A stretch of DNA of 64,000 bases from Oscillospiraceae bacterium (GTDB lineage Bacteria > Bacillota > Clostridia > Oscillospirales > Oscillospiraceae). Within the stretch, counting starts at the first letter, position 1. Every line of letters begins with the position of its first letter. The stretch lies in assembly GCA_017416245.1 (NCBI GenBank), contig JAFQCX010000037.1:1-64000 (forward strand), read 5' to 3'. The notes under the pieces are model-generated. The model ran no database searches, had not been told where the DNA came from, and saw nothing but the letters and a program-made list of their open reading frames with translations. Positions 1 to 64,000 of this stretch are shown piece by piece. The translations under genes and the position numbers were made by a program.

Positions 1-62
1 TCGTATCTCCCCAAAACTGTGACCAACTTTTGACCAACAAAAGTCCGGTAAAAGAAAATAAT

Positions 63-150
63 CGGTATAATAGCACTATATATCGGAAGCTATTATAGTG
101 GCTACCACCACATATCTACAAAACCAAAAATCCGCCATCGAATGGGAATA
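63..150 (+). repeat. dispersed repeat, diverged copy R1
   Basis: This stretch resembles 11875-11962 in order and spacing. Both run GGTATAATnGCACTA, a variable centre, then CACATATCTACAAA, CCAAAAATCC and CCATCGARTGGGAAT. The centre here can form a small hairpin (CACTATA against TATAGTG) that the other copy does not keep. The TATAAT looks like a -10 box. With copies at 7198 and 11818 it forms a small repeat family that marks the edges of accessory blocks. Its nature (MITE-like, recombination scar or promoter-bearing repeat) is unknown. Confidence 0.6.
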
Positions 151-224
151 ATACCAAATATCAAAGAACAGACCAAATCATTCCCAAAGGAACAATTTTG
201 GCTATTCTCTAACCCAATAAAAAT

Positions 225-262
225 ATGCCTTCTGCGTTTACTCGCAGAGGGCATTTTTTATA
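225..262 (+). terminator. rho-independent terminator
   Basis: A 12-bp stem (225-236 with 243-254, one G-T wobble) closes a six-base loop and is followed by a run of six or more T on the plus strand. No plus-strand gene upstream of it lies within the window. Confidence 0.75.
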
Positions 263-485
263 CTTATCCCCACTCAATTGTGCCGGTGGGCTTGGAGATC
301 CAGGCTAAACGGACAACTTTTTATATATGCCGATATAGGCTTTATTAATTGTATCTAAGGGAATGTTTTTTATTCTACTAATGGGAATAGTGAATGTTCT
401 ACTATGATACCTACACCTCTGATAGCTCCTGATTTCAAGGAATTTTACAGTTCCCATTTTGCTATTGGCAGCATTATGACAGCAA

Positions 486-520
486 AAAATCAAAAAGCAT
501 CCCGAATATTTTCGGGATGC
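486..520 (-). terminator. terminator of the GH2 gene
   Basis: Perfect 10-bp stem GCATCCCGAA/TTCGGGATGC (497-506 and 511-520) with a four-base loop. On the minus strand it is followed by a T-rich run (486-496). It sits 17 bp past the stop codon of the GH2 gene. Confidence 0.85.
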
Positions 521-536
521 TCTTTAACGTATATAC

Positions 537-2243
537 CTAGTCCTCTATAGCGGCTTTACGGGATATTATTTTTCGAACAGTCTCTGCGTGGAATTTCGCT
601 TTTCTTTCATATGTGTATAAACCGTTTTGCTCCTGTTCTACATCGGTAAGCTGCGTGTAACAGAAACCGAACATATATTTATTATCCAACAAAACATCTG
701 TGAGGGATTTTAACCGCTCGATAAACTCTTCCTGTGTTTTCGGAGCATTGCCGTAGCCCCAGCCCTCTTGATCTGTCCAGCGAATTCCACCGTATTCGCT
801 AACAAAGAACGGTTTCTTTCCGTCATAGTGTTGACGATTTTCATAGGCAGAGTGAAAATCAAACATATTGCTTTCCCCAAGCGGTTCATAGTGCTTGGCA
901 AAAAGCTCAGGGTTTTGTTCATAATCATGCAAATCGTATATGTCGGTTATCACGTGAAAATTGCCGCTGGCATCGATACACGGGCGTGTAGGATCCACCG
1001 CTTTTGTGCTTTTATAAACCAAGGCAAGTAAATCATCAAACTGTTTGCGGCCATGTTGATCCCACGTTTCATTGAGCGGACACCAACCAACAATGGCAGG
1101 ATGATTAAAATCTCTTTCAATTTCCTCTAACCATTCAGGCAGGATTCCATAAACGCTATCAGCGTATGAATGATCCAGTCCCCAGTTTGGATATTCACCC
1201 CAAACAATATATCCCAAACGGTCGCAGTGATACAAAAAACGCTCCTCGAACACTTTTTCATGGAGTCTTGCGCCGTTAAATCCCATAGCCAGTGACCGCT
1301 CAATATCCGCAATCAGTTCCTTTTCTGAGGGAGCGGTATAAATGCCGTCGGGATAATAGCCCTGATCCAAAATTAAACGCTGAAAGACAGATTTGCCGTT
1401 GATTAAGAATTTGTGTCCGTCAAGTTGCAGGGAGCGAAGGCCAAAATAACTGTTTACTTTGTCGTCGCCGTAGGTCAAAACCAAATCATAAAGACGACCG
1501 TTGCCGACCTCCCACAAATGCGTTTCCGAAAGAGATATGTTTAACTCGGTAATACCGCCGTTAGACGCAACGCTGTTTTTTCCTACCGACTTACCCTTAT
1601 AAAAAGCCTCAGCAGAGAAAGTGCCACTACCGCAAAGTTCTGCCGAAATATGGACGCTTGCATTGCTTGGATTCGTTACATATTTCACTTTTTCTATATG
1701 GATTTTGGGGACGAACTCAAGCCACACGGTTTGCCAAATTCCTGTTGTACGGGTGTAATAACATCCATATGAACCGAACGCTTCGCATTGCTTTCCCGAA
1801 GGTATCAGGCGATTACGGGTATCGTCAATCGCATTCACTGTTACAATATTTGTGCCGACCTTAATATAGTCCGTTATATCAACACAGAAGGAAACATAAC
1901 CGCCTTTGTGCGTAAAGCATTTTTGCCCGTTAATATAAACGATTGCTTCGTAGTCTACGGCACCAAAATGGAGAAATGTTAAGTTGCCAATTTGCTTCTC
2001 GGTAATTTCAAACGCTCTTTTATACCAAACAGAATTCATAAAATCAACATTTCCTATTCCGGAAAGTTTGCTTTCGGGACAAAAAGGCACATTGATTTTC
2101 AAGGAAAATTCTTCATTTGTATCAAAAAGGTTTCTGGCAGCTCCGCTATTACTGTTGTCGATCTCAAACTGCCATTCCCCGTTTAAATTCAGCCAGTTTT
2201 CCCGTTCAAACTGCGGTTTTGGATGCTCCGTTCTGTAAAGCAT
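537..2243 (-). CDS. glycoside hydrolase family 2 (beta-galactosidase/beta-glucuronidase-like)
   Basis: A 568-residue GH2 enzyme expected to remove a terminal beta-linked sugar from an oligosaccharide. Order of parts: N-terminal sugar-binding jelly roll (about 15-180), immunoglobulin-like sandwich (about 180-275), then the TIM barrel. The acid/base glutamate is E392 in the WCPLNETW motif and the nucleophile is E483 in VSEYGG, so the active site appears intact. Length is close to beta-glucuronidase (about 600). No signal peptide is visible, so it is probably cytoplasmic and acts on imported oligosaccharides. The start is supported by an AGGAGTGA ribosome site. It has its own promoter and terminator. 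It is more AT-rich than the operon beside it, and its first 58 codons recur as a broken copy at 7379-7555. The exact sugar cannot be read from sequence. Confidence 0.9.
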   Translation of the reverse strand: MLYRTEHPKPQFERENWLNLNGEWQFEIDNSNSGAARNLFDTNEEFSLKINVPFCPESKLSGIGNVDFMNSVWYKRAFEITEKQIGNLTFLHFGAVDYEAIVYINGQKCFTHKGGYVSFCVDITDYIKVGTNIVTVNAIDDTRNRLIPSGKQCEAFGSYGCYYTRTTGIWQTVWLEFVPKIHIEKVKYVTNPSNASVHISAELCGSGTFSAEAFYKGKSVGKNSVASNGGITELNISLSETHLWEVGNGRLYDLVLTYGDDKVNSYFGLRSLQLDGHKFLINGKSVFQRLILDQGYYPDGIYTAPSEKELIADIERSLAMGFNGARLHEKVFEERFLYHCDRLGYIVWGEYPNWGLDHSYADSVYGILPEWLEEIERDFNHPAIVGWCPLNETWDQHGRKQFDDLLALVYKSTKAVDPTRPCIDASGNFHVITDIYDLHDYEQNPELFAKHYEPLGESNMFDFHSAYENRQHYDGKKPFFVSEYGGIRWTDQEGWGYGNAPKTQEEFIERLKSLTDVLLDNKYMFGFCYTQLTDVEQEQNGLYTYERKAKFHAETVRKIISRKAAIED

Positions 2244-2272
2244 GAATAATCACTCCTTTTTTAACTCTTTTA

Positions 2273-2301
2273 GAAATAACAAAAAAACGTAAATTTGTCA
2301 A
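2273..2301 (-). promoter_or_regulatory. promoter of the GH2 gene
   Basis: Minus-strand TTGACA (2296-2301) and a weak -10 TATTTC (2273-2278) separated by 17 bp, placed between the upstream terminator and the GH2 start. The -35 and its surroundings are retained in the duplicate at 7596-7601. Confidence 0.5.
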
Positions 2302-2311
2302 TATTAGATGC

Positions 2312-2340
2312 AAAAGACTCCCTTAAAAAGGGAGTCTTTT
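2312..2340 (-). terminator. terminator of the isomerase operon
   Basis: Stem AAAAGACTCCC / GGGAGTCTTTT (2312-2322, 2330-2340), A/T-flanked, directly after the stop of the 2346-3185 gene. It ends the three-gene operon and isolates the GH2 gene. An identical hairpin is present at 7612-7640. Confidence 0.9.
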
Positions 2341-2345
2341 GCGTT

Positions 2346-3185
2346 TTACAGAATGCTTTCCAGATACTTCATATTGTTCAGGGCGCTTTCTGCGTTGGAA
2401 GAGGGAGCCTTATCCTGCTCGATGCAGTAGTAGCCGTCGTAGTTCACACTGTCCAGAATCTTGAAGATTTCGGGGAAGTCAATGTTACCCTTGCCCAGCT
2501 CGGAGAAGTTGCTGTAAATCTCCTTACTGCTCCGGGAGAAGCCCATGGAGCCAATATCGGTACCGTAGGGGAAGTCCTTCAGATGGGTGAAGCCGACTCG
2601 GTCAGCATGCTTGCGGATCACCTTGACGGGATCGGCGTCGGCTGCGATCAAGTGAGCCACATCAGGAGCAAACTTGACCAGTTCGGGGTCGGTATTTGCC
2701 ATTATGTAGTCAATTTCTTTCTCGAACATGAACCAAGTGTTGTGGTGGGGATGCAGACAGGGAGTGATACCGAAGTCCTTGGAAATATTGGCAAACCTGT
2801 TGATGATGTCCAGCTCGTAATTCAGCGCATCCTGCGGCATATCATCGGGCTTGCTGTTATCAGGACGGAAGCTGGTACCCTGCAGACAGACACGCTTAAC
2901 ATCCAGCGCAGCTGCAAACTCCAGTTCCTTTTCCAGGTTCTTGAAGACATCGGCATCAGCTTCCCGATTACCCAGACCGAAGAAGAAGCTGATCGTCTTC
3001 ACGTTATAACGGTCCAGCACCTCTTTGTAGGCCTCGAGATCCCAGTCAAAGGTATACATAACGTTCTTGGTGCATTCCACTTGGGTATAGCCGATCTCAG
3101 CCACTTCCTTGGCGGCCTTTTCTATCTGCTCGGGCTTCTTAGTGCCCCAGGGCCAAATTGCATATGCGAGCTTAGACCTATCCAT
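2346..3185 (-). CDS. sugar phosphate isomerase/epimerase (TIM barrel, AP-endonuclease-2 fold)
   Basis: A 279-residue protein of the xylose-isomerase-like TIM-barrel superfamily, whose members isomerise or epimerise sugars, keto-sugars or inositol derivatives with a divalent metal. Recognisable segments are an N-terminal WPWGTK strand, the HPHHNTWF strand around residue 150, APDVAHL, and a terminal GYYCIEQD strand that carries a metal-ligand glutamate. It is the last gene of an operon with a ceramidase-like protein (4406-5746) and a DegT-type enzyme (3216-4406) and ends at the strong terminator at 2312. The substrate is not identifiable. The final codons of this gene also occur beside the duplicated fragment at 7651-7659. 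Confidence 0.8.
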   Translation of the reverse strand: MDRSKLAYAIWPWGTKKPEQIEKAAKEVAEIGYTQVECTKNVMYTFDWDLEAYKEVLDRYNVKTISFFFGLGNREADADVFKNLEKELEFAAALDVKRVCLQGTSFRPDNSKPDDMPQDALNYELDIINRFANISKDFGITPCLHPHHNTWFMFEKEIDYIMANTDPELVKFAPDVAHLIAADADPVKVIRKHADRVGFTHLKDFPYGTDIGSMGFSRSSKEIYSNFSELGKGNIDFPEIFKILDSVNYDGYYCIEQDKAPSSNAESALNNMKYLESIL

Positions 3186-3215
3186 ATATGCATTCTCCTT
3201 ATGATTGGTTTGCGA

Positions 3216-4406
3216 TTACAGTTGCTTCGCTACATCACGCAGACCGGCGATGATAGCGTCCATATCCTTTTCGGTCCACTCGGGACGGATGTAGATATAG
3301 GCCTGACGGGACATTTCCAGCTTGGAGGCAGGACACATATCCCGGCTGTATTCCATCCGCAGTCCCTGATTGGCTTCCATCAGGAAGGGGTTCATCTTGG
3401 GGTGGAAGGCACCCTTGTGGCGGAACAGAATCTCCCATGCCCAGCAGACATGCTTGCCGGTGTGGATGGGCTGCTCGCCGCGAACATAGGGTCTTTTCAG
3501 CACAGAGAACTTCTCAGCAGTGGCTTCGTTTTCGAAAGCAAAGCGCAGGATGTTGCCGCATTCGCCGTCAAAGTCATTGCTTCGGCCGCGAATCAGACCG
3601 AAGTCCTTGACCTGCTCATAGATGTAGTTCCGATTTCTACGCAGATCGTTTATGATGCCGTCCAGACGGGACAGCTGTACCCGCATAATGGCTGCAGTGA
3701 TCTCGTTGGCGCGGAACTCAGAGCCTGCGTGCAGGTGTTCGTCCAGGTCGTCCAGCTCTTTGCCAAAATAGGGACATCCGCTGCTGTCATGGTAGATATA
3801 AGCGCGCTCATAAATATCCTTGCGCTTACAAGCCAAGCCGCCGCCTTCGCCGGCGCTAATGTTCTTGAAGTAGTTGTAGCTGTAAGCACCGGCATCGCCC
3901 CAAGTGCCCAGCTTCTTGCCCTGGAAGCTGCCGCCAACGGCCTGGCAGGCGTCCTCAAGCACATAAATGCCGTGCTTTTCCGCAATGGCGCACAGCGCTG
4001 CCATATCGGCGGGCATACCCTGCATATGTACGGGGATAATCGCCTTCGTGTTGGGAGTGATTGCTGCTTCCACTGCGGTGGGGGACATAGTGCAGGAGTC
4101 GTCCACATCCACGATCACGGGAATGGCGCCAGCTGCCAGAACGGACAGTGCGGTGGCAATATAGGTGTAGGCGGGAACCAGCACTTCGTCGCCGGGGCCG
4201 ATGCCCAGAGCAACCAGCGCGCTGATCAGAGCGCCCTTACCGGAGGTGAGCAGAAAATAGTGCTCTGCATTCAGGTACGCTTTCATATCCCGTTCGAAGT
4301 CCAGCACTTCGTGGACAGGAGCATTGGGGTCCATGACCCGGAACATCCGGCCGTTACGGATAACGTTGGCAACTGCATTGATTTCTTCTTCGCCAATTCT
4401 ATACAT
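3216..4406 (-). CDS. DegT/DnrJ/EryC1/StrS-family PLP-dependent protein
   Basis: A 396-residue fold-type I PLP enzyme of the sugar aminotransferase family. The PLP-ring aspartate is D152 in EDACQA and the Schiff-base lysine is K181 in YNYFKNISAGEGGG, both intact, so a catalytic transaminase or a related dehydratase is expected. Family members usually transfer an amino group from glutamate to a keto-sugar, often in surface glycan synthesis. Here the partners look catabolic, so it may act in reverse or on a free keto-sugar. The start codon overlaps the stop of the upstream gene as TAATG (shared base 4406), with GGAGGAA in front, which points to translational coupling. The next gene follows after 30 bp. 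Confidence 0.88.
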   Translation of the reverse strand: MYRIGEEEINAVANVIRNGRMFRVMDPNAPVHEVLDFERDMKAYLNAEHYFLLTSGKGALISALVALGIGPGDEVLVPAYTYIATALSVLAAGAIPVIVDVDDSCTMSPTAVEAAITPNTKAIIPVHMQGMPADMAALCAIAEKHGIYVLEDACQAVGGSFQGKKLGTWGDAGAYSYNYFKNISAGEGGGLACKRKDIYERAYIYHDSSGCPYFGKELDDLDEHLHAGSEFRANEITAAIMRVQLSRLDGIINDLRRNRNYIYEQVKDFGLIRGRSNDFDGECGNILRFAFENEATAEKFSVLKRPYVRGEQPIHTGKHVCWAWEILFRHKGAFHPKMNPFLMEANQGLRMEYSRDMCPASKLEMSRQAYIYIRPEWTEKDMDAIIAGLRDVAKQL

Positions 4407-5746
4407 TATTGTTCCTCCATTTCTCTGATAAGCGCAAGATTTTGATTGATTAATTCTGTGTCGGCATCCTCTGTCAGCAGGTATGCACCACGGTAACGGG
4501 AGCTCCAGATTTCGTAACCACCCCGAGCGATTTCTTCTTTGTTGGGAAGATAACCATTGGTGCCGTTGGCATTGGACATAGACAAGGTGTATTCTACCGG
4601 GCTGAATTCATCCAGCCGCAGGGAGATCATAGTGAAGATCTCAAAAGGATGAGGAACGAACACCACCGGTCCAATCTTGACCAAGGTCTGACGGTAGGAC
4701 AGACCGGTTTCCGGCTCCTTGCCGGCGGCTTCAATGACTTTCTGCCAGCGGTTGCGTTCATACGTCTTCATAGGACTGTTGAGAGCCGCCTGTGCCAGTT
4801 TCTCATAATTCGTCTTGGCTTCTTCGACAGAGGGCAGCGGCTCGTAGGTCAGGTGGATATCACCGGTGTTGACAGCAACACAGGGGGTAAAATAAGAGGT
4901 AATGCGATTATAGGCTTCCGCGGCATCCACAGCAGCCATACCGCCCACTTCCATTGCCTGTTCAATGGTGTTCAGGATTCGCTCACCGCTCTTTTTGCGG
5001 CGGCTGAAGTCCCGGGGTGCTACATCACCGATGGCTCCGTTGAGAAATACGCAGGGCGCATCGGTCATCCATTCGATCCGGTCGGTCATCACGCCGGACC
5101 AGTCCCGGGTCACAGGAGATTCGGGGTAGGGGCCACCGGCGGCAGTGCCGTGTGCACCGAAATGGATAATGGTTCCCAAAGCTTTCTTTTCATCGACGGC
5201 GGAAACAAAACTGATGACCCGCATCCGGGGATCGTAAGGACCATGGGGATTTCTGCCCAGAGAGACAGTGCCGTTTTCCCTGATCGCACGGCGGTTAATG
5301 CCTGTACGGGTTTCGATCTGACCGATACCCATCCTGGCTTCTTCCATTGTTTCGGCTGCATCGCAGATGGCCTTCACTACACCGGGCAGGAAGATTTCTT
5401 CAATATAGCTGCTGTCGGCCTCGCCCCAACCGGGAACAGAGTTGAGGGGAGGACCGGAATGGGTGTGGGTGGCGGAGAAAATCAGATGCTTGATACCGGT
5501 CTTCTCTTCCACCAGCTTGGTGATGCGCTGGCAGATGGGGGCGGGAACGGAACATACGGTCACTGTTACCAAGGCGGCAGACACAGCACCGTCGGAAACT
5601 ACAATAGCAGTAGCGGTTAGATCATCGTGGATGGAAGCGGCAAATCTGTTGGTGGGATAGCCACACAGGCGGGTTCCCAACTTGGGTGTGATAATTGCCT
5701 TTCCGGAGCCGACCAAAAACCGTTTTCGTGTGTTTTCAGTATGCAT
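4406..5746 (-). CDS. neutral/alkaline ceramidase-like N-terminal domain protein
   Basis: A 446-residue protein matching the N-terminal catalytic domain of neutral/alkaline non-lysosomal ceramidases. Visible marks are the opening VGSGKAIITP strand, the zinc-site motif ATHTHSGP with H94 and H96, and a further histidine cluster FGAHGTAAGG near residue 200. True ceramidases are secreted and about 650-750 residues with a C-terminal domain; this one has no signal peptide and no such domain. Bacterial short forms of this family are common and mostly uncharacterised. Being first in an operon with a DegT-type enzyme and a sugar isomerase, it more plausibly cleaves an amide (for example an N-acyl amino-sugar or polyol) than ceramide. 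The ROK regulator diverges from it. Confidence 0.8.
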   Translation of the reverse strand: MHTENTRKRFLVGSGKAIITPKLGTRLCGYPTNRFAASIHDDLTATAIVVSDGAVSAALVTVTVCSVPAPICQRITKLVEEKTGIKHLIFSATHTHSGPPLNSVPGWGEADSSYIEEIFLPGVVKAICDAAETMEEARMGIGQIETRTGINRRAIRENGTVSLGRNPHGPYDPRMRVISFVSAVDEKKALGTIIHFGAHGTAAGGPYPESPVTRDWSGVMTDRIEWMTDAPCVFLNGAIGDVAPRDFSRRKKSGERILNTIEQAMEVGGMAAVDAAEAYNRITSYFTPCVAVNTGDIHLTYEPLPSVEEAKTNYEKLAQAALNSPMKTYERNRWQKVIEAAGKEPETGLSYRQTLVKIGPVVFVPHPFEIFTMISLRLDEFSPVEYTLSMSNANGTNGYLPNKEEIARGGYEIWSSRYRGAYLLTEDADTELINQNLALIREMEEQ

Positions 5747-5769
5747 AGTTACACTCCTTTTTCGAAAGT

Positions 5770-5832
5770 GAAACGGAATTCAACGAACCGTTTCCTTAAT
5801 AATAAGTATAATAAAACCTTGGAACAAGTCAA
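5770..5832 (-). promoter_or_regulatory. promoter and possible operator of the ceramidase-like operon
   Basis: On the minus strand TTGACT (5827-5832) and TATACT (5805-5810) are 16 bp apart, a strong sigma-A promoter. Just downstream, GAAACGG and CCGTTTC (5770-5776, 5788-5794) form a 7-bp-arm inverted repeat in the leader, a possible binding site for the divergent ROK repressor. Confidence 0.7.
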
Positions 5833-5912
5833 GTTTTCTATGAAATTAACCCGTATTTTTTTGATGCGGTTGAAAATTTAGCTGTGTTTTTTTACAATTC
5901 GCAGTAAAATTT

Positions 5913-5952
5913 CCTTAAATGGCTTGTAATTTAAGGACATAGGAGATATAAT
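5913..5952 (+). promoter_or_regulatory. ROK gene promoter with perfect palindrome
   Basis: TTGTAA (5924-5929) and TATAAT (5947-5952), 17 bp apart, precede the ROK gene. A perfect inverted repeat CCTTAAAT / ATTTAAGG with an 8-bp centre (5913-5936) covers the -35 box, as expected for an autoregulatory operator. Confidence 0.7.
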
Positions 5953-5974
5953 TCCAGACAGGAGGTGGTTTGCA

Positions 5975-7171
5975 ATGAAAACCATTCACGATTTTCAGTT
6001 TACACCCATTCAAAAAAAGATCTTAAGCACCGCCTATTGCAACCCGAGGATCTCTCGCCGGGAATTGGCAGAAAAGGCAGGGATCAGCGAGAAGTCCGTG
6101 ATCCGGTATGCAGGCGATTTCTTAAATCAGCATATTTTTATCAACCAGGAGGCCTGCAGCAATGCGGTGGGCCGCCACGCAGAATTGCTGCAGATCAATC
6201 CGGAGTGGTTTACTGTGCTATCCGCAGATGTGGGTGCCTATTCCGTGAAGATCGGCATTGTAGATTTAAGCGGCAGGATTCTGTTCCGGAAGATATGGGT
6301 AAAAGGCGAAGGTTGGACACCCCACACGTTAACTGCTGAAATGCTCTGTGAGAAAATGCAGCAGGTGCTGGAAGAAAGCGGTTTGAAGCCCATTGGTCTG
6401 GGGTTGAGTATCAGCGGATTGATTGACCGAGATCGGCAATCTATTCGGTACTGCCCCAATTTAGCACAGCTGCGGGATATTCACGTGCAGAAAGCGTTTG
6501 GAGAAACCTTGGGACTGCCGGTGTGTTTGGACACCAGCGCCCGGTGCCTGGCACTGGCGGAGGCCCGTTATGGCAGACATAAGGATGCTTCCAATTTGCT
6601 TTACATTTCTGCCGGTCACAGTATCAGCGCCGGCGTGATTCTGGATGGCAAGATTTTCCGGGGCACTGCCGGTTCCGCAGGTGAATTGGGACATATTAAG
6701 GTGTCAGATGACCGTGTCCGCTGCACCTGCGGTTCCACCGGGTGTTTGGAGCTGTATGCCACAGTCCCTATGATCGCAAAAAGTATCCGTTGCCGGTTAA
6801 GCAACTTCATCGGCTATTCTCCCCTTCCGGCACTGTCCAGTGACTGGAGCAATTTGCAGGTATCACAAATACAGGAAGGCTTCCGGCTGAAGGATAAAAT
6901 TGTGCTGGAATGCATGACAGACGCCGGGCATCTGCTGGGACGTGCCACATCCAGCTTTGTCAGCAGCTACAATCCCAGCTTAGTAGTGTTCGGTGGCTGT
7001 TTGGGGGAATTGTATCCATATGTGATTGAAGAAGCCATCCGGGAGATTGAACGGGTGACCCTGTCTTCCACACTGCAGGATATTGAAATCACAAAGTCGG
7101 CATTGGACTCCTGCGACGCGGCTATTTTGGGCGCAGCACTGCAGGTGCAGGATAAATTTTTTGGGCTGTAA
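5975..7171 (+). CDS. ROK-family transcriptional regulator
   Basis: A 398-residue NagC/XylR-like regulator. A winged helix-turn-helix fills about residues 8-60 (ISRRELAEKAGISEKSVIRY). The ROK sugar-binding domain follows, with the zinc-binding CTCGSTGCLE signature typical of the family. ROK regulators are generally released from DNA by a sugar or sugar phosphate. It is divergent from the ceramidase-like/DegT/isomerase operon and the shared 228-bp gap holds both promoters and two inverted repeats, so it very likely controls that operon and itself. The ATG follows a clear AGGAGG site. A dispersed repeat begins 26 bp after its stop. Confidence 0.92.
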   Translation: MKTIHDFQFTPIQKKILSTAYCNPRISRRELAEKAGISEKSVIRYAGDFLNQHIFINQEACSNAVGRHAELLQINPEWFTVLSADVGAYSVKIGIVDLSGRILFRKIWVKGEGWTPHTLTAEMLCEKMQQVLEESGLKPIGLGLSISGLIDRDRQSIRYCPNLAQLRDIHVQKAFGETLGLPVCLDTSARCLALAEARYGRHKDASNLLYISAGHSISAGVILDGKIFRGTAGSAGELGHIKVSDDRVRCTCGSTGCLELYATVPMIAKSIRCRLSNFIGYSPLPALSSDWSNLQVSQIQEGFRLKDKIVLECMTDAGHLLGRATSSFVSSYNPSLVVFGGCLGELYPYVIEEAIREIERVTLSSTLQDIEITKSALDSCDAAILGAALQVQDKFFGL

Positions 7172-7197
7172 AAGGATATGCAGCAATTCATTTCCAC

Positions 7198-7294
7198 CGG
7201 CACCATCGAGTGGAAATCATTTGCAAGTGCCAAAAAACCTTGATTTTACAAGTCTGGTATAATCGCACTACAGTTTGAATGCTGTTACACCAGT
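7198..7294 (+). repeat. 97-bp direct repeat, left copy R2
   Basis: Positions 7198-7294 match 11818-11914 along their full 97 bp with two visible substitutions (TTTGCAAG/TTTACAAG and AAGTCTGG/AAGGCTGG). The repeat starts with CCATCGAGTGGAAAT and contains TGGTATAATCGCACTA. The two copies bracket the AT-rich 7295-11817 block in the same orientation. Identity stops abruptly after CCAGT. Confidence 0.9.
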
Positions 7295-7378
7295 ACACAC
7301 ATCACCTTAATCGTTTCTCTGGAATGTCGAAATTGTTTTAAAAACGCAATCTAGTTCTCACCTTATGCTGATCAAAAC

Positions 7379-7555
7379 TTGCTTTCAGGACAAAAAGGCA
7401 CATTGATTTTCAAGGAAAATTCTTCATTTGTATCAAAAAGGTTTCTGGCCGCTCCGCTATTGCTGTTGTCGATCTCAAACTGCCATTCCCCGTTTAAATT
7501 CAGCCAGTTTTCCCGTTCAAACTGCGGTTTTGGATGCTCCGTTCTGTAAAATCAT
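7379..7555 (-). pseudogene. truncated, frameshifted GH2 5' fragment
   Basis: A remnant of the glycosidase gene at 537-2243. It keeps the sequence coding for the first ~58 residues, but an extra base right after the ATG (7553-7555) shifts the frame, and the rest of the gene is missing. It carries no catalytic residues and cannot make a product. It shows that a second GH2 copy, or a copied chromosomal junction, once existed beside the cassette. Confidence 0.88.
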
Positions 7556-7611
7556 AAATAGTCACTCCTTTTTTAAGTAACAAAAGACGTAAATTTGTCA
7601 ATATTATATGC

Positions 7612-7640
7612 AAAAGACTCCCTTAAAAAGGGAGTCTTTT
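7612..7640 (-). terminator. duplicated terminator, now behind the AraC gene
   Basis: Same stem as 2312-2340 (AAAAGACTCCC / GGGAGTCTTTT). It now lies about 50 bp past the stop of the minus-strand AraC gene and probably terminates it. Confidence 0.8.
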
Positions 7641-7692
7641 GCATCTTACAGAATGCTTTGGGGTGTATATCAATTGTACCAAAGGCGAAGCT

Positions 7693-8472
7693 TTATCTTT
7701 TTCCGGAGGGCGAGCAATTAAAGATTTTTTTATACTGCTTATAAAATCCTGAATAATCATTGAAACCGCATTCTACGGCAACTGTTGATGCCAACTCCCC
7801 ATCGCATATTTTACGGTGCGCAAGAATAAGTCTTTTTTTGATAATATACTGATAAATGGAAATATTCATTTCTTTTTTGAATATATGCGCAAGAGAAGAC
7901 ACTGAAACATTGTTGGCTCTTGCGATCGTTTGTACAGATATATTTCTGCTTAAATTTTGATTTATATAGCCCATCACCGTAAGCAGCAATTCGCTTTGCG
8001 TATTTTGATTGCAATTATCTGTGCATTTGGTAGACATTTCGCATAAAATCAAGGATAACAGTGCCCGAAGCTGCACATTGGCATTTAAGGTCGGTCTTTT
8101 TGAAATTTTAATCAGTTTTTCAAACATGAAAATAAAATCCGAATTATATTCAGCAAGAAATATTTTGCCGGTGCTATTTTTTGAATTAATAACGAACTCA
8201 GGCATATCAGGAAAATGCAAAGTACATCGATGATAATTTTGAGCATCACCCTTTATAATGACCTGATGATAGGTTTCCTTCGGTATAACGATCAGAGTGC
8301 CATGTAATATTTTGGTGTGAATGTTCTCACCAATAAGTTCGGCATCTCCCTCTAAAAACAAAATAATTTCATTAATGCTGTGAAACTCTTTGTTTGTTTC
8401 TTCGGTAGGACCAAAAGCATATTTGAACGTAATATCACGATCTTTTATGTAGTATTTAAAATTCTGTTTCAT
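7693..8472 (-). CDS. AraC-family transcriptional regulator (cupin sensor)
   Basis: A 259-residue regulator with an N-terminal cupin-type sensor (about 15-135; PKETYHQVIIKG resembles the usual cupin strand) and a C-terminal double helix-turn-helix (about 160-259; NISVQTIARANNVSVSSLAHIF and STVAVECGFNDYSGFYKQYKK in two parts). I start at the ATG at 8472 because GGTGAT precedes it; an in-frame TTG nine codons upstream has no better site. It diverges from the aldolase-kinase-hydrolase genes at 8583-11741 and is the likely activator, sensing the sugar acid they degrade. The whole cassette is AT-rich. Confidence 0.88.
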   Translation of the reverse strand: MKQNFKYYIKDRDITFKYAFGPTEETNKEFHSINEIILFLEGDAELIGENIHTKILHGTLIVIPKETYHQVIIKGDAQNYHRCTLHFPDMPEFVINSKNSTGKIFLAEYNSDFIFMFEKLIKISKRPTLNANVQLRALLSLILCEMSTKCTDNCNQNTQSELLLTVMGYINQNLSRNISVQTIARANNVSVSSLAHIFKKEMNISIYQYIIKKRLILAHRKICDGELASTVAVECGFNDYSGFYKQYKKIFNCSPSGKR

Positions 8473-8582
8473 ATAATCACCAATTATATTATAAATCAAT
8501 TTGCAGAAATATCAATAGTAAAGGCTAAAATCACTATTTTAATTGACGTTTTATAGTTGTAATATTAAATGGGTGATAAAAA

Positions 8583-9248
8583 ATGAAAAACAAAAATATA
8601 GTAGAAACGATTTCTCAAATAAAAGAAAATAAGATCATTGCAATTATCCGGGGCGTAAGTGAAGAAAAAATCATTCCTTTATGTCAGGCGCTATATGACG
8701 GCGGAATCAGGCTTGTAGAACTTACTTATAGCGCCAATAAACACGTATCGGATGAACAAACGGCAAAGCAGATAAAAATGCTTTCCACATATTTTGAGGG
8801 CAAACTTTACGTTGGCGCGGGAACAGTAATAACCAAAAAGCAAGTTGCGTACACAAAAAAGGCGGGAGGAAACTTTATTATCTCGCCGAATACAGACAAA
8901 AAAATCATAAAAGCAACAAAAAGAAAAGGGCTTGTTTCCATTCCGGGAGCGCTTACCCCTTCTGAAGCATTAAATGCAAAAATATACGGCGCAGATTTTG
9001 TTAAACTGTTTCCAATAAATAATTTGGGCGTGAATTATTTCAAGGCAGTCTCTGTTCCTCTTTCACACATAGATTTTATTGCAGTAGGTGGAATAGATTT
9101 AAACAATATGCATGACTATTTGAACGCAAATATCAGTGGCTTTGGAATAGGGGCCAATATAACTAACAAGCAAATGATTGAAAATAACGATTGGCCGGCA
9201 ATAAGAAAACTTGCCGAAAGCTACACGGCGGTGATAAAAAATGGCTAA
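8583..9248 (+). CDS. 2-keto-3-deoxy-6-phosphogluconate/galactonate-type aldolase
   Basis: A 221-residue class I aldolase of the KDPG/KHG family that splits a 2-keto-3-deoxy-6-phospho sugar acid into pyruvate and glyceraldehyde 3-phosphate. The key residues are all present: R23 in IIRG, E46 in VELTY and the Schiff-base lysine K141 in DFVKLFP. The next gene, a 2-keto-3-deoxygalactonokinase type, overlaps its end by 8 bp, so the substrate is more likely KDPGal than KDPG. Strongly AT-rich codon use compared with the related gene at 13935, so the two were probably acquired separately. Confidence 0.9.
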   Translation: MKNKNIVETISQIKENKIIAIIRGVSEEKIIPLCQALYDGGIRLVELTYSANKHVSDEQTAKQIKMLSTYFEGKLYVGAGTVITKKQVAYTKKAGGNFIISPNTDKKIIKATKRKGLVSIPGALTPSEALNAKIYGADFVKLFPINNLGVNYFKAVSVPLSHIDFIAVGGIDLNNMHDYLNANISGFGIGANITNKQMIENNDWPAIRKLAESYTAVIKNG

Positions 9249-10179
9249 TTATATAACTATTGACGGCGGAACAACCAATACAAGAATCAGACTTGTGATA
9301 GAAAACAAATGCGTTGATATGCTTAAATTTGATATTGGTGCCCGAAACGGAATAGACAACAGAAAAAATTTAATCCAAACCATCAAACAAGGCATCGACG
9401 AGATTCTTAAACGCAACAATATGCCAGAATTAAAAATAGAAAGAATTTTGGCTTCCGGAATGATAACAAGTGAGTTTGGTTTGATAAACCTGCCACATAT
9501 TGCAGCTCCTGTTTCTATTGCAGATCTGCATGATAATTTATGTGAAACGATTATAGAAGAGATATCACCAATACCTTTTGTTTTTGTGCCCGGTGTCAAA
9601 TGTCACTGTGATAATTTTGAAAGCAGTGACGTGATGCGAGGCGAAGAAACAGAATTTATAGGTCTTTTTAGGGGCGAAGGAATTTACGTGTTGCCCGGTT
9701 CCCATTCTAAAATTATTTCAGCAGACAAAGAGCAACGAATCGTTGAGTTCAATACAATGCTTACCGGTGAAATGATAGCCGCTCTCAGTCAAAACACCAT
9801 CTTGAAAGACTCGATTAATCTAAAAGACACAAAACTCGACCATAACTTTATACTAAAAGGTTATGCGTTTTGTAAACAAAACGGCGTTAATTACTCCTTG
9901 TTCAAGGTGAGGATTTTAGATGCCATATTTGCGCGAAACAAATCTGAGGTATATAGCTTTTATATTGGTGTCGTTTTATGTGACGAGATCGAACAAATCC
10001 TGAAGAAAAACCCAAAGCGTATTGTTATCGGCGGGCAAAACAAAATAAAACAAGCAATGACAGTGCTGTTAAAAGAGGTTTCTTTTGCTGAAATTGAAAT
10101 AATAGACGATGCGCAAGCCGAACAAGCCACAAATAACGGCATTATAAAAATATACGAATATTCAAATAATGAAAGGTGA
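9241..10179 (+). CDS. dgoK: 2-dehydro-3-deoxygalactonokinase (DgoK family)
   Basis: A 312-residue sugar-acid kinase expected to phosphorylate 2-keto-3-deoxygalactonate at C6. The phosphate-binding opening IDGGTTNTR, the central SDVMRGEETE motif and LPGSHSK are typical of DgoK and distinguish it from ROK or FGGY kinases. It overlaps the aldolase gene, giving the last two steps of the De Ley-Doudoroff galactonate route, or of any route ending in KDGal. No galactonate dehydratase or sugar dehydrogenase is present nearby, so the upstream steps must be elsewhere or use another sugar acid. Confidence 0.88.
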   Translation: MANYITIDGGTTNTRIRLVIENKCVDMLKFDIGARNGIDNRKNLIQTIKQGIDEILKRNNMPELKIERILASGMITSEFGLINLPHIAAPVSIADLHDNLCETIIEEISPIPFVFVPGVKCHCDNFESSDVMRGEETEFIGLFRGEGIYVLPGSHSKIISADKEQRIVEFNTMLTGEMIAALSQNTILKDSINLKDTKLDHNFILKGYAFCKQNGVNYSLFKVRILDAIFARNKSEVYSFYIGVVLCDEIEQILKKNPKRIVIGGQNKIKQAMTVLLKEVSFAEIEIIDDAQAEQATNNGIIKIYEYSNNER

Positions 10180-10184
10180 CTGCA

Positions 10185-11741
10185 ATGAACACTCGTGAGG
10201 TAAAAAATCTAAGTACGCTTGCTATCAATATTCCTGCAGACGGTCTGTTTCTTGCTATCCTGAACAAGGCAAACGATGATTTATCCGAGGAAAATTGTAT
10301 TCGTATTTTAAAGGCATACATTGACAAATATCTCGAGGCAAACCCGGATATGATAATGCTGAATGTGTGCTATCGCAGATGTCTCACACCGTCCGAAGTT
10401 TTTGACAGCTATTTATACAACATCGAAACAGATGAAAACGGACAAAAGGTGAAAAGATTAAGCCCAACTACAGATGCCGTGTCGATGTATTTCGCTTCCT
10501 TTTTTACCTGTGCGCGCGTACTTCTGCAACAAGGAATTGATATTTACAAGTTTCTGACAGAATATATTCGCCAAAAAGGGTGCAAGGTTTATTTGTCTGT
10601 AAGAATGAACGACGGGCATTATACAGACAACCCTGCAATCAATTCAAATTTCGCACTAAAAAACGACAAGGCGCTTACAATTAACCACGATGGCGTTGCC
10701 CTCGACTTTTCGAAAGAAGAAGTGCAGGAGCTTTTCTGTCAATACATAACCGAATTGCTTGATACTTACTCCGTTGACGGTATTGAGATTGATTGGCTCC
10801 GCCACCCTACGCTTTTGCCGGAGGAACACCGTTCGGACCTTTCTATATTAAATAATTATATGCAAACAATCCGTACCTTGCTTGATCGTTACAACAAGGC
10901 CCTTGGTTTAGCGGTGCGTGTTTTACCAAGCGAACAGGAAAATTTAAAAATCGGTGCTGATGTATGCCAGTGGATTGCTGACGGTTGTGCGAATGTTGTA
11001 ACAATAGAAAAGTTTTATATACCGACGAATTTTGAGATGCCGATTCCCCAGTGGAAAGCAAGCATTAAAAAAAGAAACGTCGCAAAGAACGAATACGCTC
11101 TGTTGTGCGGTACGGATTGGGCAGTATCCTGTCAGCGCAAGTATAATATTGCCATGACGCCTGCATTGGTAAGAGGCTTTACAAGTGAATGCCTTCATAA
11201 CGGTGCCGACGGCGTATACTTGTTCAATTTCTTTGAAGAAAACGGTGGAAATTCTTTTGAATATGTTGCAGATTCCAATGGAAATGCATACCTTAAAAAC
11301 TGTTTCTCGGAGCGTATGAAAGCCGCAAGGGAGCCTGATTTACTTCCCAGAAGGTGCGTGCACATTGGTCGTTCCAACGGCAGATACCCGATCACCCTTG
11401 GCGCAGAAGAATGCTATACCTTCTCCGGTCAAATAAAGAAACCTTTCAACCGTTGCCAAATTGTTGTCGGCTGTGATGTTGATGCTTCCCTTTCTGTTTT
11501 TCTCAACGACTGTGACAGGAAAATCCCTTTGCAGAACCAACCTGCACTTGAAGGCTTTGCATATCTCCACGAAACAGAAATCAAGAAAAACGGTGGCTTT
11601 CTTTATGCGGTTTCGCAAGTGGCTCCTTATGTAAAAACAGCAACGCTTCCGCCGGCAGAAACGGAATCAACCGAAATAACCATTCAAAACAACGCCGCAC
11701 ATCCAGTAGATCTTTTGTGGCTGGAGCTTTCCTTTGAATAA
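10185..11741 (+). CDS. TIM-barrel glycoside-hydrolase-like protein
   Basis: A 518-residue protein whose first ~370 residues look like a TIM barrel of the GH10-like/hypothetical glycosyl hydrolase type. The motif VDGIEIDWLRHP around residue 200 places acidic residues at a strand end as in these enzymes, and GADGVYLFNF is a late strand. The last ~130 residues look like a beta-rich accessory domain. No signal peptide. I start at the ATG at 10185, which has AAAGGTGA at good distance; a GTG nine bases upstream overlaps that site. It follows the kinase directly and may release the sugar that feeds it. The family assignment is tentative. Confidence 0.65.
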   Translation: MNTREVKNLSTLAINIPADGLFLAILNKANDDLSEENCIRILKAYIDKYLEANPDMIMLNVCYRRCLTPSEVFDSYLYNIETDENGQKVKRLSPTTDAVSMYFASFFTCARVLLQQGIDIYKFLTEYIRQKGCKVYLSVRMNDGHYTDNPAINSNFALKNDKALTINHDGVALDFSKEEVQELFCQYITELLDTYSVDGIEIDWLRHPTLLPEEHRSDLSILNNYMQTIRTLLDRYNKALGLAVRVLPSEQENLKIGADVCQWIADGCANVVTIEKFYIPTNFEMPIPQWKASIKKRNVAKNEYALLCGTDWAVSCQRKYNIAMTPALVRGFTSECLHNGADGVYLFNFFEENGGNSFEYVADSNGNAYLKNCFSERMKAAREPDLLPRRCVHIGRSNGRYPITLGAEECYTFSGQIKKPFNRCQIVVGCDVDASLSVFLNDCDRKIPLQNQPALEGFAYLHETEIKKNGGFLYAVSQVAPYVKTATLPPAETESTEITIQNNAAHPVDLLWLELSFE

Positions 11742-11775
11742 CCAAAAGCGAGGTGAATTCCGCCTCACTTTTGGT
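11741..11775 (+). terminator. hairpin at the end of the cassette operon
   Basis: ACCAAAAGCGAGGTG and CGCCTCACTTTTGGT pair over 15 bp with two G-T wobbles around a five-base loop, starting at the stop codon. There is no clean T tract after it, so it may stabilise the 3' end rather than terminate strongly. Confidence 0.5.
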
Positions 11776-11817
11776 ATGTATCGGGACTTTCTTCTTCTGC
11801 GCCTACGAAGTTCTTAT

Positions 11818-11962
11818 CGGCACCATCGAGTGGAAATCATTTACAAGTGCCAAAAAACCTTGATTTTACAAGGCTGGTATAATCGCACTACAGTTTGAAT
11901 GCTGTTACACCAGTTACCATCACATATCTACAAAGCCAAAAATCCCCCATCGAGTGGGAATG
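11818..11962 (+). repeat. 97-bp direct repeat, right copy R3, with R1-like extension
   Basis: Positions 11818-11914 match R2 at 7198-7294. The copy continues with CACATATCTACAAA, CCAAAAATCC and CCATCGAGTGGGAAT up to 11962, the part shared with R1 at the left edge. The full unit is thus bracketed by two CCATCGAGTGGRAAT motifs in the same direction. Another lone CATCGAATGGGAATA lies at 23094. Confidence 0.88.
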
Positions 11963-11985
11963 ACCCTCATTGTTTCAGAAAATTT

Positions 11986-12031
11986 GAAGACCTTGGGTCA
12001 TCGGAAACGATGACCCAAGGTCTTCTTTTTT
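11986..12031. terminator. 18-bp-stem terminator between convergent genes
   Basis: A perfect 18-bp stem (11986-12003 and 12008-12025) with a GAAA tetraloop, followed by CTTTTTT on the plus strand and AAATTTTC on the minus strand. It separates the cassette operon from the convergent AraC gene and probably serves both. Confidence 0.9.
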
Positions 12032-12057
12032 ATAACGATCTTTTGCGGTTACGGTTA

Positions 12058-12867
12058 CTACCTTCTTTGATTTTGATATTGCTTGGGGGACAGGCCGTAT
12101 TTTTGCTTAAAGGCCGAGCTGAAATAGGAGGCAGAGGAATACCCCACCAAAGCGCTGATCTGCTCAACTGCCAGCTTTTCCTCCAAAAGCAGGTCGGCTG
12201 CGTGCTGCAGGCGGATGTTGTTGCGGTATTCCATAGGGGTGGCGCCGATGATGCTTTCAAAGGTCCGCAGAAAGTGATATTTGCTCATAGAGCACAGATC
12301 GGCGTAATCGGCTAAGCTTAAATTGCTGTGGTAATGCCTGTTCATATGCTGGACTGCGTGGGCAATGCGCTCAAAATTCTCCTTGTTGGGATGGCTCTCC
12401 CGCAAAACGCTGCGCTCCAGCACCGTCAACAGATGCAGCATTTTATAAACACAAAGCTTTTCATAAAAAGGCTGCTTGCACAGGGTCTCCTCTATAATAT
12501 CATCGAACAGGTCGCAAACCTGACGGTTAAAGGGCGCGTCATAAACCCTGGAGGTGGAAAGGGAGATCTCCGATGGCAGGGCCTTGCACTGAAAGTGAAT
12601 GTAATAGAATTCCGCGGTTTGATTTCCCTCGTAAATATGATGCTGCTTTTCCCCGGGAGCGAAAAGGATGAAGGAGCCGGCAGAGGCAAGCACCTTATGC
12701 TTCAAATAAAAGGTCTCGCTGCCCTTGGCAATATAAAACAGCAGCCAATCCTCCCGGCCGTAGGGGCGGTTGATCTCCCGACCCTGTTTGGCAAAAATGT
12801 GCCCGCAGCTTACAAGGCTGATTCCCGATACCTGCTGGTTTTGTTCTGCATACGCGTTATAGATCAT
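12058..12867 (-). CDS. AraC-family transcriptional regulator
   Basis: A 269-residue regulator: N-terminal cupin sensor (about 20-130, with FAPGEKQHH as the cupin strand) and C-terminal AraC DNA-binding pair (about 170-265, ending with YGLSPKQYQNQRR). It diverges from the eight-gene operon starting at 12986, with a 118-bp shared control region, and is the natural candidate for its inducer-responsive activator. It has a near-consensus promoter of its own. Codon use matches the GC-rich backbone, unlike the cassette AraC gene at 7693. Confidence 0.92.
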   Translation of the reverse strand: MIYNAYAEQNQQVSGISLVSCGHIFAKQGREINRPYGREDWLLFYIAKGSETFYLKHKVLASAGSFILFAPGEKQHHIYEGNQTAEFYYIHFQCKALPSEISLSTSRVYDAPFNRQVCDLFDDIIEETLCKQPFYEKLCVYKMLHLLTVLERSVLRESHPNKENFERIAHAVQHMNRHYHSNLSLADYADLCSMSKYHFLRTFESIIGATPMEYRNNIRLQHAADLLLEEKLAVEQISALVGYSSASYFSSAFKQKYGLSPKQYQNQRR

Positions 12868-12923
12868 ACCATCACCGCAATATTTCTAAAATTTTTGGCA
12901 AGAAACCATATTTACTAATGATG

Positions 12924-12952
12924 AATATAGCACTAAAATGAAAGTATGTCAA
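12924..12952 (-). promoter_or_regulatory. promoter of the AraC gene
   Basis: Minus-strand TTGACA (12947-12952) and TATATT (12924-12929), 17 bp apart. No equally good plus-strand promoter is visible for the operon at 12986, which fits activator dependence. Confidence 0.75.
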
Positions 12953-12985
12953 CAAAAGCAGAAAGCGCGTGAAAGGAATGGGAAT

Positions 12986-13921
12986 ATGAAGATCGTGGTT
13001 ACCCCCAGAGGCTTTGCCAAGTGTGGGCTGGATAATGTGAAAATCATAGAAGACGCAGGCTTTACCGTAGAATACAACGCTACGGGAAACGCCTATACAA
13101 AGGAAGCATTTTACGAAAAAACCAGGGACGCCGACGGGGTCGTGGTTGGTGTGGAGCTGGTGGACAAGGCATACATCGATGCCCACCCGAAGCTGAAGGC
13201 AGTGGTAAAATTCGGTGTGGGTACCGATAACATCGACTTAGACTACTGCCGTGAAAAGGGGATCTTTGTGGGAAGAACGGTAGGCTCCAACGCAAGAAGC
13301 GTGGCAGAAACCGCCATCAGCTTTCTGTTTGCCGATTCCAAGAATCTATACGGGAGCATTTCCGATACCAGAGCCCACAAATGGACCAAGCAGACCGGCT
13401 ATGAGCTGGAGGGCAAGACCATCGGCATCGTGGGCTTCGGCGCTATCGGCAAAAAGGTTGCCCAAATGGCCTTTGGGCTGGGTATGCGGGTGCTGGCCTA
13501 TGATCCTTACTTCATCGACCCGGAGGCTGCCCGGGCATTTTGCGTGGAGGAAGCGACCTTTGAAGATATTCTGAAGGGTTCGGATTTTGTTTCCCTGCAC
13601 GTGCCGCTGACCCCGGAAACCACGAATTACATTACAATGAAGCAGCTACAAGCAATGAAGCCCGGCGCCGTTTTGATCAACACGGCAAGAGGCGGCATTG
13701 TGAACGAGGCGGATCTGTTTGAAGCCTTGTCCGCAAACATCATTCGGGCGGCGTATTTTGACGTTTTGGTGAACGAGCCGCCGGCAAAGGATGAGCCGCT
13801 GCTGACCCTGCCCAACTTCTACTTAACGCCCCACATTGCATCCCGAAGCCGGGAGGCAGAGGAAAATACCGCCCGTATGGCAACCCAAATTATGATCGAC
13901 GCGTTGAAAAAACGAAGCTAA
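12986..13921 (+). CDS. D-isomer-specific 2-hydroxyacid dehydrogenase
   Basis: A 311-residue NAD-dependent dehydrogenase of the phosphoglycerate/hydroxypyruvate/formate dehydrogenase family. The Rossmann motif GFGAIG is at residues 150-155, the catalytic arginine is in NTARGG, the glutamate in VNEPP and the histidine in TPHIAS. The ACT domain of SerA is absent, so a role in serine synthesis is unlikely. I start at the ATG at 12986 with AAAGGAAT ahead of it, dropping 16 residues of a longer frame. It opens a sugar-acid operon and probably reduces or oxidises a 2-keto or 2-hydroxy acid in that pathway. Confidence 0.88.
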   Translation: MKIVVTPRGFAKCGLDNVKIIEDAGFTVEYNATGNAYTKEAFYEKTRDADGVVVGVELVDKAYIDAHPKLKAVVKFGVGTDNIDLDYCREKGIFVGRTVGSNARSVAETAISFLFADSKNLYGSISDTRAHKWTKQTGYELEGKTIGIVGFGAIGKKVAQMAFGLGMRVLAYDPYFIDPEAARAFCVEEATFEDILKGSDFVSLHVPLTPETTNYITMKQLQAMKPGAVLINTARGGIVNEADLFEALSANIIRAAYFDVLVNEPPAKDEPLLTLPNFYLTPHIASRSREAEENTARMATQIMIDALKKRS

Positions 13922-13934
13922 AAGGAGAATGTAT

Positions 13935-14579
13935 ATGAATCCGTTTGTAAAGGAATTTATGGAAAGCAAGGTCATTGTTGTGTGCCGTGGCATTGCTCAG
14001 GAGGAGATCGTCAAGGTGGCAAGCGCCCTGTATGAGGGCGGCATCCGCTTTATGGAGGTGCCCTTCAATCAGGCAGATCCGGGCAGCTTCTCCGCAACCG
14101 CAGCCAAGATCAAGGCCGTGAAGGAGGCCCTGGGCGGAAAAATGCACGTGGGCGCAGGAACGGTCATCACCCTGGAGCAGTTTGCGCTGGCAAAGGATGC
14201 CGGCGCAGAGATCATCGTTTCCCCCACCCTGGAGGAGGATGTGATCGCCGCAACAAAGGCCGCAGGCCTCATTTCTATGCCGGGCTGCGCCACCCCCTCT
14301 GAAATGACCAGAGCCTACAAGCTGGGGGCGGATCTGATCAAGCTGTTCCCCTCGTCTATGGTGGATATGAAGGTCATCAAGGAGATCCGCGTGCCGCTGA
14401 ATCACCTGCCTCTGGTCTGCTTTGGCGGTGTTTCCGCGGAGAACATTCAGGATGTGCTGGCGACGGGCGTTGTAGGCGTTGGCGTTGCCTCTGCAGTTTT
14501 GAATAAGCAGGCCCTGGCAGATAAGGATTATGAAAAAATCACTGCTCTGGCAAAGGAACTGACAGGAAAGTTTGCATAA
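13935..14579 (+). CDS. KDPG/KHG-type aldolase
   Basis: A 214-residue class I aldolase of the Eda family, yielding pyruvate and a small aldehyde from a 2-keto-3-deoxy or 4-hydroxy-2-keto acid. R18 (CRGI), E41 (MEVPF) and the Schiff-base K136 (DLIKLFP) are in place. AAAGGAGA lies 7 bp before the second ATG (13935), so I prefer it to the ATG at 13929. It is the second gene of the operon, 13 bp after the dehydrogenase, and differs clearly in composition from the cassette aldolase at 8583. Confidence 0.9.
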   Translation: MNPFVKEFMESKVIVVCRGIAQEEIVKVASALYEGGIRFMEVPFNQADPGSFSATAAKIKAVKEALGGKMHVGAGTVITLEQFALAKDAGAEIIVSPTLEEDVIAATKAAGLISMPGCATPSEMTRAYKLGADLIKLFPSSMVDMKVIKEIRVPLNHLPLVCFGGVSAENIQDVLATGVVGVGVASAVLNKQALADKDYEKITALAKELTGKFA

Positions 14580-14603
14580 GCACCTATAAGAAAGGATCGC
14601 AAT

Positions 14604-15203
14604 ATGGCTGTTATTGTTTTGACCGGCATGCCGGCAACGGGAAAATCCACCATCTGCAAGGCGCTGGCGGCGCATTTCGGCTTCCCTGTGGTGGAAAAGG
14701 ATGCCATCAAAGAGGCGCTTTTTGATACGGTGGGCTTTACCTGCTATGCAGAAAAACGGGCACTGGACCATGCGGCCAACGCAGTGGTGATCCATATGAC
14801 CGAGCAGCTTTTGAAAGCAGGCGGCTCTGTGATCGTGGATAACAATTTTGACGAGGCCAGCGGCAAGAATTTCAAGGCGCTGCTGGAGCAGTATGGGCCA
14901 AAATGCGTATGTGTGTTTCTCCGGGGAGAGCTGGACGTTTTGCACCGGCGCTACACCCTGCGGGATAATGCCCACGCCCGTCATTTGGGTCACGTGCTGC
15001 AGGAGCATTATCCTCCCCGGCCGGGTGACAGCCTGTACTACACCATGACCCGAGATGAATTCTGCGAGAAATTTATGAAGCGGGGCATGGATTCCTTTGA
15101 ATGTCCGGGGCAACGTCTGGAGATCGACACCACCGATTTTGCAGCGGTGCATACGGAGCGGATCGTAGCCCAGGTAGAAAAGCTGTTGGAGGGTCAAAAA
15201 TGA
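14604..15203 (+). CDS. P-loop kinase (AAA_33/gluconokinase-like)
   Basis: A 199-residue nucleoside-triphosphate-binding protein with a clear Walker A, GMPATGKST (8-16), and VIVDNNFD as the likely second acidic strand. Small kinases of this shape include gluconokinases, zeta-toxin-like and chloramphenicol phosphotransferase-like enzymes. In this operon a sugar-acid kinase feeding the aldolase next door is the simplest reading, since no PfkB-type KDG kinase is present. There is no adjacent small antitoxin gene, which argues against a toxin. The stop overlaps the next start as ATGA. Confidence 0.75.
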   Translation: MAVIVLTGMPATGKSTICKALAAHFGFPVVEKDAIKEALFDTVGFTCYAEKRALDHAANAVVIHMTEQLLKAGGSVIVDNNFDEASGKNFKALLEQYGPKCVCVFLRGELDVLHRRYTLRDNAHARHLGHVLQEHYPPRPGDSLYYTMTRDEFCEKFMKRGMDSFECPGQRLEIDTTDFAAVHTERIVAQVEKLLEGQK

Positions 15204-16582
15204 AAACGTTTTCCTGCGAATATGATATCGCGGTGATCGGCGGAGGCCCTGCAGGCCTTGCCACAGCCATCACCGCCGCCCGGGAGGGCAAGAAGGTCCT
15301 TCTGGCGGATAAAAACGGTTTCCTGGGAGGAAACCTGACCATCGGTCTGCCCCTGCTGGGCTTTTTGGATGAGCACGGAAATCAGTGCATTTCCGGCTTT
15401 GCAGAGGAGTTTGTGCAGCGGCTGCAGGCCCGGGGCGCTGCTTACGGCATCCGCCCCTGTCCCAAGCACAATTCCGTTACCAATGTGGATGCAGAGGCGG
15501 TGAAGATCCTGGCCTTTGAGATGTGCCGGGAGGCGGGAGTCCAGGTGCTGCTGCACGTGGAGGCCATCGATGCTGCCGTGGAGGGAGAAATGGTGAAAAC
15601 CGTCACCCTTTACGGCAAGTGCAATCGGATCACCGTGAAGGCAGAGCTGTTTGTGGATTGCACCGGCGACGGGGATGTGGCTTGCCTTGCCGGCTGCTCC
15701 TACGAAACAGGCCGTGGCGAAGAACAGGAAATGATGCCGCCCACGGTGATGTGCACCATTGAGAATGTAAACGATCAGGCGCTATTAGACTATGTGGCGG
15801 AGCATCCCGATGAGATGAAGCCTATGAGTGCCACCATCGAAACCAAGCCCGGCTATGACGCGGCCTATTTTAAGGCCGATCCCAACTACGTGTTTGTGGG
15901 TATGACCCAGCTGTGGTCCAGGCTGAAGGCAGAGGGCATTTGCCCTGTGGAACGGGGCAATATGATCGTCATCAACGGTCTGCACAAGGGGCAGATGTAC
16001 GTCAACACCACCCGGCTGCTGGATGTGGACGGCACAGATGTATTCGATCTGACCCGCGGGGAGATGGAAGGTCACCTGCAGCTGCATAAGCTGATCGAAA
16101 CCTTCCGCAAGTTTGTCCCCGGCTTTGAAAACTGTTACATCTCCTCCATTGCCCCCAACATCGGCATTCGGGAGACCCGACGAATGAAGGGCCTGGAGTG
16201 CGTGACCTTAGAGCAGGCGCTGGAGGGTGCAGTGCCCCACAGCAGCATTTGCCTGTCCGGCTATACCATCGATATCCACTATAACAATGAACGGGGCACC
16301 CTGTTCAAGAAGCTGGAAAGACCCTTCGGCGTTCCCTATGGCTGCCTGGTCAGCCCGGAACGACCCAATTTGATGTTTGCCGGCCGGTGCATCAGCGTGG
16401 ACGATCACGTGGTAGGCTCTACCCGCGTGATGCCCTGCTGTATGGCTATGGGACAGGCTGCCGGTCTGGCGGCTGCCATGGCGGTAACGGAAAAGGTGCT
16501 TCCCGGGCAGGTGGATGTAACCAGGCTCCGCCGCGCGCTGAAGACCCAGGGCGCCATTTTATCTATGGAGGAGAAACAATGA
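15200..16582 (+). CDS. FAD-dependent oxidoreductase (FAD_oxidored family)
   Basis: A 460-residue flavoprotein. The dinucleotide fold opens with IAVIGGGPAGLATA (about 9-22) and ends the second strand with LLADKNGFLGGNLT. The late FAD contact is MFAGRCISVDDHVVGSTR. This PF12831-type family occurs often in sugar-degradation operons of gut and soil bacteria, and few members have a known substrate. The start at 15200 overlaps the previous stop (ATGA) and its stop overlaps the next start (ATGA), so expression is coupled. It probably oxidises a sugar carbon to a keto group, which the adjacent isomerase could then use. Confidence 0.82.
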   Translation: MKTFSCEYDIAVIGGGPAGLATAITAAREGKKVLLADKNGFLGGNLTIGLPLLGFLDEHGNQCISGFAEEFVQRLQARGAAYGIRPCPKHNSVTNVDAEAVKILAFEMCREAGVQVLLHVEAIDAAVEGEMVKTVTLYGKCNRITVKAELFVDCTGDGDVACLAGCSYETGRGEEQEMMPPTVMCTIENVNDQALLDYVAEHPDEMKPMSATIETKPGYDAAYFKADPNYVFVGMTQLWSRLKAEGICPVERGNMIVINGLHKGQMYVNTTRLLDVDGTDVFDLTRGEMEGHLQLHKLIETFRKFVPGFENCYISSIAPNIGIRETRRMKGLECVTLEQALEGAVPHSSICLSGYTIDIHYNNERGTLFKKLERPFGVPYGCLVSPERPNLMFAGRCISVDDHVVGSTRVMPCCMAMGQAAGLAAAMAVTEKVLPGQVDVTRLRRALKTQGAILSMEEKQ

Positions 16583-17460
16583 AAATTGCGACAATGACCA
16601 CCTTGTGCTATTCCGCCCGGGACAAGGAGGAAAAAACCAGCGCATTGGAGGCTGTCCGCCGGTTGCACGCGGCAGGCTTTACCTATATTGATCTGAATTT
16701 GTGCGGTATGGTGCAGGGGCATCAGTGCAGCTTCGTGCAGGACGATTGGAAGTCCGAGGTGCAGGAGCTGGCCAAAGAGGTGAAGCGGCTGGGTGTGACT
16801 CTCCACCAGGCTCATCTTCCTTACTATCACATCAGCTATATCTACGATGAGGAAAACCGGGAATTCAATGCCCTGTTCGACAAAATGATGCGGCGGGCCA
16901 TTGAGCTTTGCGGTATGCTGGAGATCCCCTGTGCGGTGGTACATAATTACGATCTGCCTGAGGGCGACCAAAAGGCGCACATTGAGGAGAATCTGAAGCG
17001 CTTTGGGGAATATGTGGAGCTGGCCAACCAAAGGGGGATCCGCATTGCCTTTGAAAATATGCGAAATCCCAAGAGGTTTTGCAGCAAAACAGAGGATCTG
17101 ATTGCGCTGACAGAGGCATTTGCTCCCAAAAACGTGGGCATTTGCTGGGATTTTGGTCACGGACAGATCAACTATCAAGAGGATCACGCCAAGGCGATCG
17201 CTCAGCTGAAGGATCGGATCTGCGCCGTGCATATCCACGATAACAACGGCAAAAACGATCAGCACCATCCTCCGTTTATCGGTACGGTGGCGTGGGAAGA
17301 GGTGCTGCCTGCCCTGCGCCGGGCAAATTATAGGGGCTGTCTGAACTATGAGATCGGCGTCAATAAAACCGTGCCCGATTTGCTGCGGGATGAAATGATA
17401 AGGTACTGCTTCAAGGCAGGAGAATACCTGGTGAAAATGTTCGAGGGTACAGCCCAATGA
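16579..17460 (+). CDS. sugar phosphate isomerase/epimerase (TIM barrel)
   Basis: A 293-residue xylose-isomerase-like TIM-barrel protein. Metal-ligand strands are visible: RIAFENM (glutamate), GICWDFGHG (aspartate and histidine), AVHIHDNNG (histidine, aspartate), and a final LNYEIG glutamate. This matches the E-D-H-E layout of D-tagatose-3-epimerase-like and inosose-isomerase-like enzymes. ATGA overlaps on both sides link it to the FAD oxidoreductase and the histidine phosphatase. The substrate is unknown; it is only distantly similar to the other family member at 2346. Confidence 0.85.
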   Translation: MKIATMTTLCYSARDKEEKTSALEAVRRLHAAGFTYIDLNLCGMVQGHQCSFVQDDWKSEVQELAKEVKRLGVTLHQAHLPYYHISYIYDEENREFNALFDKMMRRAIELCGMLEIPCAVVHNYDLPEGDQKAHIEENLKRFGEYVELANQRGIRIAFENMRNPKRFCSKTEDLIALTEAFAPKNVGICWDFGHGQINYQEDHAKAIAQLKDRICAVHIHDNNGKNDQHHPPFIGTVAWEEVLPALRRANYRGCLNYEIGVNKTVPDLLRDEMIRYCFKAGEYLVKMFEGTAQ

Positions 17461-18041
17461 AGATGTATATGATTCGCCACGGCGAAAGTATGGCCAATGC
17501 AGAGCATCTGCACGCAGGCTGGTCACAAACGCCCCTGTCCCCCAAAGGGGAGAAAGAAGCCCGGCGCCTGGCAGCGCTTTTGAAGGGCTATACCTTTAGC
17601 AAGGTATATTCCAGCGATCTGCTGCGGACGATGCAAACACAAGCGCTTGCCCTGCCCGATGCAGAAGCCACCGTGACCCCGCTTCTGAGAGAGATCGGTG
17701 TGGGTGATTTAGCAGGCAAACGGGCAGACGAGTGCCTGCAGCAGTATGGGGAGCGTTATCTGACGGACAAGGCAGCCCGGGATTTTCGGTTTTTCGGCGG
17801 TGAAAACCGGGAAATGCACGTTGCCCGGGTGAAGGAATTTATGGATACGGCGGCCTTACAGGAAACGGGAGAAATCGCGGTATTTTGCCACGAAGGCACC
17901 ATTCGCTGCGCTTTGGAATATGCCTGCGATGAGAAGGCTCGTACCCGACCCCTGGAAAACTGCGGAGTTTACCTGTTTGAATATACAAATTCCGTGTGGA
18001 CATTCAAAACCCAGATAGAAGAAAACAAGGAGGAAGCGTAA
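17457..18041 (+). CDS. histidine phosphatase family protein
   Basis: A 194-residue phosphoglycerate-mutase-fold phosphatase. The catalytic motif is RHGE at 7-10 with H8 as the phospho-acceptor, and the second active-site histidine is in FCHEGT. The protein is shorter than glycolytic mutases and lacks their insertion, so a phosphatase on a small sugar phosphate is more likely. The start overlaps the isomerase stop by ATGA. Confidence 0.85.
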   Translation: MKMYMIRHGESMANAEHLHAGWSQTPLSPKGEKEARRLAALLKGYTFSKVYSSDLLRTMQTQALALPDAEATVTPLLREIGVGDLAGKRADECLQQYGERYLTDKAARDFRFFGGENREMHVARVKEFMDTAALQETGEIAVFCHEGTIRCALEYACDEKARTRPLENCGVYLFEYTNSVWTFKTQIEENKEEA

Positions 18042-18042
18042 A

Positions 18043-18819
18043 ATGCTGAAAAAAGATCCCTGGCAGGGCTATATCAAGCCCGCAAAAATGGTAGGTAATT
18101 TATATTTTGTGGGCACGAAGCCTGCATCTACCCATATTATCGACACAGGCGACGGGCTGATTATGATCGACCCCGGCTATCAGGAGAGCCTGTATCTGGT
18201 GCTTCACAATATGTGGGAATTGGGTCTGGATCCCAAAAATATCCGCTATATTCTGCTGACCCACTGTCACCACGATCATACCGATGCCACCCAGGCGCTG
18301 GTGGCGCTGACGGGCGCAACTGTTTGCTTCCCGAAGGCAGACCTGCCCCTTCTGAACGGGGAGATCTATCACTACGATTTCAGACCCTTTAAGCCCGATG
18401 TTCTGCTGGAGGACGGCGACACCGTGACCTTAGGGAACACGCAGGTACGCTGCGTGGCTACCCCGGGTCACACCGACGGCACAATGTCCTATTTCTTCCC
18501 TGTGACGGACGGAGAAAAAACTTACCGGGCAGCCATGCACGGCGGTGTGGGAATGAATTCTATGATGTCGGATTTTCTGAAGGAAAGAGGTCTGTCTGCG
18601 GATTGCCGCCGCAAGTTCCTGGAGGGACTGGACAAGGTGGAAAACCAGCAGGTAGACATTACGGTAGGCAATCACGTGGGACAAAACGATACCGTAGGCA
18701 AATTAAGTCGCCTGGGAAAAGAGGAAGGCAATCCGTTTATCGACCCCACGGAATGGAAGCGCTTTATTGAAAAGTGCCGGGGCAATCTGGAAAAACTGAA
18801 TCGGGATGATCCGTGCTGA
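18043..18819 (+). CDS. metallo-beta-lactamase-fold hydrolase
   Basis: A 258-residue MBL-fold protein with the zinc motif HCHHDHTD, a downstream GHTDGT histidine and NHVGQND near the C terminus. The fold covers lactonases, thioesterases and phosphodiesterases. In a pathway with a dehydrogenase and an aldolase, a lactonase that opens a sugar lactone is attractive but is not shown by the sequence. It begins two bases after the preceding stop. Confidence 0.8.
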   Translation: MLKKDPWQGYIKPAKMVGNLYFVGTKPASTHIIDTGDGLIMIDPGYQESLYLVLHNMWELGLDPKNIRYILLTHCHHDHTDATQALVALTGATVCFPKADLPLLNGEIYHYDFRPFKPDVLLEDGDTVTLGNTQVRCVATPGHTDGTMSYFFPVTDGEKTYRAAMHGGVGMNSMMSDFLKERGLSADCRRKFLEGLDKVENQQVDITVGNHVGQNDTVGKLSRLGKEEGNPFIDPTEWKRFIEKCRGNLEKLNRDDPC

Positions 18820-18842
18820 CAGGATACGAGAGGGAACAAAAA

Positions 18843-19868
18843 ATGAAGCTAACCTTTGAACAGATCAAGAGCATTACCACAGGCGCTGTGTGCGTTGAAA
18901 AGGAAAACGGTAAAATCAGGTTTTGCCGTTTTACAGAACAGCAGGAGATCTTATACGGCAAGGGCGGTAAGACCTTTAATGTAAGATGCGCTGCCTCTGC
19001 GGGCATTCGATTCCGATTCCAAACAAACAGCCAAACGCTAAAATTGAAATTTGAAATACAGAAAGGCTCCTCCCGGCGGTATTATTCCTTCGACGTTTTT
19101 GTAGACGGCAAGGCAGCAGGGTATATGGATAATTTTTCAGGTGTTCAGCTGCCCAGGAATTATACGGGTGTTGAACTGCCGCTGGGTAACGCGGAAAAGG
19201 AATTTGCTTTGGGCAAGGGTGACAAGGAAGTGTGCGTATACTTTCCCTGGTCTGTCTGCCCCTTGCTGGAAGAGCTTTCCTTAGAGGACGGCGCGTATGT
19301 CATACCCGTAAAACCCGCCAAAAAATTGCTTGCCTTTGGCGATTCCATTACCCAGGGCTATGATGCCCTTCGCGCCTCTATGCGCTATACCTCTCTGCTG
19401 GCAGACAAGCTACAGGCAGAGGAGTTCAATAAGGGCATCGGCGGCGAGGTGTTCTTTCCTGCCCTGGCCCAGACCAAGGATGATATTGCCCCCGATTACA
19501 TTACGGTAGCATACGGAACCAACGATTGGAGCAAGGAAACCGAGGAGGATTTCAAGGCGCGGTGCAGAGAATTCTATGTGGCGCTGAGCAACCATTATCC
19601 CCAGGCGAAGATCTTTGCGATCACGCCCATTTGGCGGAAGGACTATCAGGGGGAGAGAGCCTTTGGCCCCTTTGAACTGGTGGAACGAGATATTCGGGAG
19701 GCAGTTGCAGACCTTCCCAATGTAAGGGTGATCAAGGGCTTTGACCTTGTTCCCAAGGACGAAAGCTATTTTTCCGACCTGAGATTGCACCCCAACGACG
19801 AGGGCTTTGCCCACTACGCAGAAAACCTGTATAACGAGATAGCAAAAGAACAAAAAAGTAACGCGTGA
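18843..19868 (+). CDS. SGNH/GDSL-family hydrolase
   Basis: A 341-residue esterase-like protein. About 130 N-terminal residues form a beta-rich domain of the kind seen in carbohydrate esterases, followed by an SGNH core with LLAFGDSITQGYD (nucleophile serine), VAYGTNDWS (block III) and LHPNDEGFAHYA (block V histidine). The likely role is removing acetyl or other acyl groups from a sugar. No signal peptide is seen. I start at the ATG at 18843 behind GAGAGGGA; a GTG 30 bases upstream lacks a site. It is the last gene of the operon. Confidence 0.85.
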   Translation: MKLTFEQIKSITTGAVCVEKENGKIRFCRFTEQQEILYGKGGKTFNVRCAASAGIRFRFQTNSQTLKLKFEIQKGSSRRYYSFDVFVDGKAAGYMDNFSGVQLPRNYTGVELPLGNAEKEFALGKGDKEVCVYFPWSVCPLLEELSLEDGAYVIPVKPAKKLLAFGDSITQGYDALRASMRYTSLLADKLQAEEFNKGIGGEVFFPALAQTKDDIAPDYITVAYGTNDWSKETEEDFKARCREFYVALSNHYPQAKIFAITPIWRKDYQGERAFGPFELVERDIREAVADLPNVRVIKGFDLVPKDESYFSDLRLHPNDEGFAHYAENLYNEIAKEQKSNA

Positions 19869-19885
19869 TCGTGTTGCATAATCAT

Positions 19886-19936
19886 AACCACCGGCCGTGT
19901 GCATTTGTCAAGGAAAAGTAGACACTGCCGGTGGTT
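19886..19936 (+). terminator. weaker terminator of the eight-gene operon
   Basis: AACCACCGGC and GCCGGTGGTT (19886-19895, 19927-19936) pair around a 31-base loop and are followed by TTCTTTAT. The long loop makes it weaker than the palindrome that follows. Confidence 0.5.
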
Positions 19937-19951
19937 TTCTTTATACGAATA

Positions 19952-19979
19952 AAATCCCCCTCCGATCGGAGGGGGATTT
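19952..19979. terminator. bidirectional terminator between convergent genes
   Basis: A perfect 28-bp palindrome, AAATCCCCCTCCGA plus its reverse complement, between the plus-strand operon and the minus-strand surface protein gene. A/T runs on each side suit termination in both directions. Confidence 0.75.
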
Positions 19980-20020
19980 CACATTATAAAGCTTTGCGCT
20001 GTCGGTGGTTGACTTTTTAA

Positions 20021-22957
20021 TCAAGAATCAGATTGCTCGACAGGCTTATCTTCAACTTCAGCAGGCTTACCTTCAGGCTCGGCCTTATCCTCGGGTTCTG
20101 CTACAGCTGCTGTCTGCTTTTTCTTTATGCGGATAAACACCACAGCTGCAGCGCCGGCAGCTGCCAAAAGCACCGCGCCTGCGATCATGGTGATCAGCCT
20201 CCCGGATTTTCCCTTGTCAGACTTGGTGTCGGAGGGATCGTTTATTTCGCCACTGGTTTCTGTCTGGCTGCTGTCCGGCAGGGTGGTGTTGGGAATGCCG
20301 GTAGCATCACCGGGCTCCGTCTGACTGCTGTCCGGCAGGGTGGTGTTGGGAACGCCTGTATCACCACCGGGCTTCGGCTTACTGCTGTCCGGCAGGGTGG
20401 TGTTGGGAACGCCTATATCATCACCGGTATCACTGGGTTCCGGCTTGCTGTCATTACGCAGGTATACCCGGACAGATTGACCGTTCTTCACTTCAACAAT
20501 ACCCGTTTCCACGGCGTCGGTATTGGGCGCCATCTTGACTTGTCGGATCACCTTCTCCTCTGTCAGCCGGCTGCCGTTGTAGTAGGCCGCAACCACGGAA
20601 TAGACCTTTTCGTAGGCAGTTCCGTTCAGCCAGGACAGGCGGTAAGCAGTGTTGGCAGCCCTTGCCTTGTCCGGCTCCGTCACACGTATGCCGGTCTTCT
20701 CATCGTAGAGCATAAAGTCAGCAGCAACGCCGGAGGCATACAGCTTGTAGTCATCTACATAAACGGTGCCGTTTACACTGGTGAAGCTAAAGCCCATAGA
20801 GTGCAGCGGCAGTGTCACATTCGCAGCAACGGAAACATCCTTAACGGTAGCCAGTTTCTTTCCGGCAGCATCACAAATCGTGTAGTCGCAGGTATATGCG
20901 CCGGCGGTGCTGAAGTTCATAGTTCTCTTGAAGGTGAACTTGCCGCCTGCAGAAACATCCACACCGGCCATTTCCTCATAGGTATTGGCGTTGGAACAGC
21001 TCACCTTGCCCCCGGCAATTCGGAAGCCGCCGTCAACCGTCTGGCCCTTGTCATTTTCCAGATACAGCAGTATGATCTTTCCTGCGCCCATATTGGCAGG
21101 GAGTGTAACCGTTACCTCCCAGGTCTGTTTCTTTGCGTATGTATCGCCGGCTGTGATATTTTTCAGCACCTTGTCATTCTGCAGCTGCACATTGCCGGTC
21201 AATGCCAGGATCTTATTGCCTGCATTGCTTTTATCCTCTTCAACAACAGCCTTTGCGCCTGTAGAAGTATAGATCCTCCAGCTGGTGGGGACTTTTACAT
21301 TGTTATTGCTGTACGTCATACCGGTTGGGTAGCCGTTGAAGTTCTCTCCAAACGCGGGGAACTGGCTGTAACGGTTGGTATCGGAGGTGATAACGGGTGT
21401 CACGTTGGCAGCAGTTTCGATCCAGTAACCGCAGGTGCCGATATGGCTGATTTTGCTGTCCTCTATGATCTTGCCGCCGGGGAAGGTAATGGTCTGACCA
21501 TTGATCCTGAACGTAGGATCCTTGCCCTTGACCTTGAAGTCTTCACGGGTTGTAATGGCGGTATCGGGGGTCAGACGCCAGATATTCCGGCCACCTGCAT
21601 ACATACCGGACAGAACAAAACTGCTGTTCCAGGTTTTGGGTACAGCGAGCGCCTTCCGGTCAGCATAGCCTGCCACACGGGTCAGTTCACTCATCAGCTG
21701 GGAAACCACCCGGATGACATCATCATAATCATAAGGTTCGCCCTCAATGGTCGTATCCCGGGGACCTACAATATAGCCCAGGAACACCTCAGGATTCAGC
21801 ATACCGATATGCAGTATGGTCTCAGAGTAGTACGCTGTGTTGCGGGTGCCGTTTGTGGGTCTGTTTTTGTGCTGGTAGTTAAAGCCGGTAGCAAATGCGC
21901 TGATCCGCTTATTATCCGAGGAATCGTACATACCCTTAAACCGATTGATTTCATACAGAAAACTGTTAAATACGGAATCTTCATAGTACGCGCCGTTGTA
22001 GGCGGTGGGTCCGCTGAAGCGGTCCATATTGTAGGCAGGTTGTCTTACATAGTATTCTTCACTTGCGGTGGTACCTGCAGCAACAGTATTGCCGCCCTCA
22101 GCATCGACGCTTACATTCCATGCTTTACTTGCGGAGAAGCCATAATTGGTAACCATAATATTAGGGAAATACTTAAGAGCAGGCGCAACGGCCTGTTCCA
22201 TATAAGCGACCTGGCGGCCACGCATAACGGCATTCCAAATTGCCGCATCTGCGCTGGCAGAATCGTTGATGTTAAAGATTTCGGATTTGTTTCCGCTGCC
22301 CTGGATAAAATGAAAACCGCGCTCCTCCAGCAAAGGACGGACAGCCGTTGCATACAGAGGGTGCTCAACGATCTCCTTATAGATCGCCGGGTTGGCAGGA
22401 ATGTCGATATTATTGACCGTAGCGCCGGTTTTGTAGATCTTTTTCAGATAATGGGCGTGGGTGTAGTTATACTCCACGTCCAGCAGGATACCATCCAGCT
22501 GGCCGCCGATTGCCTTGAATTCCTTGAAGAATGCTTCTGCCCACTGAACATACAAAGCTACGCCCTTATCCATATAGATCATCGCCTCAGGCAGCACATT
22601 GGCATCAATGGTCTTATAAAGCATAATGTAGCGCGTGCCCACGGGACGGTCAGCAAAGATCTCCTTCAATGTCTGCGCCATAGAAGGAATGTCCCTGACG
22701 ACTTTGTTTGCGCTATAGCCCGTATTCACATTTATATAAATAGGAAGCTCGCCCGATCCGCTGTACTTGCTTGCGGAGAAAGTAACTCTCGAATATACAT
22801 ACGGATCATCGAATTTGTAGGCGCCTGTCTCGAGTTCTCCCATATTATTCACGAAGTAGAACGGTTTCGTATCCATTCCGGCGCCACCGGCAAAGTTTAC
22901 CAATCCCATAGGAATCAGCATTGCCAGAAGCAGGACAATCGCGATGGCCTTTTTCAT
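20021..22957 (-). CDS. large membrane-anchored surface protein with putative TIM-barrel hydrolase domain
   Basis: A 978-residue exported protein. I start at the ATG at 22957 because AAAGGA precedes it and a clean signal peptide follows (KK, then a hydrophobic run to about residue 22, cut near GGAGM). Residues ~70-450 look like an alpha/beta barrel; D155, D160 and E162 in LDGILLDVEYNY sit at a strand end like glycosidase acids. A beta-sandwich with FTSVNGTVYVDDYKLY follows (~570-770). Near the C terminus are three 19-residue repeats (GVPNTTLPDSS core), one membrane helix (~918-941), RIKKK, and an acidic Pro/Glu tail facing the cytoplasm. There is no LPXTG. It is probably a surface glycan-handling protein; I do not recognise a named family. 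Confidence 0.8.
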   Translation of the reverse strand: MKKAIAIVLLLAMLIPMGLVNFAGGAGMDTKPFYFVNNMGELETGAYKFDDPYVYSRVTFSASKYSGSGELPIYINVNTGYSANKVVRDIPSMAQTLKEIFADRPVGTRYIMLYKTIDANVLPEAMIYMDKGVALYVQWAEAFFKEFKAIGGQLDGILLDVEYNYTHAHYLKKIYKTGATVNNIDIPANPAIYKEIVEHPLYATAVRPLLEERGFHFIQGSGNKSEIFNINDSASADAAIWNAVMRGRQVAYMEQAVAPALKYFPNIMVTNYGFSASKAWNVSVDAEGGNTVAAGTTASEEYYVRQPAYNMDRFSGPTAYNGAYYEDSVFNSFLYEINRFKGMYDSSDNKRISAFATGFNYQHKNRPTNGTRNTAYYSETILHIGMLNPEVFLGYIVGPRDTTIEGEPYDYDDVIRVVSQLMSELTRVAGYADRKALAVPKTWNSSFVLSGMYAGGRNIWRLTPDTAITTREDFKVKGKDPTFRINGQTITFPGGKIIEDSKISHIGTCGYWIETAANVTPVITSDTNRYSQFPAFGENFNGYPTGMTYSNNNVKVPTSWRIYTSTGAKAVVEEDKSNAGNKILALTGNVQLQNDKVLKNITAGDTYAKKQTWEVTVTLPANMGAGKIILLYLENDKGQTVDGGFRIAGGKVSCSNANTYEEMAGVDVSAGGKFTFKRTMNFSTAGAYTCDYTICDAAGKKLATVKDVSVAANVTLPLHSMGFSFTSVNGTVYVDDYKLYASGVAADFMLYDEKTGIRVTEPDKARAANTAYRLSWLNGTAYEKVYSVVAAYYNGSRLTEEKVIRQVKMAPNTDAVETGIVEVKNGQSVRVYLRNDSKPEPSDTGDDIGVPNTTLPDSSKPKPGGDTGVPNTTLPDSSQTEPGDATGIPNTTLPDSSQTETSGEINDPSDTKSDKGKSGRLITMIAGAVLLAAAGAAAVVFIRIKKKQTAAVAEPEDKAEPEGKPAEVEDKPVEQSDS
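20268..20438 (-). repeat. three 57-bp tandem repeats inside the surface protein gene
   Basis: The segment CTGCTGTCCGGCAGGG recurs at 20268, 20325 and 20382, giving a 57-bp period and a 19-residue unit (VPNTTLPDSS core with variable PKPG/TEPG ends). The repeats form the stalk between the folded domains and the membrane helix. Frame is kept, so copy number could vary without breaking the protein. Confidence 0.9.
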
Positions 22958-23012
22958 ATATGCGTTCCTTTCTGTAAGATTTTTTGGTAAAGTCTTGCAT
23001 ATAGATGTTTGA

Positions 23013-23041
23013 ATTATACCAAAAGTGGCCATAAAAAGCAA
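23013..23041 (-). promoter_or_regulatory. promoter of the surface protein gene
   Basis: Minus-strand TTGCTT (23036-23041) and TATAAT (23013-23018), 17 bp apart, about 55 bp upstream of the ATG. Confidence 0.75.
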
Positions 23042-23112
23042 CTTTCTTCCAGAATTTCTATGTTTTTATACCGTTTCTGTTTGGCAGAGAGGCATCGAAT
23101 GGGAATAACAGC

Positions 23113-23144
23113 TTTTAAGCGCCGTATTGCTGCGGCGCTTAAAA
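23113..23144. terminator. terminator-like hairpin in the divergent region
   Basis: TTTTAAGCGCC and GGCGCTTAAAA pair over 11 bp (23113-23123, 23134-23144) around a ten-base loop. No gene ends here, so it may insulate the divergent promoters or be the remnant of a lost gene. Confidence 0.55.
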
Positions 23145-23159
23145 AATTGGCGCAGGTAG

Positions 23160-23187
23160 TTGCATTTTTTTACAAAAGTGCTATAAT
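23160..23187 (+). promoter_or_regulatory. promoter of the antiporter gene
   Basis: TTGCAT (23160-23165) and TATAAT (23182-23187) with a 16-bp spacer, followed by a leader of about 110 bases. Confidence 0.7.
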
Positions 23188-23305
23188 GCAACGTTGGAAA
23201 AACGGAGCGCAACCATAAAGATTCTTCTGAGAGCATTTTAATACCCTCACTTCACATCTGAATGATTAAACTCTGAAAAAAGATTTTGAAAGAAGGCGTA
23301 TTGTT

Positions 23306-24598
23306 ATGACTCAAACAGCAAGTATTTTTTTGAGTCTGTCTATCGCTTTGCTTTCCGGCCTTCTCCTGTCAAGACTGGCCAAGAAAGCAAAGCTTCCCGC
23401 AGTTACTGCATACCTGATCTCCGGCGTTCTCATCGGCCCGTTTGTTCTCGGCGCAATCGGTATTCCCGGGATCGGTATTACCGCAGAGCAAATCGAAAGC
23501 TTTGGTCTGATCTCCGACCTGGCGCTGGGCTTTATCGCATTTGCCATGGGCAATGAGTTCCGGCTGGCACAGCTTAAAAAGATCGGCAAACAGGCAACGG
23601 TAATCGGCGTTGTTCAAGCACTGTTCACCACCGTCATTGTGGATGTGGCATTGATCGGCCTGCATTTCCTTATGCCGGATAAGCTGTCGCTTTCTGCTGC
23701 CATTGTTCTTGCATCCGTTGCAACCGCTACAGCCCCTGCCGCCACGTTGATGGTAGTAAAGCAGTACAAGGCAAAAGGCCCTGTTACGGATGTTCTGCTT
23801 CCCGTGGTCGCGCTGGATGATGCGGTTGGCCTTGTTGTGTTTGCGATCTCCTTCGGTGTTGCCAAATCCGTCAGCACCGGGGCAGTTGACGTGCTTTCGG
23901 TTATTTTAGAGCCGTTGCTGGAGGTCGTTCTTTCTTTGGGGCTGGGCTTTATTATGGGACTGCTGTTCACGCTATGCGAAAAGTATTTCCACTCCCGTTC
24001 CAAGAGAATGGCTGTGTCAGTTACCTTTGTTATGATGACCGTTGCTATCTCCAGCCTGCGGTTCGATGTCGGTGGTATTCATATCGGTTTCTCTTCCTTG
24101 CTTGCCTGTATGATGCTGGGCACTGTGTTCTGCAATATGTGCGAGGTGTCGGAAGAACTGATGGAGAGAGCCGACAGATGGACCACCCCCATTCTCATAT
24201 TGTTCTTCGTGATCAGCGGCGCTGAGCTGGAGCTTTCGGTATTCGCAGATTGGGCAGTTGTGGTAGCTGGTATCGTCTACATCCTATCCCGCTCCGTTGG
24301 CAAATACTACGGCGCAAACATCAGCGCAAAAATGACGAATTCCGATCCCAGTATTGTCAAATACCTCGGCATCACCTTGCTGCCGCAAGCGGGTGTTGCC
24401 CTGGGTATGGCGATCAAGGCGATGGAGCTTGGTCCCGATGGCGCCATCGTTCGTAACATCACCTTATTTGCGGTTCTGATCTACGAGATCGTTGGACCCT
24501 TCCTCACAAAGATCGCCCTTACCAAGGCCGGCGATATCAAGGAAGAGGGACGCACAAACGCAAGAGAAGAACACCTTGCCAAAAAAGCCCAGGCATAG
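23306..24598 (+). CDS. cation:proton antiporter (CPA2, Kef/Nha-type membrane domain)
   Basis: A 430-residue inner-membrane protein, almost wholly hydrophobic, with about 12 predicted helices. It follows the CPA2 pattern: the GVLIGPFVLG helix, and a LASVATATAPAATLMV helix followed by PVVALDDAVGLVVF with the paired acidic residues used in proton exchange. No RCK/TrkA-N nucleotide domain follows, so it is a stand-alone transport domain rather than a complete KefB/KefC. It probably exchanges Na+ or K+ for H+. It is monocistronic, with its own promoter and a strong terminator. It may act with the ion and C4-acid transport of the neighbouring operon, but nothing in sequence ties them. Confidence 0.88.
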   Translation: MTQTASIFLSLSIALLSGLLLSRLAKKAKLPAVTAYLISGVLIGPFVLGAIGIPGIGITAEQIESFGLISDLALGFIAFAMGNEFRLAQLKKIGKQATVIGVVQALFTTVIVDVALIGLHFLMPDKLSLSAAIVLASVATATAPAATLMVVKQYKAKGPVTDVLLPVVALDDAVGLVVFAISFGVAKSVSTGAVDVLSVILEPLLEVVLSLGLGFIMGLLFTLCEKYFHSRSKRMAVSVTFVMMTVAISSLRFDVGGIHIGFSSLLACMMLGTVFCNMCEVSEELMERADRWTTPILILFFVISGAELELSVFADWAVVVAGIVYILSRSVGKYYGANISAKMTNSDPSIVKYLGITLLPQAGVALGMAIKAMELGPDGAIVRNITLFAVLIYEIVGPFLTKIALTKAGDIKEEGRTNAREEHLAKKAQA

Positions 24599-24612
24599 CG
24601 CAATAAATAACC

Positions 24613-24650
24613 GCCCGAAAGCCCTTGAGAAAAAGGGCTTTCGGGCATTT
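24613..24650 (+). terminator. terminator of the antiporter gene
   Basis: Perfect 14-bp stem GCCCGAAAGCCCTT / AAGGGCTTTCGGGC (24613-24626, 24633-24646) with a six-base loop, followed by a short T-containing run. Confidence 0.85.
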
Positions 24651-24665
24651 GTGCAATATGACGGA

Positions 24666-24680
24666 ATATTGCTGCAATAT
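24666..24680. promoter_or_regulatory. perfect 15-bp palindrome upstream of the Hdr operon
   Basis: ATATTGC-T-GCAATAT lies 58 bp upstream of the -35 box of the Hdr-Flx-fumarate reductase operon. Its position suits an operator, but it does not match the Rex or Fnr consensus as I know them. Confidence 0.4.
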
Positions 24681-24738
24681 ACAGGTAATAAACAGCAAAG
24701 AAATATGTCGTAGGAGTAAAAACTTCTGCCCACCCGTC

Positions 24739-24767
24739 TTGTAACGCGGGCTTAAATATGCTATAAT
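24739..24767 (+). promoter_or_regulatory. promoter of the Hdr-Flx-fumarate reductase operon
   Basis: TTGTAA (24739-24744) and TATAAT (24762-24767) with a 17-bp spacer, giving a leader of about 85 bases. No other convincing promoter or terminator is visible until after the fumarase genes, so about 11.3 kb may be one transcript. Confidence 0.75.
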
Positions 24768-24860
24768 CTAATCAAAGGATTGTGAGAATGTTTTGCACAT
24801 ATTTCAAAATCTCTTGTTTACGCAAACTCTTTTTAAACTGTGAAATGTGAGGTCTGTGCT

Positions 24861-25646
24861 ATGAAGTATAGTTATTTCCCGGGCTGCACCCTGCGAAACA
24901 AAGCAAAGAATCTGGACGATTACGCAAGAGCCTGCGCAGAAAAGCTCGGTTTCTGTCTGGAGGAGCTGACCGACTGGCAGTGCTGCGGCGGTGTGTATCC
25001 TCTGGGTGCGGACGAGATCGCCAGCAAGCTGCCCTCTGTCCGGGCGCTGAATGCGGCAAAAGAAAAGGGGCAAGACCTGGTGGCGGTGTGTTCCGCCTGC
25101 TACCATGTACTGAAGCGGGTCAACGACGATATGGCAAATGTATCTGACATGCAGACCCGCGCCAACAATTATATGGCGCTTTCCGAGCCCTATACGGGTG
25201 AAACCAAGGTGCTGCATTATTTGGAAGTGCTGCGGGATGTGGTGGGCTTTGACAATCTTAAAAAGCAGGTGGTCAATCCCCTGACCGGTCGGAAAATCGG
25301 CGCTTACTACGGCTGCTTGCTGCTGCGGCCCAGCTCTGTGATGGCCTTTGATGACCCTGAAAATCCCACCATTTTGGAGGATTTCATCCGGGCATTGGGC
25401 GCAGAACCTGTCGTATATCCCTACCGCAACGAGTGCTGCGGCGGTTACATATCCATCAAGGAAAAAGAGCAGGCAGGCGCGCTTTGTGAGAAAATCACCC
25501 AAAGCGCCGCCGGATACCAGGCAGATTGCCTTGTAACCGCTTGCCCCCTGTGTAAGTATAATCTGAGCAAAAACAGCGATCTTCCTATCGTCTATTTCAC
25601 AGAGCTTCTGGCAGAAGCCCTGGGCATCAAGGAGGTGCAGGAATGA
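24861..25646 (+). CDS. hdrB: heterodisulfide reductase subunit B-like protein (HdrB)
   Basis: A 261-residue CCG-domain protein. Both cysteine sets are complete: C9, C41-C42 and C77/C80 in the first half, and a second set in YYGC, NECCGG and CPLCKY. In methanogen HdrB these motifs bind two unusual non-cubane 4Fe-4S clusters that reduce the CoM-S-S-CoB disulfide. A Firmicute makes no such disulfide, so here HdrB must serve another disulfide or act as an electron outlet, most simply towards the fumarate reductase encoded downstream. The start at 24861 has GAGGT in front; a GTG seven codons earlier is less likely. The HdrC gene overlaps its end by 4 bp. Confidence 0.9.
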   Translation: MKYSYFPGCTLRNKAKNLDDYARACAEKLGFCLEELTDWQCCGGVYPLGADEIASKLPSVRALNAAKEKGQDLVAVCSACYHVLKRVNDDMANVSDMQTRANNYMALSEPYTGETKVLHYLEVLRDVVGFDNLKKQVVNPLTGRKIGAYYGCLLLRPSSVMAFDDPENPTILEDFIRALGAEPVVYPYRNECCGGYISIKEKEQAGALCEKITQSAAGYQADCLVTACPLCKYNLSKNSDLPIVYFTELLAEALGIKEVQE

Positions 25647-26020
25647 ACAAGGTTGACGAAATCAAGCAAATCAGCGGGGTAAACCCTCTGAAATGTATGA
25701 AGTGCGGCAAATGCTCCGCTTCCTGCCCGTCTTTTAACGAAATGGACATCAAGCCCCATCAGTTTGTGACCTATGTGGTAAACGATGATGTGGAGGCGCT
25801 GGCCAATTCCAAATCTGCATGGAAGTGTCTGAGCTGCTTTGCCTGTATTGAGCGCTGCCCCCGGAATGTGCAGCCCGGCAAGCTGATCGACGCTGCCCGG
25901 CAGATCCTTATCCGTCAGCGGGGGCAGGAAGGACTTTCTGCAGATGAAATCCCTGCTCTGTTGGACGAGGATATGCCCCAGCAGCTTCTGATGAGTGCAT
26001 TCAGAAAGTATCGGAGGTAA
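25643..26020 (+). CDS. hdrC: heterodisulfide reductase subunit C-like ferredoxin (HdrC)
   Basis: A 125-residue protein with two 4Fe-4S motifs, CMKCGKCSASCP and CLSCFACIERCP. The following PRNVQPGKLIDAAR is typical of HdrC. It would wire electrons from HdrA to HdrB. It overlaps HdrB by ATGA and is 3 bp from HdrA. The second-motif spacing is the usual CxxCxxCxxxCP. Confidence 0.92.
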   Translation: MNKVDEIKQISGVNPLKCMKCGKCSASCPSFNEMDIKPHQFVTYVVNDDVEALANSKSAWKCLSCFACIERCPRNVQPGKLIDAARQILIRQRGQEGLSADEIPALLDEDMPQQLLMSAFRKYRR

Positions 26021-26023
26021 CAA

Positions 26024-28012
26024 ATGCGTAGAATCGGTGTATTTGTGTGCCACTGCGGCAGCAACATTGCCGCAACAGTGGATGTGAAAAAAGTCGTGGA
26101 AATGGCTCTGCTAGAGCAGGGCGTTGTCCACGCGGAAGATTATCCCTATATGTGCAGTGAGGCGGGTCAGTCCCGCATTGCCGAGGCCATTCGGGAAAAG
26201 CAACTGGAGGGCATCGTGGTTTGCTCCTGCTCTCCCCGTATGCACGAGGCCACCTTCCGCAAGTGCGCGGAGCGAAACGGCCTGAACCCCTATCTGGTGG
26301 AAATTGCCAACATTCGTGAGCATTGCTCCTGGATCCATAAGGATATGCAGGAAGCCACGGAAAAGGCCGTCATTCTGATGCGCGCGGCTGTTGCCAAGGT
26401 GCATCTGAACGCTCCCCTGCTGGCCGGCGAAAGCGCCGTTACCAAGCGGGCGCTGGTCATCGGCGGCGGCATTGCCGGTATTCAGACTGCTCTGGACATC
26501 GCCGATGCCGGTTATCACGTGGATATCGTGGAAAAAGAGCCCTCTATCGGCGGCCGTATGAGCCAGCTGGATAAGACCTTCCCCACCCTGGACTGCTCCG
26601 CCTGTATTCTGACACCCAAAATGGTGGAGGCGGCAAGCCACGAGAACATCACCATACATACCTGGAGCGAAGTGGAAAAGGTTTCCGGCTTCGTGGGCAA
26701 CTTTACGGTGGATATCCGCAAAAAGGCCCGCTATGTGAATATGGATAAGTGTACCGGCTGCGGTATCTGTCAGGAAAAGTGCCCCTCCAAGAAGCCTCTG
26801 AACGAGTTTAACCGGGGTCTGAACAACCGCAGCGCCATCTATACGCCCTTTGCCCAGGCCATTCCCAATGTGCCTGTGATCGATGCAAGCGCCTGCATCA
26901 AGCTCAATACCGGCAAGTGCGGTATCTGCGAGAAGTTCTGTCAGGCCGGCGCTATCGACTATAAACAGCAGGACGAGATCATCACCGAGCAGTATGGCGC
27001 CATTGTGGTTGCCACCGGTTTTGATACCATCAAGCTGGATAAGTACGGTGAATACGCTTACAACGAGAGCAAGGATGTGATCACCTCTCTGGAACTGGAA
27101 CGTATTATGAATGCCGCCGGTCCTACCAAGGGTCATTTAGAGCGTCTGTCTGACGGCAAGGCTCCCAAGGAGATCGTGTTCATCCAGTGTGTGGGCAGCC
27201 GCTGCTCCGACGACCGGGGCAAGCCCTACTGCTCCAAGATCTGCTGTATGTACACCGCCAAGCACGCTATGCTGATCCGGGACAAATACCCGGATACCAA
27301 CGTGACGGTATTCTACATCGACGTCCGTACCCCCGGCAAGAACTTTGACGAGTTCTACCGCCGGGCAGTGGAGGACTACGGTGTCAACTATGTGAAGGGC
27401 CAGGTAGGCAAGGTCGCGCCCCAACCCGATGGCAGCCTGCTGGTTCACGGCGTAGATCTGCTGGAAAACAAGCAGATCCTCAAGAAAGCGGATATGGTGG
27501 TGCTGGCTACCGCCATTGAGCCCAATCCCGATGTGCGGAAGATCGCCACTATGCTCACCGCTTCCATCGATACCAACAACTTCCTGACCGAGGCCCATCC
27601 CAAGCTCCGTCCCGTGGAATCCCCCACAGCAGGCGTGTTCCTGTCCGGCGTGTGCCAGGGTCCCAAGGACATTCCCGAAACCGTAGCCCAGGCGGGCGCG
27701 GCAGCGGTGAAGGTCATCGGCTTGCTTGCCAAGGATAAGCTGAAAACCAACCCCTGCACTGCTAAGGCAGACGAGCTGCGCTGCAACGGCTGCAGCCAGT
27801 GCGCCAACGTATGTCCCTATGGTGCTATTTCTTATGAAACCAAGCAGGTCAACGACCACGGCATCCGTGAGGAACGCCGCATTGCGGTAGTCAATTCCGC
27901 TCTGTGTCAGGGTTGCGGCGCCTGTACCGTTACCTGTCCCAGCGGCGCTATGGACCTGCAGGGCTTCTCTAACAGACAAATTATCGCGGAGGTGGATGCA
28001 ATATGCCGGTAA
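26024..28012 (+). CDS. hdrA: heterodisulfide reductase subunit A-like flavoprotein (HdrA)
   Basis: A 662-residue flavin and iron-sulfur protein, the bifurcating subunit of Hdr complexes. The N-terminal CHCGSN segment, the FAD fold VIGGGIAGIQTALD (near residue 150), and GGRMSQLDKTFPTLDCSAC with the extra cluster cysteines are all as in HdrA. Ferredoxin motifs follow: CTGCGICQEKCP and CGICEKFCQAG in the middle insert, and CNGCSQCANVCP and CQGCGACTVTCP at the C terminus. Length is normal for the family. In methanogens and sulfate reducers this FAD splits an electron pair between a low-potential ferredoxin and a high-potential acceptor. The gene overlaps the FlxD gene by 10 bp, consistent with one complex. 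Confidence 0.95.
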   Translation: MRRIGVFVCHCGSNIAATVDVKKVVEMALLEQGVVHAEDYPYMCSEAGQSRIAEAIREKQLEGIVVCSCSPRMHEATFRKCAERNGLNPYLVEIANIREHCSWIHKDMQEATEKAVILMRAAVAKVHLNAPLLAGESAVTKRALVIGGGIAGIQTALDIADAGYHVDIVEKEPSIGGRMSQLDKTFPTLDCSACILTPKMVEAASHENITIHTWSEVEKVSGFVGNFTVDIRKKARYVNMDKCTGCGICQEKCPSKKPLNEFNRGLNNRSAIYTPFAQAIPNVPVIDASACIKLNTGKCGICEKFCQAGAIDYKQQDEIITEQYGAIVVATGFDTIKLDKYGEYAYNESKDVITSLELERIMNAAGPTKGHLERLSDGKAPKEIVFIQCVGSRCSDDRGKPYCSKICCMYTAKHAMLIRDKYPDTNVTVFYIDVRTPGKNFDEFYRRAVEDYGVNYVKGQVGKVAPQPDGSLLVHGVDLLENKQILKKADMVVLATAIEPNPDVRKIATMLTASIDTNNFLTEAHPKLRPVESPTAGVFLSGVCQGPKDIPETVAQAGAAAVKVIGLLAKDKLKTNPCTAKADELRCNGCSQCANVCPYGAISYETKQVNDHGIREERRIAVVNSALCQGCGACTVTCPSGAMDLQGFSNRQIIAEVDAICR

Positions 28013-28440
28013 CTGAAAATTGGAAACCCACCATCGTTGCCTTCTGCTGCAACTGGTGCAGCTACGCAGGCGCAGACCTGGCAGGCTCCAGCCGTCTGGC
28101 CTACCCTGCGGATGTAAAGATCATCAAAGTGCCCTGCTCCTGCCGGGTCAACCCTATGTTCATTCTCCGTGCCTTTGAAAAGGGCGCAGACGGTGTGATC
28201 CTCTGCGGCTGCCACCCCGGTGACTGCCACTACTCCACCGGCAACTACTATGCCCGCCGCCGAATGACCCTGCTGTTTAGCATGCTGGATTATCTGGGCG
28301 TGGAAGATGGACGCACCCGTGTGGAATGGGTATCCGCCGCGGAGGGTGTAAAGTTCTCCGAAACCATGAATAGCTTTGTAGAAAAAGTTCGCGCCCTTGG
28401 CCCGAATGTAAGATTGGGGGATCTGCGATGCAAGAATTGA
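28003..28440 (+). CDS. flxD: FlxD/MvhD-type iron-sulfur electron-transfer subunit
   Basis: A 145-residue MvhD-family protein. Conserved cysteines occur in CCNWCSYAG, CSCRVN and CGCHPGDCHY, the set that holds a 2Fe-2S cluster in MvhD. In hydrogenase-Hdr and Flx-Hdr complexes this small subunit links the electron-input module to HdrA. No hydrogenase gene is present here, so the input must be the Flx proteins encoded next. It overlaps both neighbours (10 bp and 13 bp). Confidence 0.92.
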   Translation: MPVTENWKPTIVAFCCNWCSYAGADLAGSSRLAYPADVKIIKVPCSCRVNPMFILRAFEKGADGVILCGCHPGDCHYSTGNYYARRRMTLLFSMLDYLGVEDGRTRVEWVSAAEGVKFSETMNSFVEKVRALGPNVRLGDLRCKN

Positions 28441-29372
28441 TTGTAAGAGCGAAAGAACTTCTGGCATCCGGCCAGGTTGCCCGTGTTTTAGGTTGGAAAA
28501 AGGGTGAGCACAGCTACGACCCTGAGGTTGCCTTTTTTAACGATGCCGAGAGTCTGCAGGATTTTGTATACGACGGCTTCTGCGGTGCAAACCTGAGCAA
28601 ATATATGATCGAAGCCTCCAAATTGGAGGGTAAGACCCTGGTTTTCCTGAAGCCCTGCGACAGCTACAGCTTTGTACAGCTTATGAAGGAGCATCGTGTG
28701 GATCGGGAAAAGGCTTACATCATCGGTGTGGGCTGCTGGGGCAAGCTGGATGTCCGTAAGCTGGGCGCTGAGGGCATTCTGGATGTGGAAATTGCCGGCG
28801 ATGTGCTGAAGGTTTCCTCCCTGTACGGTGACAGCGAGGTAGCTTATAAGGACGCTATGCTGGAGCGCTGCCATGTGTGCAAAGGCAAGGAGCATAAGGT
28901 ATTCGACGAAACGCTGCTGGAGTCTGCCGACACCGTGGATCTTGATCGTTTTGCCGAGGTGGAAAGAATCGAGGCTATGAGCCCCGAGGAGAAATTTGCC
29001 TACTTCCAGAGTGAGCTAAGTAAGTGCATCCGCTGCAATGCCTGCCGCAACGTCTGCCCCGCCTGCTCCTGCCGCAAGTGCGTGTTTGACAGCACTGCCT
29101 TCAACTCCGAGCAGAAGGCTAACACCACCTCCTTCGAGGAAAAGATGTTCCATATCATCCGGGCATTCCATGTGGCCGGTCGTTGTACCGACTGCGGCGA
29201 GTGCAGCCGCGTCTGCCCTCAGGGTATCCCGCTGCACCTGTTCAACCGCAAGTTCATTAAGGATATCAACCGTCTGTACGGTGAATATCAGGCTGGCGCT
29301 GATCTGGAGGAAAAGGCTCCTCTGACCAGCTTCCAAACCGACGATGCCGAACCCGGCGCAGACAGGAGGTAA
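28428..29372 (+). CDS. flxC: FlxC-like 4Fe-4S dicluster protein
   Basis: A 314-residue cytoplasmic iron-sulfur protein. The N-terminal half, with FLKPCDSYSFVQLM and IIGVGCWGK, resembles the F420-hydrogenase beta/formate dehydrogenase beta-type domain. The C-terminal half has two cluster motifs, CIRCNACRNVCPACSCRKC (with extra cysteines) and CTDCGECSRVCP. In Desulfovibrio FlxABCD-HdrABC an equivalent subunit sits between the NAD(P)H module and FlxD/HdrA; the assignment here rests on order and domain type. It is 5 bp from the next gene. Confidence 0.8.
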   Translation: MQELIVRAKELLASGQVARVLGWKKGEHSYDPEVAFFNDAESLQDFVYDGFCGANLSKYMIEASKLEGKTLVFLKPCDSYSFVQLMKEHRVDREKAYIIGVGCWGKLDVRKLGAEGILDVEIAGDVLKVSSLYGDSEVAYKDAMLERCHVCKGKEHKVFDETLLESADTVDLDRFAEVERIEAMSPEEKFAYFQSELSKCIRCNACRNVCPACSCRKCVFDSTAFNSEQKANTTSFEEKMFHIIRAFHVAGRCTDCGECSRVCPQGIPLHLFNRKFIKDINRLYGEYQAGADLEEKAPLTSFQTDDAEPGADRR

Positions 29373-29377
29373 GGTCT

Positions 29378-30403
29378 ATGTATAAGATTCAAAAGGCTGA
29401 TCTTCCCAAGCTGTACGCCTCCATTGCCGCAGAAAGCGACCTGTTTCTGCCGGTAAAGGTGGCAGATCAGACCAATTTCGGTCTGTACACCGAAACCGCC
29501 GACGTGGATATCGACACCTTGAAAACCGTGAAGTCTGCCAAGGATATTTTCTTCCCCCAGAGCGAGACCCTTTACAAGGTCCGTCGGGAAAATGACAACT
29601 TCTCCATTGATGTTGAGCAGCACCGGACATCTCCCTTTGTGGTATTCGGTATCCGTGGCTGCGATGTAAGAGCCATGACCGTTCTGGACAAGGTTTTTCT
29701 GTCCGAACCCATTGACAGCTACTATGCTGCCCGTCGGCAGATGGGCACCATCGTTTCCCTGGCCTGTGGCCGTCCCGACACCTCCTGCTTCTGCAAGGTG
29801 TTTGGCATCGACTGCGCTGAGCCCGAGGGCGATGTGGTTACCTGGCTGGTTGGGAAGGTACTGTACTGGCAGCCCAAGACCAAGAAGGGCGAAGCTCTGA
29901 CCGAAAAAGTCGCCTCCCTGCTGGAAAAGGCTGACGAGGCTATGGTGGAATCTGCCAAGAACGCTATCCGCGCCATTGTGAAAAAGCTTCCCTACGCCAA
30001 TCTGTCTTTGGAGAAGTGGGGCGCAGCCGCTGCTGACGCCAACTTTGATTCCAAGCTTTGGGAAGAAATGTATAAGCCCTGCCTGGCTTGCGGCACCTGC
30101 ACCTTTGTGTGCCCCACCTGCCAGTGCTACGACATTAAAGACTATGACACCGGAAGTAGTGTCCAGCGTTACCGTTGCTGGGACAGCTGTATGTACAGTG
30201 ATTTCACCATGATGGCTCACGGCAACAACCGCACCTCTCAAATGCAGCGCTTCCGCCAGCGCTTTATGCACAAGCTGGCTTACTTCCCCGCAAACAATCA
30301 GGGTATGTTCTCCTGCGTCGGTTGCGGCCGGTGCGTTGACAAGTGCCCCAGTCACTTGAATATCGTCAAGGTCATCAAGGCCTTTGAAAAGGAGGGTGTA
30401 TGA
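29378..30403 (+). CDS. flxB: FlxB/AsrA-like 4Fe-4S dicluster protein
   Basis: A 341-residue protein of the anaerobic sulfite reductase A/sulfhydrogenase beta type. GIRGCDVRAM in the first half is characteristic, and two C-terminal motifs, CLACGTCTFVCPTCQC and CVGCGRCVDKCPS, bind 4Fe-4S clusters. It would relay electrons between the flavin subunit FlxA and FlxC. It overlaps the FlxA start by ATGA, as the pair also does in sulfhydrogenase-type operons. It is not a sulfite reductase by itself, and no AsrC siroheme subunit is present. Confidence 0.85.
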   Translation: MYKIQKADLPKLYASIAAESDLFLPVKVADQTNFGLYTETADVDIDTLKTVKSAKDIFFPQSETLYKVRRENDNFSIDVEQHRTSPFVVFGIRGCDVRAMTVLDKVFLSEPIDSYYAARRQMGTIVSLACGRPDTSCFCKVFGIDCAEPEGDVVTWLVGKVLYWQPKTKKGEALTEKVASLLEKADEAMVESAKNAIRAIVKKLPYANLSLEKWGAAAADANFDSKLWEEMYKPCLACGTCTFVCPTCQCYDIKDYDTGSSVQRYRCWDSCMYSDFTMMAHGNNRTSQMQRFRQRFMHKLAYFPANNQGMFSCVGCGRCVDKCPSHLNIVKVIKAFEKEGV

Positions 30404-31269
30404 TGTCCGAGCCTATGCACGAATGTAAGTATAACCCCGGCTTTATGCGGGACACGCTGATCCCTCAGGTGGGTATCATCACCGATATCCGCACAGAAAC
30501 GCCGGATGTAAAAACCTTCCGGGTAGAAGCCCCCAGTGGCGGCAAGCTCTTTGAGCATATGCCCGGACAGTGCGCCATGGTGTGCGCCCCCGGCGTGGGT
30601 GAGGCAATGTTCTCCATCACCTCCTCCCCCACCAACAAGCTGTATCAGGAATTCTCCATCAAGCGCTGCGGCGTGCTCACTGAACATCTGCACTCCCTGA
30701 AGGCCGGTGATGAGATCCTGGTCAGAGGCCCTTACGGCAACAACTTCCCTGTGGAAACAGAGCTGAAGGGCAAAAACCTGTTGTTCATCGCAGGCGGCAT
30801 TGCGCTGGCGCCTTTGCGCAGCGTGATCAACTACTGTCTGGACAATCGGGAAAACTACGGTGATATCGACATCGTTTACGGCTCCCGTTCCGCTGACGAT
30901 CTGGTGCAGCGCAAGGAAATTGAAGAGGTTTGGTCCAAGATTCCCGGTGTAAATGTCCATCTGACCATCGACCGGGAGCAGGAAGGCTGGGATGGCCACG
31001 TGGGCTTTGTTCCCTCCTATCTGCAGGAGCTGGCCTTTGACACCAACCGTACCGCAATTCTCTGCGGCCCTCCCATTATGATCAAATTCTGCCTGCAGGG
31101 TCTGAAAGAGATGGGCTTTGCTATGGAACAGGTATATACCACGCTGGAACTTAGAATGAAGTGCGGCGTGGGCAAATGCGGCCGCTGCAATATCGGCACC
31201 AAGTATGTCTGCAAGGACGGCCCTGTGTTCCGCTTTGACCAGGTAGACGAACTGCCTAACGAATACTAA
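30400..31269 (+). CDS. flxA: FlxA/AsrB-like FAD/NAD(P)-binding subunit
   Basis: A 289-residue ferredoxin-NADP reductase-fold flavoprotein, as in AsrB, sulfhydrogenase gamma and dihydroorotate dehydrogenase K. The order is FAD barrel (with EAMFSITSSP), NAD(P) fold (FIAGGIALAPLRS, LCGPPIMI) and a C-terminal 2Fe-2S loop, CGVGKCGRCNIG plus VCKDG. It should oxidise NADH or NADPH and is the electron entry point of the proposed complex. The upstream overlap is 4 bp and the following gap 16 bp. Confidence 0.9.
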   Translation: MMSEPMHECKYNPGFMRDTLIPQVGIITDIRTETPDVKTFRVEAPSGGKLFEHMPGQCAMVCAPGVGEAMFSITSSPTNKLYQEFSIKRCGVLTEHLHSLKAGDEILVRGPYGNNFPVETELKGKNLLFIAGGIALAPLRSVINYCLDNRENYGDIDIVYGSRSADDLVQRKEIEEVWSKIPGVNVHLTIDREQEGWDGHVGFVPSYLQELAFDTNRTAILCGPPIMIKFCLQGLKEMGFAMEQVYTTLELRMKCGVGKCGRCNIGTKYVCKDGPVFRFDQVDELPNEY

Positions 31270-31285
31270 GGAGGACAATACCGAA

Positions 31286-31963
31286 ATGGAAAACAATATG
31301 GTAAATGTCTATTTTTACGGTAAAAAATATTCTGTTCCCGGCGATCTGACCATTATGACCGCTATGGAATATGCAGGCTACACCCTGACCCGTGGCTGCG
31401 GCTGCCGCCACGGCTTCTGCGGCGCTTGCGCTACTATCTACCGTATCAAGGGAAAGAACGAGCTGAAGACCTGCCTGGCTTGCCAGACACAGGTGCAGGA
31501 AGGTATGTATGTGGCTTCCATCCCCTTCTTCCCCACAGATAAGCGTACATACGACATCAACGAGATCAAGGCCGATCAGCGGGTGATGATGGAGCTGTAT
31601 CCTGAGATCTATGCCTGCATCGGCTGCAATGCCTGCACCAAGGCCTGTACCCAGAGTCTGAATGTTATGCAGTACATTGCCTATGCCCAACGGGGCGAGC
31701 TGGAAAAGTGCGCTGAGGAGTCCTTTGACTGCGTAGGCTGCGGCTGCTGCTCTGTTCGCTGCCCTGCCGGAATCAGCCATCCCATGGTGGGTCTGCTGGC
31801 AAGACGCCTTACCGGCAAGTACATTGCTCCCAAGTCTGAGCATTTGCAGACCAGAGTGGACGAGATCAACTCCGGCGCTTACGACGAACTGATTGAAGCG
31901 ATCATGCAAAAGCCCATTACCGAAATGCAAGAGCTTTACAATCACCGGGATATCGAGAAGTAA
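31286..31963 (+). CDS. fumarate reductase iron-sulfur subunit (TfrB N-terminal-like)
   Basis: A 225-residue protein with an N-terminal plant-type 2Fe-2S domain (CGCRHGFCGAC, then KTCLAC) and two 4Fe-4S motifs, CIGCNACTKACTQ and CVGCGCCSVRCPAG. This matches the iron-sulfur subunit of thiol:fumarate reductase of methanogens (TfrB) and, more distantly, SdhB/FrdB. TfrB is about twice as long because it continues into an HdrB-like CCG domain; that half is absent here, and a free HdrB is encoded seven genes upstream. There is no membrane-anchor gene and no quinone-binding subunit nearby. It is probably the wire between HdrC/HdrB and the fumarate-reducing flavoprotein. Confidence 0.88.
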   Translation: MENNMVNVYFYGKKYSVPGDLTIMTAMEYAGYTLTRGCGCRHGFCGACATIYRIKGKNELKTCLACQTQVQEGMYVASIPFFPTDKRTYDINEIKADQRVMMELYPEIYACIGCNACTKACTQSLNVMQYIAYAQRGELEKCAEESFDCVGCGCCSVRCPAGISHPMVGLLARRLTGKYIAPKSEHLQTRVDEINSGAYDELIEAIMQKPITEMQELYNHRDIEK

Positions 31964-31975
31964 GGAGGGGACGAG

Positions 31976-33574
31976 ATGTTTACAGAATCTATGCTGGAAT
32001 CCATCAAGAAGGTGGAAGCTACCCGTGCAGAAAGAATGGGCACGGAACCCCGCAGAATGACTGCTGAGGAAAAGAGTGAGCTGCTGAAAGCTTATCACCC
32101 CGACTACCGTCCCGAAGGCTTTAAGGAAATTCAGATCGGCCCTAACAAGGGTCAGAAGGCTCCCGTGGAGCTGGCAGATCTGCTCCACTCCAACAGCCGC
32201 CTGCTGAACGAAAATATTGACCTGTCCAAGATCGACTATGATGTGGATGTGCTGGTCATCGGCGGCGGTGGCGCAGGTTCTTCCGCAGCCATCGAGGCTC
32301 ACGAAGCCGGCGCAAATGTTATGGTTGTTACCAAGCTGCGAATCGGCGATGCCAACACTATGATGGCTGAAGGCGGTATTCAGGCTGCGGACAAGGAGAA
32401 CGACTCTCCCGTACAGCACTATCTGGACGCATTCGGCGGCGGTCACTTTGCTGCCCGTCCCGAACTGCTGCGCCGTCTGGTTATGGAAGCCCCGGATGCT
32501 ATCCGCTGGCTCAACGACCTGGGCGTTATGTTCGACAAGGACGAGGACGGCCGTATGGTAACCACCCACGGCGGCGGTACTTCCCGCAAGCGTATGCACG
32601 CCTGCAAGGACTACTCCGGCGCAGAAATTATGCGTACCGTTCGGGATGAGGTGCTCAACCGCAAGATCCCCGTAGTGGAGTTTACCTCCGCTGTGGAGCT
32701 GATCAAGGACGATAAGGGCCAGGTAGCTGGCGCTGTTCTGCTGAATATGGAAACCGGCGATTATATGGTAGCCCGCGCCAAGACCGTTATCATCGCCACC
32801 GGCGGCGCAGGACGGCTTCACTATCAGAATTTCCCCACTTCCAATCACTACGGCGCTACCGCAGACGGCCTGATCCTGGGCTACCGCGCCGGCGCGCCTC
32901 TGCTGTACCAGGATACCATTCAGTATCACCCCACCGGCGTGGCATACCCCAGCCAGATCTTTGGCGCGCTGGTCACAGAGAAGGTCCGTTCCATCGGCGC
33001 TATGCTGGTGAATAAGGACGGCGAAGCTTATGCCCATCCTTTGGAAACAAGAGATGTTTCCGCATCTGCCATCATCCGCGAATGCGCCAATGGCAAGGGC
33101 GTGGACACCCCTCTGGGCAGCGGTGTTTGGCTGGATACGCCTATGATCGAGCTGCTCCACGGTGAGGGCACCATCGAAAAAAGAATTCCTGCAATGCTGC
33201 GTATGTACTTAAACTACGGCATTGATATGCGAAAAGTCCCGATCCTGGTCTACCCCACCCTCCACTATCAGAACGGCGGTCTGGAGATCGGCGGCGATGG
33301 CTTCACCAAGGCCATCCCCAACCTGCTGGTTGCCGGCGAAGCCGTTGGCGGCATCCACGGACGTAACCGTTTGATGGGTAACAGTCTGCTGGATATCATC
33401 GTTTTTGGCCGTAATGCCGGCAAGGCTGCTGCTGCGAAAGCCAAGGAAGTGAAGCTGGGTGAAATGAATTTGGATCACATAACTGCCTATACTGAAGAAC
33501 TGAAGAAGGCCGGTATCCGGCAGGAGGGTGTTTCTCCTCTGCTGCTTCCCAAATATGCCCGCCACGAGAGATAA
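31976..33574 (+). CDS. fumarate reductase/succinate dehydrogenase-type flavoprotein subunit
   Basis: A 532-residue flavoprotein of the FrdA/SdhA/TfrA/NadB family. The FAD fold is DVLVIGGGGAGSSAAIEA (about residues 85-105), preceded by an unusual N-terminal stretch of about 80 residues. HGGGTSRKR and QYHPTG are the family's dicarboxylate-site and FAD-binding landmarks, and EAVGGIHGRNRLMGNSL closes the flavin site. The long C-terminal helical domain of E. coli FrdA is shortened. The expected reaction is fumarate to succinate in the cytoplasm. It follows the iron-sulfur subunit by 12 bp and precedes a transporter and a fumarase. L-aspartate oxidase is less likely because nadA/nadC are absent. 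Confidence 0.9.
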   Translation: MFTESMLESIKKVEATRAERMGTEPRRMTAEEKSELLKAYHPDYRPEGFKEIQIGPNKGQKAPVELADLLHSNSRLLNENIDLSKIDYDVDVLVIGGGGAGSSAAIEAHEAGANVMVVTKLRIGDANTMMAEGGIQAADKENDSPVQHYLDAFGGGHFAARPELLRRLVMEAPDAIRWLNDLGVMFDKDEDGRMVTTHGGGTSRKRMHACKDYSGAEIMRTVRDEVLNRKIPVVEFTSAVELIKDDKGQVAGAVLLNMETGDYMVARAKTVIIATGGAGRLHYQNFPTSNHYGATADGLILGYRAGAPLLYQDTIQYHPTGVAYPSQIFGALVTEKVRSIGAMLVNKDGEAYAHPLETRDVSASAIIRECANGKGVDTPLGSGVWLDTPMIELLHGEGTIEKRIPAMLRMYLNYGIDMRKVPILVYPTLHYQNGGLEIGGDGFTKAIPNLLVAGEAVGGIHGRNRLMGNSLLDIIVFGRNAGKAAAAKAKEVKLGEMNLDHITAYTEELKKAGIRQEGVSPLLLPKYARHER

Positions 33575-33586
33575 AGAGGTGCGGTA

Positions 33587-34729
33587 ATGGAGTGGATCAA
33601 AAATTACTGGAGCAGTATTGTTACCAACGAATTGTTTATGGTTTTTGCAATCCTTGCTCTGGGCTATATCATTGGACGAATCACCGTGTGTGGTTTGAAT
33701 CTGGGCTCTGCCGGCGTTCTGCTGGTCGCTCTGGTGTTCGGCCATTTTGGCGTTACGATCCCCGATGTAGTCGGAGATATCGGCCTTGTCCTGTTTGTAA
33801 CGGCGGTAGGTCTTATTGCCGGTCCTAAGTTCTTTCGAAATTTCAAGATCAATGCCAAGTCCTATGTCTTACTGGGCGTGATCATCATTGTGGCCGGCGC
33901 TTTGACTTGCCTGGCCGGTGTTTACCTGCTGGGTGTTCCGTCCGATGTAAGCGCAGGTCTGCTGGCCGGCGCACTCACCAGCACCCCCGGTCTGGGCGCT
34001 GCCAAGGAAGCGGTTGCCACCCCCGGTAACGCCGCTGCCGGATATAGCATTGCCTATATCTTTGGCGTTGTGGGTGTTGTCCTGTTTGTGCAGATCATTC
34101 CCAAGCTGCTGAAGGTGGATATGGAGAGCGAGCGGGAAAAATTCACCTCCGCTTCCGGCGTAGAGCTTAAGAGCGAAGGGAAAAAGCTGCTGGAATTGGA
34201 CAGCATGGGCTTCTGCGCTCTGGCTATTACCGTTGTGCTGGGTATTTTCCTTGCCAAGCTGAAAATCGGCAACTTCTCTCTGGGCAGCTCCGGCGGTCCT
34301 CTGATCTTAGGCTTGATCATCGGCCATTTCGGCAAGGTAGGCCCTGTTAGCCTGAAGGTTCAAAAGTCTGTGCTGGAAGCCGTTCGGGAACTGGGTCTGG
34401 TGCTGTTCCTGTTGGGTGCCGGCGTGGAAGGTGGCGCGGGTTTCCTGCAATGCCTGGCAGAAAACGGCGGTGTTAAGCTGTTCATCGTTGGCGCGTTCAT
34501 CACCCTGATTCCTATGTTCGTAGGCTATTTCTTCGCCAGAAAGATCCTGAAGCTGGACATTCTCAATGCCCTGGGCTCTATCTGCGGCGGTATGACCAGC
34601 ACACCTGCCCTGGGCAGTCTGATCCGGGTCGCAGGCACAGACGATGTGGCCGCTGCCTATGCAGCCACCTACCCCTTTGCGCTTGTATGCGTTGTGCTGG
34701 CTTGCCAGCTGATCGGAATGATTTCGTGA
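33587..34729 (+). CDS. AspT/YidE/YbjL-type transporter without cytoplasmic RCK domain
   Basis: A 380-residue inner-membrane protein with two homologous halves of five or so helices each. Each half ends with the family hallmark: ALTSTPGLGAAKEA near residue 130 and GGMTSTPALGSL near residue 345. AspT exchanges aspartate for alanine, and relatives carry succinate or other dicarboxylates. Typical members are about 540-560 residues with TrkA-C domains between the halves; here the halves are joined by only a short charged linker (MESEREKFTSASGVELKSEG). Because it lies between fumarate reductase and fumarase genes, fumarate, malate or aspartate uptake with succinate export is the likely job. Confidence 0.85.
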   Translation: MEWIKNYWSSIVTNELFMVFAILALGYIIGRITVCGLNLGSAGVLLVALVFGHFGVTIPDVVGDIGLVLFVTAVGLIAGPKFFRNFKINAKSYVLLGVIIIVAGALTCLAGVYLLGVPSDVSAGLLAGALTSTPGLGAAKEAVATPGNAAAGYSIAYIFGVVGVVLFVQIIPKLLKVDMESEREKFTSASGVELKSEGKKLLELDSMGFCALAITVVLGIFLAKLKIGNFSLGSSGGPLILGLIIGHFGKVGPVSLKVQKSVLEAVRELGLVLFLLGAGVEGGAGFLQCLAENGGVKLFIVGAFITLIPMFVGYFFARKILKLDILNALGSICGGMTSTPALGSLIRVAGTDDVAAAYAATYPFALVCVVLACQLIGMIS

Positions 34730-34750
34730 TACATTAGGAGGAATTGATAA

Positions 34751-35593
34751 ATGCGTGAGATCCAGGTATCTGCCATCACAGATGTGGTGGAGAAGCTGTG
34801 TATTGAAGCAAATACGCACCTGCCCGGTGATGTAAAATGCGCCATTGAAACCTGCCGCGCCTGTGAGGACAGCAGCTTTGCCCAGAGCGTTTTGGATAAG
34901 ATCATTGAAAACTATCAGATTGCCGACAATGAAAACGTTCCCATCTGCCAGGATACAGGTATGGCCTGTGTATTTTTGGAGATCGGACAGGATGTCCACC
35001 TGGTGGGTGGCGATCTGCGTGAGGCTGTGGACGAGGGCGTCCGCCGGGGCTACGACAAGGGCTACCTGCGCAAGAGCGTAGTTGGCGACCCGGTTCGTCG
35101 CGGCAACACCGGCGACAACACCCCCGCTATGCTCTACACCGAGATCGTGCCCGGCGAAAATGTGAAGATCACCGTAGGCCCCAAGGGCTTTGGCAGTGAG
35201 AATATGAGCGCCATTCGGATGTTCAAGCCCTCCGCCGGTCTGCAGGGTATTAAGGATTTTATTCTGGAAACGGTGGAAACTGCCGGCCCTAACCCCTGCC
35301 CTCCTATGGTGATCGGCGTGGGCATCGGCGGCACCTTCGATAAGGCCGCCCTGCTGGCTAAGAAAGCCATTATGCGTCCTTTGGACACCCACCATCCCGA
35401 TCCTTTCTATGCAGATCTGGAAAAGGAGATGCTGGAGAAGGTCAATGGGCTGGGCATCGGCCCTCAGGGCTTCGGTGGAAAAACCACCGCTATCGGCCTG
35501 AACATTGAAACTATGCCCACCCATATTGCAGGTATGCCCTGCGCCATCAACATCAACTGCCACGTGACCCGGCATAAAACGGAGGTGCTGTAA
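34751..35593 (+). CDS. fumA: class I fumarate hydratase, alpha subunit
   Basis: A 280-residue iron-sulfur hydro-lyase alpha chain (FumA N-terminal/TtdA type). VPICQDTGM carries the first cluster cysteine, and the other expected cysteines lie in GPNPCPPM and AGMPCAINI, which fits a 4Fe-4S cluster with three protein ligands. Class I fumarases interconvert malate and fumarate and are oxygen sensitive, which suits an anaerobe. L(+)-tartrate dehydratase is a close alternative, but the fumarate reductase context favours fumarase. The partner begins directly after the stop. Confidence 0.9.
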   Translation: MREIQVSAITDVVEKLCIEANTHLPGDVKCAIETCRACEDSSFAQSVLDKIIENYQIADNENVPICQDTGMACVFLEIGQDVHLVGGDLREAVDEGVRRGYDKGYLRKSVVGDPVRRGNTGDNTPAMLYTEIVPGENVKITVGPKGFGSENMSAIRMFKPSAGLQGIKDFILETVETAGPNPCPPMVIGVGIGGTFDKAALLAKKAIMRPLDTHHPDPFYADLEKEMLEKVNGLGIGPQGFGGKTTAIGLNIETMPTHIAGMPCAININCHVTRHKTEVL

Positions 35594-36151
35594 ATGGAAA
35601 AGCATATTACTCTGCCTCTGACCGAGGAGCTTGCCAAAAGCCTGAAGGCCGGTGATATTGTCTATTTGACCGGCACGATCTATACCTCCCGGGATGCAGG
35701 TCACAAGCGGATGTGCGAAACCCTTGCCAAGGGCGAGCCCCTTCCCTTTGACCCTAAGGATGCAACCATCTATTATGTAGGCCCCACCCCCGCCAAGCCC
35801 GGACAGGTCATCGGCTCTGCCGGTCCTACCACCTCCGGCCGTATGGATGCCTATGCCCCCACCATGATGTCTGTGGGCGCAAGAGGTATGATCGGCAAGG
35901 GCGCAAGATTGCCCGAGGTAGTAGACGCTATGAAGCAGTATTCCGGTGTCTATTTCGGCGCTATCGGCGGTGCAGGCGCATTACTTGCCAAGTGCATTAA
36001 AAAGTGCGAGCTGATCGCCTATGAGGATCTGGGCGCAGAGGCTCTGCGCAAGCTTTATGTGGAGGATATGCCTCTGTTCGTCATCATCGACAGTGAGGGC
36101 AATAACCTCTACGAATCCGGCAGACAAGAATATCTTGCCGCCCGGGGCTAA
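35594..36151 (+). CDS. fumB: class I fumarate hydratase, beta subunit
   Basis: A 185-residue beta chain (FumA C-terminal/TtdB type). Landmarks are YLTGTIYTSRDAGHKRM, IGSAGPTTSGRMD and VYFGAIGGAGALLAKCIK. It completes the split, two-subunit fumarase and is probably the last gene of the redox operon. No obvious terminator follows, but a gap of 103 bp and an unrelated gene come next. Confidence 0.9.
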   Translation: MEKHITLPLTEELAKSLKAGDIVYLTGTIYTSRDAGHKRMCETLAKGEPLPFDPKDATIYYVGPTPAKPGQVIGSAGPTTSGRMDAYAPTMMSVGARGMIGKGARLPEVVDAMKQYSGVYFGAIGGAGALLAKCIKKCELIAYEDLGAEALRKLYVEDMPLFVIIDSEGNNLYESGRQEYLAARG

Positions 36152-36254
36152 GAGAAAATCGAAACTGCATTCAAGTAGGAATCATTACAGAAATTCCAAG
36201 CAATATTTCACGGAACCGACCTGTCCGCAACAACAGGAAAGGATGGTTTGTTTT

Positions 36255-37706
36255 ATGAAAGCAACCTATTGCAACCCCTTATGCGTCGAAAAAATCGGAA
36301 GCGGAAGATGGCTTGATATGCACCTGTCCAAGCAGGACATCAGCAGCTTTGCGGATTATCGTTCCATTTCTGACCCCAGTGTTATATATCACCAGGGAAA
36401 ATGGATCATGTATGCAAGCTACAGCCTTGCTCATGTCACCGAAGACTTTGTCCATTGGGAGAAAGTGGATATTGGAGTAGAGCATCTGCGCTATAGTCCT
36501 GCCGTGGTAGAGTTTCGCGGAAAGTGGTATCTAAGCGGTCACTCCATGCCCGAAATGTATGTTGCAGATTCCCCGCTCGGTCCATTTACCCACTGTGGAA
36601 ATCTCACTGATATGCACGGCAACGAAATGTCTGTTCCCGATGGTTGTTATTTTGCAGAGAATGACAGACTGTATTTTTACTGGTGCGCTGTACGGGAACC
36701 TGAGCAAAACGAAGATGTGGAGCTTATTATCGGAACCGTCGGCGCTGAATGTGACCCTGATGAGCCTTGGAAGCTGATTTCTGAGCCTGTATGGATAAAC
36801 ACCTTTACCCCGTCAAAAGAGTGGGAACGCCACGGCGAATACAACCAGAACGAGCGTATCGGTTGGACTGAAGGACAATGGATGATCAAGATAGGAAATC
36901 GCTATTACCTTCTTTATTCCGGAAGCGGAACTCAGTATTCCAGCTATGCCTGCGGAATCCTGTATTCCGACGAAGGCCCTCTTACAGGATTTCGCCGGCA
37001 GGAAAAACATGATCCGTTAACGCGTAAGAGATACGGACTTCTCCGCGGTGCAGGTCACGGAAGCATTGCAGAGGGACCTGACAAGTCTTATTGGATATTC
37101 TACACCTATTTCTTCGGTCACAATTATAAATTTGAACGCAGGATAGGTATGGATCCCCTCGGAATTGATGAAAACGGCGAGCTTTTCTGTCCTGCCCTTA
37201 CGGAAACACCCCAGTTTGCACCGGGCGTTCTGAAAAATCCGGAAAATGGCAATGATGCAGGCCTTCTGCCGCTTACATTCTTCCAGCCGGTTAACGCATC
37301 CAGCTTTGTCCCCGGCCGTGAGCCGATTTATGCAACGGATGACAGTGCGATCACCTGGTGGCAGCCTGAAGCTTCCGACAAGGAGAAAACCCTTGAAATT
37401 GACCTTGCCGCAAAAAAAGGATATCATATTGAGGCTATGCGCATTATCTGGCGTGATATCGGTATGGAAACCCTTGACGGGATCAATCCCGGAGCATTCC
37501 AGTATAAGGTTGAATATACCTCTCCTGATTCCGATGAATGGAAGATGCTCCTTGATGCATCCCGCAACGAAAAGGACTATTGCGTTGACTACCGCACATT
37601 CGAAACGGTAACAGCGCAAAAAGTTCGGCTCACTGTGCTGGGCGCACCGGAGGGAATCGAGCCCGGTGTCACAAGCTTCACGGTATTCGGAAAATGCGCC
37701 CATTAG
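36255..37706 (+). CDS. GH43-like beta-propeller glycosidase with F5/8-type domain
   Basis: A 483-residue protein. Residues 1-320 have the five-bladed propeller style of GH43/GH32-clan enzymes, with SDPSVIY (possible catalytic aspartate), the repeated DFVHWEKV blade motif, and IAEGPDKSYW whose glutamate could be the acid. Residues ~330-483 look like a discoidin/F5/8-type C domain of the kind that binds glycans (EAMRIIWRDIG, VRLTVLGAP). No signal peptide is evident. The ATG at 36255 has AAAGGA about 12 bases upstream, slightly far. It is functionally unrelated to the fumarase genes and belongs with the glycan region that follows. Confidence 0.75.
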   Translation: MKATYCNPLCVEKIGSGRWLDMHLSKQDISSFADYRSISDPSVIYHQGKWIMYASYSLAHVTEDFVHWEKVDIGVEHLRYSPAVVEFRGKWYLSGHSMPEMYVADSPLGPFTHCGNLTDMHGNEMSVPDGCYFAENDRLYFYWCAVREPEQNEDVELIIGTVGAECDPDEPWKLISEPVWINTFTPSKEWERHGEYNQNERIGWTEGQWMIKIGNRYYLLYSGSGTQYSSYACGILYSDEGPLTGFRRQEKHDPLTRKRYGLLRGAGHGSIAEGPDKSYWIFYTYFFGHNYKFERRIGMDPLGIDENGELFCPALTETPQFAPGVLKNPENGNDAGLLPLTFFQPVNASSFVPGREPIYATDDSAITWWQPEASDKEKTLEIDLAAKKGYHIEAMRIIWRDIGMETLDGINPGAFQYKVEYTSPDSDEWKMLLDASRNEKDYCVDYRTFETVTAQKVRLTVLGAPEGIEPGVTSFTVFGKCAH

Positions 37707-37762
37707 GATTCTGCTTTTAAGAATTTGCGCCATTGGTGGCAGCAAACATCTATGATTTAACG

Positions 37763-37806
37763 AAAAAGAGCTAACCGCTTTTGAACAAGTCGGTTAGCTC
37801 TTTTTA
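37763..37806. terminator. bidirectional terminator
   Basis: GAGCTAACCG / CGGTTAGCTC (37768-37777, 37791-37800) with A-rich sequence on the left and TTTTT on the right, placed between the convergent GH43-like and GH106-like genes. Confidence 0.85.
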
Positions 37807-37849
37807 TTTCCTATATAAGAATCCCTATGCGATATTCTGTCATATGTCT

Positions 37850-40258
37850 TTATTTGCAGTAGCGGATGGTAACAGGTGACATAAGGCCACTGCTTAAGGT
37901 GTCCCGCTCAAACTGCTTGGCAACCTTATGGTAAGGTCCGATAATGTGATACGGAATCTCATCCAGCCACTTGGTTGCGGTATACTGATTGGCCGGCGTA
38001 TTGGTCACCCGGACCAGCAAGGTGTTTTCCTTTTGCAGCTGCGACCGTTCTGCCGTGCAGGTAAAGGGCGCGAAGCAGCAGGTGCCAAGGGATTCCCCAT
38101 TCAAGGTCACATCGCAGGAATAACCCACCTTGCCCAGATCGATCAGGATACTGTCCGGGATCTGATCCAGGGTAAACTGCATACGGTACAGCACCGTGCC
38201 GGAAAAAGCCTCCCCGTACAGTTCACACCAGTCACCGGGTACCGCTGGCCGGTACTCCTCGCTGATCTCGTGCTTTTCGAAGTTCTCATCTCCGATCACA
38301 AATGCAGATTCCCGCTTCATCTCAAACGCCTCAATGGAGATCTGCACATCGCCGTATTCTCTGCGCGCCTTTGCATCATAGCTTTCCGGCGTCACAAGGA
38401 ACACCTTGCCCTCACCGGATGCCAAGGTCAGCGGCCTGCCGTCATAAACATATAACGCGCCGTCCATGGCATCCAGCTCGTAAATATTGCCACATTCTCT
38501 GAACTGCACCGTGACCGAGTCGGTTTCGGTGTGCTCATTGGTAATGAGATAAAACATTCCGTTGTCTGCCCGGCGCTTTGCCAGATTGACCTTTACGCCC
38601 GTGATCTCTGCGCCCCGTTCTACCTTTTCAACCTCCCCGGCGCAGACCACCTGTCCGCCCTGGGCCTTGAACGCATCCAGCACGCTGCCGGCTGCTTTCG
38701 TAACTGTAACTGCTTCCGGGATGACAACCGACGTGTATGCTGCCGTGCCGGTCACCAGCGCTCCATTTTTGATCCGGGCAGTTTCCAGGAAATCATCGTC
38801 AATAATGTCACAGGGTGTATGCCGGGCCTCCAGCGCAAACACCGCATCATCAAAGGCCTTTGCTGCCGCCTGCGCCTGGCTGCCGCCGGACCAAAGGTCG
38901 GTCATAGGCATATACACCGCGCATTTGTTTTCCGGCACACCCAGCGCCATCAGGTAGGACATTCTTGCCGTGTACCCACAGTAGTCCTTTAAATGCCGCC
39001 AAGTAGGCAGCAGCGGCATAAATGCAGGCCGGGCGTCCTTCCGATTCAGTCCTGAGAAAGAATAATTAGTCAGCATAATGTTGATCATATTGATGCCACG
39101 GGACATTTGATACAACATTACATATCGCATCTGGTCAAAGGTCAGTCCTGCGCCGTAAATGGAAAACGACTCGGACATGGTGTAAGGATTGCCGGTCTGG
39201 TTGGCTGCGGAACCGGCAAACCGGGGGAAGAAATGATTCTTCTGTCCGGGGAAGATCTGCCGCCAGATGGTATCGATACCCGGCATATCAAAGCAGCGCA
39301 GCTGGCGCATCAAATGGAAAAAGCCCTGGCCTTTGCTGAGGGTCACATGTTCATCGTCCAGGTGGCCGGTAAAGAGCAGGCCGTTGTCCCGGCACCAATT
39401 CCGGCACTTGAGGAAAAAGTTTTCCGCAAAGGTCTCTGCCAGCAGATCGTAGTAATCGATCCGAAGCTGCTTGCCTGCATCATCTACATCCGTATCCGGG
39501 TCGGTGACCAGCTCCGGCAAACGATCCAGCAGGTCATAGCCATAGCGCTCCCGGAACTTTTCCGTAAAGCCCTGGGGAAAACCAAACCGGCTGGCGAAGG
39601 GCTCGTCGGTAAACACCGCCACCATACTCTTGCCAAACATATGCCCCAGATGCTTCTTATACTGCTCGTGGGTCAGCCGAATGAACTCATCCACCGTCTC
39701 AGCATCGCTGATGTTGGGGAAAATGCCGCCACGGGGCTTGAAATAGTATTCCGTTATGGGTTTCTCGCTTTCAAATCCCGCCGCAATACGCTTTCCCTCG
39801 CAGAATGCCGCCACGGCGTTTTCTCCCGGAACATAGGGCGATGCCGTTTCACGGGTTGCCATCAGCTTGTACATCAAATGGGGCTTGTTCTTCAGCACTT
39901 GACCGCAGGCGCTGCCCGAGGGCCATCCGCCTTCATCGTACAGCCAAAGCTGCATTCCCTTTTCCGCTGCGTACTCCGCCGCATAGCGATATACGTCAAA
40001 ATATGCTTCCGTCAAATAGTCGGGTGCCATAGTAGTGGGCATAGTATCGGGCCGGAATTCCTTGGGCTCCGGCAGAATGTAAAGCACCCGCACATCGTTT
40101 GCCGCATACTGGTCCAGCTGTTCCTTGATGCCCTCCTTGGTAACCGGCTGTGACCAGACCCAGCTGAAGGCCGGATAGAACTCCGTCCGCGGCGCCAGGA
40201 ATCCCTCCCGTGAAAAGGCGGAATCGTTGACAGGCTGATTGGTATGGGAATATTTCAT
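37850..40258 (-). CDS. alpha-L-rhamnosidase-like glycoside hydrolase (GH106-like)
   Basis: An 802-residue protein whose start, with PAFSWVWSQPVTKEGI, LYDEGGWPSG and AVFTDEP, resembles the GH106 alpha-L-rhamnosidase family. A barrel occupies about 25-480, then an alpha/beta domain (about 480-620), and a C-terminal galactose-binding-like sandwich (about 640-800, IDLGKVGYSCDVTLNGE). No signal peptide is seen. The rhamnose isomerase, kinase and aldolase genes 11-17 kb downstream support a role in freeing L-rhamnose from plant glycans. Family assignment is by pattern only; another clan-A-type barrel family remains possible. Confidence 0.72.
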   Translation of the reverse strand: MKYSHTNQPVNDSAFSREGFLAPRTEFYPAFSWVWSQPVTKEGIKEQLDQYAANDVRVLYILPEPKEFRPDTMPTTMAPDYLTEAYFDVYRYAAEYAAEKGMQLWLYDEGGWPSGSACGQVLKNKPHLMYKLMATRETASPYVPGENAVAAFCEGKRIAAGFESEKPITEYYFKPRGGIFPNISDAETVDEFIRLTHEQYKKHLGHMFGKSMVAVFTDEPFASRFGFPQGFTEKFRERYGYDLLDRLPELVTDPDTDVDDAGKQLRIDYYDLLAETFAENFFLKCRNWCRDNGLLFTGHLDDEHVTLSKGQGFFHLMRQLRCFDMPGIDTIWRQIFPGQKNHFFPRFAGSAANQTGNPYTMSESFSIYGAGLTFDQMRYVMLYQMSRGINMINIMLTNYSFSGLNRKDARPAFMPLLPTWRHLKDYCGYTARMSYLMALGVPENKCAVYMPMTDLWSGGSQAQAAAKAFDDAVFALEARHTPCDIIDDDFLETARIKNGALVTGTAAYTSVVIPEAVTVTKAAGSVLDAFKAQGGQVVCAGEVEKVERGAEITGVKVNLAKRRADNGMFYLITNEHTETDSVTVQFRECGNIYELDAMDGALYVYDGRPLTLASGEGKVFLVTPESYDAKARREYGDVQISIEAFEMKRESAFVIGDENFEKHEISEEYRPAVPGDWCELYGEAFSGTVLYRMQFTLDQIPDSILIDLGKVGYSCDVTLNGESLGTCCFAPFTCTAERSQLQKENTLLVRVTNTPANQYTATKWLDEIPYHIIGPYHKVAKQFERDTLSSGLMSPVTIRYCK

Positions 40259-40303
40259 ATGGCACCTCCTGAAATGAAAGCACTTTTCTTTTAGATTATC
40301 CCT

Positions 40304-40332
40304 ACTTTACCACCTTCCCCAACCCATGTCAA
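40304..40332 (-). promoter_or_regulatory. promoter of the GH106-like gene
   Basis: Minus-strand TTGACA (40327-40332) and TAAAGT (40304-40309), 17 bp apart, about 45 bp upstream of the ATG. Confidence 0.75.
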
Positions 40333-40345
40333 CAAATTTTACCTT

Positions 40346-40386
40346 TAAAAAATGCTCTGCTTTTTTATAGCAGAGCATCTTTTTTA
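40346..40386 (-). terminator. terminator of the beta-propeller gene
   Basis: ATGCTCTGC / GCAGAGCAT (40352-40360, 40370-40378) flanked by A and T runs on both sides. It ends the minus-strand gene at 40409 just before the next promoter. Confidence 0.85.
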
Positions 40387-40408
40387 TGACAGGAAAATAA
40401 TGGGATCC

Positions 40409-41569
40409 TTAAATGTTTTTCAGATCAATAATGTGAACAGAGGGGGTAAATCCGTCTGTTTCGCCAAGATACAGCTTGTTGTTGTGGTAAGCGGAGGAAT
40501 GGAAATAGCAGCGGAGATTCTTGTCGTTTACCGGACCGAGGTCGATCAATCTGTCAGAGCCGGAAGCCTTTCTGTCAAATCTTACCAAGTGCATATTGGG
40601 ATATCCTGCGCCGATCCAGATAATGCCGTCATCGTCTTCTTCCATAACGGCAACTCTGCCGCTATAGGTTGCCTGACCGATACATTCAAATCGTTCTTCC
40701 TCCCAATGGAATCGGAACAGCAGGGAATTCGCCACCATACCAACATAAATCTCTCCGTCTTTTGTGACGATCCATTGGTCGATGCCCTGATTGCCGGCGA
40801 TTTTCGCGCCGATATCCCGCAGGATAACGGTATCTGTATGATAGAAACGGTCCTCATCGGGGACATATTTTGCAAGTCTTAAGGTCTTGCTGTAATAATC
40901 TACCCAGCCCAGATAGCAAATTCCGTTAGGTGCGATTACCATATTGTGGTGACCAAACTCGGAAATTCTGCCGTGATCGGTTACTTTTCCGGTGTTGATA
41001 TCCACAACAAGGAAGTGGTTGTCGGGAAGGGTGTTGATATATGCCTTGTTTCTGACAGGGTCAACCTGCATGGACTGCGAATACATAAACTGAGGCATAT
41101 CAGCATTGATCCAGCTTGTATCGGTAGCGGGATCGTAAATAACGACCTTACCACCCTTATCGTCTCTTACGCGGTTCCACTGCTCAAGATTGTCAAGGGC
41201 AAACTCGCTGTAAGAAATATCTTTGTAGCCCTGCTGTCTTTTCCGTTCCAGCATAGATTCGGGAAGCTCACTTTTCAGGTAAGAATTGAAAACAGGCAGG
41301 CCGTCCCATGTGAAGTGGCTGCATTCACCCATAATGAGCTTGCCGTCGGAAAGCACGCCCAGGGAATTATGTATTTTTACATTATAGTTTCTGTTCTTTG
41401 CCCAAGGGAAAACATCGTTGCAAATCGTGATTTCGTCAGTTTTTGTGTCAAGCCATGCCAGCGTATCGCTGCCGCCCGTCAGGCCAAGGTAAATACGGTC
41501 TCCGATTTTTCTCATAGCGGTAACTGCGGTGGCGCGTCTGCTTTGTACATATACTTCTTTCGTGTTCAT
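40409..41569 (-). CDS. beta-propeller protein of unknown function
   Basis: A 386-residue cytoplasmic protein made of repeated four-strand blades (for example DRIYLGLTGGSDTLAWLD, GEIYVGMVANSLLFRF, GIIWIGAGYPNMHLVRFD). Propellers of this kind occur in lyases for uronic acid oligosaccharides and in sugar-binding proteins, but I see no catalytic signature that decides. Start chosen at the ATG at 41569 with GGAGGA in front, 20 codons inside the longest frame. It lies 141 bp from the gene before it and is followed by a terminator. It is somewhat AT-richer than its neighbours. Confidence 0.7.
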   Translation of the reverse strand: MNTKEVYVQSRRATAVTAMRKIGDRIYLGLTGGSDTLAWLDTKTDEITICNDVFPWAKNRNYNVKIHNSLGVLSDGKLIMGECSHFTWDGLPVFNSYLKSELPESMLERKRQQGYKDISYSEFALDNLEQWNRVRDDKGGKVVIYDPATDTSWINADMPQFMYSQSMQVDPVRNKAYINTLPDNHFLVVDINTGKVTDHGRISEFGHHNMVIAPNGICYLGWVDYYSKTLRLAKYVPDEDRFYHTDTVILRDIGAKIAGNQGIDQWIVTKDGEIYVGMVANSLLFRFHWEEERFECIGQATYSGRVAVMEEDDDGIIWIGAGYPNMHLVRFDRKASGSDRLIDLGPVNDKNLRCYFHSSAYHNNKLYLGETDGFTPSVHIIDLKNI

Positions 41570-41653
41570 ATAAAATCCTCCAATTTTACTTTGGCCAAAC
41601 AATGGCGCGTGTTGTTCGCATACTACCAAATTTAATGATAAATGCTGTTAATG

Positions 41654-41686
41654 TGTTAAAATGTAAACATTTTTAATATTTTAACA
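41654..41686. promoter_or_regulatory. inverted repeat upstream of the beta-propeller gene
   Basis: TGTTAAAAT and ATTTTAACA (9-bp arms, 15-bp centre) lie about 85 bp upstream of the start at 41569. It may be an operator; no strong promoter hexamers stand out on the minus strand here. Confidence 0.4.
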
Positions 41687-41710
41687 ATTATTCATTGGGG
41701 GGTCTTGATT

Positions 41711-43549
41711 TTATGCTTTCTTAATGATGATGGATGCGGTGGTTTGCAAGTTCTTAATGGTGATCGTATCGCCTTCAATTTTGGAAATGCTTGCATTTTC
41801 CAGAGAAATACAGTCTGCGGAAAGGATCTTGACACCTTCCACCGTGACCGTCAATTCGGGGATCGTATTTTCATTTGCCACATGGAGAAGGTGCAAAACG
41901 ATCTGACCGTCTTTGCCCTCTTTCCGTTCCACCATCACGAGCTTTTCGCTGACGGAGATGGTGCGGCCACGGAGATGCTCCTGCAGGACGGGAATGAAGT
42001 CGTCACCGGTGCGGTAGAAGCCGTCGTTTTCATTCAAAGCGAATACGGGATGGCTATGGCGGCGTTCCTTGCCATCTTCGTAGTACCGGGCAAAATGACT
42101 GATGGAAATAAACTGCACACCCCGCGCGGCTGCCGCCCGGACGGTTTCAATCAAAGCTTCGTCTGCGTAGAAAATCTTAGGCAGCAGCACGATTTGGCCA
42201 GCTTCCAAAGATTCCAGATCGCTCTGGGTGACAAGGGAGAAGGGGATCGTGTTGTTCACCAGCTCGTCAATGGTATGGAAGATGTTGTCTACACCGGCAT
42301 CGATCATACACAGGCAACTGTCCGGAGAATAGAGAATCTTTACATAGTTTTTGGACGGTAAATTGAACAGCTCCACATTTTTATGGTAGTAACCGAAAGC
42401 CTCGCCCAGATTCTCTGACAGAGGGGAATTCTCCAGGAAGTTTTTGCAACCGTCTTTCAGCGTTCTGGCAGTCCAGGGAACACCGCAAAGACCGGTGTAG
42501 ATCATGGACTGGGCCGCAAACCGTACGACCTGCGCCCGACTGGACGGAAGCTGAGGTTTATTTGTTACGGGATCCCAGTACCAACAGGTGTCGAAGACCT
42601 TGTAGCCAAAGCGCTCGCCGAACTTGAACGCATGGACCATACTCTTGACGCGTCCTTCTTCTGCGCGGATAAAGCTAACGCCGTTTTCCGCGAAAACGAG
42701 GTCGCAATTGGAAGAAATTCTGGAAGGCTCAAAGCCTCTTTGGGCCATCTTTCGTCCCGGGTTGGGGAAGGTGGGGTTGTGGAGCACGATGCAGTCCTTT
42801 CCACCCACTTCTTTTACATAGCTAAATAGCTCCTCGTGAACTTTGGCAACCAGATCAGCCTTGTAACGCAGCCACCAAATAAACAGAGGATCATGGGTCT
42901 CCTTGTGGCGGTCTTCCGGTGGGATCCGTACATGGCGAAAGTGGCGCAGACCCATAGTGGTCGGGTCGGCATGTTCTGTTAGGTAATCCCGGAATGCCTG
43001 GGTGCATTTTTCACAGTGACAGGCAGTATTGTAAGAATTATCAAAGTGGAAACCGGAAAGGCCCACATGTTCAATGCCGTATTTGATTACTTTCTTTATG
43101 TATTCGATGAAGGAACGGCTGTTAAAGCAGGGCTTCCAGCGATAATACTGACCCAGCCAGACTTGAATAGCGCCGGTGGCATCCCGCATGGTCCAGTCCT
43201 CCAGGTCGGGGACTTCGTCCATCAGGGTTTCGTTGTAGAGGGAACCCAGCTGGCAATAACCAAGGACCTTGATGCCATGCTTGGCGGCCCGCTGGCACAG
43301 CATTCTGGTGTTTTCCATTTCTTCGCGCTCGGTTTCCAAACCAAAGCCTTTGAAAAAATGGGTGTAGATTACATTAACGCCTTTTTTTGCCGCTGCTTCC
43401 ACCATTTCTTCCGTGTGGATCCGGTCATACCATTCTTTGGCCCAATCACCAAGCGTGAAAATGGAGTCACCGTCATTACCCATTCTTTGCAAGTGTCTTA
43501 GCGGTTCATGTCCCCAGAAGGACCATACAACAGGGGTATTCCTATCCAT
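41711..43549 (-). CDS. putative TIM-barrel glycoside hydrolase
   Basis: A 612-residue protein. Its first ~330 residues resemble hypothetical glycosyl hydrolase (GHL6-type) or GH42-like barrels: YTHFFKGFGLE, HVGLSGFHFDNSY (acidic strand end) and CHCEKCTQAFRDYL, a CxCxxC segment often seen in such proteins. A Rossmann-like domain (about 400-500, GQIVLLPKIFYADE) and a short beta domain follow, as in GH42 trimerisation and C-terminal domains. No signal peptide. Gaps of 15 and 18 bp tie it to the hydrolase and acyltransferase genes upstream. Confidence 0.65.
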   Translation of the reverse strand: MDRNTPVVWSFWGHEPLRHLQRMGNDGDSIFTLGDWAKEWYDRIHTEEMVEAAAKKGVNVIYTHFFKGFGLETEREEMENTRMLCQRAAKHGIKVLGYCQLGSLYNETLMDEVPDLEDWTMRDATGAIQVWLGQYYRWKPCFNSRSFIEYIKKVIKYGIEHVGLSGFHFDNSYNTACHCEKCTQAFRDYLTEHADPTTMGLRHFRHVRIPPEDRHKETHDPLFIWWLRYKADLVAKVHEELFSYVKEVGGKDCIVLHNPTFPNPGRKMAQRGFEPSRISSNCDLVFAENGVSFIRAEEGRVKSMVHAFKFGERFGYKVFDTCWYWDPVTNKPQLPSSRAQVVRFAAQSMIYTGLCGVPWTARTLKDGCKNFLENSPLSENLGEAFGYYHKNVELFNLPSKNYVKILYSPDSCLCMIDAGVDNIFHTIDELVNNTIPFSLVTQSDLESLEAGQIVLLPKIFYADEALIETVRAAAARGVQFISISHFARYYEDGKERRHSHPVFALNENDGFYRTGDDFIPVLQEHLRGRTISVSEKLVMVERKEGKDGQIVLHLLHVANENTIPELTVTVEGVKILSADCISLENASISKIEGDTITIKNLQTTASIIIKKA

Positions 43550-43564
43550 AGTTTATCTCCTTTT

Positions 43565-45496
43565 TTACATTTTTAGCAAATCGATAAGAAGTGGCAGGTC
43601 AAATTCTTTCAAAATACCGAAAACTTCCAGTTGCTCGTCCCGCTGATAATCCGGATTTCTAACAAAGTCCGCATACGAAACCGGCGGTTCCACACACGCA
43701 GCCGTAGTCCCGGCTACAGATGCAGCCAAAAGTGCATACAGGGCGCAGCGGGCATCTCCGGCAAAGCTGATATCGTCATAATACTGCTTGATCAAATCGT
43801 AGGCCCGCAGGGTGTCATAGGTGCGGAGAGCCGCAATAGAGGTGCCGCACATAACTGCGTCGCAATTTCGCCGATATTCCGGGCTTAAGATCTTACCAAC
43901 GGAGGATCTGATGCCGGTAATATTGGGAAGGTCCAAAGACTTTATTGCGCCAATGCCTCTGGGATAGAACAGGAACACGGCGTTGCCCTCCTGCAGAAGC
44001 CGTTCGTAATGCTGGGTACATTCCTGGGAATCCTGCAAAAGGATGACGCATTTTTTTGCACCGGCAGGCTCCATCAGGACACCACACACAGCAATGCGTC
44101 TGTCGGTAAAATCAGATTCTCCCTCGGAGAAAAACCACACTTTTCGGTAGCAAATATCGTTTTGGGTTCTAAACATAAAAAACCGGGGAAACCGCACCGG
44201 CGGTCTGTTTTCCAGATCATTGGGTGTTTGCAGAAAACGCAGAACACGTGCGCGCAGCTCCTCGCGTGTGCAGGGTGTATACCGGTGCGCATCCAAGTAT
44301 TCGTTGTAGCAATCGAATATCGTTTTGGTTTTCTCGTGTTCCGTTATCAAACAGCCGGTTTCGGTAGCCCGCAGCAATTCCTGCGGAACAAGAGGCGGCT
44401 GAGCATCTTCCACCGTTTTCCGGCGCGCATCCAGCACTTCCGACAGGAAAAGGGTAATCTCTCTACGATGGACCTCAAACAGCCCATGGGCGGTTGGTGC
44501 GGTAATGAAGCGGGCATTTTCTTCCGCATTCCACAACCGATACACTTCACGAGCCCGGTGATGGGTAAATTCAGCGCCGGCAATATCCACGCCATCATAT
44601 TCGGCAGCGCAGATCATATGGGGCTTCGGCGCAAGCAAAGCCATAAAATCGTCATGGTTGATGCCCAGCTTGACCACATCGGGGATGACCTGCTCCGGGT
44701 CTTGAGGACGGCCGTTCCGTAGCAGAGCCTGTCTTGTGGTGATATAGCAGGAGGCAGCTGCAGCTGCAAACCGGTCGTCCCACAATGCCATATACGATGT
44801 CATCATACCGCCACCCGAACAGCCGGTAATGGCAATTCGTTTGCTATCCACATAGGGCAGGTCCTCCAAAAGATCCAACCCTCTTTCCAAATCCCGGACA
44901 AAAAACGATGCAAGCGTCAGACCCGTCAACTGGCAGGGGAAGCCCATCTGAAAATGCTCCGCCACAGCGCCACCAATGCGGGACTTTCCGTCCGGACCGG
45001 GGTATTGGACGCGCTCATACTGTCCCGGAGGATCTGCAGACAGCACAACGATGCCGTTGCGCGCCAGCATTCTGGCCAGGGAAATATATGTATCGTGCGC
45101 CCGGCCGATCGGAGAGTGACCCACCGCCACAATGGCGGCAGGCAGTCTGCCGGCCTGTTCATAACCTTCAGGAAGCCAAAGTGTGGCCGTGACCGGCAAT
45201 CCCGGAAGCGAATCGTATATGATATTTTGCAGCGTGATCCCATCATCCAAAATGTGCCGGTTGCAGATGCGGACATTCAGCGGCGCATATCGGTCCGGCA
45301 GAATGCCAACAGCCTTTTTGAATTTGGCCTGTATGTCTTTTCTGCGCTGTATGACATCCTCTTTTGTCAAAAGCCGGGTTTTTTCTTCAGCTTCCTTCCG
45401 GAAGTATTCATCTGAAAGATGGCGGATATAGTTTGCTTCTTGCGTACCCACATCATAGTAGCTTTCGATGCGTTCGGAAAAAACGGTCTCTTTCAT
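43565..45496 (-). CDS. two-domain alpha/beta hydrolase (acetyl-xylan-esterase-like)
   Basis: A 643-residue cytoplasmic protein. The first domain (about 85-365) is a typical esterase of the AXE1/CocE-like kind: VAVGHSP, the nucleophile S227 in GCSGGG, and a catalytic histidine in TAHGLFEVH. The second half (about 440-640) seems to repeat the fold, but the nucleophile position reads AGDARCA, so that half looks inactive. Together with the acyltransferase-like gene upstream and glycosidases around it, it probably removes acyl groups from plant oligosaccharides. GGAGGTGCC precedes the ATG. Confidence 0.78.
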   Translation of the reverse strand: MKETVFSERIESYYDVGTQEANYIRHLSDEYFRKEAEEKTRLLTKEDVIQRRKDIQAKFKKAVGILPDRYAPLNVRICNRHILDDGITLQNIIYDSLPGLPVTATLWLPEGYEQAGRLPAAIVAVGHSPIGRAHDTYISLARMLARNGIVVLSADPPGQYERVQYPGPDGKSRIGGAVAEHFQMGFPCQLTGLTLASFFVRDLERGLDLLEDLPYVDSKRIAITGCSGGGMMTSYMALWDDRFAAAAASCYITTRQALLRNGRPQDPEQVIPDVVKLGINHDDFMALLAPKPHMICAAEYDGVDIAGAEFTHHRAREVYRLWNAEENARFITAPTAHGLFEVHRREITLFLSEVLDARRKTVEDAQPPLVPQELLRATETGCLITEHEKTKTIFDCYNEYLDAHRYTPCTREELRARVLRFLQTPNDLENRPPVRFPRFFMFRTQNDICYRKVWFFSEGESDFTDRRIAVCGVLMEPAGAKKCVILLQDSQECTQHYERLLQEGNAVFLFYPRGIGAIKSLDLPNITGIRSSVGKILSPEYRRNCDAVMCGTSIAALRTYDTLRAYDLIKQYYDDISFAGDARCALYALLAASVAGTTAACVEPPVSYADFVRNPDYQRDEQLEVFGILKEFDLPLLIDLLKM

Positions 45497-45514
45497 AACG
45501 GCACCTCCATAGAC

Positions 45515-46585
45515 CTATTTCAGAATATATCCTCTTCCGGAGTACAGGCTGCCACCGTCCTTGATCCGCTGCAAAAGCTCCGCCTGAAAACGGTTTCGGG
45601 GCACCAATTCCTCGATGGGACATTTGTTGACACCAAAAATATTCTTAAACAGAGGTGTATTGCTTTTCGCACTCAAAACAATGCGAAAACGCTTCTGAAA
45701 CTGCAAAATATTGGAATCCTCTTTCAAAAACGCCTGCAGGCCGGTATCCAGCAGCCAGGTGCTGCAGATAAAGGCTTTGTAGTGAAGCGCGGGGAAATAC
45801 GTTTTCAAAAATCGTTCAGCCCCCTCCAGGGATTTTGTAACCGCATCGGCGCTGAGCTTATCGCTGCCCGGTATATGGACCGCAATGGCCATATCTTCAT
45901 TATTTAGTACGCAGCTTTGGTTATAAAAGGTTTTCTTGTTAAAATCTATGCGCCCGTCGCTTGTATAGGTGTAGCCGGAAATCGCCTCTCCATTTTTCTC
46001 CAATGTGGTGACAAAGCTGCCTTCGCTATCCGGAAGGCCTGCTTCGTCAAAGCGCAGACCTGCCAGCGCTACCGGGAAGGTTTCGCCGGTATTGGTGTCT
46101 TGATACACATGGAACTGATAGGGATACTCCGTGATCTCAAAGGCCAGCCGCCCCAGTTCAAAGAAGATCGGCTTTAAATAGCAGTAGCACCAGAAGCGCT
46201 TAACGTCCTGCAGACCCACAGAATCAAAAGTCTGCACATTGCCACGGAAATGCCGCAGCAGCGGCGCAAAGAAATTCAGCGGCTTGCCGTCATAAACGTA
46301 GCGTTTGGTGGCATTCAATTCATAAGCCCGCACAAACATAACCACCGTAAAGAGCATATGGCTGCCGATGGTCGCCTCTGCGCAGGGATCCTGCCACTGG
46401 ATAACGCTCTCACGATCCAGCAGCTTCTCCTGCACAAACAATGTGCGATACAGCTCCTGCGCGGCTTCCAGCAAACCTGTATCTGCAGACACCGCATCGA
46501 CGGCAGCAGAAATGGCCGCAGCTTCTTCCTTTTTTATATCCAACTCTGAAAGATAACCCTTCAGTTGCGGCAGTAATGCGTTCAT
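45515..46585 (-). CDS. acyltransferase-domain protein (GNAT-C-like)
   Basis: A 356-residue protein resembling the two-part NAT/GNAT-C proteins common in Lachnospiraceae and Ruminococcaceae. The C-terminal half has the characteristic run IAVHIPGSDKLSADAV, FICSTWLLD and SNILQFQKRFRI. The substrate is unknown; because it precedes an esterase and glycosidases, sugar acylation or handling of a released acyl group is conceivable. I start at the ATG at 46585. The only ribosome-site candidate is a run of eight G (46591-46598) followed by AT, which is unusual. Its own promoter lies at 46632-46660. Confidence 0.7.
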   Translation of the reverse strand: MNALLPQLKGYLSELDIKKEEAAAISAAVDAVSADTGLLEAAQELYRTLFVQEKLLDRESVIQWQDPCAEATIGSHMLFTVVMFVRAYELNATKRYVYDGKPLNFFAPLLRHFRGNVQTFDSVGLQDVKRFWCYCYLKPIFFELGRLAFEITEYPYQFHVYQDTNTGETFPVALAGLRFDEAGLPDSEGSFVTTLEKNGEAISGYTYTSDGRIDFNKKTFYNQSCVLNNEDMAIAVHIPGSDKLSADAVTKSLEGAERFLKTYFPALHYKAFICSTWLLDTGLQAFLKEDSNILQFQKRFRIVLSAKSNTPLFKNIFGVNKCPIEELVPRNRFQAELLQRIKDGGSLYSGRGYILK

Positions 46586-46590
46586 ACGAT

Positions 46591-46598
46591 CCCCCCCC
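46591..46598 (-). promoter_or_regulatory. G8 homopolymer at the ribosome site
   Basis: On the minus strand GGGGGGGGATCGT precedes the ATG at 46585. The G tract stands where the Shine-Dalgarno sequence should be. Slippage would change the spacing and affinity of the site without altering the protein. Confidence 0.55.
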
Positions 46599-46631
46599 AT
46601 ATAGGCGTTTCCATTGCAATCTTCCAATTTC

Positions 46632-46660
46632 ATTATATTGCAAGGCAGGCTCTGTTCCAA
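46632..46660 (-). promoter_or_regulatory. promoter of the acyltransferase-esterase-hydrolase genes
   Basis: Minus-strand TTGGAA (46655-46660) and TATAAT (46632-46637), 17 bp apart. It probably drives 46585 down to 41711. Confidence 0.7.
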
Positions 46661-46770
46661 TATATAGTTCGCTTTGTATTTGTATAATTCGACTTTTATG
46701 CTTACCCTGCATTTTATTATAATATGGGCAGCTTGTTTTAACAAGCATACGAAAAGCCACCACCCAAAGA

Positions 46771-48798
46771 TTATAGCGGCTGTCCTCTGAAGAACACCTT
46801 GCGTTTTCCAGGCTCCACACCGGGGCGGAAGGAAATATCCAGCTTTTTGACTGCATTATTTTCGATTTCCGCTTCCACGATCGCTCCGCCCTTTGCCGCC
46901 AGCTTGAAGTGAACTGTTTCCCATTCCTCCGGCGCGGCAGGCAATAAATAAATATTCTCTCCGTCGCTTTGCAGCAGCATTTCCTGCACCGCTGACGAAA
47001 ACACACCGGCGGCTGTGCCAAACCACGGCCGCATCATCCGGTCCTTTTCATTGATCTCAAACACCTCCGCAAAGGCGCCAAGGGACTCTGTTGCCTGTTT
47101 CAGTCCCTGGTAGGCATCCTTTCCTAGGCCAGTCCGGGCCAGCGCCACCGCCTTCCAGGACGCATACCAGATAGACACCCGCTTCCCTTGTGGGTACATA
47201 TTGCCGTAGGTGGTCTCATACTTTCTGAAATCGTTCATAGCAGGCAGCAGCTTGGGATCGTTGGAGTCGATCACATGGAAGGGGTATTTCCCCGCGAATA
47301 CCGCAATGCTCTTCTGACTACAGCCGGTAAAGGGAACATATTTTTCTCCGTCGTGGGGCAGGGTTTTCCTTAAACGCTTGGCTTTTTCGCTGCATTCGAT
47401 ACCGTATTCCAAGTCCACATTCAAAAGAACGGACGCCTTTTCGCACACCTCCAGCGCCTTGATTGCGCCACAGGATGTGAAAAAGGGATTGAACACCGAT
47501 GATCCCAGCCGTTCCAGATCTGTGCATTTTCCAAGGTAGAGCCCTCCGTCCCGATCCTCATACAGCATATTCAGGGTAAAGAACTTGGCGCAGGCTCTGA
47601 TCATCGGATAACAAGGCTGCAGAAAATCCCGGTCCATAGTATATTCGTAGTATTCAAAAGCGCCCACCGCAAGCATAGCAATATGGAACACATGGTCCAT
47701 CCAGAAGCCGGGACGGGACACCTCATTTCCGTACTCGTCCGTCTGCCATTGGAAGCGGGCCTGCACCATATCCGGGTTCTTGCTGTAGTCCGTAGCTCTG
47801 GTAACAGCGTTCTTAAGGCAAGTTTCCAGCCGGTACTGAGGCACGTGCTTAGCCAGCTCTGTTTTGTTGCCCTCCAACAAGGCAAGATAGGGATAGTATT
47901 CATCAAAGGCAAAATATTTTCCCTGCCAGCAAATGTCGCACAAGCCAACAGGTATGGACCAACGGGTCGTATAGCATTTCAGGTGATACATAGCCGTGGC
48001 ATAGGTTGCATCGATAAGCCCATCGCCGGTATGTACAAAGCCCTCGTTATGGTATGCCCGCCAAATGCTCTGATTTTCTTCCAATAGTGAGGAAAATCCT
48101 GCATCCAAAATGTGCTTTTCCAAATGCACCATAGATGTCGGGAACTGTTCGTCGTACAGAGAATCCTCCAACAGATAATAGTAGCACACCACATCGCCAT
48201 CGGCAGCGCTATGGGTTATGACCGCCCGATTCTCCCCCGCCACCGCTTCACCTGCCGTGGAAGCCAGCCAAATGCCGGCCCGATAGCTATCATACGCCCG
48301 AACCTCCATATCCACCTTCGCAGTGCTGCCCTCTGCTGTGATCTTCAGGCTGCGCAGCTCCTCCAACAGCATTTGATCCAATATAAGCTCCAGCGAAACC
48401 GACGGAAAATCCCCGTGGAACGTCTTCTGGACTGCATACAGGTTGTGCTGTGGATGCACGAAGCATACCGTATCCACAGACCTTCCGCTCTCATAATCGC
48501 AGTGAGAAAACAGTGTTCCGGTCACAGGATCCAGTTCCTGCGTAAATGCGCACACTGTGCCTGAACAGGAAAAATGCAGGCTGCCCCATTGCATCAGGAC
48601 CCCTTGCACCGGCTGCGTGTGGGTAAACGCCGTCCGGCGGCCCGCCCGAAACACGCAGCCCTTGGGACCCAGAATACCCTTTGTGCGTTCTTCCGCATCG
48701 CAAACTGAGCCCTCCCGGTCTGCCCAAAGGGCAATATCACCGTTACCCAATAGCGGTGGGAAATAGTCCTTTCGGTTTTCACTGCTGCTGTATATCAT
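46771..48798 (-). CDS. six-hairpin glycosidase-like protein (GH95/GH78-like)
   Basis: A 675-residue protein. The opening PPLLGNGDIALWADREG resembles the LGNG motif of GH95-like enzymes; residues ~1-240 are beta-rich and ~270-600 are alpha-helical with paired hairpins (AFDEYYPYLALLEG, FWMDHVFHIAMLAVGAFEYY), as in an (alpha/alpha)6 barrel. A C-terminal beta domain ends with LLPAAPEEW and KLDISFRPG. Such enzymes remove alpha-L-fucose, alpha-L-galactose or alpha-L-rhamnose. The divergent AraC regulator and nearby rhamnose genes favour rhamnose. The start at 48798 has AGAGGTGA ahead of it. The catalytic acid could not be placed with certainty. Confidence 0.72.
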   Translation of the reverse strand: MIYSSSENRKDYFPPLLGNGDIALWADREGSVCDAEERTKGILGPKGCVFRAGRRTAFTHTQPVQGVLMQWGSLHFSCSGTVCAFTQELDPVTGTLFSHCDYESGRSVDTVCFVHPQHNLYAVQKTFHGDFPSVSLELILDQMLLEELRSLKITAEGSTAKVDMEVRAYDSYRAGIWLASTAGEAVAGENRAVITHSAADGDVVCYYYLLEDSLYDEQFPTSMVHLEKHILDAGFSSLLEENQSIWRAYHNEGFVHTGDGLIDATYATAMYHLKCYTTRWSIPVGLCDICWQGKYFAFDEYYPYLALLEGNKTELAKHVPQYRLETCLKNAVTRATDYSKNPDMVQARFQWQTDEYGNEVSRPGFWMDHVFHIAMLAVGAFEYYEYTMDRDFLQPCYPMIRACAKFFTLNMLYEDRDGGLYLGKCTDLERLGSSVFNPFFTSCGAIKALEVCEKASVLLNVDLEYGIECSEKAKRLRKTLPHDGEKYVPFTGCSQKSIAVFAGKYPFHVIDSNDPKLLPAMNDFRKYETTYGNMYPQGKRVSIWYASWKAVALARTGLGKDAYQGLKQATESLGAFAEVFEINEKDRMMRPWFGTAAGVFSSAVQEMLLQSDGENIYLLPAAPEEWETVHFKLAAKGGAIVEAEIENNAVKKLDISFRPGVEPGKRKVFFRGQPL

Positions 48799-48868
48799 AA
48801 AATCACCTCTGATTGGAATATTAGCACGAAAACAGCAATGTTTATATAGGAAAATCACCTGTGTCTTA

Positions 48869-48897
48869 TTGACAATCACGCATCTTTTTTCTATACT
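48869..48897 (+). promoter_or_regulatory. promoter of the AraC gene at 48916
   Basis: TTGACA (48869-48874) and TATACT (48892-48897) with a 17-bp spacer, near consensus. The minus-strand gene opposite has no comparable promoter, so it may need the regulator. Confidence 0.85.
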
Positions 48898-48915
48898 GCA
48901 AGGGAGGTGATAACA

Positions 48916-49710
48916 TTGAGACCCCGCATTCACTATTATACACGCTCACCGGGAAGCGTGCAGATCACAGAATTTGCTCACTCCCGTCCCCAAAAAACCA
49001 CCTTCATTTCCCCTTATGTGCGGAATGTTTACCTGTTGCACATCGTCACCAAGGGCGTATGCCGTTTCTGCGACTTTGATGCGCCTGCCGGCAGCGCTTT
49101 TCTGATCTCCAAGAACAAGCTCCACTCCTTTTCTGTAGAGCCGGAATACGAGCATTACTGGTTCGGCTTTGACGGCGACGGAGTGGCAGCGCTTTTCCGC
49201 CAGTACAACATCCAGCCAAATTCCCATCAGCTGTTTCGTATCCGCAATTTTGAATTGTTGAAAGTGATTTTGGAAAACGCTATGGAGCAGGCAGAAAATC
49301 AGGTCAGCGCCGCCCTGTGCGCCTTTTCTGCGGTATTCCCCCTTCTTATCTGCGGAGAAAACCCGGAGGAGTCGCCGGCAGATATTGCCATCGTGGCCAA
49401 GAATTTTATGGAAAAGAACTACCAAAGCCACATCACTATGGAGGATGTTGCCGGGCAGGTGTGTGTTTCTGAAAAATATCTGTGCCACCGATTCAAAAAA
49501 GCCTTTCAGGTAACGCCTCAGCATTATCTGCTTTCTTTGCGGATCAAGAAGGCGGAACGGCTGCTGAAAACAACTGACCTGAAAATCAATGAGATCTCCA
49601 CCTCTGTGGGCTATCGTTCCCAACTGACCTTCTCCTATGCATTTAAAAACAAAACCGGCTACAGCCCCAGCTTGTACCGTACGCTTTATCTAAATCAAGA
49701 AGAAAGGTGA
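48916..49710 (+). CDS. AraC-family transcriptional regulator (rhamnose region)
   Basis: A 264-residue regulator with an N-terminal cupin (about 15-110, PAGSAFLISKNKLHSF) and a C-terminal AraC pair (about 160-260, ITMEDVAGQVCVSEKYLCHR and EISTSVGYRSQLTFSYAF). The start is read as TTG at 48916, because GGGAGGTGA ends only five bases before it; a GTG at 48907 would lie inside that site. It is divergent from the six-hairpin glycosidase and upstream of the carboxylesterase and rhamnose genes, so L-rhamnose or a rhamnosyl oligosaccharide is a likely effector. Confidence 0.88.
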   Translation: MRPRIHYYTRSPGSVQITEFAHSRPQKTTFISPYVRNVYLLHIVTKGVCRFCDFDAPAGSAFLISKNKLHSFSVEPEYEHYWFGFDGDGVAALFRQYNIQPNSHQLFRIRNFELLKVILENAMEQAENQVSAALCAFSAVFPLLICGENPEESPADIAIVAKNFMEKNYQSHITMEDVAGQVCVSEKYLCHRFKKAFQVTPQHYLLSLRIKKAERLLKTTDLKINEISTSVGYRSQLTFSYAFKNKTGYSPSLYRTLYLNQEER

Positions 49711-49715
49711 TCACT

Positions 49716-50294
49716 ATGGCTACCAAAACGATTGATTTTCGCACCCCGGATTGGAAACGGCAATCCCTTGTAAATGCCTATTATTTTTTCAAAGGCACCG
49801 AAACCCCGGAATTTACGCAGCAGGACGACTGTATCACCACCAGTGTCAATCCGCAGTTCTCCTGGGGCTATGACGATATCAGCCTGCTTACCACTGAGCA
49901 ATACAGCGCCGGTGTGGAGATCACGCTTACCTGCGCCTTTGAAGGCAGAGGCTGTCCTGAGATCATTTTCGTTGAAGATCTGAAGCGCCATACAGACGGC
50001 TCTTTCCGCTACGGACCCTGCTTTGAGGTGGTTTTGTATAAAGACGGTCTGAATGTATGGCACCATTTTCTTGAGGACGGCTCACGCTGGCATAAGCAGC
50101 TGGGTCTTACCTTCCCTGTTGCAGAAAACGAAACGCACACCCTGCGGGTGAAGGTTACGCACAAAACCCTGCTGATCCAAACGGAAGATCAGAACATCAC
50201 CTTGCACGTAGAAGATCTGCCCGAAACATTCCACGTGGGACTGACCGCCTGCGAGGGCATCGTACGCCTGTATGAAATGACCATTGCAGAATAG
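49716..50294 (+). CDS. small beta-sandwich protein of unknown function
   Basis: A 192-residue protein without signal peptide or cysteine motifs. Repeated beta strands (YSAGVEITLTCAF, GPCFEVVLYKDGLNVWHHF, HTLRVKVTHKTLLIQTED, FHVGLTACEGIVRLYEM) give a concanavalin-like jelly-roll appearance, as in glycan-binding or DUF1080-type proteins. It begins five bases after the AraC stop with AAGGTGAT overlapping that stop, so it is co-transcribed and perhaps translationally coupled. Its partner or substrate is unknown; an accessory carbohydrate-binding role is a guess from context. Confidence 0.7.
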   Translation: MATKTIDFRTPDWKRQSLVNAYYFFKGTETPEFTQQDDCITTSVNPQFSWGYDDISLLTTEQYSAGVEITLTCAFEGRGCPEIIFVEDLKRHTDGSFRYGPCFEVVLYKDGLNVWHHFLEDGSRWHKQLGLTFPVAENETHTLRVKVTHKTLLIQTEDQNITLHVEDLPETFHVGLTACEGIVRLYEMTIAE

Positions 50295-50300
50295 GTAAGC

Positions 50301-50329
50301 TTGATTTCTGCGTCAAAAAGGGCTATACT
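50301..50329 (+). promoter_or_regulatory. promoter of the carboxylesterase gene
   Basis: TTGATT (50301-50306) and TATACT (50324-50329), 17 bp apart, just after the preceding stop codon. Confidence 0.7.
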
Positions 50330-50360
50330 ACAAGTAATACTACTATCGAGGAGAAAACTG

Positions 50361-51776
50361 ATGGACTACATTGTACATACCCCCTGCGGCGCGGTACAGG
50401 GCACAGCCGGCAAACACCCCGGCACGGCAGCCTATAAGGGTATCCGCTACGCGCTTGCCGGCCGCTGGGAAGCGCCTGTTCAGGTCACCCACTGGGACGG
50501 CATTTATGAAGCTGCCGACTACGGCGCCACTGCCTATCAGAGCACCGCTTTTGTAAAAAGTGTAAATCCAAACAACTTTTATCACAACGAATTCCGCAAG
50601 GGCATCGAATATACCTACAGTGAGGACTGCCTGTTCCTGAACGTATTTACCCCCGACACCGCCAAAGCCGGGGACAACCTGCCGGTGCTGATCTATATCC
50701 ACGGCGGCGCTTTCCAGGGCGGCAGCAGCCAGCAGAAGCAGTTCGATGAGCCTGTCTGGGCTACCCAGGGTGTGATTGGCGTTACCATTCACTACCGGCT
50801 TGGACCTCTGGGCTTTGTCTGCCTGCCGGAGCTGAAAGAAGAGGCCGGCTTCACCGGCAACTACGGTCTTTACGACCAGCTTACCGCCATCCGTTGGGTA
50901 AAGGACAACATCGCTGCCTTCGGCGGTGACCCGGAGAACATCACCGTTATGGGTCAGTCTGCCGGTGCCGAGAGCGTACAGCAGCTTTGCCTGAGCCCCC
51001 TGAGCAAGGGTCTGTTCCAAAAGGCAGTTATGTCCAGCGCCGGCGGTGTATTTTCTGCAAAAAAACGATATCTGAATCCCCAACGAGCCAAGGCCTTCCG
51101 TTTCCTGAAAAAGCATCGCCCCAAAACCTACAACATTATGAGCTCTCTGCCTGCGGAGTATTACTATCCTCTGTGGCAGGCGGTTATGAAGCAGGCCGGC
51201 TGCACTACCTTGGCAGAATTCCGAGCCATCTCCCCGGAGGCCCTTTACAAGGCCTTTGATGGGGTAAAAGAGGCATTTCCGGATATGGGCGCGCATCCCT
51301 GCATCGACGGCAAGCTGAGCGTAGCGCCCGGCGCAGAGATCCTGGCTGCCGGCAAGCATATGCAGATTCCCTATATGGTGGGCTCTACCAGCGAGGATAT
51401 GATTCCGGCTGTTTTGCAGGAGCTTGCGAAAATGTGGTGCGACCCTCAGCAAAAGCCCGGTTATATCTGGTATTTCGACCGGCAGCTGCCCGGTGATAAC
51501 GAGGGTGCGTGGCACTCTGCCGACCTGTGGTACTGGTTTGGTACGCTGGGTAATTGCTGGCGGCCTATGACCGAAAAGGACTATGATCTGAGCCGGCAAA
51601 TGGCTACCTATCTGTGTAACTTCGCCCGCACCGGCAACCCCAATCAGACAGGTCTGCCTGTATGGATCGCAGCCGACAAAAAGCAGAAGAAGGTTCTGTG
51701 GCTGGGCGAACAGGACACCCACATGGAAAAGCCCCCTATGAAAAAGCTGCGCCGCACAATGTATTCGGCAAAATAA
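50361..51776 (+). CDS. type B carboxylesterase
   Basis: A 471-residue alpha/beta hydrolase of the carboxylesterase/cholinesterase family. Landmarks are GIRYALAGRWEAP, SEDCLFLNVF, the oxyanion hole IHGGAFQGGS and the nucleophile elbow GQSAGAES. No signal peptide is visible, so it acts inside the cell. GAGGAGAAA precedes the ATG at 50361. Feruloyl, acetyl or other esters on plant oligosaccharides are plausible substrates given the surrounding glycosidases. A terminator separates it from the rhamnose genes. Confidence 0.9.
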   Translation: MDYIVHTPCGAVQGTAGKHPGTAAYKGIRYALAGRWEAPVQVTHWDGIYEAADYGATAYQSTAFVKSVNPNNFYHNEFRKGIEYTYSEDCLFLNVFTPDTAKAGDNLPVLIYIHGGAFQGGSSQQKQFDEPVWATQGVIGVTIHYRLGPLGFVCLPELKEEAGFTGNYGLYDQLTAIRWVKDNIAAFGGDPENITVMGQSAGAESVQQLCLSPLSKGLFQKAVMSSAGGVFSAKKRYLNPQRAKAFRFLKKHRPKTYNIMSSLPAEYYYPLWQAVMKQAGCTTLAEFRAISPEALYKAFDGVKEAFPDMGAHPCIDGKLSVAPGAEILAAGKHMQIPYMVGSTSEDMIPAVLQELAKMWCDPQQKPGYIWYFDRQLPGDNEGAWHSADLWYWFGTLGNCWRPMTEKDYDLSRQMATYLCNFARTGNPNQTGLPVWIAADKKQKKVLWLGEQDTHMEKPPMKKLRRTMYSAK

Positions 51777-51786
51777 CCTATAAGCT

Positions 51787-51819
51787 ACCGGCAGATGCAA
51801 CCGCGTCTGCCGGTTTTTT
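51787..51819 (+). terminator. terminator of the carboxylesterase gene
   Basis: ACCGGCAGA / TCTGCCGGT (51787-51795, 51806-51814) followed by TTTTTT. Confidence 0.9.
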
Positions 51820-51888
51820 GGAGCAAAAATGCCTGGGGCGGCAAATTTTTTCTTCCCCTTAAAAAAGGATAGCAATTTTCCAAAAATA

Positions 51889-51897
51889 TGGTATAAT
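51889..51897 (+). promoter_or_regulatory. extended -10 promoter of the rhamnose operon
   Basis: TGGTATAAT (51889-51897) is an extended -10 (TGnTATAAT). No good -35 is seen at the proper distance, so an activator, for example the AraC protein at 48916, may help. Confidence 0.65.
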
Positions 51898-51952
51898 TTT
51901 TACAGAAGGAAACGGCGCGTTTGCGCCCACAAGCAAATGGAGGAATCTGATC

Positions 51953-53224
51953 TTGAAATACTGTTTAGCCATTGATATTGGCGCTTCCTCCGGCCGGCAT
52001 ATCGTCGGTTGGAAAGAAGACGGCCAAATTTGTACAGATGAGGTATACCGTTTTCCCAACGGCGTTCAGCAAAAGGGTGACCATCTTGTTTGGGACATCC
52101 AAGCCTTGCTGCAGCACGTGAAAGAGGGAATCCGTCTTGCAAAGGAAAAATACCCCTGCATCCAGAGCCTTTCCATAGACACCTGGGGCGTGGACTACGT
52201 GCTGCTGGAGGGGGATACAGAGATTTTCCCTGTGTATGCGTATCGGGATACCCGGACGGAGGCAGCCGTTGTGAACGTCCACAAGAAGATCCCCTTTGCC
52301 CAGCTATACAGCCACACAGGCTGCCAGTTCCAGCCCTTTAACACCATCTATCAGCTGTATGACGACAAAGTAAACGGCCGGCTGGAAAAGGCCACGGATA
52401 TGCTGATGATCCCCGAGTACCTGCTGTATAAGCTCTGCGGCGTAAAGGCAAGAGAATACACCAATGCCACCACCTCGGGTATGGTAAACGCCGAAACCGG
52501 CGCGTTCGATCTGGAAATCACCGATGCCCAGGGCTATCCCCGATGCTTGTTCCCCACCCTGGCGCAGCCGGGAACCGTTTTGGGAGAATATGAGGGAATC
52601 TCCTGCGTTCTGTGCGCGACCCACGATACAGGCTCTGCCGTGGAGGGCATCCCCATGGAGGGCAATCACCCCTATATCTCCTCCGGCACCTGGAGTCTGC
52701 TGGGCGTGAAGACCCCCAAGCCCATTACCGATGAAGGCAGCCAAAAGGCAAATTACTCCAACGAGGGCGGTGTAGGCTACAACCGCTATCAGAAAAACAT
52801 TATGGGTATGTGGCTGGTGAACGAGCTGCAGCGGGAGCTGTGTCCCGATACCCCCTTCCCGGAGATCGTCAAGCTGGCAGAGGAAAGCACGTGTGACTTG
52901 CTTGTAGATGCCAACGCTCAGGAGTTTTTAGCGCCCAAGAGTATGAAATCCGCCTTTGATAAGGCAACCGGCAATCATCTGCATACCGTTGGCGACTATT
53001 TCCGCTGCGCTTATCTGAGCCTGGCAGAAAGCTACCGGCAGGCGATCGCCGAGCTTGAAAGCAACACCGGCGTAGCCTACAGCAAGCTCTATATCGTAGG
53101 CGGCGGCGCAAAGAACGGCTTTTTGAACGATCTCACCGCCAAGGCCACCGGCAAGGAAGTCATCGCTCTGCCTATTGAGGCAACGGCGCTTGGTAATTTG
53201 AAAATTCAACTGGAGGTAAACTAA
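51953..53224 (+). CDS. rhaB: rhamnulokinase
   Basis: A 423-residue FGGY-type kinase that phosphorylates L-rhamnulose at C1. Landmarks: AIDIGASSGRH (phosphate 1), SIDTWGVDYVLL typical of RhaB, YRDTRT, ATHDTGSAV and SSGTWSLLG (phosphate 2), and IVGGGAKNGFLNDL (adenosine). The protein ends right after ATALGN, shorter than E. coli RhaB (about 490), but the kinase core is complete. The start is a TTG at 51953 with GGAGGAAT about nine bases upstream. It leads a kinase-isomerase-aldolase operon; the isomerase gene begins immediately after its stop. Confidence 0.93.
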   Translation: MKYCLAIDIGASSGRHIVGWKEDGQICTDEVYRFPNGVQQKGDHLVWDIQALLQHVKEGIRLAKEKYPCIQSLSIDTWGVDYVLLEGDTEIFPVYAYRDTRTEAAVVNVHKKIPFAQLYSHTGCQFQPFNTIYQLYDDKVNGRLEKATDMLMIPEYLLYKLCGVKAREYTNATTSGMVNAETGAFDLEITDAQGYPRCLFPTLAQPGTVLGEYEGISCVLCATHDTGSAVEGIPMEGNHPYISSGTWSLLGVKTPKPITDEGSQKANYSNEGGVGYNRYQKNIMGMWLVNELQRELCPDTPFPEIVKLAEESTCDLLVDANAQEFLAPKSMKSAFDKATGNHLHTVGDYFRCAYLSLAESYRQAIAELESNTGVAYSKLYIVGGGAKNGFLNDLTAKATGKEVIALPIEATALGNLKIQLEVN

Positions 53225-54475
53225 ATGTCTTACATAGATGCAAAGGAAAAATATGCAGCCCTCGGTGTGGACACCGATGCTGCCATTGAAAAGCTGAAAA
53301 ACGTGCCGGTTGCCCTGCACTGCTGGCAGGGTGACGACGTGCGTGGCTTTGACACCGACCCGAATAAGCCTCTCACCGGCGGCATTCAAACCACCGGCAA
53401 CTACCCCGGCAGAGCCAGAACGCCGGAGGAGCTGATGGCAGATCTGGATCTGGCGCTGAAGCTGTGCCCCGGCACCAAAAAGATGAACCTTCACGCCTCC
53501 TATGCCATTTTTGAAGATGGCCAGTGGGCAGATCGGGACAAATTAGAGCCCAAGCATTTTGCAAAATGGGTGGCTTTCTGTAAGGAGCGGGGTCTTGGCT
53601 GTGACTTTAACCCCACCTTCTTCTCCCACCCCAAGGCAAACGGCCTGACCCTGTCCTCCCCCGACCCGGAGATCCGTAAGTTCTGGATCGAGCACGGCAA
53701 GGCCTGTATCCGCATTTCCACCTACCTTGCCGAAGAGCTGGGGCAGCCCTGTGTTATGAACATCTGGACCGGCGACGGCTTCAAGGACATCCCCGCTGAC
53801 CGGATGGGTCCCCGTATCCGTTACAAGGAGGCCATCGACGAGATCCTCTCCGAGCCCTTTGACTTTAACAAGGTCAAGCCCTGCGTAGAGAGCAAGGTCT
53901 TTGGCATCGGCGTGGAGGCCTACACTGCAGGCAGCGCGGAGTTTGCTCTGAGCTATGCGGCAATGAACAAGGAAAAGTGCATTCCGCTGATGGATAACGG
54001 TCACTACCACCCCACCGAGATGGTATCCGATAAAATTCCCGCGCTGCTGGCATTCTTCCCGGAGATCGCACTGCACATTACCCGTCCCATCCGTTGGGAC
54101 AGCGATCACGTGGTGCTGCTGGACGACGAAACCAAGGAGATCTGCAAGGAGATCGTCCGCTGCGGCGGCCTGGAGGGTCGTGTAAAGATCGCGCTGGACT
54201 ACTTTGATGCGTCCATCAACCGGGTAGCCGCCTGGGTGGTGGGTCTGCGGAACGTGCAAAAGGCGCTGCTGCAAGCCCTTCTCGCCCCCGACTATACCGC
54301 CCTGCAGGATGCCGGCGACTGGACGAAGCTGATGGTACTGCAGGAGGAGCAGAAGACCCTGCCCTTCGGTGAAGTTTGGGAGCAGTACTGCCGGATCTGC
54401 AATGTACCCGGCGACGGCCAGTGGTTTGCCGCAGTACAGGCATACGAAACAGAAACACTCAGCAAGAGAGGATAA
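53225..54475 (+). CDS. rhaA: L-rhamnose isomerase
   Basis: A 416-residue enzyme converting L-rhamnose to L-rhamnulose, matching the usual length (about 420). Recognisable segments are VALHCWQGDDVRGF, LHASYAIFEDG, the barrel strand CDFNPTFFSHP, MNIWTGDGFKD, and LMDNGHYHPTE and RWDSDHV, which carry metal-binding and catalytic residues. It is cytoplasmic and metal dependent. It sits between the kinase and the class II aldolase, completing the classical phosphorylating rhamnose route. Confidence 0.96.
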   Translation: MSYIDAKEKYAALGVDTDAAIEKLKNVPVALHCWQGDDVRGFDTDPNKPLTGGIQTTGNYPGRARTPEELMADLDLALKLCPGTKKMNLHASYAIFEDGQWADRDKLEPKHFAKWVAFCKERGLGCDFNPTFFSHPKANGLTLSSPDPEIRKFWIEHGKACIRISTYLAEELGQPCVMNIWTGDGFKDIPADRMGPRIRYKEAIDEILSEPFDFNKVKPCVESKVFGIGVEAYTAGSAEFALSYAAMNKEKCIPLMDNGHYHPTEMVSDKIPALLAFFPEIALHITRPIRWDSDHVVLLDDETKEICKEIVRCGGLEGRVKIALDYFDASINRVAAWVVGLRNVQKALLQALLAPDYTALQDAGDWTKLMVLQEEQKTLPFGEVWEQYCRICNVPGDGQWFAAVQAYETETLSKRG

Positions 54476-54480
54476 GAAAT

Positions 54481-55560
54481 ATGTTTAACGAAAAAGATGC
54501 TTTGCGTATGGAGGGCTTTTTGACCCTTTCCCACATTGCCGGCAGCCGGGCAGACTACGTGCAGGGCGGCGGCGGAAACACCTCTGTAAAGCTGGAAGAC
54601 GGCACAATGGCTATCAAGGCCTCCGGCTTCTGTCTGAAGGACATTGAGATGGACAACGCCTTTGCCCTGCTGGACGGCAATGCCCTGCGCGCTTTCTACC
54701 GGGAGCATAACCCCGAGGATTTTGAAGATTGCGAAAAGTCCGGCGCTCAGTGCACCAAGGATAACATCAAGACCATCGAGGGCTTGCCCCTGCTGCGTCC
54801 CTCTGTGGAGGCCGGCTTCCACTCCATTCTGAAGACCTATGTGCTCCACACCCACAGCGTGTATGCCAACCTTGCCGCCTGCGCGGTAGAGGGTAAGGAA
54901 ATCGCCGCCAAGGCATTCCAAAACGCTCCCTACAGCTGGGGCTGGGTGGATTATCAGGACCCCGGCGCCAAGCTTGCCTTTGCCATTCGTGACGAGATGG
55001 CACGGGTAGAACAGGTGACCGGCAAAGTCCCCGCTGTGATCCTTATGCAGAACCACGGCATCATTGTCCACGACGACGATGCCCTGACTACCCTTGCCAT
55101 TCACGCAGATGCCAATGTGCGGCTGGCCGCCCAGTTCGGTCTTGCAGAAAATGCCTTCCCTGCCATTTGCGTAGAGGAGCTATCAGGTGGTGTTTACAGA
55201 GCCGCGACTCCCTACCTCAAGAGCCAGCTGGTCGGTTGCAAGTACACCCAGGAGCAGCTGATCACCGAGCCTCTGTACCCCGATCAGATGGTGTTCCTCA
55301 CCGGCACCTATTTCCAGGATCAGGACACCATTGATGAAGGACAGGCAGTAGCTTCCACCTGCAACGGCGAACTGGTAATGCGTATGGGCGCAGGCAAGGC
55401 GCTGACCCTGACCGAAACCTTGAGCGCTGTGTTCTTCATTATGGAAAAGGTGCAAAAAGCAGGCTACACCCTTTCCACCATGAGCGACGCGGCAAGAAAC
55501 TTCATTGCCAACTGGGAAAGCGAAAAGTACCGCAAGTCCCTGGGCGAAAAGAAGAAATAA
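54481..55560 (+). CDS. class II aldolase (likely rhamnulose-1-phosphate aldolase)
   Basis: A 359-residue zinc aldolase. DYVQGGGGNTSVKL is the phosphate-binding start, E in RPSVEAGFHS is the catalytic acid, and zinc ligands are in VLHTHSV and LMQNHGI. It is longer than E. coli RhaD (about 275) and resembles the aldolase half of the bifunctional aldolase/dehydrogenase found in Bacillus-type rhamnose operons, but the dehydrogenase half is absent. It is expected to split L-rhamnulose 1-phosphate into DHAP and L-lactaldehyde. The start at 54481, five bases after rhaA, is chosen over an upstream frame that runs through rhaA. No lactaldehyde reductase or dehydrogenase is seen nearby. Confidence 0.85.
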   Translation: MFNEKDALRMEGFLTLSHIAGSRADYVQGGGGNTSVKLEDGTMAIKASGFCLKDIEMDNAFALLDGNALRAFYREHNPEDFEDCEKSGAQCTKDNIKTIEGLPLLRPSVEAGFHSILKTYVLHTHSVYANLAACAVEGKEIAAKAFQNAPYSWGWVDYQDPGAKLAFAIRDEMARVEQVTGKVPAVILMQNHGIIVHDDDALTTLAIHADANVRLAAQFGLAENAFPAICVEELSGGVYRAATPYLKSQLVGCKYTQEQLITEPLYPDQMVFLTGTYFQDQDTIDEGQAVASTCNGELVMRMGAGKALTLTETLSAVFFIMEKVQKAGYTLSTMSDAARNFIANWESEKYRKSLGEKKK

Positions 55561-55685
55561 CAAAGCTGCCGCAAGAAAATTCCAAACCGTAACCGAACCG
55601 AATACGTTAGAGGCATTCCGCCTGCCCTCCCTTTGCGGCGCAGGCATCCTCTTTCACAAAAATACATTTCAACAGGAGGCCTATT

Positions 55686-56978
55686 ATGAACATCGACTAT
55701 ATTCATCCTGCTGACCAACTGGTTATGTTTATGCAGCGTATCTACGACAAGGGCATGACCACCACCTCCGGCGGCAACCTGTCCATTATGGACAACGAGG
55801 GAAACATCTGGATCACCCCTGCCGGTGTGGACAAGGGCACCCTGACCCGCAACGATATTATCTGCGTAAAGCCCGACGGCACCACCGTAGGCCCGCACAG
55901 ACCCTCCTCTGAGCTTCCCTTCCACGCCTCGGTCTATAAAATGCGGCCTGACTTAAAGGCTGTGCTCCACGCCCATCCCCCTGCGCTGGTGGCTTTTTCC
56001 ATCGTGCGCCGCTGCCCCAATCTGGACCTGGTCCCCTCGGTGCGGAAGGTTTGCTCCGACGTGCAGATCGCCGTTTACGATGTGCCCGGCAGCGATGCCC
56101 TGGGTGACCGTATCGGCACAGTTTTCGCCGGTGGCTGCGATATTGCAATTTTGGAAAACCACGGCGTATGCATCGGCGCGCCGGATATGTTCACCGCATT
56201 CCAGCGCTTTGAAACCTTGAACTACACTGCTACATTGGAGGGTCTTGCCAAGAAAGTGGGCAACATCCACGCGCTGCCTCCGGAGAGCTACCGAATCAGC
56301 CAGACCCTTTACCACACCAAGATGGATGACTTTATCCCCCACAGCCACACCTCAGAGGAGCTGGCTGCCCGTCGGGATATGATCACGCTCATCAAGCGTT
56401 CCTACAAAATGGGTCTGTTTACCGCAACCCACGGCACTTATTCCGTCCGTCTGGCGGACGGCAGCTTCCTGATCACCCCCTACAACTGTGACCGCGCTTA
56501 TCTGGAGGAGGATGATCTGGTACGGGTAAAGGCAGGTATGAAGGAGCAGGGCAAGATCCCCTCCCGCGCCGTGCAGTTCCACGAAAAGGTCTACGAGAAG
56601 CACCCGGAGATCAAGGCTATTTTGCAGGCGCACCCTGTTCACGCTATGGCCTTTGCCATTACCGATGCGGCGTTTGATCCCAGAACCATTCCCGAAAGCT
56701 ATATTCTGCTGCGGGATGTGAAAAAGCTGCCCTACGAGCAGGTTTATCTGGATCCCGACACTACCGCTGAGGAATTTGCCCCCAGCCGTCCCGCTGTGAT
56801 GATTGAGAACAGCAGCGTGGTGGTCACCGGTGAGAGCCTCTTGCAGGCCTTTGACCGGCTGGAGGTTATGGAATCCACCGCCCATTCCATTATTTTGTCC
56901 AAAGAAATCGGCCAGATCATCCATATCACCGACAAGGAAATCGACGATCTGAAGGTGGCTTTCCACTTGACCGATTAA
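55686..56978 (+). CDS. tandem class II aldolase/adducin protein with degenerate second domain
   Basis: A 430-residue protein with two aldolase/adducin domains. The first (about 5-215) is complete: GGNLS, the catalytic glutamate in SSELPFH, zinc histidines in LHAHPP and LENHG. The second (about 230-430) aligns with it but has lost these residues: SRAVQFH instead of SSELPFH, LQAHPV instead of LHAHPP, and IENSS instead of LENHG. It is therefore probably structural or regulatory. The first domain could be a rhamnulose- or fuculose-phosphate aldolase. CAGGAGG precedes the ATG, 125 bp after the previous gene. Confidence 0.85.
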   Translation: MNIDYIHPADQLVMFMQRIYDKGMTTTSGGNLSIMDNEGNIWITPAGVDKGTLTRNDIICVKPDGTTVGPHRPSSELPFHASVYKMRPDLKAVLHAHPPALVAFSIVRRCPNLDLVPSVRKVCSDVQIAVYDVPGSDALGDRIGTVFAGGCDIAILENHGVCIGAPDMFTAFQRFETLNYTATLEGLAKKVGNIHALPPESYRISQTLYHTKMDDFIPHSHTSEELAARRDMITLIKRSYKMGLFTATHGTYSVRLADGSFLITPYNCDRAYLEEDDLVRVKAGMKEQGKIPSRAVQFHEKVYEKHPEIKAILQAHPVHAMAFAITDAAFDPRTIPESYILLRDVKKLPYEQVYLDPDTTAEEFAPSRPAVMIENSSVVVTGESLLQAFDRLEVMESTAHSIILSKEIGQIIHITDKEIDDLKVAFHLTD

Positions 56979-56996
56979 GCCGGTTATACACAAAAA

Positions 56997-57025
56997 CACC
57001 GCAGTACCTAAAAAGTACTGCGGTG
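56997..57025. terminator. bidirectional terminator
   Basis: CACCGCAGTAC / GTACTGCGGTG (56997-57007, 57015-57025) with an A run on the left and TTTGTTTT on the right, between the convergent aldolase and P-type ATPase genes. Confidence 0.9.
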
Positions 57026-57032
57026 CTTTGTT

Positions 57033-58916
57033 TTATAGATTCTTTACCTGCAAGGCGCGAATGGCATTGACAACGGCAATCACCATAACCCCCACATCCG
57101 CAAAGATGGCAAGCCACATATTGGCAAAGCCTGCTGCGCCCAAAATAAGGCACACCAGTTTTACGCCAATGGCAAAGTACACGTTCTGCTTCACGATGCC
57201 TAAGCACTTTCTGGAGATCTTCACTGCCTTTGCGATCTTTAGAGGGTTATCGTCCATCAGCACCACGTCGGCCGCCTCCACGGCAGCGTCAGACCCCATT
57301 GCGCCCATGGCGATACCGATATCCGCACGGGCCAATACAGGCGCATCGTTGATGCCGTCACCCACAAAGGCCAGCGTTTCTCTGCCAGACTTGCCGGCCA
57401 GGATTTCTTCCACTCGTTGTACCTTATCCCCCGGCAGAAGCTGGCTGTAATAGCCGTCCAAGCCCAGGGCTGCGGCCACATCCTTGGCCACCGCCTCCCG
57501 GTCTCCCGTGAGCATAATGCACTGTTTCACACCGGCCTTTTTCAGCTCTGCAACCCCACTTGCCGCGTCCTGCTTCACCACATCGGAAATGACGATATGA
57601 CCTGCATACGCCCCGTCGATGGCAATGTGAATGATCGTTCCTGTCTGGTGGCAATCCTGATAGGCGGCGCCAACGCTGTCCATCAGCTTACTGTTACCCA
57701 CGGCAATTCTCTTGCCGTCGATCACCGCAAGAACTCCGTGGCCGCTGATCTCCTGGATTTCCCCAACGCGGTCAAGCTCCGGCTCTTTGCCGTAAGCTCT
57801 TTGAAGGCTTTGGGCTATTGGGTGAGAGCTTGCGCTTTCTGCCAGCGCCGCGTAAGCAAGAAGTGTATCCTCGTCCACGGTGTTGTGGTGTACGCCTGTC
57901 ACCTGAAATACGCCCTGGGTGAGGGTGCCTGTTTTGTCAAAGACCACATATTTTGTCTGAGCAAGGGCCTCCAAATAGTTGGAGCCCTTTATGAGAATGC
58001 CCTCTCTGCTTGCGCCGCCGATGCCTGCAAAAAAGCTGAGGGGCACGCTGATCACCAGCGCGCAGGGGCAGCTGATCACCAGGAAGGTCAGCGCTCTGTA
58101 GATCCAATCTCCCCACATTCCACTCTTTCCCAGCGCCGTCAAAACCAGCGGCGGCAAAATTGCAAGGGCCAACGCGCTGATGCACACCGCAGGGGTGTAG
58201 ATACGGGAGAAGCGGGAGATAAATTTCTCGGATTTGGACTTCCGGCTGCCGGCATTTTCCACCAGCTCCAAAATCCTGGAAACGGTGGATTCTCCAAATG
58301 CCTTGGTGGTGCAAATGGTGAGAACGCCCCGCATATTCACGCAGCCGCTGATGACTGCATCCCCTACCGTTACCTCACGGGGCAGGCTCTCGCCGGTGAG
58401 GGCACTGGTGTTCAGGCTGGACGCGCCCTTTACCACCACCCCGTCCAGAGGGATCTTCTCTCCGGGGCGGACTACGATCTCACTGCCCACCGCCACGGTG
58501 TCGGGGGATACCTGTATCAGCTTTCCCTCCTGCTCCACATTGGCATAGTCGGGGCGAATATCCATAAGAGCGTTGATGTTTTTTCTGCTTTTTCCCACCG
58601 CATAGCTTTGAAACCACTCGCCGATCTGGTAGAACAGCATAACCGCAACCGCTTCGTTATAGTCGCCGGTTTTTGCATAAACTGCCAATGCAATGGCGCC
58701 CACCGTGGCAACGGCCATAAGAAAATTCTCATCAAACATTCTGCCGTTGACAATGCCCCGGCCTGCTTTTCTGAGAATGTCATATCCGATGACCAGATAG
58801 CAGGTCAGAAACAGCCCTGCCCGTAAAAGCCCTGTTGTGGGAACGATGTTTAATACAATGAGAAAAACAGAGCTGACAATGATTCTAATGAGGTTTCTTT
58901 TCTGTTTCCTCGTCAT
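57033..58916 (-). CDS. heavy-metal P-type ATPase, P1B-2 (Zn/Cd/Pb) type
   Basis: A 627-residue inner-membrane exporter. SALTGES (actuator), the CPC motif in ISCPCALVIS, DKTGTLT with the phosphorylated aspartate, the SHPIA histidine and GDGIND are all present. The last helices contain NVYFAIGVK and FADVGV, matching the lysine and aspartate that define Zn/Cd/Pb selectivity in ZntA/CadA. The usual N-terminal metal-binding domain is missing from this chain, but a free HMA protein is encoded immediately upstream. The ATG at 58916 has AGGTGAGG in front, better than a GTG three codons earlier. Confidence 0.94.
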   Translation of the reverse strand: MTRKQKRNLIRIIVSSVFLIVLNIVPTTGLLRAGLFLTCYLVIGYDILRKAGRGIVNGRMFDENFLMAVATVGAIALAVYAKTGDYNEAVAVMLFYQIGEWFQSYAVGKSRKNINALMDIRPDYANVEQEGKLIQVSPDTVAVGSEIVVRPGEKIPLDGVVVKGASSLNTSALTGESLPREVTVGDAVISGCVNMRGVLTICTTKAFGESTVSRILELVENAGSRKSKSEKFISRFSRIYTPAVCISALALAILPPLVLTALGKSGMWGDWIYRALTFLVISCPCALVISVPLSFFAGIGGASREGILIKGSNYLEALAQTKYVVFDKTGTLTQGVFQVTGVHHNTVDEDTLLAYAALAESASSHPIAQSLQRAYGKEPELDRVGEIQEISGHGVLAVIDGKRIAVGNSKLMDSVGAAYQDCHQTGTIIHIAIDGAYAGHIVISDVVKQDAASGVAELKKAGVKQCIMLTGDREAVAKDVAAALGLDGYYSQLLPGDKVQRVEEILAGKSGRETLAFVGDGINDAPVLARADIGIAMGAMGSDAAVEAADVVLMDDNPLKIAKAVKISRKCLGIVKQNVYFAIGVKLVCLILGAAGFANMWLAIFADVGVMVIAVVNAIRALQVKNL

Positions 58917-58931
58917 AGCCCTCACCTGCCA

Positions 58932-59150
58932 TTACAGTTCAATTTCAAAATCCGGCTCAACCTTTCTGCAAACCTTCATAACCGCCTTCATAACCTTCTT
59001 TTCGTCCGCGCCGGGGGCAAATTCCACCGTCATCTTCTGGGCCCAAAAGTTTATGGTGGCAGAAGCAATGCCTTCTACCTTGTTTGCTTCTATCTCGCAC
59101 AGATTTGCGCAGTTGGCGCAGTCCACTTCAATTTGGTATGTTTTCATCAT
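58932..59150 (-). CDS. stand-alone heavy-metal-associated (HMA) domain protein
   Basis: A 72-residue ferredoxin-like-fold metal-binding domain. DCANCANLC holds the CxxC pair, with an extra cysteine four residues later (CxxCxxxC), which may add a ligand. It probably delivers Zn, Cd or Pb to the ATPase whose gene starts 15 bp downstream, replacing the fused domain of ZntA/CadA. AAAGGATGAC precedes the first of two adjacent ATG codons. Confidence 0.92.
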   Translation of the reverse strand: MMKTYQIEVDCANCANLCEIEANKVEGIASATINFWAQKMTVEFAPGADEKKVMKAVMKVCRKVEPDFEIEL

Positions 59151-59186
59151 AATATGTCATCCTTTTCCTATATTTCAATTAAGTGC

Positions 59187-59215
59187 TTGTTTAATCGTTG
59201 CAGGGGTAGTATAAT
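59187..59215 (+). promoter_or_regulatory. promoter and possible operator of the metal regulator
   Basis: TTGTTT (59187-59192) and TATAAT (59210-59215), 17 bp apart, precede the ArsR-AraC gene. ATTAA and TTAAT (59179-59183, 59192-59196 approximately) form an AT-rich inverted repeat across the -35, a typical place for ArsR-type repression of both divergent transcripts. Confidence 0.6.
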
Positions 59216-59303
59216 AGATTACACACCCATTGTCAACGATTTGGGCGCAATCCCTTCTGTTTGGGAGAAAAACATTTCCAAAAAGGATATTCGGAGGAGC
59301 GTT

Positions 59304-60014
59304 ATGACTTTTTTACACCAGCATCCCGAAAAAAACGGCAAGGAACGCCTGTACCATTCTATGCCCCAGAGCGAAAATTTCGTGGCGGTAGCGGAGCTGT
59401 TAAAGCTGCTGGGTGACCCTACCCGCTTGCAGCTGTTTTGGATCTTGTGCCACACAGAGGAATGTGTTGTGAACCTGGCGGCGGTTTTAAATGTGTCCAG
59501 CCCTGCTGTTTCCCATCATATCCGTTTTCTGAAAGAGTGCGAATTGCTGGAATCCCGCAAGGAGGGCAAGGAGGTCTACTATAAGGCAGCCCCCACCGAA
59601 ACCGCAAAGCTGCTGCACATCACCATTGAAAAAATTATGAAAACCGCCTGTCCCATAGTGCAGGAGCAGAGCTGCAGCCCCCGCCAGGCAGATGAAACCA
59701 TCGCCCAAATGCACACGTATCTGCTTGCCAATCTGGACAAGCGCATTTCCGTTGACACCCTCTCCCGCAAATTCCTGATGAATCCCACTACCTTAAAGAG
59801 CAAATTCAAGGCCGCCTACGGCCACTCCATTGCCACCCATATCAAGCGCCACAGAATGGAAAAGGCCGCCAGGCTGCTTTTGGAAACGGATATGCCTGTG
59901 GGCGAGATTTCCACAAGCGTGGGCTACGCCAGCGGCAGCAAATTTTCCTCTGCCTTTTCTGAATCCTACGGTCTTCTGCCCCTGGAATACCGCAAGAAAT
60001 ACGCGCAGAAATAA
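59304..60014 (+). CDS. ArsR-type/AraC-type fusion regulator
   Basis: A 236-residue protein joining two DNA-binding modules. Residues ~23-105 are an ArsR/SmtB winged helix (LLGDPTRLQLFWIL, the recognition helix NVSSPAVSHHIRFL). Its third helix region reads EECVVNL, close to the CVCDL metal site of ArsR/CadC but with only C54 kept; C49, C79, C116 and C124 are other candidate ligands. Residues ~135-236 are an AraC-type double helix-turn-helix (ISVDTLSRKFLMNPTTLKSK, EISTSVGYASGSKFSSAF). It diverges from the HMA-ATPase genes and very likely controls them in response to Zn/Cd/Pb. The ATG at 59304 has a strong GGAGGAG site. Confidence 0.9.
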   Translation: MTFLHQHPEKNGKERLYHSMPQSENFVAVAELLKLLGDPTRLQLFWILCHTEECVVNLAAVLNVSSPAVSHHIRFLKECELLESRKEGKEVYYKAAPTETAKLLHITIEKIMKTACPIVQEQSCSPRQADETIAQMHTYLLANLDKRISVDTLSRKFLMNPTTLKSKFKAAYGHSIATHIKRHRMEKAARLLLETDMPVGEISTSVGYASGSKFSSAFSESYGLLPLEYRKKYAQK

Positions 60015-60021
60015 AGGAAAG

Positions 60022-60050
60022 TTGCCAAACAGCAAATAATTTGTTATAAT
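60022..60050 (+). promoter_or_regulatory. promoter of the trkA-trkH operon
   Basis: TTGCCA (60022-60027) and TATAAT (60045-60050) with a 17-bp spacer, about 27 bp before the ATG at 60083. Confidence 0.8.
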
Positions 60051-60082
60051 ATTAGTTAATACGCAAAAAAGAGGTATTGCTT

Positions 60083-61441
60083 ATGAATATCATCATTGCA
60101 GGTATCGGTAAGGTCGGCAAGGTGCTGGTGCAGCAACTCACCGCTGAGGGACACTCCCTGACCCTGATCGATCAGAACAATCAGGTTTTGGAAAAGCTGG
60201 TGGTGCAATACGACGCTATCGGTGTGCAGGGCAACTGCGCCGCAAAGACCATACTGGAGCAAGCCGGTGTGGGTGATGCAGATCTGGTGATCGCCGCCAC
60301 CGACGCCGACGAAGTGAATCTGTTGTGTTGCCTCACCGCCCACGGCATCAACCCCAACATACATACCATCGCCCGTATTCGCGACCCGGAATACACCGAG
60401 CAGATCATGACCATGGGCGATACCTTCCCCCTGTCTATGACGGTGAATCCGGAAAAGCAGGCAGCTATGGAAATTGAACGGCTGCTGAAATTCCCCGGCT
60501 TCCTCCGGCGGGAATCCTTCGCCAAGGGTCGCTCTCAGATCGTGGAGCTGCGAATCGACGGCAAAAGTAAGCTGAAAAACGTTTCTCTGATGGATATGGG
60601 CAGCATCGTCAAATGCCGGGTGCTGGTGTGCGCCGTTCTCCGAAACGGACAGGCCGTAGCCCCCAGCGGTAGCTTCGTGCTGCAGGAGGGCGACCGTATT
60701 TTCGTCACCGCGCCCACCTCAGATCTGGCAGTGCTGCTGAAGAATTTGGATATTGTCACCCGTCGGGTCCGTCGGGTGCTGCTGTGCGGCGGCGGCCGTG
60801 TCAGCTTCTATCTGGCAAGTCTATTAGAGGACGACGGTATGTCCGTCAGTATTTTGGAAAAGAATCCCCAGCGGTGCATCGAGCTGGCAGAGGAGCTGCC
60901 TAACGCCAGCGTGATCCGTGGCGATTGCAGCAACCAGTCCGTTTTGGAGGATCAGGGCATGGACGAGTGTGATGCGGTTGTGGCGCTCACAGGTCTGGAT
61001 GAAACCAATATGATCCTGTCCCTGTACGCAGCCGGTCGGGGTGTGGCGCAGACCATCACCAAGCTCAGCCGCGAAGAGAGCGTCCGCATTGCCAACACCA
61101 TGAACTTAGGCAGCGTTATCAGCCCCAAGGAGCTGTGCAGTAACGCCATTGTCCGCTATGTGCGGGCTATGCAGAACCAGACCGGCGCTGCGGTGTCCGT
61201 CCACGCGATCGCTGACGGGCAGGTAGAGGCGGTGGAATTTGTGGTGGACGAAAACACCCCCAACTGCGGTGTGCCCTTGAAGAGCATCCGCCTGACCGCA
61301 GGCGTGCTGATCGCAGGCATTGTCCACGGCACCAGATCCGAAGTGCCTAACGGCGACTCCTGTTTTGTGCCGGGCGACCGGGTGGTGGCCGTCACCAGCC
61401 ACCGGGGCAGCCTGCAGCAGCTCAGTGATATCTTCGCCTGA
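60083..61441 (+). CDS. trkA: Trk potassium uptake regulatory subunit TrkA
   Basis: A 452-residue peripheral protein with two tandem RCK units. Each has a TrkA-N Rossmann fold (IIIAGIGKVGKVLVQ at the start, RVLLCGGGRVSFYLAS near 235) and a TrkA-C domain. It binds NAD(H) or ATP and gates TrkH. Length equals E. coli TrkA (458). The ATG at 60083 follows AGAGGT at a normal distance; a TTG two codons earlier is less likely. TrkH follows after 11 bp. Confidence 0.94.
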   Translation: MNIIIAGIGKVGKVLVQQLTAEGHSLTLIDQNNQVLEKLVVQYDAIGVQGNCAAKTILEQAGVGDADLVIAATDADEVNLLCCLTAHGINPNIHTIARIRDPEYTEQIMTMGDTFPLSMTVNPEKQAAMEIERLLKFPGFLRRESFAKGRSQIVELRIDGKSKLKNVSLMDMGSIVKCRVLVCAVLRNGQAVAPSGSFVLQEGDRIFVTAPTSDLAVLLKNLDIVTRRVRRVLLCGGGRVSFYLASLLEDDGMSVSILEKNPQRCIELAEELPNASVIRGDCSNQSVLEDQGMDECDAVVALTGLDETNMILSLYAAGRGVAQTITKLSREESVRIANTMNLGSVISPKELCSNAIVRYVRAMQNQTGAAVSVHAIADGQVEAVEFVVDENTPNCGVPLKSIRLTAGVLIAGIVHGTRSEVPNGDSCFVPGDRVVAVTSHRGSLQQLSDIFA

Positions 61442-61452
61442 GAGGTACGCCC

Positions 61453-62904
61453 ATGAATGTGAAGATGATGGGGCGGTTTATCGCCCAAATTATCGCCATT
61501 GAGGCGGTATTTATGGTGCCTGCCCTTGGTATCAGCCTTGGCTATGGAGAGTGGCCGGGGGTACAGGCCTTTGCCGTAACCATTGGCATTATGCTGATCC
61601 TGGCGGCAATTATGTACGCTCTGTGCCGCAAGGCAGACCGGCTTTTCGGCGCAAGAGAGGGTCTTGTGTGCGTGGCTTTGAGTTGGATCGTTATGAGTCT
61701 TTTGGGGGCGCTGCCCTTTGTTCTCAGCGGACAGGTGAAATCTTACATCGATGCCCTGTTTGAAATTGTCTCCGGCTTTACCACCACCGGCTCTTCTGTG
61801 ATCGCCGATGTGGAAAGCCTGTATCGGGGCATTCTCTACTGGCGCAGCTTCAGCCACTGGGTTGGCGGTATGGGTGTGCTGGTGTTCCTGCTGGCGATCC
61901 TGCCGGGCAGCCAGGGCTCCGGCTTTACTATGCACCTGCTGCGGGCGGAAAGCCCCGGCCCGGACGTGGGCAAGCTGGTGCCGAAAATGCGCCAGACCGC
62001 GCTGATCCTCTACTGCATTTATATTGTTCTGACCATTGTAAACGTCGTCTTTCTGCTGTGCGGCAGAATGCACTGGCTGGATGCCCTCTGCACCGCCTTT
62101 GGTACGGCAGGCACCGGTGGCTTCGGCGTTTATAATGATTCTTTGGGAAGTGTCAGCCCCTATATTCAAAAAGTGACCACCGTGTTTATGTTCCTGTTCG
62201 GCATCAATTTCAGCTGCTACTATCTGCTTCTGCTGGGCAAGCTGAAAAGCGTGTTTAAGGATGAGGAGCTGCGGCTGTATGTGGGACTGGCGGTTGCCAG
62301 CGTGATTGCTTTGGTGCTGAGCATTCGACCTTTGTATGCCACATTGGAGGAGACCATTCGCCACGCGGCATTTCAAGTGTCCTCCATTATGACCACCACC
62401 GGCTATACCACCACGGACTATGACCTGTGGCCTGCCTTTTCCAAGGGAATTCTGTTGCTGCTGATGATCGTGGGCGCTTGCGCCGGGTCTACCGGCGGCG
62501 GTCTGAAATGTATCCGGGTGCTATTGCTGTTCAAAGCCTTGCGCCGGAATATCCGCCAGATCCTGAACCCCCGGAAGGTGCTGGTCGTACGCTCCAACGG
62601 CAAGCCCGTAAACGAAAAGGTTCTGGAAAACACCAATGCCTACCTTGCGGCGTATGTGATCATCATTGTGCTTTGCACCTTGATTCTGTCACTGGACGGT
62701 TTCAGCTTTGAAACCAATCTGTCTGCAACGCTGGCTACCTTCAACAACATCGGCCCCGGAATGGCCGCCGTTGGGCCAACCTGCAATTTCAGCAGCTACA
62801 GCGCTCTTTCCAAGCTGACGATGACCCTTGCAATGCTGGCAGGACGGTTGGAGATATTCCCCATTCTGGTACTGTTTTCCCGCAGCACCTGGAACAAAAA
62901 GTAA
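61453..62904 (+). CDS. trkH: Trk potassium uptake membrane subunit TrkH
   Basis: A 483-residue membrane protein with four pore repeats. Selectivity-filter loops are visible at FTTTGSS, GTAGTGGFG, TTTGYTT and GACAGSTGGG. It imports K+ (possibly with some Na+), controlled by TrkA from the same operon. Length matches TrkH. A terminator follows that overlaps the convergent DtxR-type gene. Confidence 0.94.
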   Translation: MNVKMMGRFIAQIIAIEAVFMVPALGISLGYGEWPGVQAFAVTIGIMLILAAIMYALCRKADRLFGAREGLVCVALSWIVMSLLGALPFVLSGQVKSYIDALFEIVSGFTTTGSSVIADVESLYRGILYWRSFSHWVGGMGVLVFLLAILPGSQGSGFTMHLLRAESPGPDVGKLVPKMRQTALILYCIYIVLTIVNVVFLLCGRMHWLDALCTAFGTAGTGGFGVYNDSLGSVSPYIQKVTTVFMFLFGINFSCYYLLLLGKLKSVFKDEELRLYVGLAVASVIALVLSIRPLYATLEETIRHAAFQVSSIMTTTGYTTTDYDLWPAFSKGILLLLMIVGACAGSTGGGLKCIRVLLLFKALRRNIRQILNPRKVLVVRSNGKPVNEKVLENTNAYLAAYVIIIVLCTLILSLDGFSFETNLSATLATFNNIGPGMAAVGPTCNFSSYSALSKLTMTLAMLAGRLEIFPILVLFSRSTWNKK

Positions 62905-62907
62905 AGC

Positions 62908-62936
62908 AAAAAGCCTGTCAATCGACAGGCTTTTTT
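62908..62936. terminator. terminator overlapping the DtxR-type stop
   Basis: AAAAAGCCTGTC / GACAGGCTTTTTT around 62908-62936 with loop AATC. It ends the Trk operon and covers the last codons and stop of the convergent regulator gene, probably serving both strands. Confidence 0.88.
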
Positions 62937-63301
62937 GTATGCTCTTGCACGTGTTTTTTGATGGCCTCAAAGGACTCATCGCTGATATCGTGCTCCAGCT
63001 TGCAAGCATCCTCCATGGCTGTTTTCTCGTTCACGCCCAGAGAAACCAGCAGCCGTGATAAAAGCGTATGGCGTTCATAGATCTTCTCCGCCACGGTATA
63101 GCCGCTATCGGTCAGCGTGATCGCGCCATCCGGCGCAATTTCAATGAAATCGCCCTTTTTCAGCAAGCCCATAGCTCTGCTGACGCTGGGCTTGGAATAG
63201 CCCATATGCTCCGCCACGTCCACTGCGCGCACGTGGTTACTCTTTTTTTGCAGCACAAAAATTGTTTCCAAATACATCTCGCCGGATTCCTGAATACGCA
63301 T
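62918..63301 (-). CDS. DtxR/MntR-family metal-dependent regulator
   Basis: A 127-residue iron/manganese-type regulator. The N-terminal winged helix (VRAVDVAEHMGYSKPSVSRA) is followed by the dimerisation and metal domain with ERHTLLSRLL and CKLEHDISDES, which holds the usual metal-ligand E, C and H residues. The SH3-like third domain is absent, as in MntR. It probably represses Mn or Fe uptake genes that are not in this window. GGGAGGTG precedes the ATG. Confidence 0.92.
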   Translation of the reverse strand: MRIQESGEMYLETIFVLQKKSNHVRAVDVAEHMGYSKPSVSRAMGLLKKGDFIEIAPDGAITLTDSGYTVAEKIYERHTLLSRLLVSLGVNEKTAMEDACKLEHDISDESFEAIKKHVQEHTKKPVD

Positions 63302-63332
63302 ACTACACCTCCCGGGCGCAAACTACTGTTAT

Positions 63333-63361
63333 AGTGTATCACAAGAAACGCTATTTTGCAA
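63333..63361 (-). promoter_or_regulatory. promoter of the DtxR-type gene
   Basis: Minus-strand TTGCAA (63356-63361) and TACACT (63333-63338), 17 bp apart. Confidence 0.65.
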
Positions 63362-63365
63362 ACAG

Positions 63366-63400
63366 GAAAGAAAAACAGGGAAGGCTCCCCTCCCCTGTTT
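63366..63400 (-). terminator. terminator of the right-edge glycosidase gene
   Basis: AAACAGGG / CCCTGTTT (63373-63380, 63393-63400) with an A-rich left flank, giving TTTTTCTTTC on the minus strand after the stem. It lies 12 bp past the stop of the partial gene. Confidence 0.8.
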
Positions 63401-63411
63401 TCGGTATCCAA

Positions 63412-64000
63412 TCAATCTACATTGGGTTCAAAGAAGCTGCGACAGAACTTGTGCATAGGTCCTTCGTACCAGGCCTCTGCCAAGAATTCTGTGCCCTTCT
63501 GGTCACCCCAGGCGTAGTAGATCAGGGTTCTGCCCTGATATTCGCACATTTCAAGGTCAGACAGGTTGATGTTCAGCGCGCCATCGATACGCTCCCGCTC
63601 TGCAGGAGTCAGATGGGGGTTGGCGATCTGCTTGTCCTCATCATCGTAGACCATAATGGGGTTGATGGGGCTGTATTCCCAGTTTACCAGATCCTTACTG
63701 CGGGCAATGCAGCTGGCAAAGCGGTAGTTCTGATAACCCTCCAAATAGCCCACATAGTAGTGGTCATCACCGGGGAAGGTATACAAGGCGGGAGAGCCAC
63801 AGTACACATCTCTCTGGAATGCGTGATCCCAGGGAGTCAAGGTCCAGTTGGTCAGATCCTTAGACTGCATAAACCGGAAGGTGAAGTGCACAGGACCGCA
63901 CTCCTCGCGGGGGGCGGAGATCTCAATGAGCAGGGTGTAGGTGTCACCCATTTTTGCGATGTTTACATTGTAGATCTTCCAGCCGGGCATTTCCACTTCC
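63412..64000 (-). CDS. beta-propeller glycoside hydrolase, 3' part (GH32/GH43-like), runs off the window
   Basis: The last 195 or so codons of a minus-strand gene that continues past 64000. Two blade motifs with the glycosidase style, SKDLTNWTLT and SKDLVNWEYS, and DVYCGSPALYTF suggest a five-bladed propeller of the GH32/43/68-type clan. The C-terminal part (YYAWGDQKGTEFLAEA) matches such enzymes loosely. The catalytic aspartate region lies outside the window, so the family cannot be fixed. Confidence 0.7.
   Translation of the reverse strand, partial: EVEMPGWKIYNVNIAKMGDTYTLLIEISAPREECGPVHFTFRFMQSKDLTNWTLTPWDHAFQRDVYCGSPALYTFPGDDHYYVGYLEGYQNYRFASCIARSKDLVNWEYSPINPIMVYDDEDKQIANPHLTPAERERIDGALNINLSDLEMCEYQGRTLIYYAWGDQKGTEFLAEAWYEGPMHKFCRSFFEPNVD

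What the first reader, a model, noticed from the sequence alone, without database searches (positions are those of the whole stretch)
24739..36151. HdrABC-FlxABCD joined to a soluble fumarate reductase, a C4-acid transporter and a fumarase in one operon
Twelve genes with gaps of at most about 21 bp, many overlapping, follow one good promoter. Known: HdrA bifurcates electrons, and FlxABCD-HdrABC of sulfate reducers oxidises NADH. Methanogen TfrAB reduces fumarate with CoM/CoB thiols. Seen here: all these modules adjacent, with no CoM/CoB partner, no hydrogenase, no membrane anchor. Inference: a soluble NAD(P)H-driven fumarate reductase that may bifurcate (2 NADH + ferredoxin + fumarate giving reduced ferredoxin and succinate). 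I know of no described complex with this composition.
Basis: partly seen in the sequence, partly recalled or inferred. Interest (0 to 1): 0.9.

Follow-up and report, generated by a model that had tools for sequence, protein, structure and literature searches.

The report
Hdr-Flx-linked fumarate reductase operon
A twelve-gene cluster in a bacterium akin to animal-gut species, whose nine-gene core keeps its order in many of its relatives, likely encodes a soluble enzyme complex that would use NADH to turn fumarate into succinate while storing energy as reduced ferredoxin; the same idea was already in print for a heat-loving bacterium, and no test on a purified enzyme was found.

Summary
Twelve same-strand genes (24861-36151, gaps of 21 bp at most) encode HdrBCA, FlxDCBA, an SdhB/TfrB-N-like protein (FrdB), a fumarate-reductase flavoprotein (FrdA), an AspT/YidE-type carrier and a two-subunit fumarase. 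All 58 named loci long enough to judge keep the nine-gene core in order, as do 13 of 13 relatives of the window's order; four distant genomes carry the parts permuted. FrdA keeps the substrate-site residues in 126 of 126 (one T-to-S) and has Asn at the covalent-FAD His. HdrB keeps its ten CCG cysteines (88 of 88); HdrA the lysine aligned to K409 of a bifurcating HdrA (84 of 84). Best reading: a soluble NAD(P)H-driven fumarate reductase in which HdrA likely bifurcates to ferredoxin.
The novelty claim fails: the 'succinate operon' of Pseudoclostridium thermosuccinogenes (PMC7282089, citing a 2019 preprint) has this composition and the same proposal. Bifurcation is untested.

The parts
24739..24767 (+). 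sigma-70-like promoter site TTGTAA-17-TATAAT with extended TG
   Evidence: 12 such sites in the region against 7.9 +/- 3.9 in shuffles: suggestive only
24861..25646 (+). HdrB: two CCG motifs, ten predicted non-cubane cluster cysteines
   Evidence: ten Cys invariant in 88 of 88 aligned; the listed ORF begins at GTG 24840
25643..26020 (+). HdrC: two predicted [4Fe-4S] sites
   Evidence: eight Cys invariant in 81 of 81 aligned
26024..28012 (+). HdrA: FAD subunit, predicted bifurcation site
   Evidence: K413 aligns to K409 of 5odc_A and is Lys in 84 of 84
28003..28440 (+). FlxD (FlpD/MvhD delta-subunit family)
   Evidence: 183 bits
28428..29372 (+). FlxC-like Fe-S protein
   Evidence: conserved place and Cys
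29378..30403 (+). FlxB (sulfhydrogenase-beta/AsrA-like Fe-S protein)
30400..31269 (+). FlxA (FAD/NAD(P)H-binding, AsrB/sulfhydrogenase-gamma/DHODB-like; predicted NAD(P)H entry)
31286..31963 (+). FrdB: predicted [2Fe-2S] plus two [4Fe-4S] sites, SdhB/TfrB-N-like
   Evidence: C40, C45, C48, C66 and the eight 4Fe-4S Cys in 120 of 120 aligned
31976..33574 (+). FrdA: fumarate reductase flavoprotein with about 90 residues before the Rossmann fold
33587..34729 (+). AspT/YidE/YbjL-family carrier, predicted dicarboxylate (succinate) exchanger
   Evidence: place varies in relatives; substrate inferred
34751..35593 (+). fumarase class I alpha subunit
   Evidence: above curated cut-off
35594..36151 (+). 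fumarase class I beta subunit
   Evidence: above curated cut-off

Best explanation
The operon encodes what is likely one soluble complex that would oxidise NAD(P)H at FlxA, split the electron pairs at the FAD of HdrA, and send one branch to ferredoxin and the other through HdrC, HdrB and FrdB to FrdA, where fumarate is predicted to become succinate. Shown by sequence: the predicted cluster cysteines of HdrB, HdrC and FrdB, the FrdA substrate-site residues and the HdrA lysine are conserved, and the genes stay together. Inferred: NADH as donor, bifurcation (2 NADH + oxidised Fd + fumarate -> 2 NAD+ + reduced Fd + succinate, about -49 to -33 kJ/mol for a two-electron Fd at -420 to -500 mV), and direct hand-over from HdrB to FrdB, with HdrB plus FrdB acting like a split TfrB. 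Fumarase would supply fumarate from malate, the carrier would export succinate, and Rnf, where present, would turn the reduced ferredoxin into ion motive force.
Confidence: 0.62

Rival explanations
1. A soluble NADH:fumarate reductase without bifurcation: HdrABC-Flx is only a wire, and the free energy is lost or used to pull the pathway.
For: Plain NADH-fumarate is strongly downhill (-68 kJ/mol). FrdBA also occurs without any Hdr gene found beside it. The B. luti paper models an NADH-dependent fumarate reductase.
Against: HdrA keeps full length, most of its cluster cysteines and the K409-equivalent lysine in 84 of 84; a non-coupling enzyme would hardly need HdrA and so many partner subunits. 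This is indirect.
Confidence: 0.2
2. HdrB reduces a small disulfide or protein disulfide as in other Hdr complexes, and FrdBA draws its electrons from the resulting thiols, TfrAB-like, or only shares the operon.
For: All ten CCG cysteines are kept (88 of 88). HdrC-HdrB-FrdB-FrdA clusters without HdrA exist (L155, L156, L167).
Against: No DsrC found in 19 of 19 carriers. CoM/CoB belong to methanogens (recalled). FrdB lacks the HdrB-like half with which TfrB takes electrons from thiols (role recalled). Tight order conservation favours direct contact.
Confidence: 0.12
3. The complex runs backwards in the cell: succinate oxidation driven by reduced ferredoxin (confurcation), in an oxidative branch.
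For: Some distant FrdBA sit with isocitrate dehydrogenase- or citrate synthase-type genes (L134, L133).
Against: Asn instead of the covalent-FAD His in 126 of 126; fumarase and MDH-like neighbours in the Hdr-linked clade.
Confidence: 0.04

Closest known systems
'Succinate operon' of Pseudoclostridium thermosuccinogenes (PMC7282089, passages seen; preprint 10.20944/preprints201912.0288.v1 known only from its citation, not held)
   Same: Fumarate hydratase, Flx-Hdr complex, fumarate reductase and a putative succinate transporter in one operon; same bifurcation proposal
   Different: By locus tags the fumarase stands at the other end there; the gut-type loci often carry an MDH-like gene in front and the fumarase behind. 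Sequence identity to that operon was not measured.
FlxABCD-HdrABC of Desulfovibrio vulgaris (Ramos 2015; title seen as a citation, paper not held)
   Same: The same seven subunits as electron input and predicted bifurcating core
   Different: There the high-potential acceptor is thought to be a disulfide such as DsrC (recalled); here FrdBA is attached and no DsrC was found in 19 carriers
Methanogen thiol:fumarate reductase TfrAB
   Same: FrdA's best NCBIfam model is TfrA (338 bits); FrdB resembles an N-terminal part of TfrB and HdrB a C-terminal part
   Different: Below the TfrA and TfrB cut-offs; TfrB halves on separate subunits; an N-terminal extension on FrdA; HdrA and Flx present
MvhADG-HdrABC and HdrA2B2C2 bifurcating heterodisulfide reductases
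   Same: HdrA aligns over residues 3-660 to 5odc_A with the K409 equivalent kept
   Different: Donor module is FlxABCD, not hydrogenase or F420; predicted acceptor is fumarate
Quinol:fumarate reductase and 8-methylmenaquinol:fumarate reductase (SdhABE)
   Same: FrdA fold and active site; HdrB scores 140 bits to the SdhE model, under its 500 cut-off
   Different: No anchor genes in the operon, no MenD over cut-off in carriers, non-covalent FAD predicted

Membership tests
P. thermosuccinogenes-type Hdr-Flx-fumarate reductase operon | HdrABC, FlxABCD, fumarate reductase genes, fumarase and a putative carrier in one gene cluster | tested here: met
   against the description
P. thermosuccinogenes-type Hdr-Flx-fumarate reductase operon | Sequence kinship to CDQ83_RS03315-RS03365 | not tested
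FlxABCD-HdrABC NADH dehydrogenase/heterodisulfide reductase | All seven subunits encoded together | tested here: met
FlxABCD-HdrABC NADH dehydrogenase/heterodisulfide reductase | NADH oxidation with disulfide (DsrC-type) reduction | not testable with these tools
   activity not testable; DsrC in 0 of 19 carriers
HdrA-type electron-bifurcating complex | FAD-binding HdrA with ferredoxin-type cluster sites and the flavin-site lysine | tested here: met
   role of the lysine is recalled
HdrA-type electron-bifurcating complex | Measured coupling of ferredoxin reduction to a high-potential acceptor | not testable with these tools
   needs purified enzyme
Methanogen TfrAB | Scores over the TfrA and TfrB curated cut-offs | tested here: not met
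   TfrA 337.9 against 718; FrdB 31.5 against 385
Methanogen TfrAB | TfrB with an HdrB-like (CCG) half on the same chain as the [2Fe-2S]/[4Fe-4S] half | tested here: not met
   FrdB has no CCG domain; HdrB is separate
Fumarate reductase/SdhA flavoprotein superfamily | Substrate-site His, Thr-Glu, Arg, His, Arg | tested here: met
Membrane quinol:fumarate reductase | Membrane anchor subunits and covalent-FAD His | tested here: not met
   no membrane segment in the nine core proteins by hydropathy; Asn at the His place in 126 of 126

The most novel reading that the evidence does not exclude
FrdBA is a plug-in fumarate reductase head on which Bacillota have mounted several electron-input devices: a full bifurcating HdrABC-FlxABCD in at least three gene orders, a unit with a second, long HdrA-like protein, and HdrCB alone. 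The HdrABC-FlxABCD form is the main, energy-conserving succinate route of gut bacteria that lack a quinone chain. It would make fumarate a new high-potential acceptor for HdrA bifurcation and raise the ATP yield now assigned to succinate formation in species such as Blautia luti.
Probability: 0.45. Interest if true: 0.75.

Novelty: new member of a known kind. Interest (0 to 1): 0.5.

Why it matters
Succinate is a major gut metabolite, yet in the carriers searched no MenD scored over its cut-off (0 of 18; the futalosine route was not searched), so a quinol-linked fumarate reductase is not the obvious route. If the complex bifurcates, each succinate would also yield a reduced ferredoxin that Rnf could turn into ion motive force, and ATP balances that assume a plain NADH-dependent fumarate reductase would be too low. 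The 2026 B. luti paper (PMC12773636) makes that assumption in the passages seen, and 'hdr', 'flx' and 'heterodisulfide' do not occur in its main text. The hypothesis can be tested in cultured species.

Tried and rejected
Contig of foreign origin or mis-binned: the phylum sample gave no hit in the 14 listed other members of the window's class, but genus-mates G419, G411, G424 and, split over two contigs, G430 carry 92-96% identical FrdA, so the operon belongs to the genus.

Attribution of B. luti activity to this operon alone: rejected. The genome labelled Blautia luti MSK.16.34 holds the operon (L072), but also a second SdhA-like/SdhB-like pair near a P-type ATPase and a resolvase gene (L188). 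The paper's 'frdAB' could be either, and its strain may not be this one.

DsrC as the HdrB partner: 0 of 19, with E. coli ringing as control. LDH reading of the upstream gene: the HMM score favours LDH (335 against 220 bits), but the residue at the classic LDH/MDH position is Arg in all 50 copies where the motif could be read, of 55 hits (rule recalled), so I read it as MDH. FrdA residues 1-67 lie outside the aligned ranges of the rows listed; they were not folded or searched alone, so their fold is untested and their role unknown.

Rows dropped: residue counts use the best hit per locus covering at least 80% of the window protein, FrdA also at 50% identity or more; the tree uses every fourth named locus plus the longer unnamed ones; the structure alignment holds 43 of the 66 FrdA listed; one search scanned 5 of the 6 other flavoproteins fetched, and L189 was fetched but not used.

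Literature: the Preprints.org text and Ramos 2015 are not held. The searches listed no paper that I recognised as a biochemical test of such a complex or as a description of it in gut bacteria; I opened passages of five papers only, and this library lacks most subscription papers.

Full report
Observation. The twelve genes are real, co-directional and tightly packed, with gaps of -13 to +21 bp. Domain and family searches give HdrB, HdrC, HdrA, FlxD (FlpD/MvhD), FlxC-like, FlxB, FlxA, an SdhB/TfrB-N-like Fe-S protein (FrdB), a TfrA/FrdA-like flavoprotein (FrdA), an AspT/YidE carrier and fumarase alpha and beta. The names FlxABCD rest on family resemblance and gene order, not on a comparison with the Desulfovibrio proteins. 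The promoter-like site is present, but such sites are not clearly above chance in the region.

Conservation. Of these 80 loci, 58 have at least 7.6 kb upstream, and all 58 carry HdrB-HdrC-HdrA-FlxD-FlxC-FlxB-FlxA-FrdB-FrdA in that order. The other 22 are too short to judge, and none shows core genes out of order. Fumarase A and B follow in 58 of 67 loci with enough downstream sequence, the carrier in 39 of 67. Thirteen loci from the window's order (L169-L181) all carry the nine-gene core; some may be the same genomes as named loci. The window's own genus is patchy: 11 of 37 genus members searched, the window's included, have FrdA, several of them incomplete genomes.

Wider sample. In 398 genomes of the phylum, 51 match at E 1e-60 or better. 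A gap separates 40 full-length places of 54% identity or more (the window's among them) from matches of at most 42% that start only at residue 65-89. I fetched 32 of the 40; besides the window, G205, G071, G276, G366, G254, G345 and G044 were not fetched at length. Of the 32: five have the full HdrABC-FlxABCD set beside FrdBA, four in a permuted order with FrdBA first and one with HdrC and HdrB swapped; seven have HdrB, HdrA-like proteins, FlxD and a distant FlxC, with no FlxA/B found, but most of these stretches end at or near HdrB, so more genes may lie beyond; three have HdrC-HdrB only; seventeen show no Hdr gene in the stretch read. Neighbours sampled among the seventeen include a malic enzyme, a malate dehydrogenase, pyruvate carboxylase-like genes (read from the translation, family recalled), FMN-binding/Fe-S and cytochrome genes, and isocitrate dehydrogenase- or citrate synthase-type genes. 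A quick tree of 66 FrdA needs 5 changes for 6 context classes, the least possible. Some deep branches are weak and several rows are long, and the label clusters partly because near-copies are included.

Electron path. FlxA is the only protein of the operon with the FNR-type NAD-binding domain. HdrA aligns end to end with HdrA 5odc_A, and K413 matches its K409, Lys in 84 of 84; the importance of that lysine is recalled. Most HdrA cysteines are kept too, a few with exceptions (C101 in 81 of 84, C67 in 72). HdrB keeps all ten cysteines of its two predicted non-cubane clusters (88 of 88), HdrC eight (81 of 81), FrdB its [2Fe-2S] and two [4Fe-4S] sets (120 of 120). FrdB lacks the HdrB-like half of methanogen TfrB, and HdrB is there as a separate subunit, so HdrB plus FrdB may work as a split TfrB. 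Direct transfer is inferred.

Physiology. An LDH/MDH-family gene lies within 5 kb upstream of hdrB, on the same strand, in 48 of 71 loci with at least 1.5 kb of room, two of them at only 36% identity; the window is not among them, and the window's genome has such a gene on another contig. Its specificity residue is Arg in 50 of 50 readable copies (55 hits), which by the recalled LDH/MDH rule means malate dehydrogenase; the family HMM alone prefers LDH. Carriers: RnfC over cut-off in 15 of 19, not in the window's 66%-complete genome; DsrC 0 of 19; MenD over cut-off 0 of 18, with weak matches in 12; ATP-type PEPCK 14 of 19, not in the window's genome. With a two-electron ferredoxin at -420 to -500 mV the bifurcating reaction would yield about -49 to -33 kJ/mol (potentials from PMC5861303 passages, the -500 mV value recalled).

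Prior art. PMC7282089 (passages) describes the same composition in P. thermosuccinogenes, names it 'succinate operon', reports about 4-fold higher expression under CO2 limitation (not significant for every subunit), and assumes fumarate reductase linked to ferredoxin reduction as 'proposed previously', citing a 2019 preprint (not held) and Ramos 2015. So the kind is already proposed. I found no enzymology of it (searches). The genome labelled Blautia luti MSK.16.34 holds the operon (L072). PMC12773636 (passages) measured viologen-linked fumarate reduction in B. luti extracts (504 mU/mg on glucose) and high frdAB transcript, but that genome also has a second SdhAB-like pair, so the activity cannot be assigned.

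Verdict. The cluster and the coupling idea hold up; the claim of a new composition does not. It is a new, widespread, gut-associated member of a proposed but unproven kind.

Noticed in passing
L155, L156, L167 (FrdA neighbourhoods): HdrC-HdrB-FrdB-FrdA clusters with no HdrA or Flx found, behind fumarase in L155 and L167: the parts of a TfrAB-like enzyme on separate chains in bacteria.
   Followed up: partly
L144, L146, L147, L153, L154, L157, L164: FrdBA behind HdrB, HdrA and a second, long HdrA-like protein (1058-1489 aa), then FlxD and a distant FlxC; no FlxA/B found in stretches that mostly end at HdrB. Possibly a different electron-input module.
   Followed up: partly
G400, G404, G410, G412, G418, G432 against G000, G419, G411, G424: The window's genus holds two versions of the operon: one 92-96% like the window's FrdA and grouped with Lachnospiraceae/Oscillospiraceae-labelled records, one of 69-72% identity grouped with other families of the order. 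This suggests horizontal transfer.
   Followed up: partly
window 31976-32240: FrdA has about 90 residues before its Rossmann fold (at least 88 in 126 of 126 aligned), with conserved HPD; residues 1-67 lie outside the aligned ranges of the listed structural matches.
   Followed up: partly
L188 (G454, Blautia luti-labelled genome): A second SdhA-like/SdhB-like pair lies near a P-type metal ATPase and a resolvase/recombinase gene, possibly mobile.
   Followed up: partly
window 18043-18819: Metallo-beta-lactamase-fold gene nearest to the subclass B3 models but below their cut-offs (174.5 against 240 bits); function unknown.
   Followed up: no
window 20021-23041: A 985-aa + strand ORF with no Pfam or NCBIfam match overlaps a 1006-aa - strand ORF (not searched) almost fully; which one is the gene is unclear.
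   Followed up: no
window 36021-45496: Downstream genes are of another kind: GH43 with an F5/8C-like stretch, GH106-like rhamnosidase, GH42-like and S9 peptidase/esterase-like proteins, possibly a polysaccharide-use cluster.
   Followed up: no
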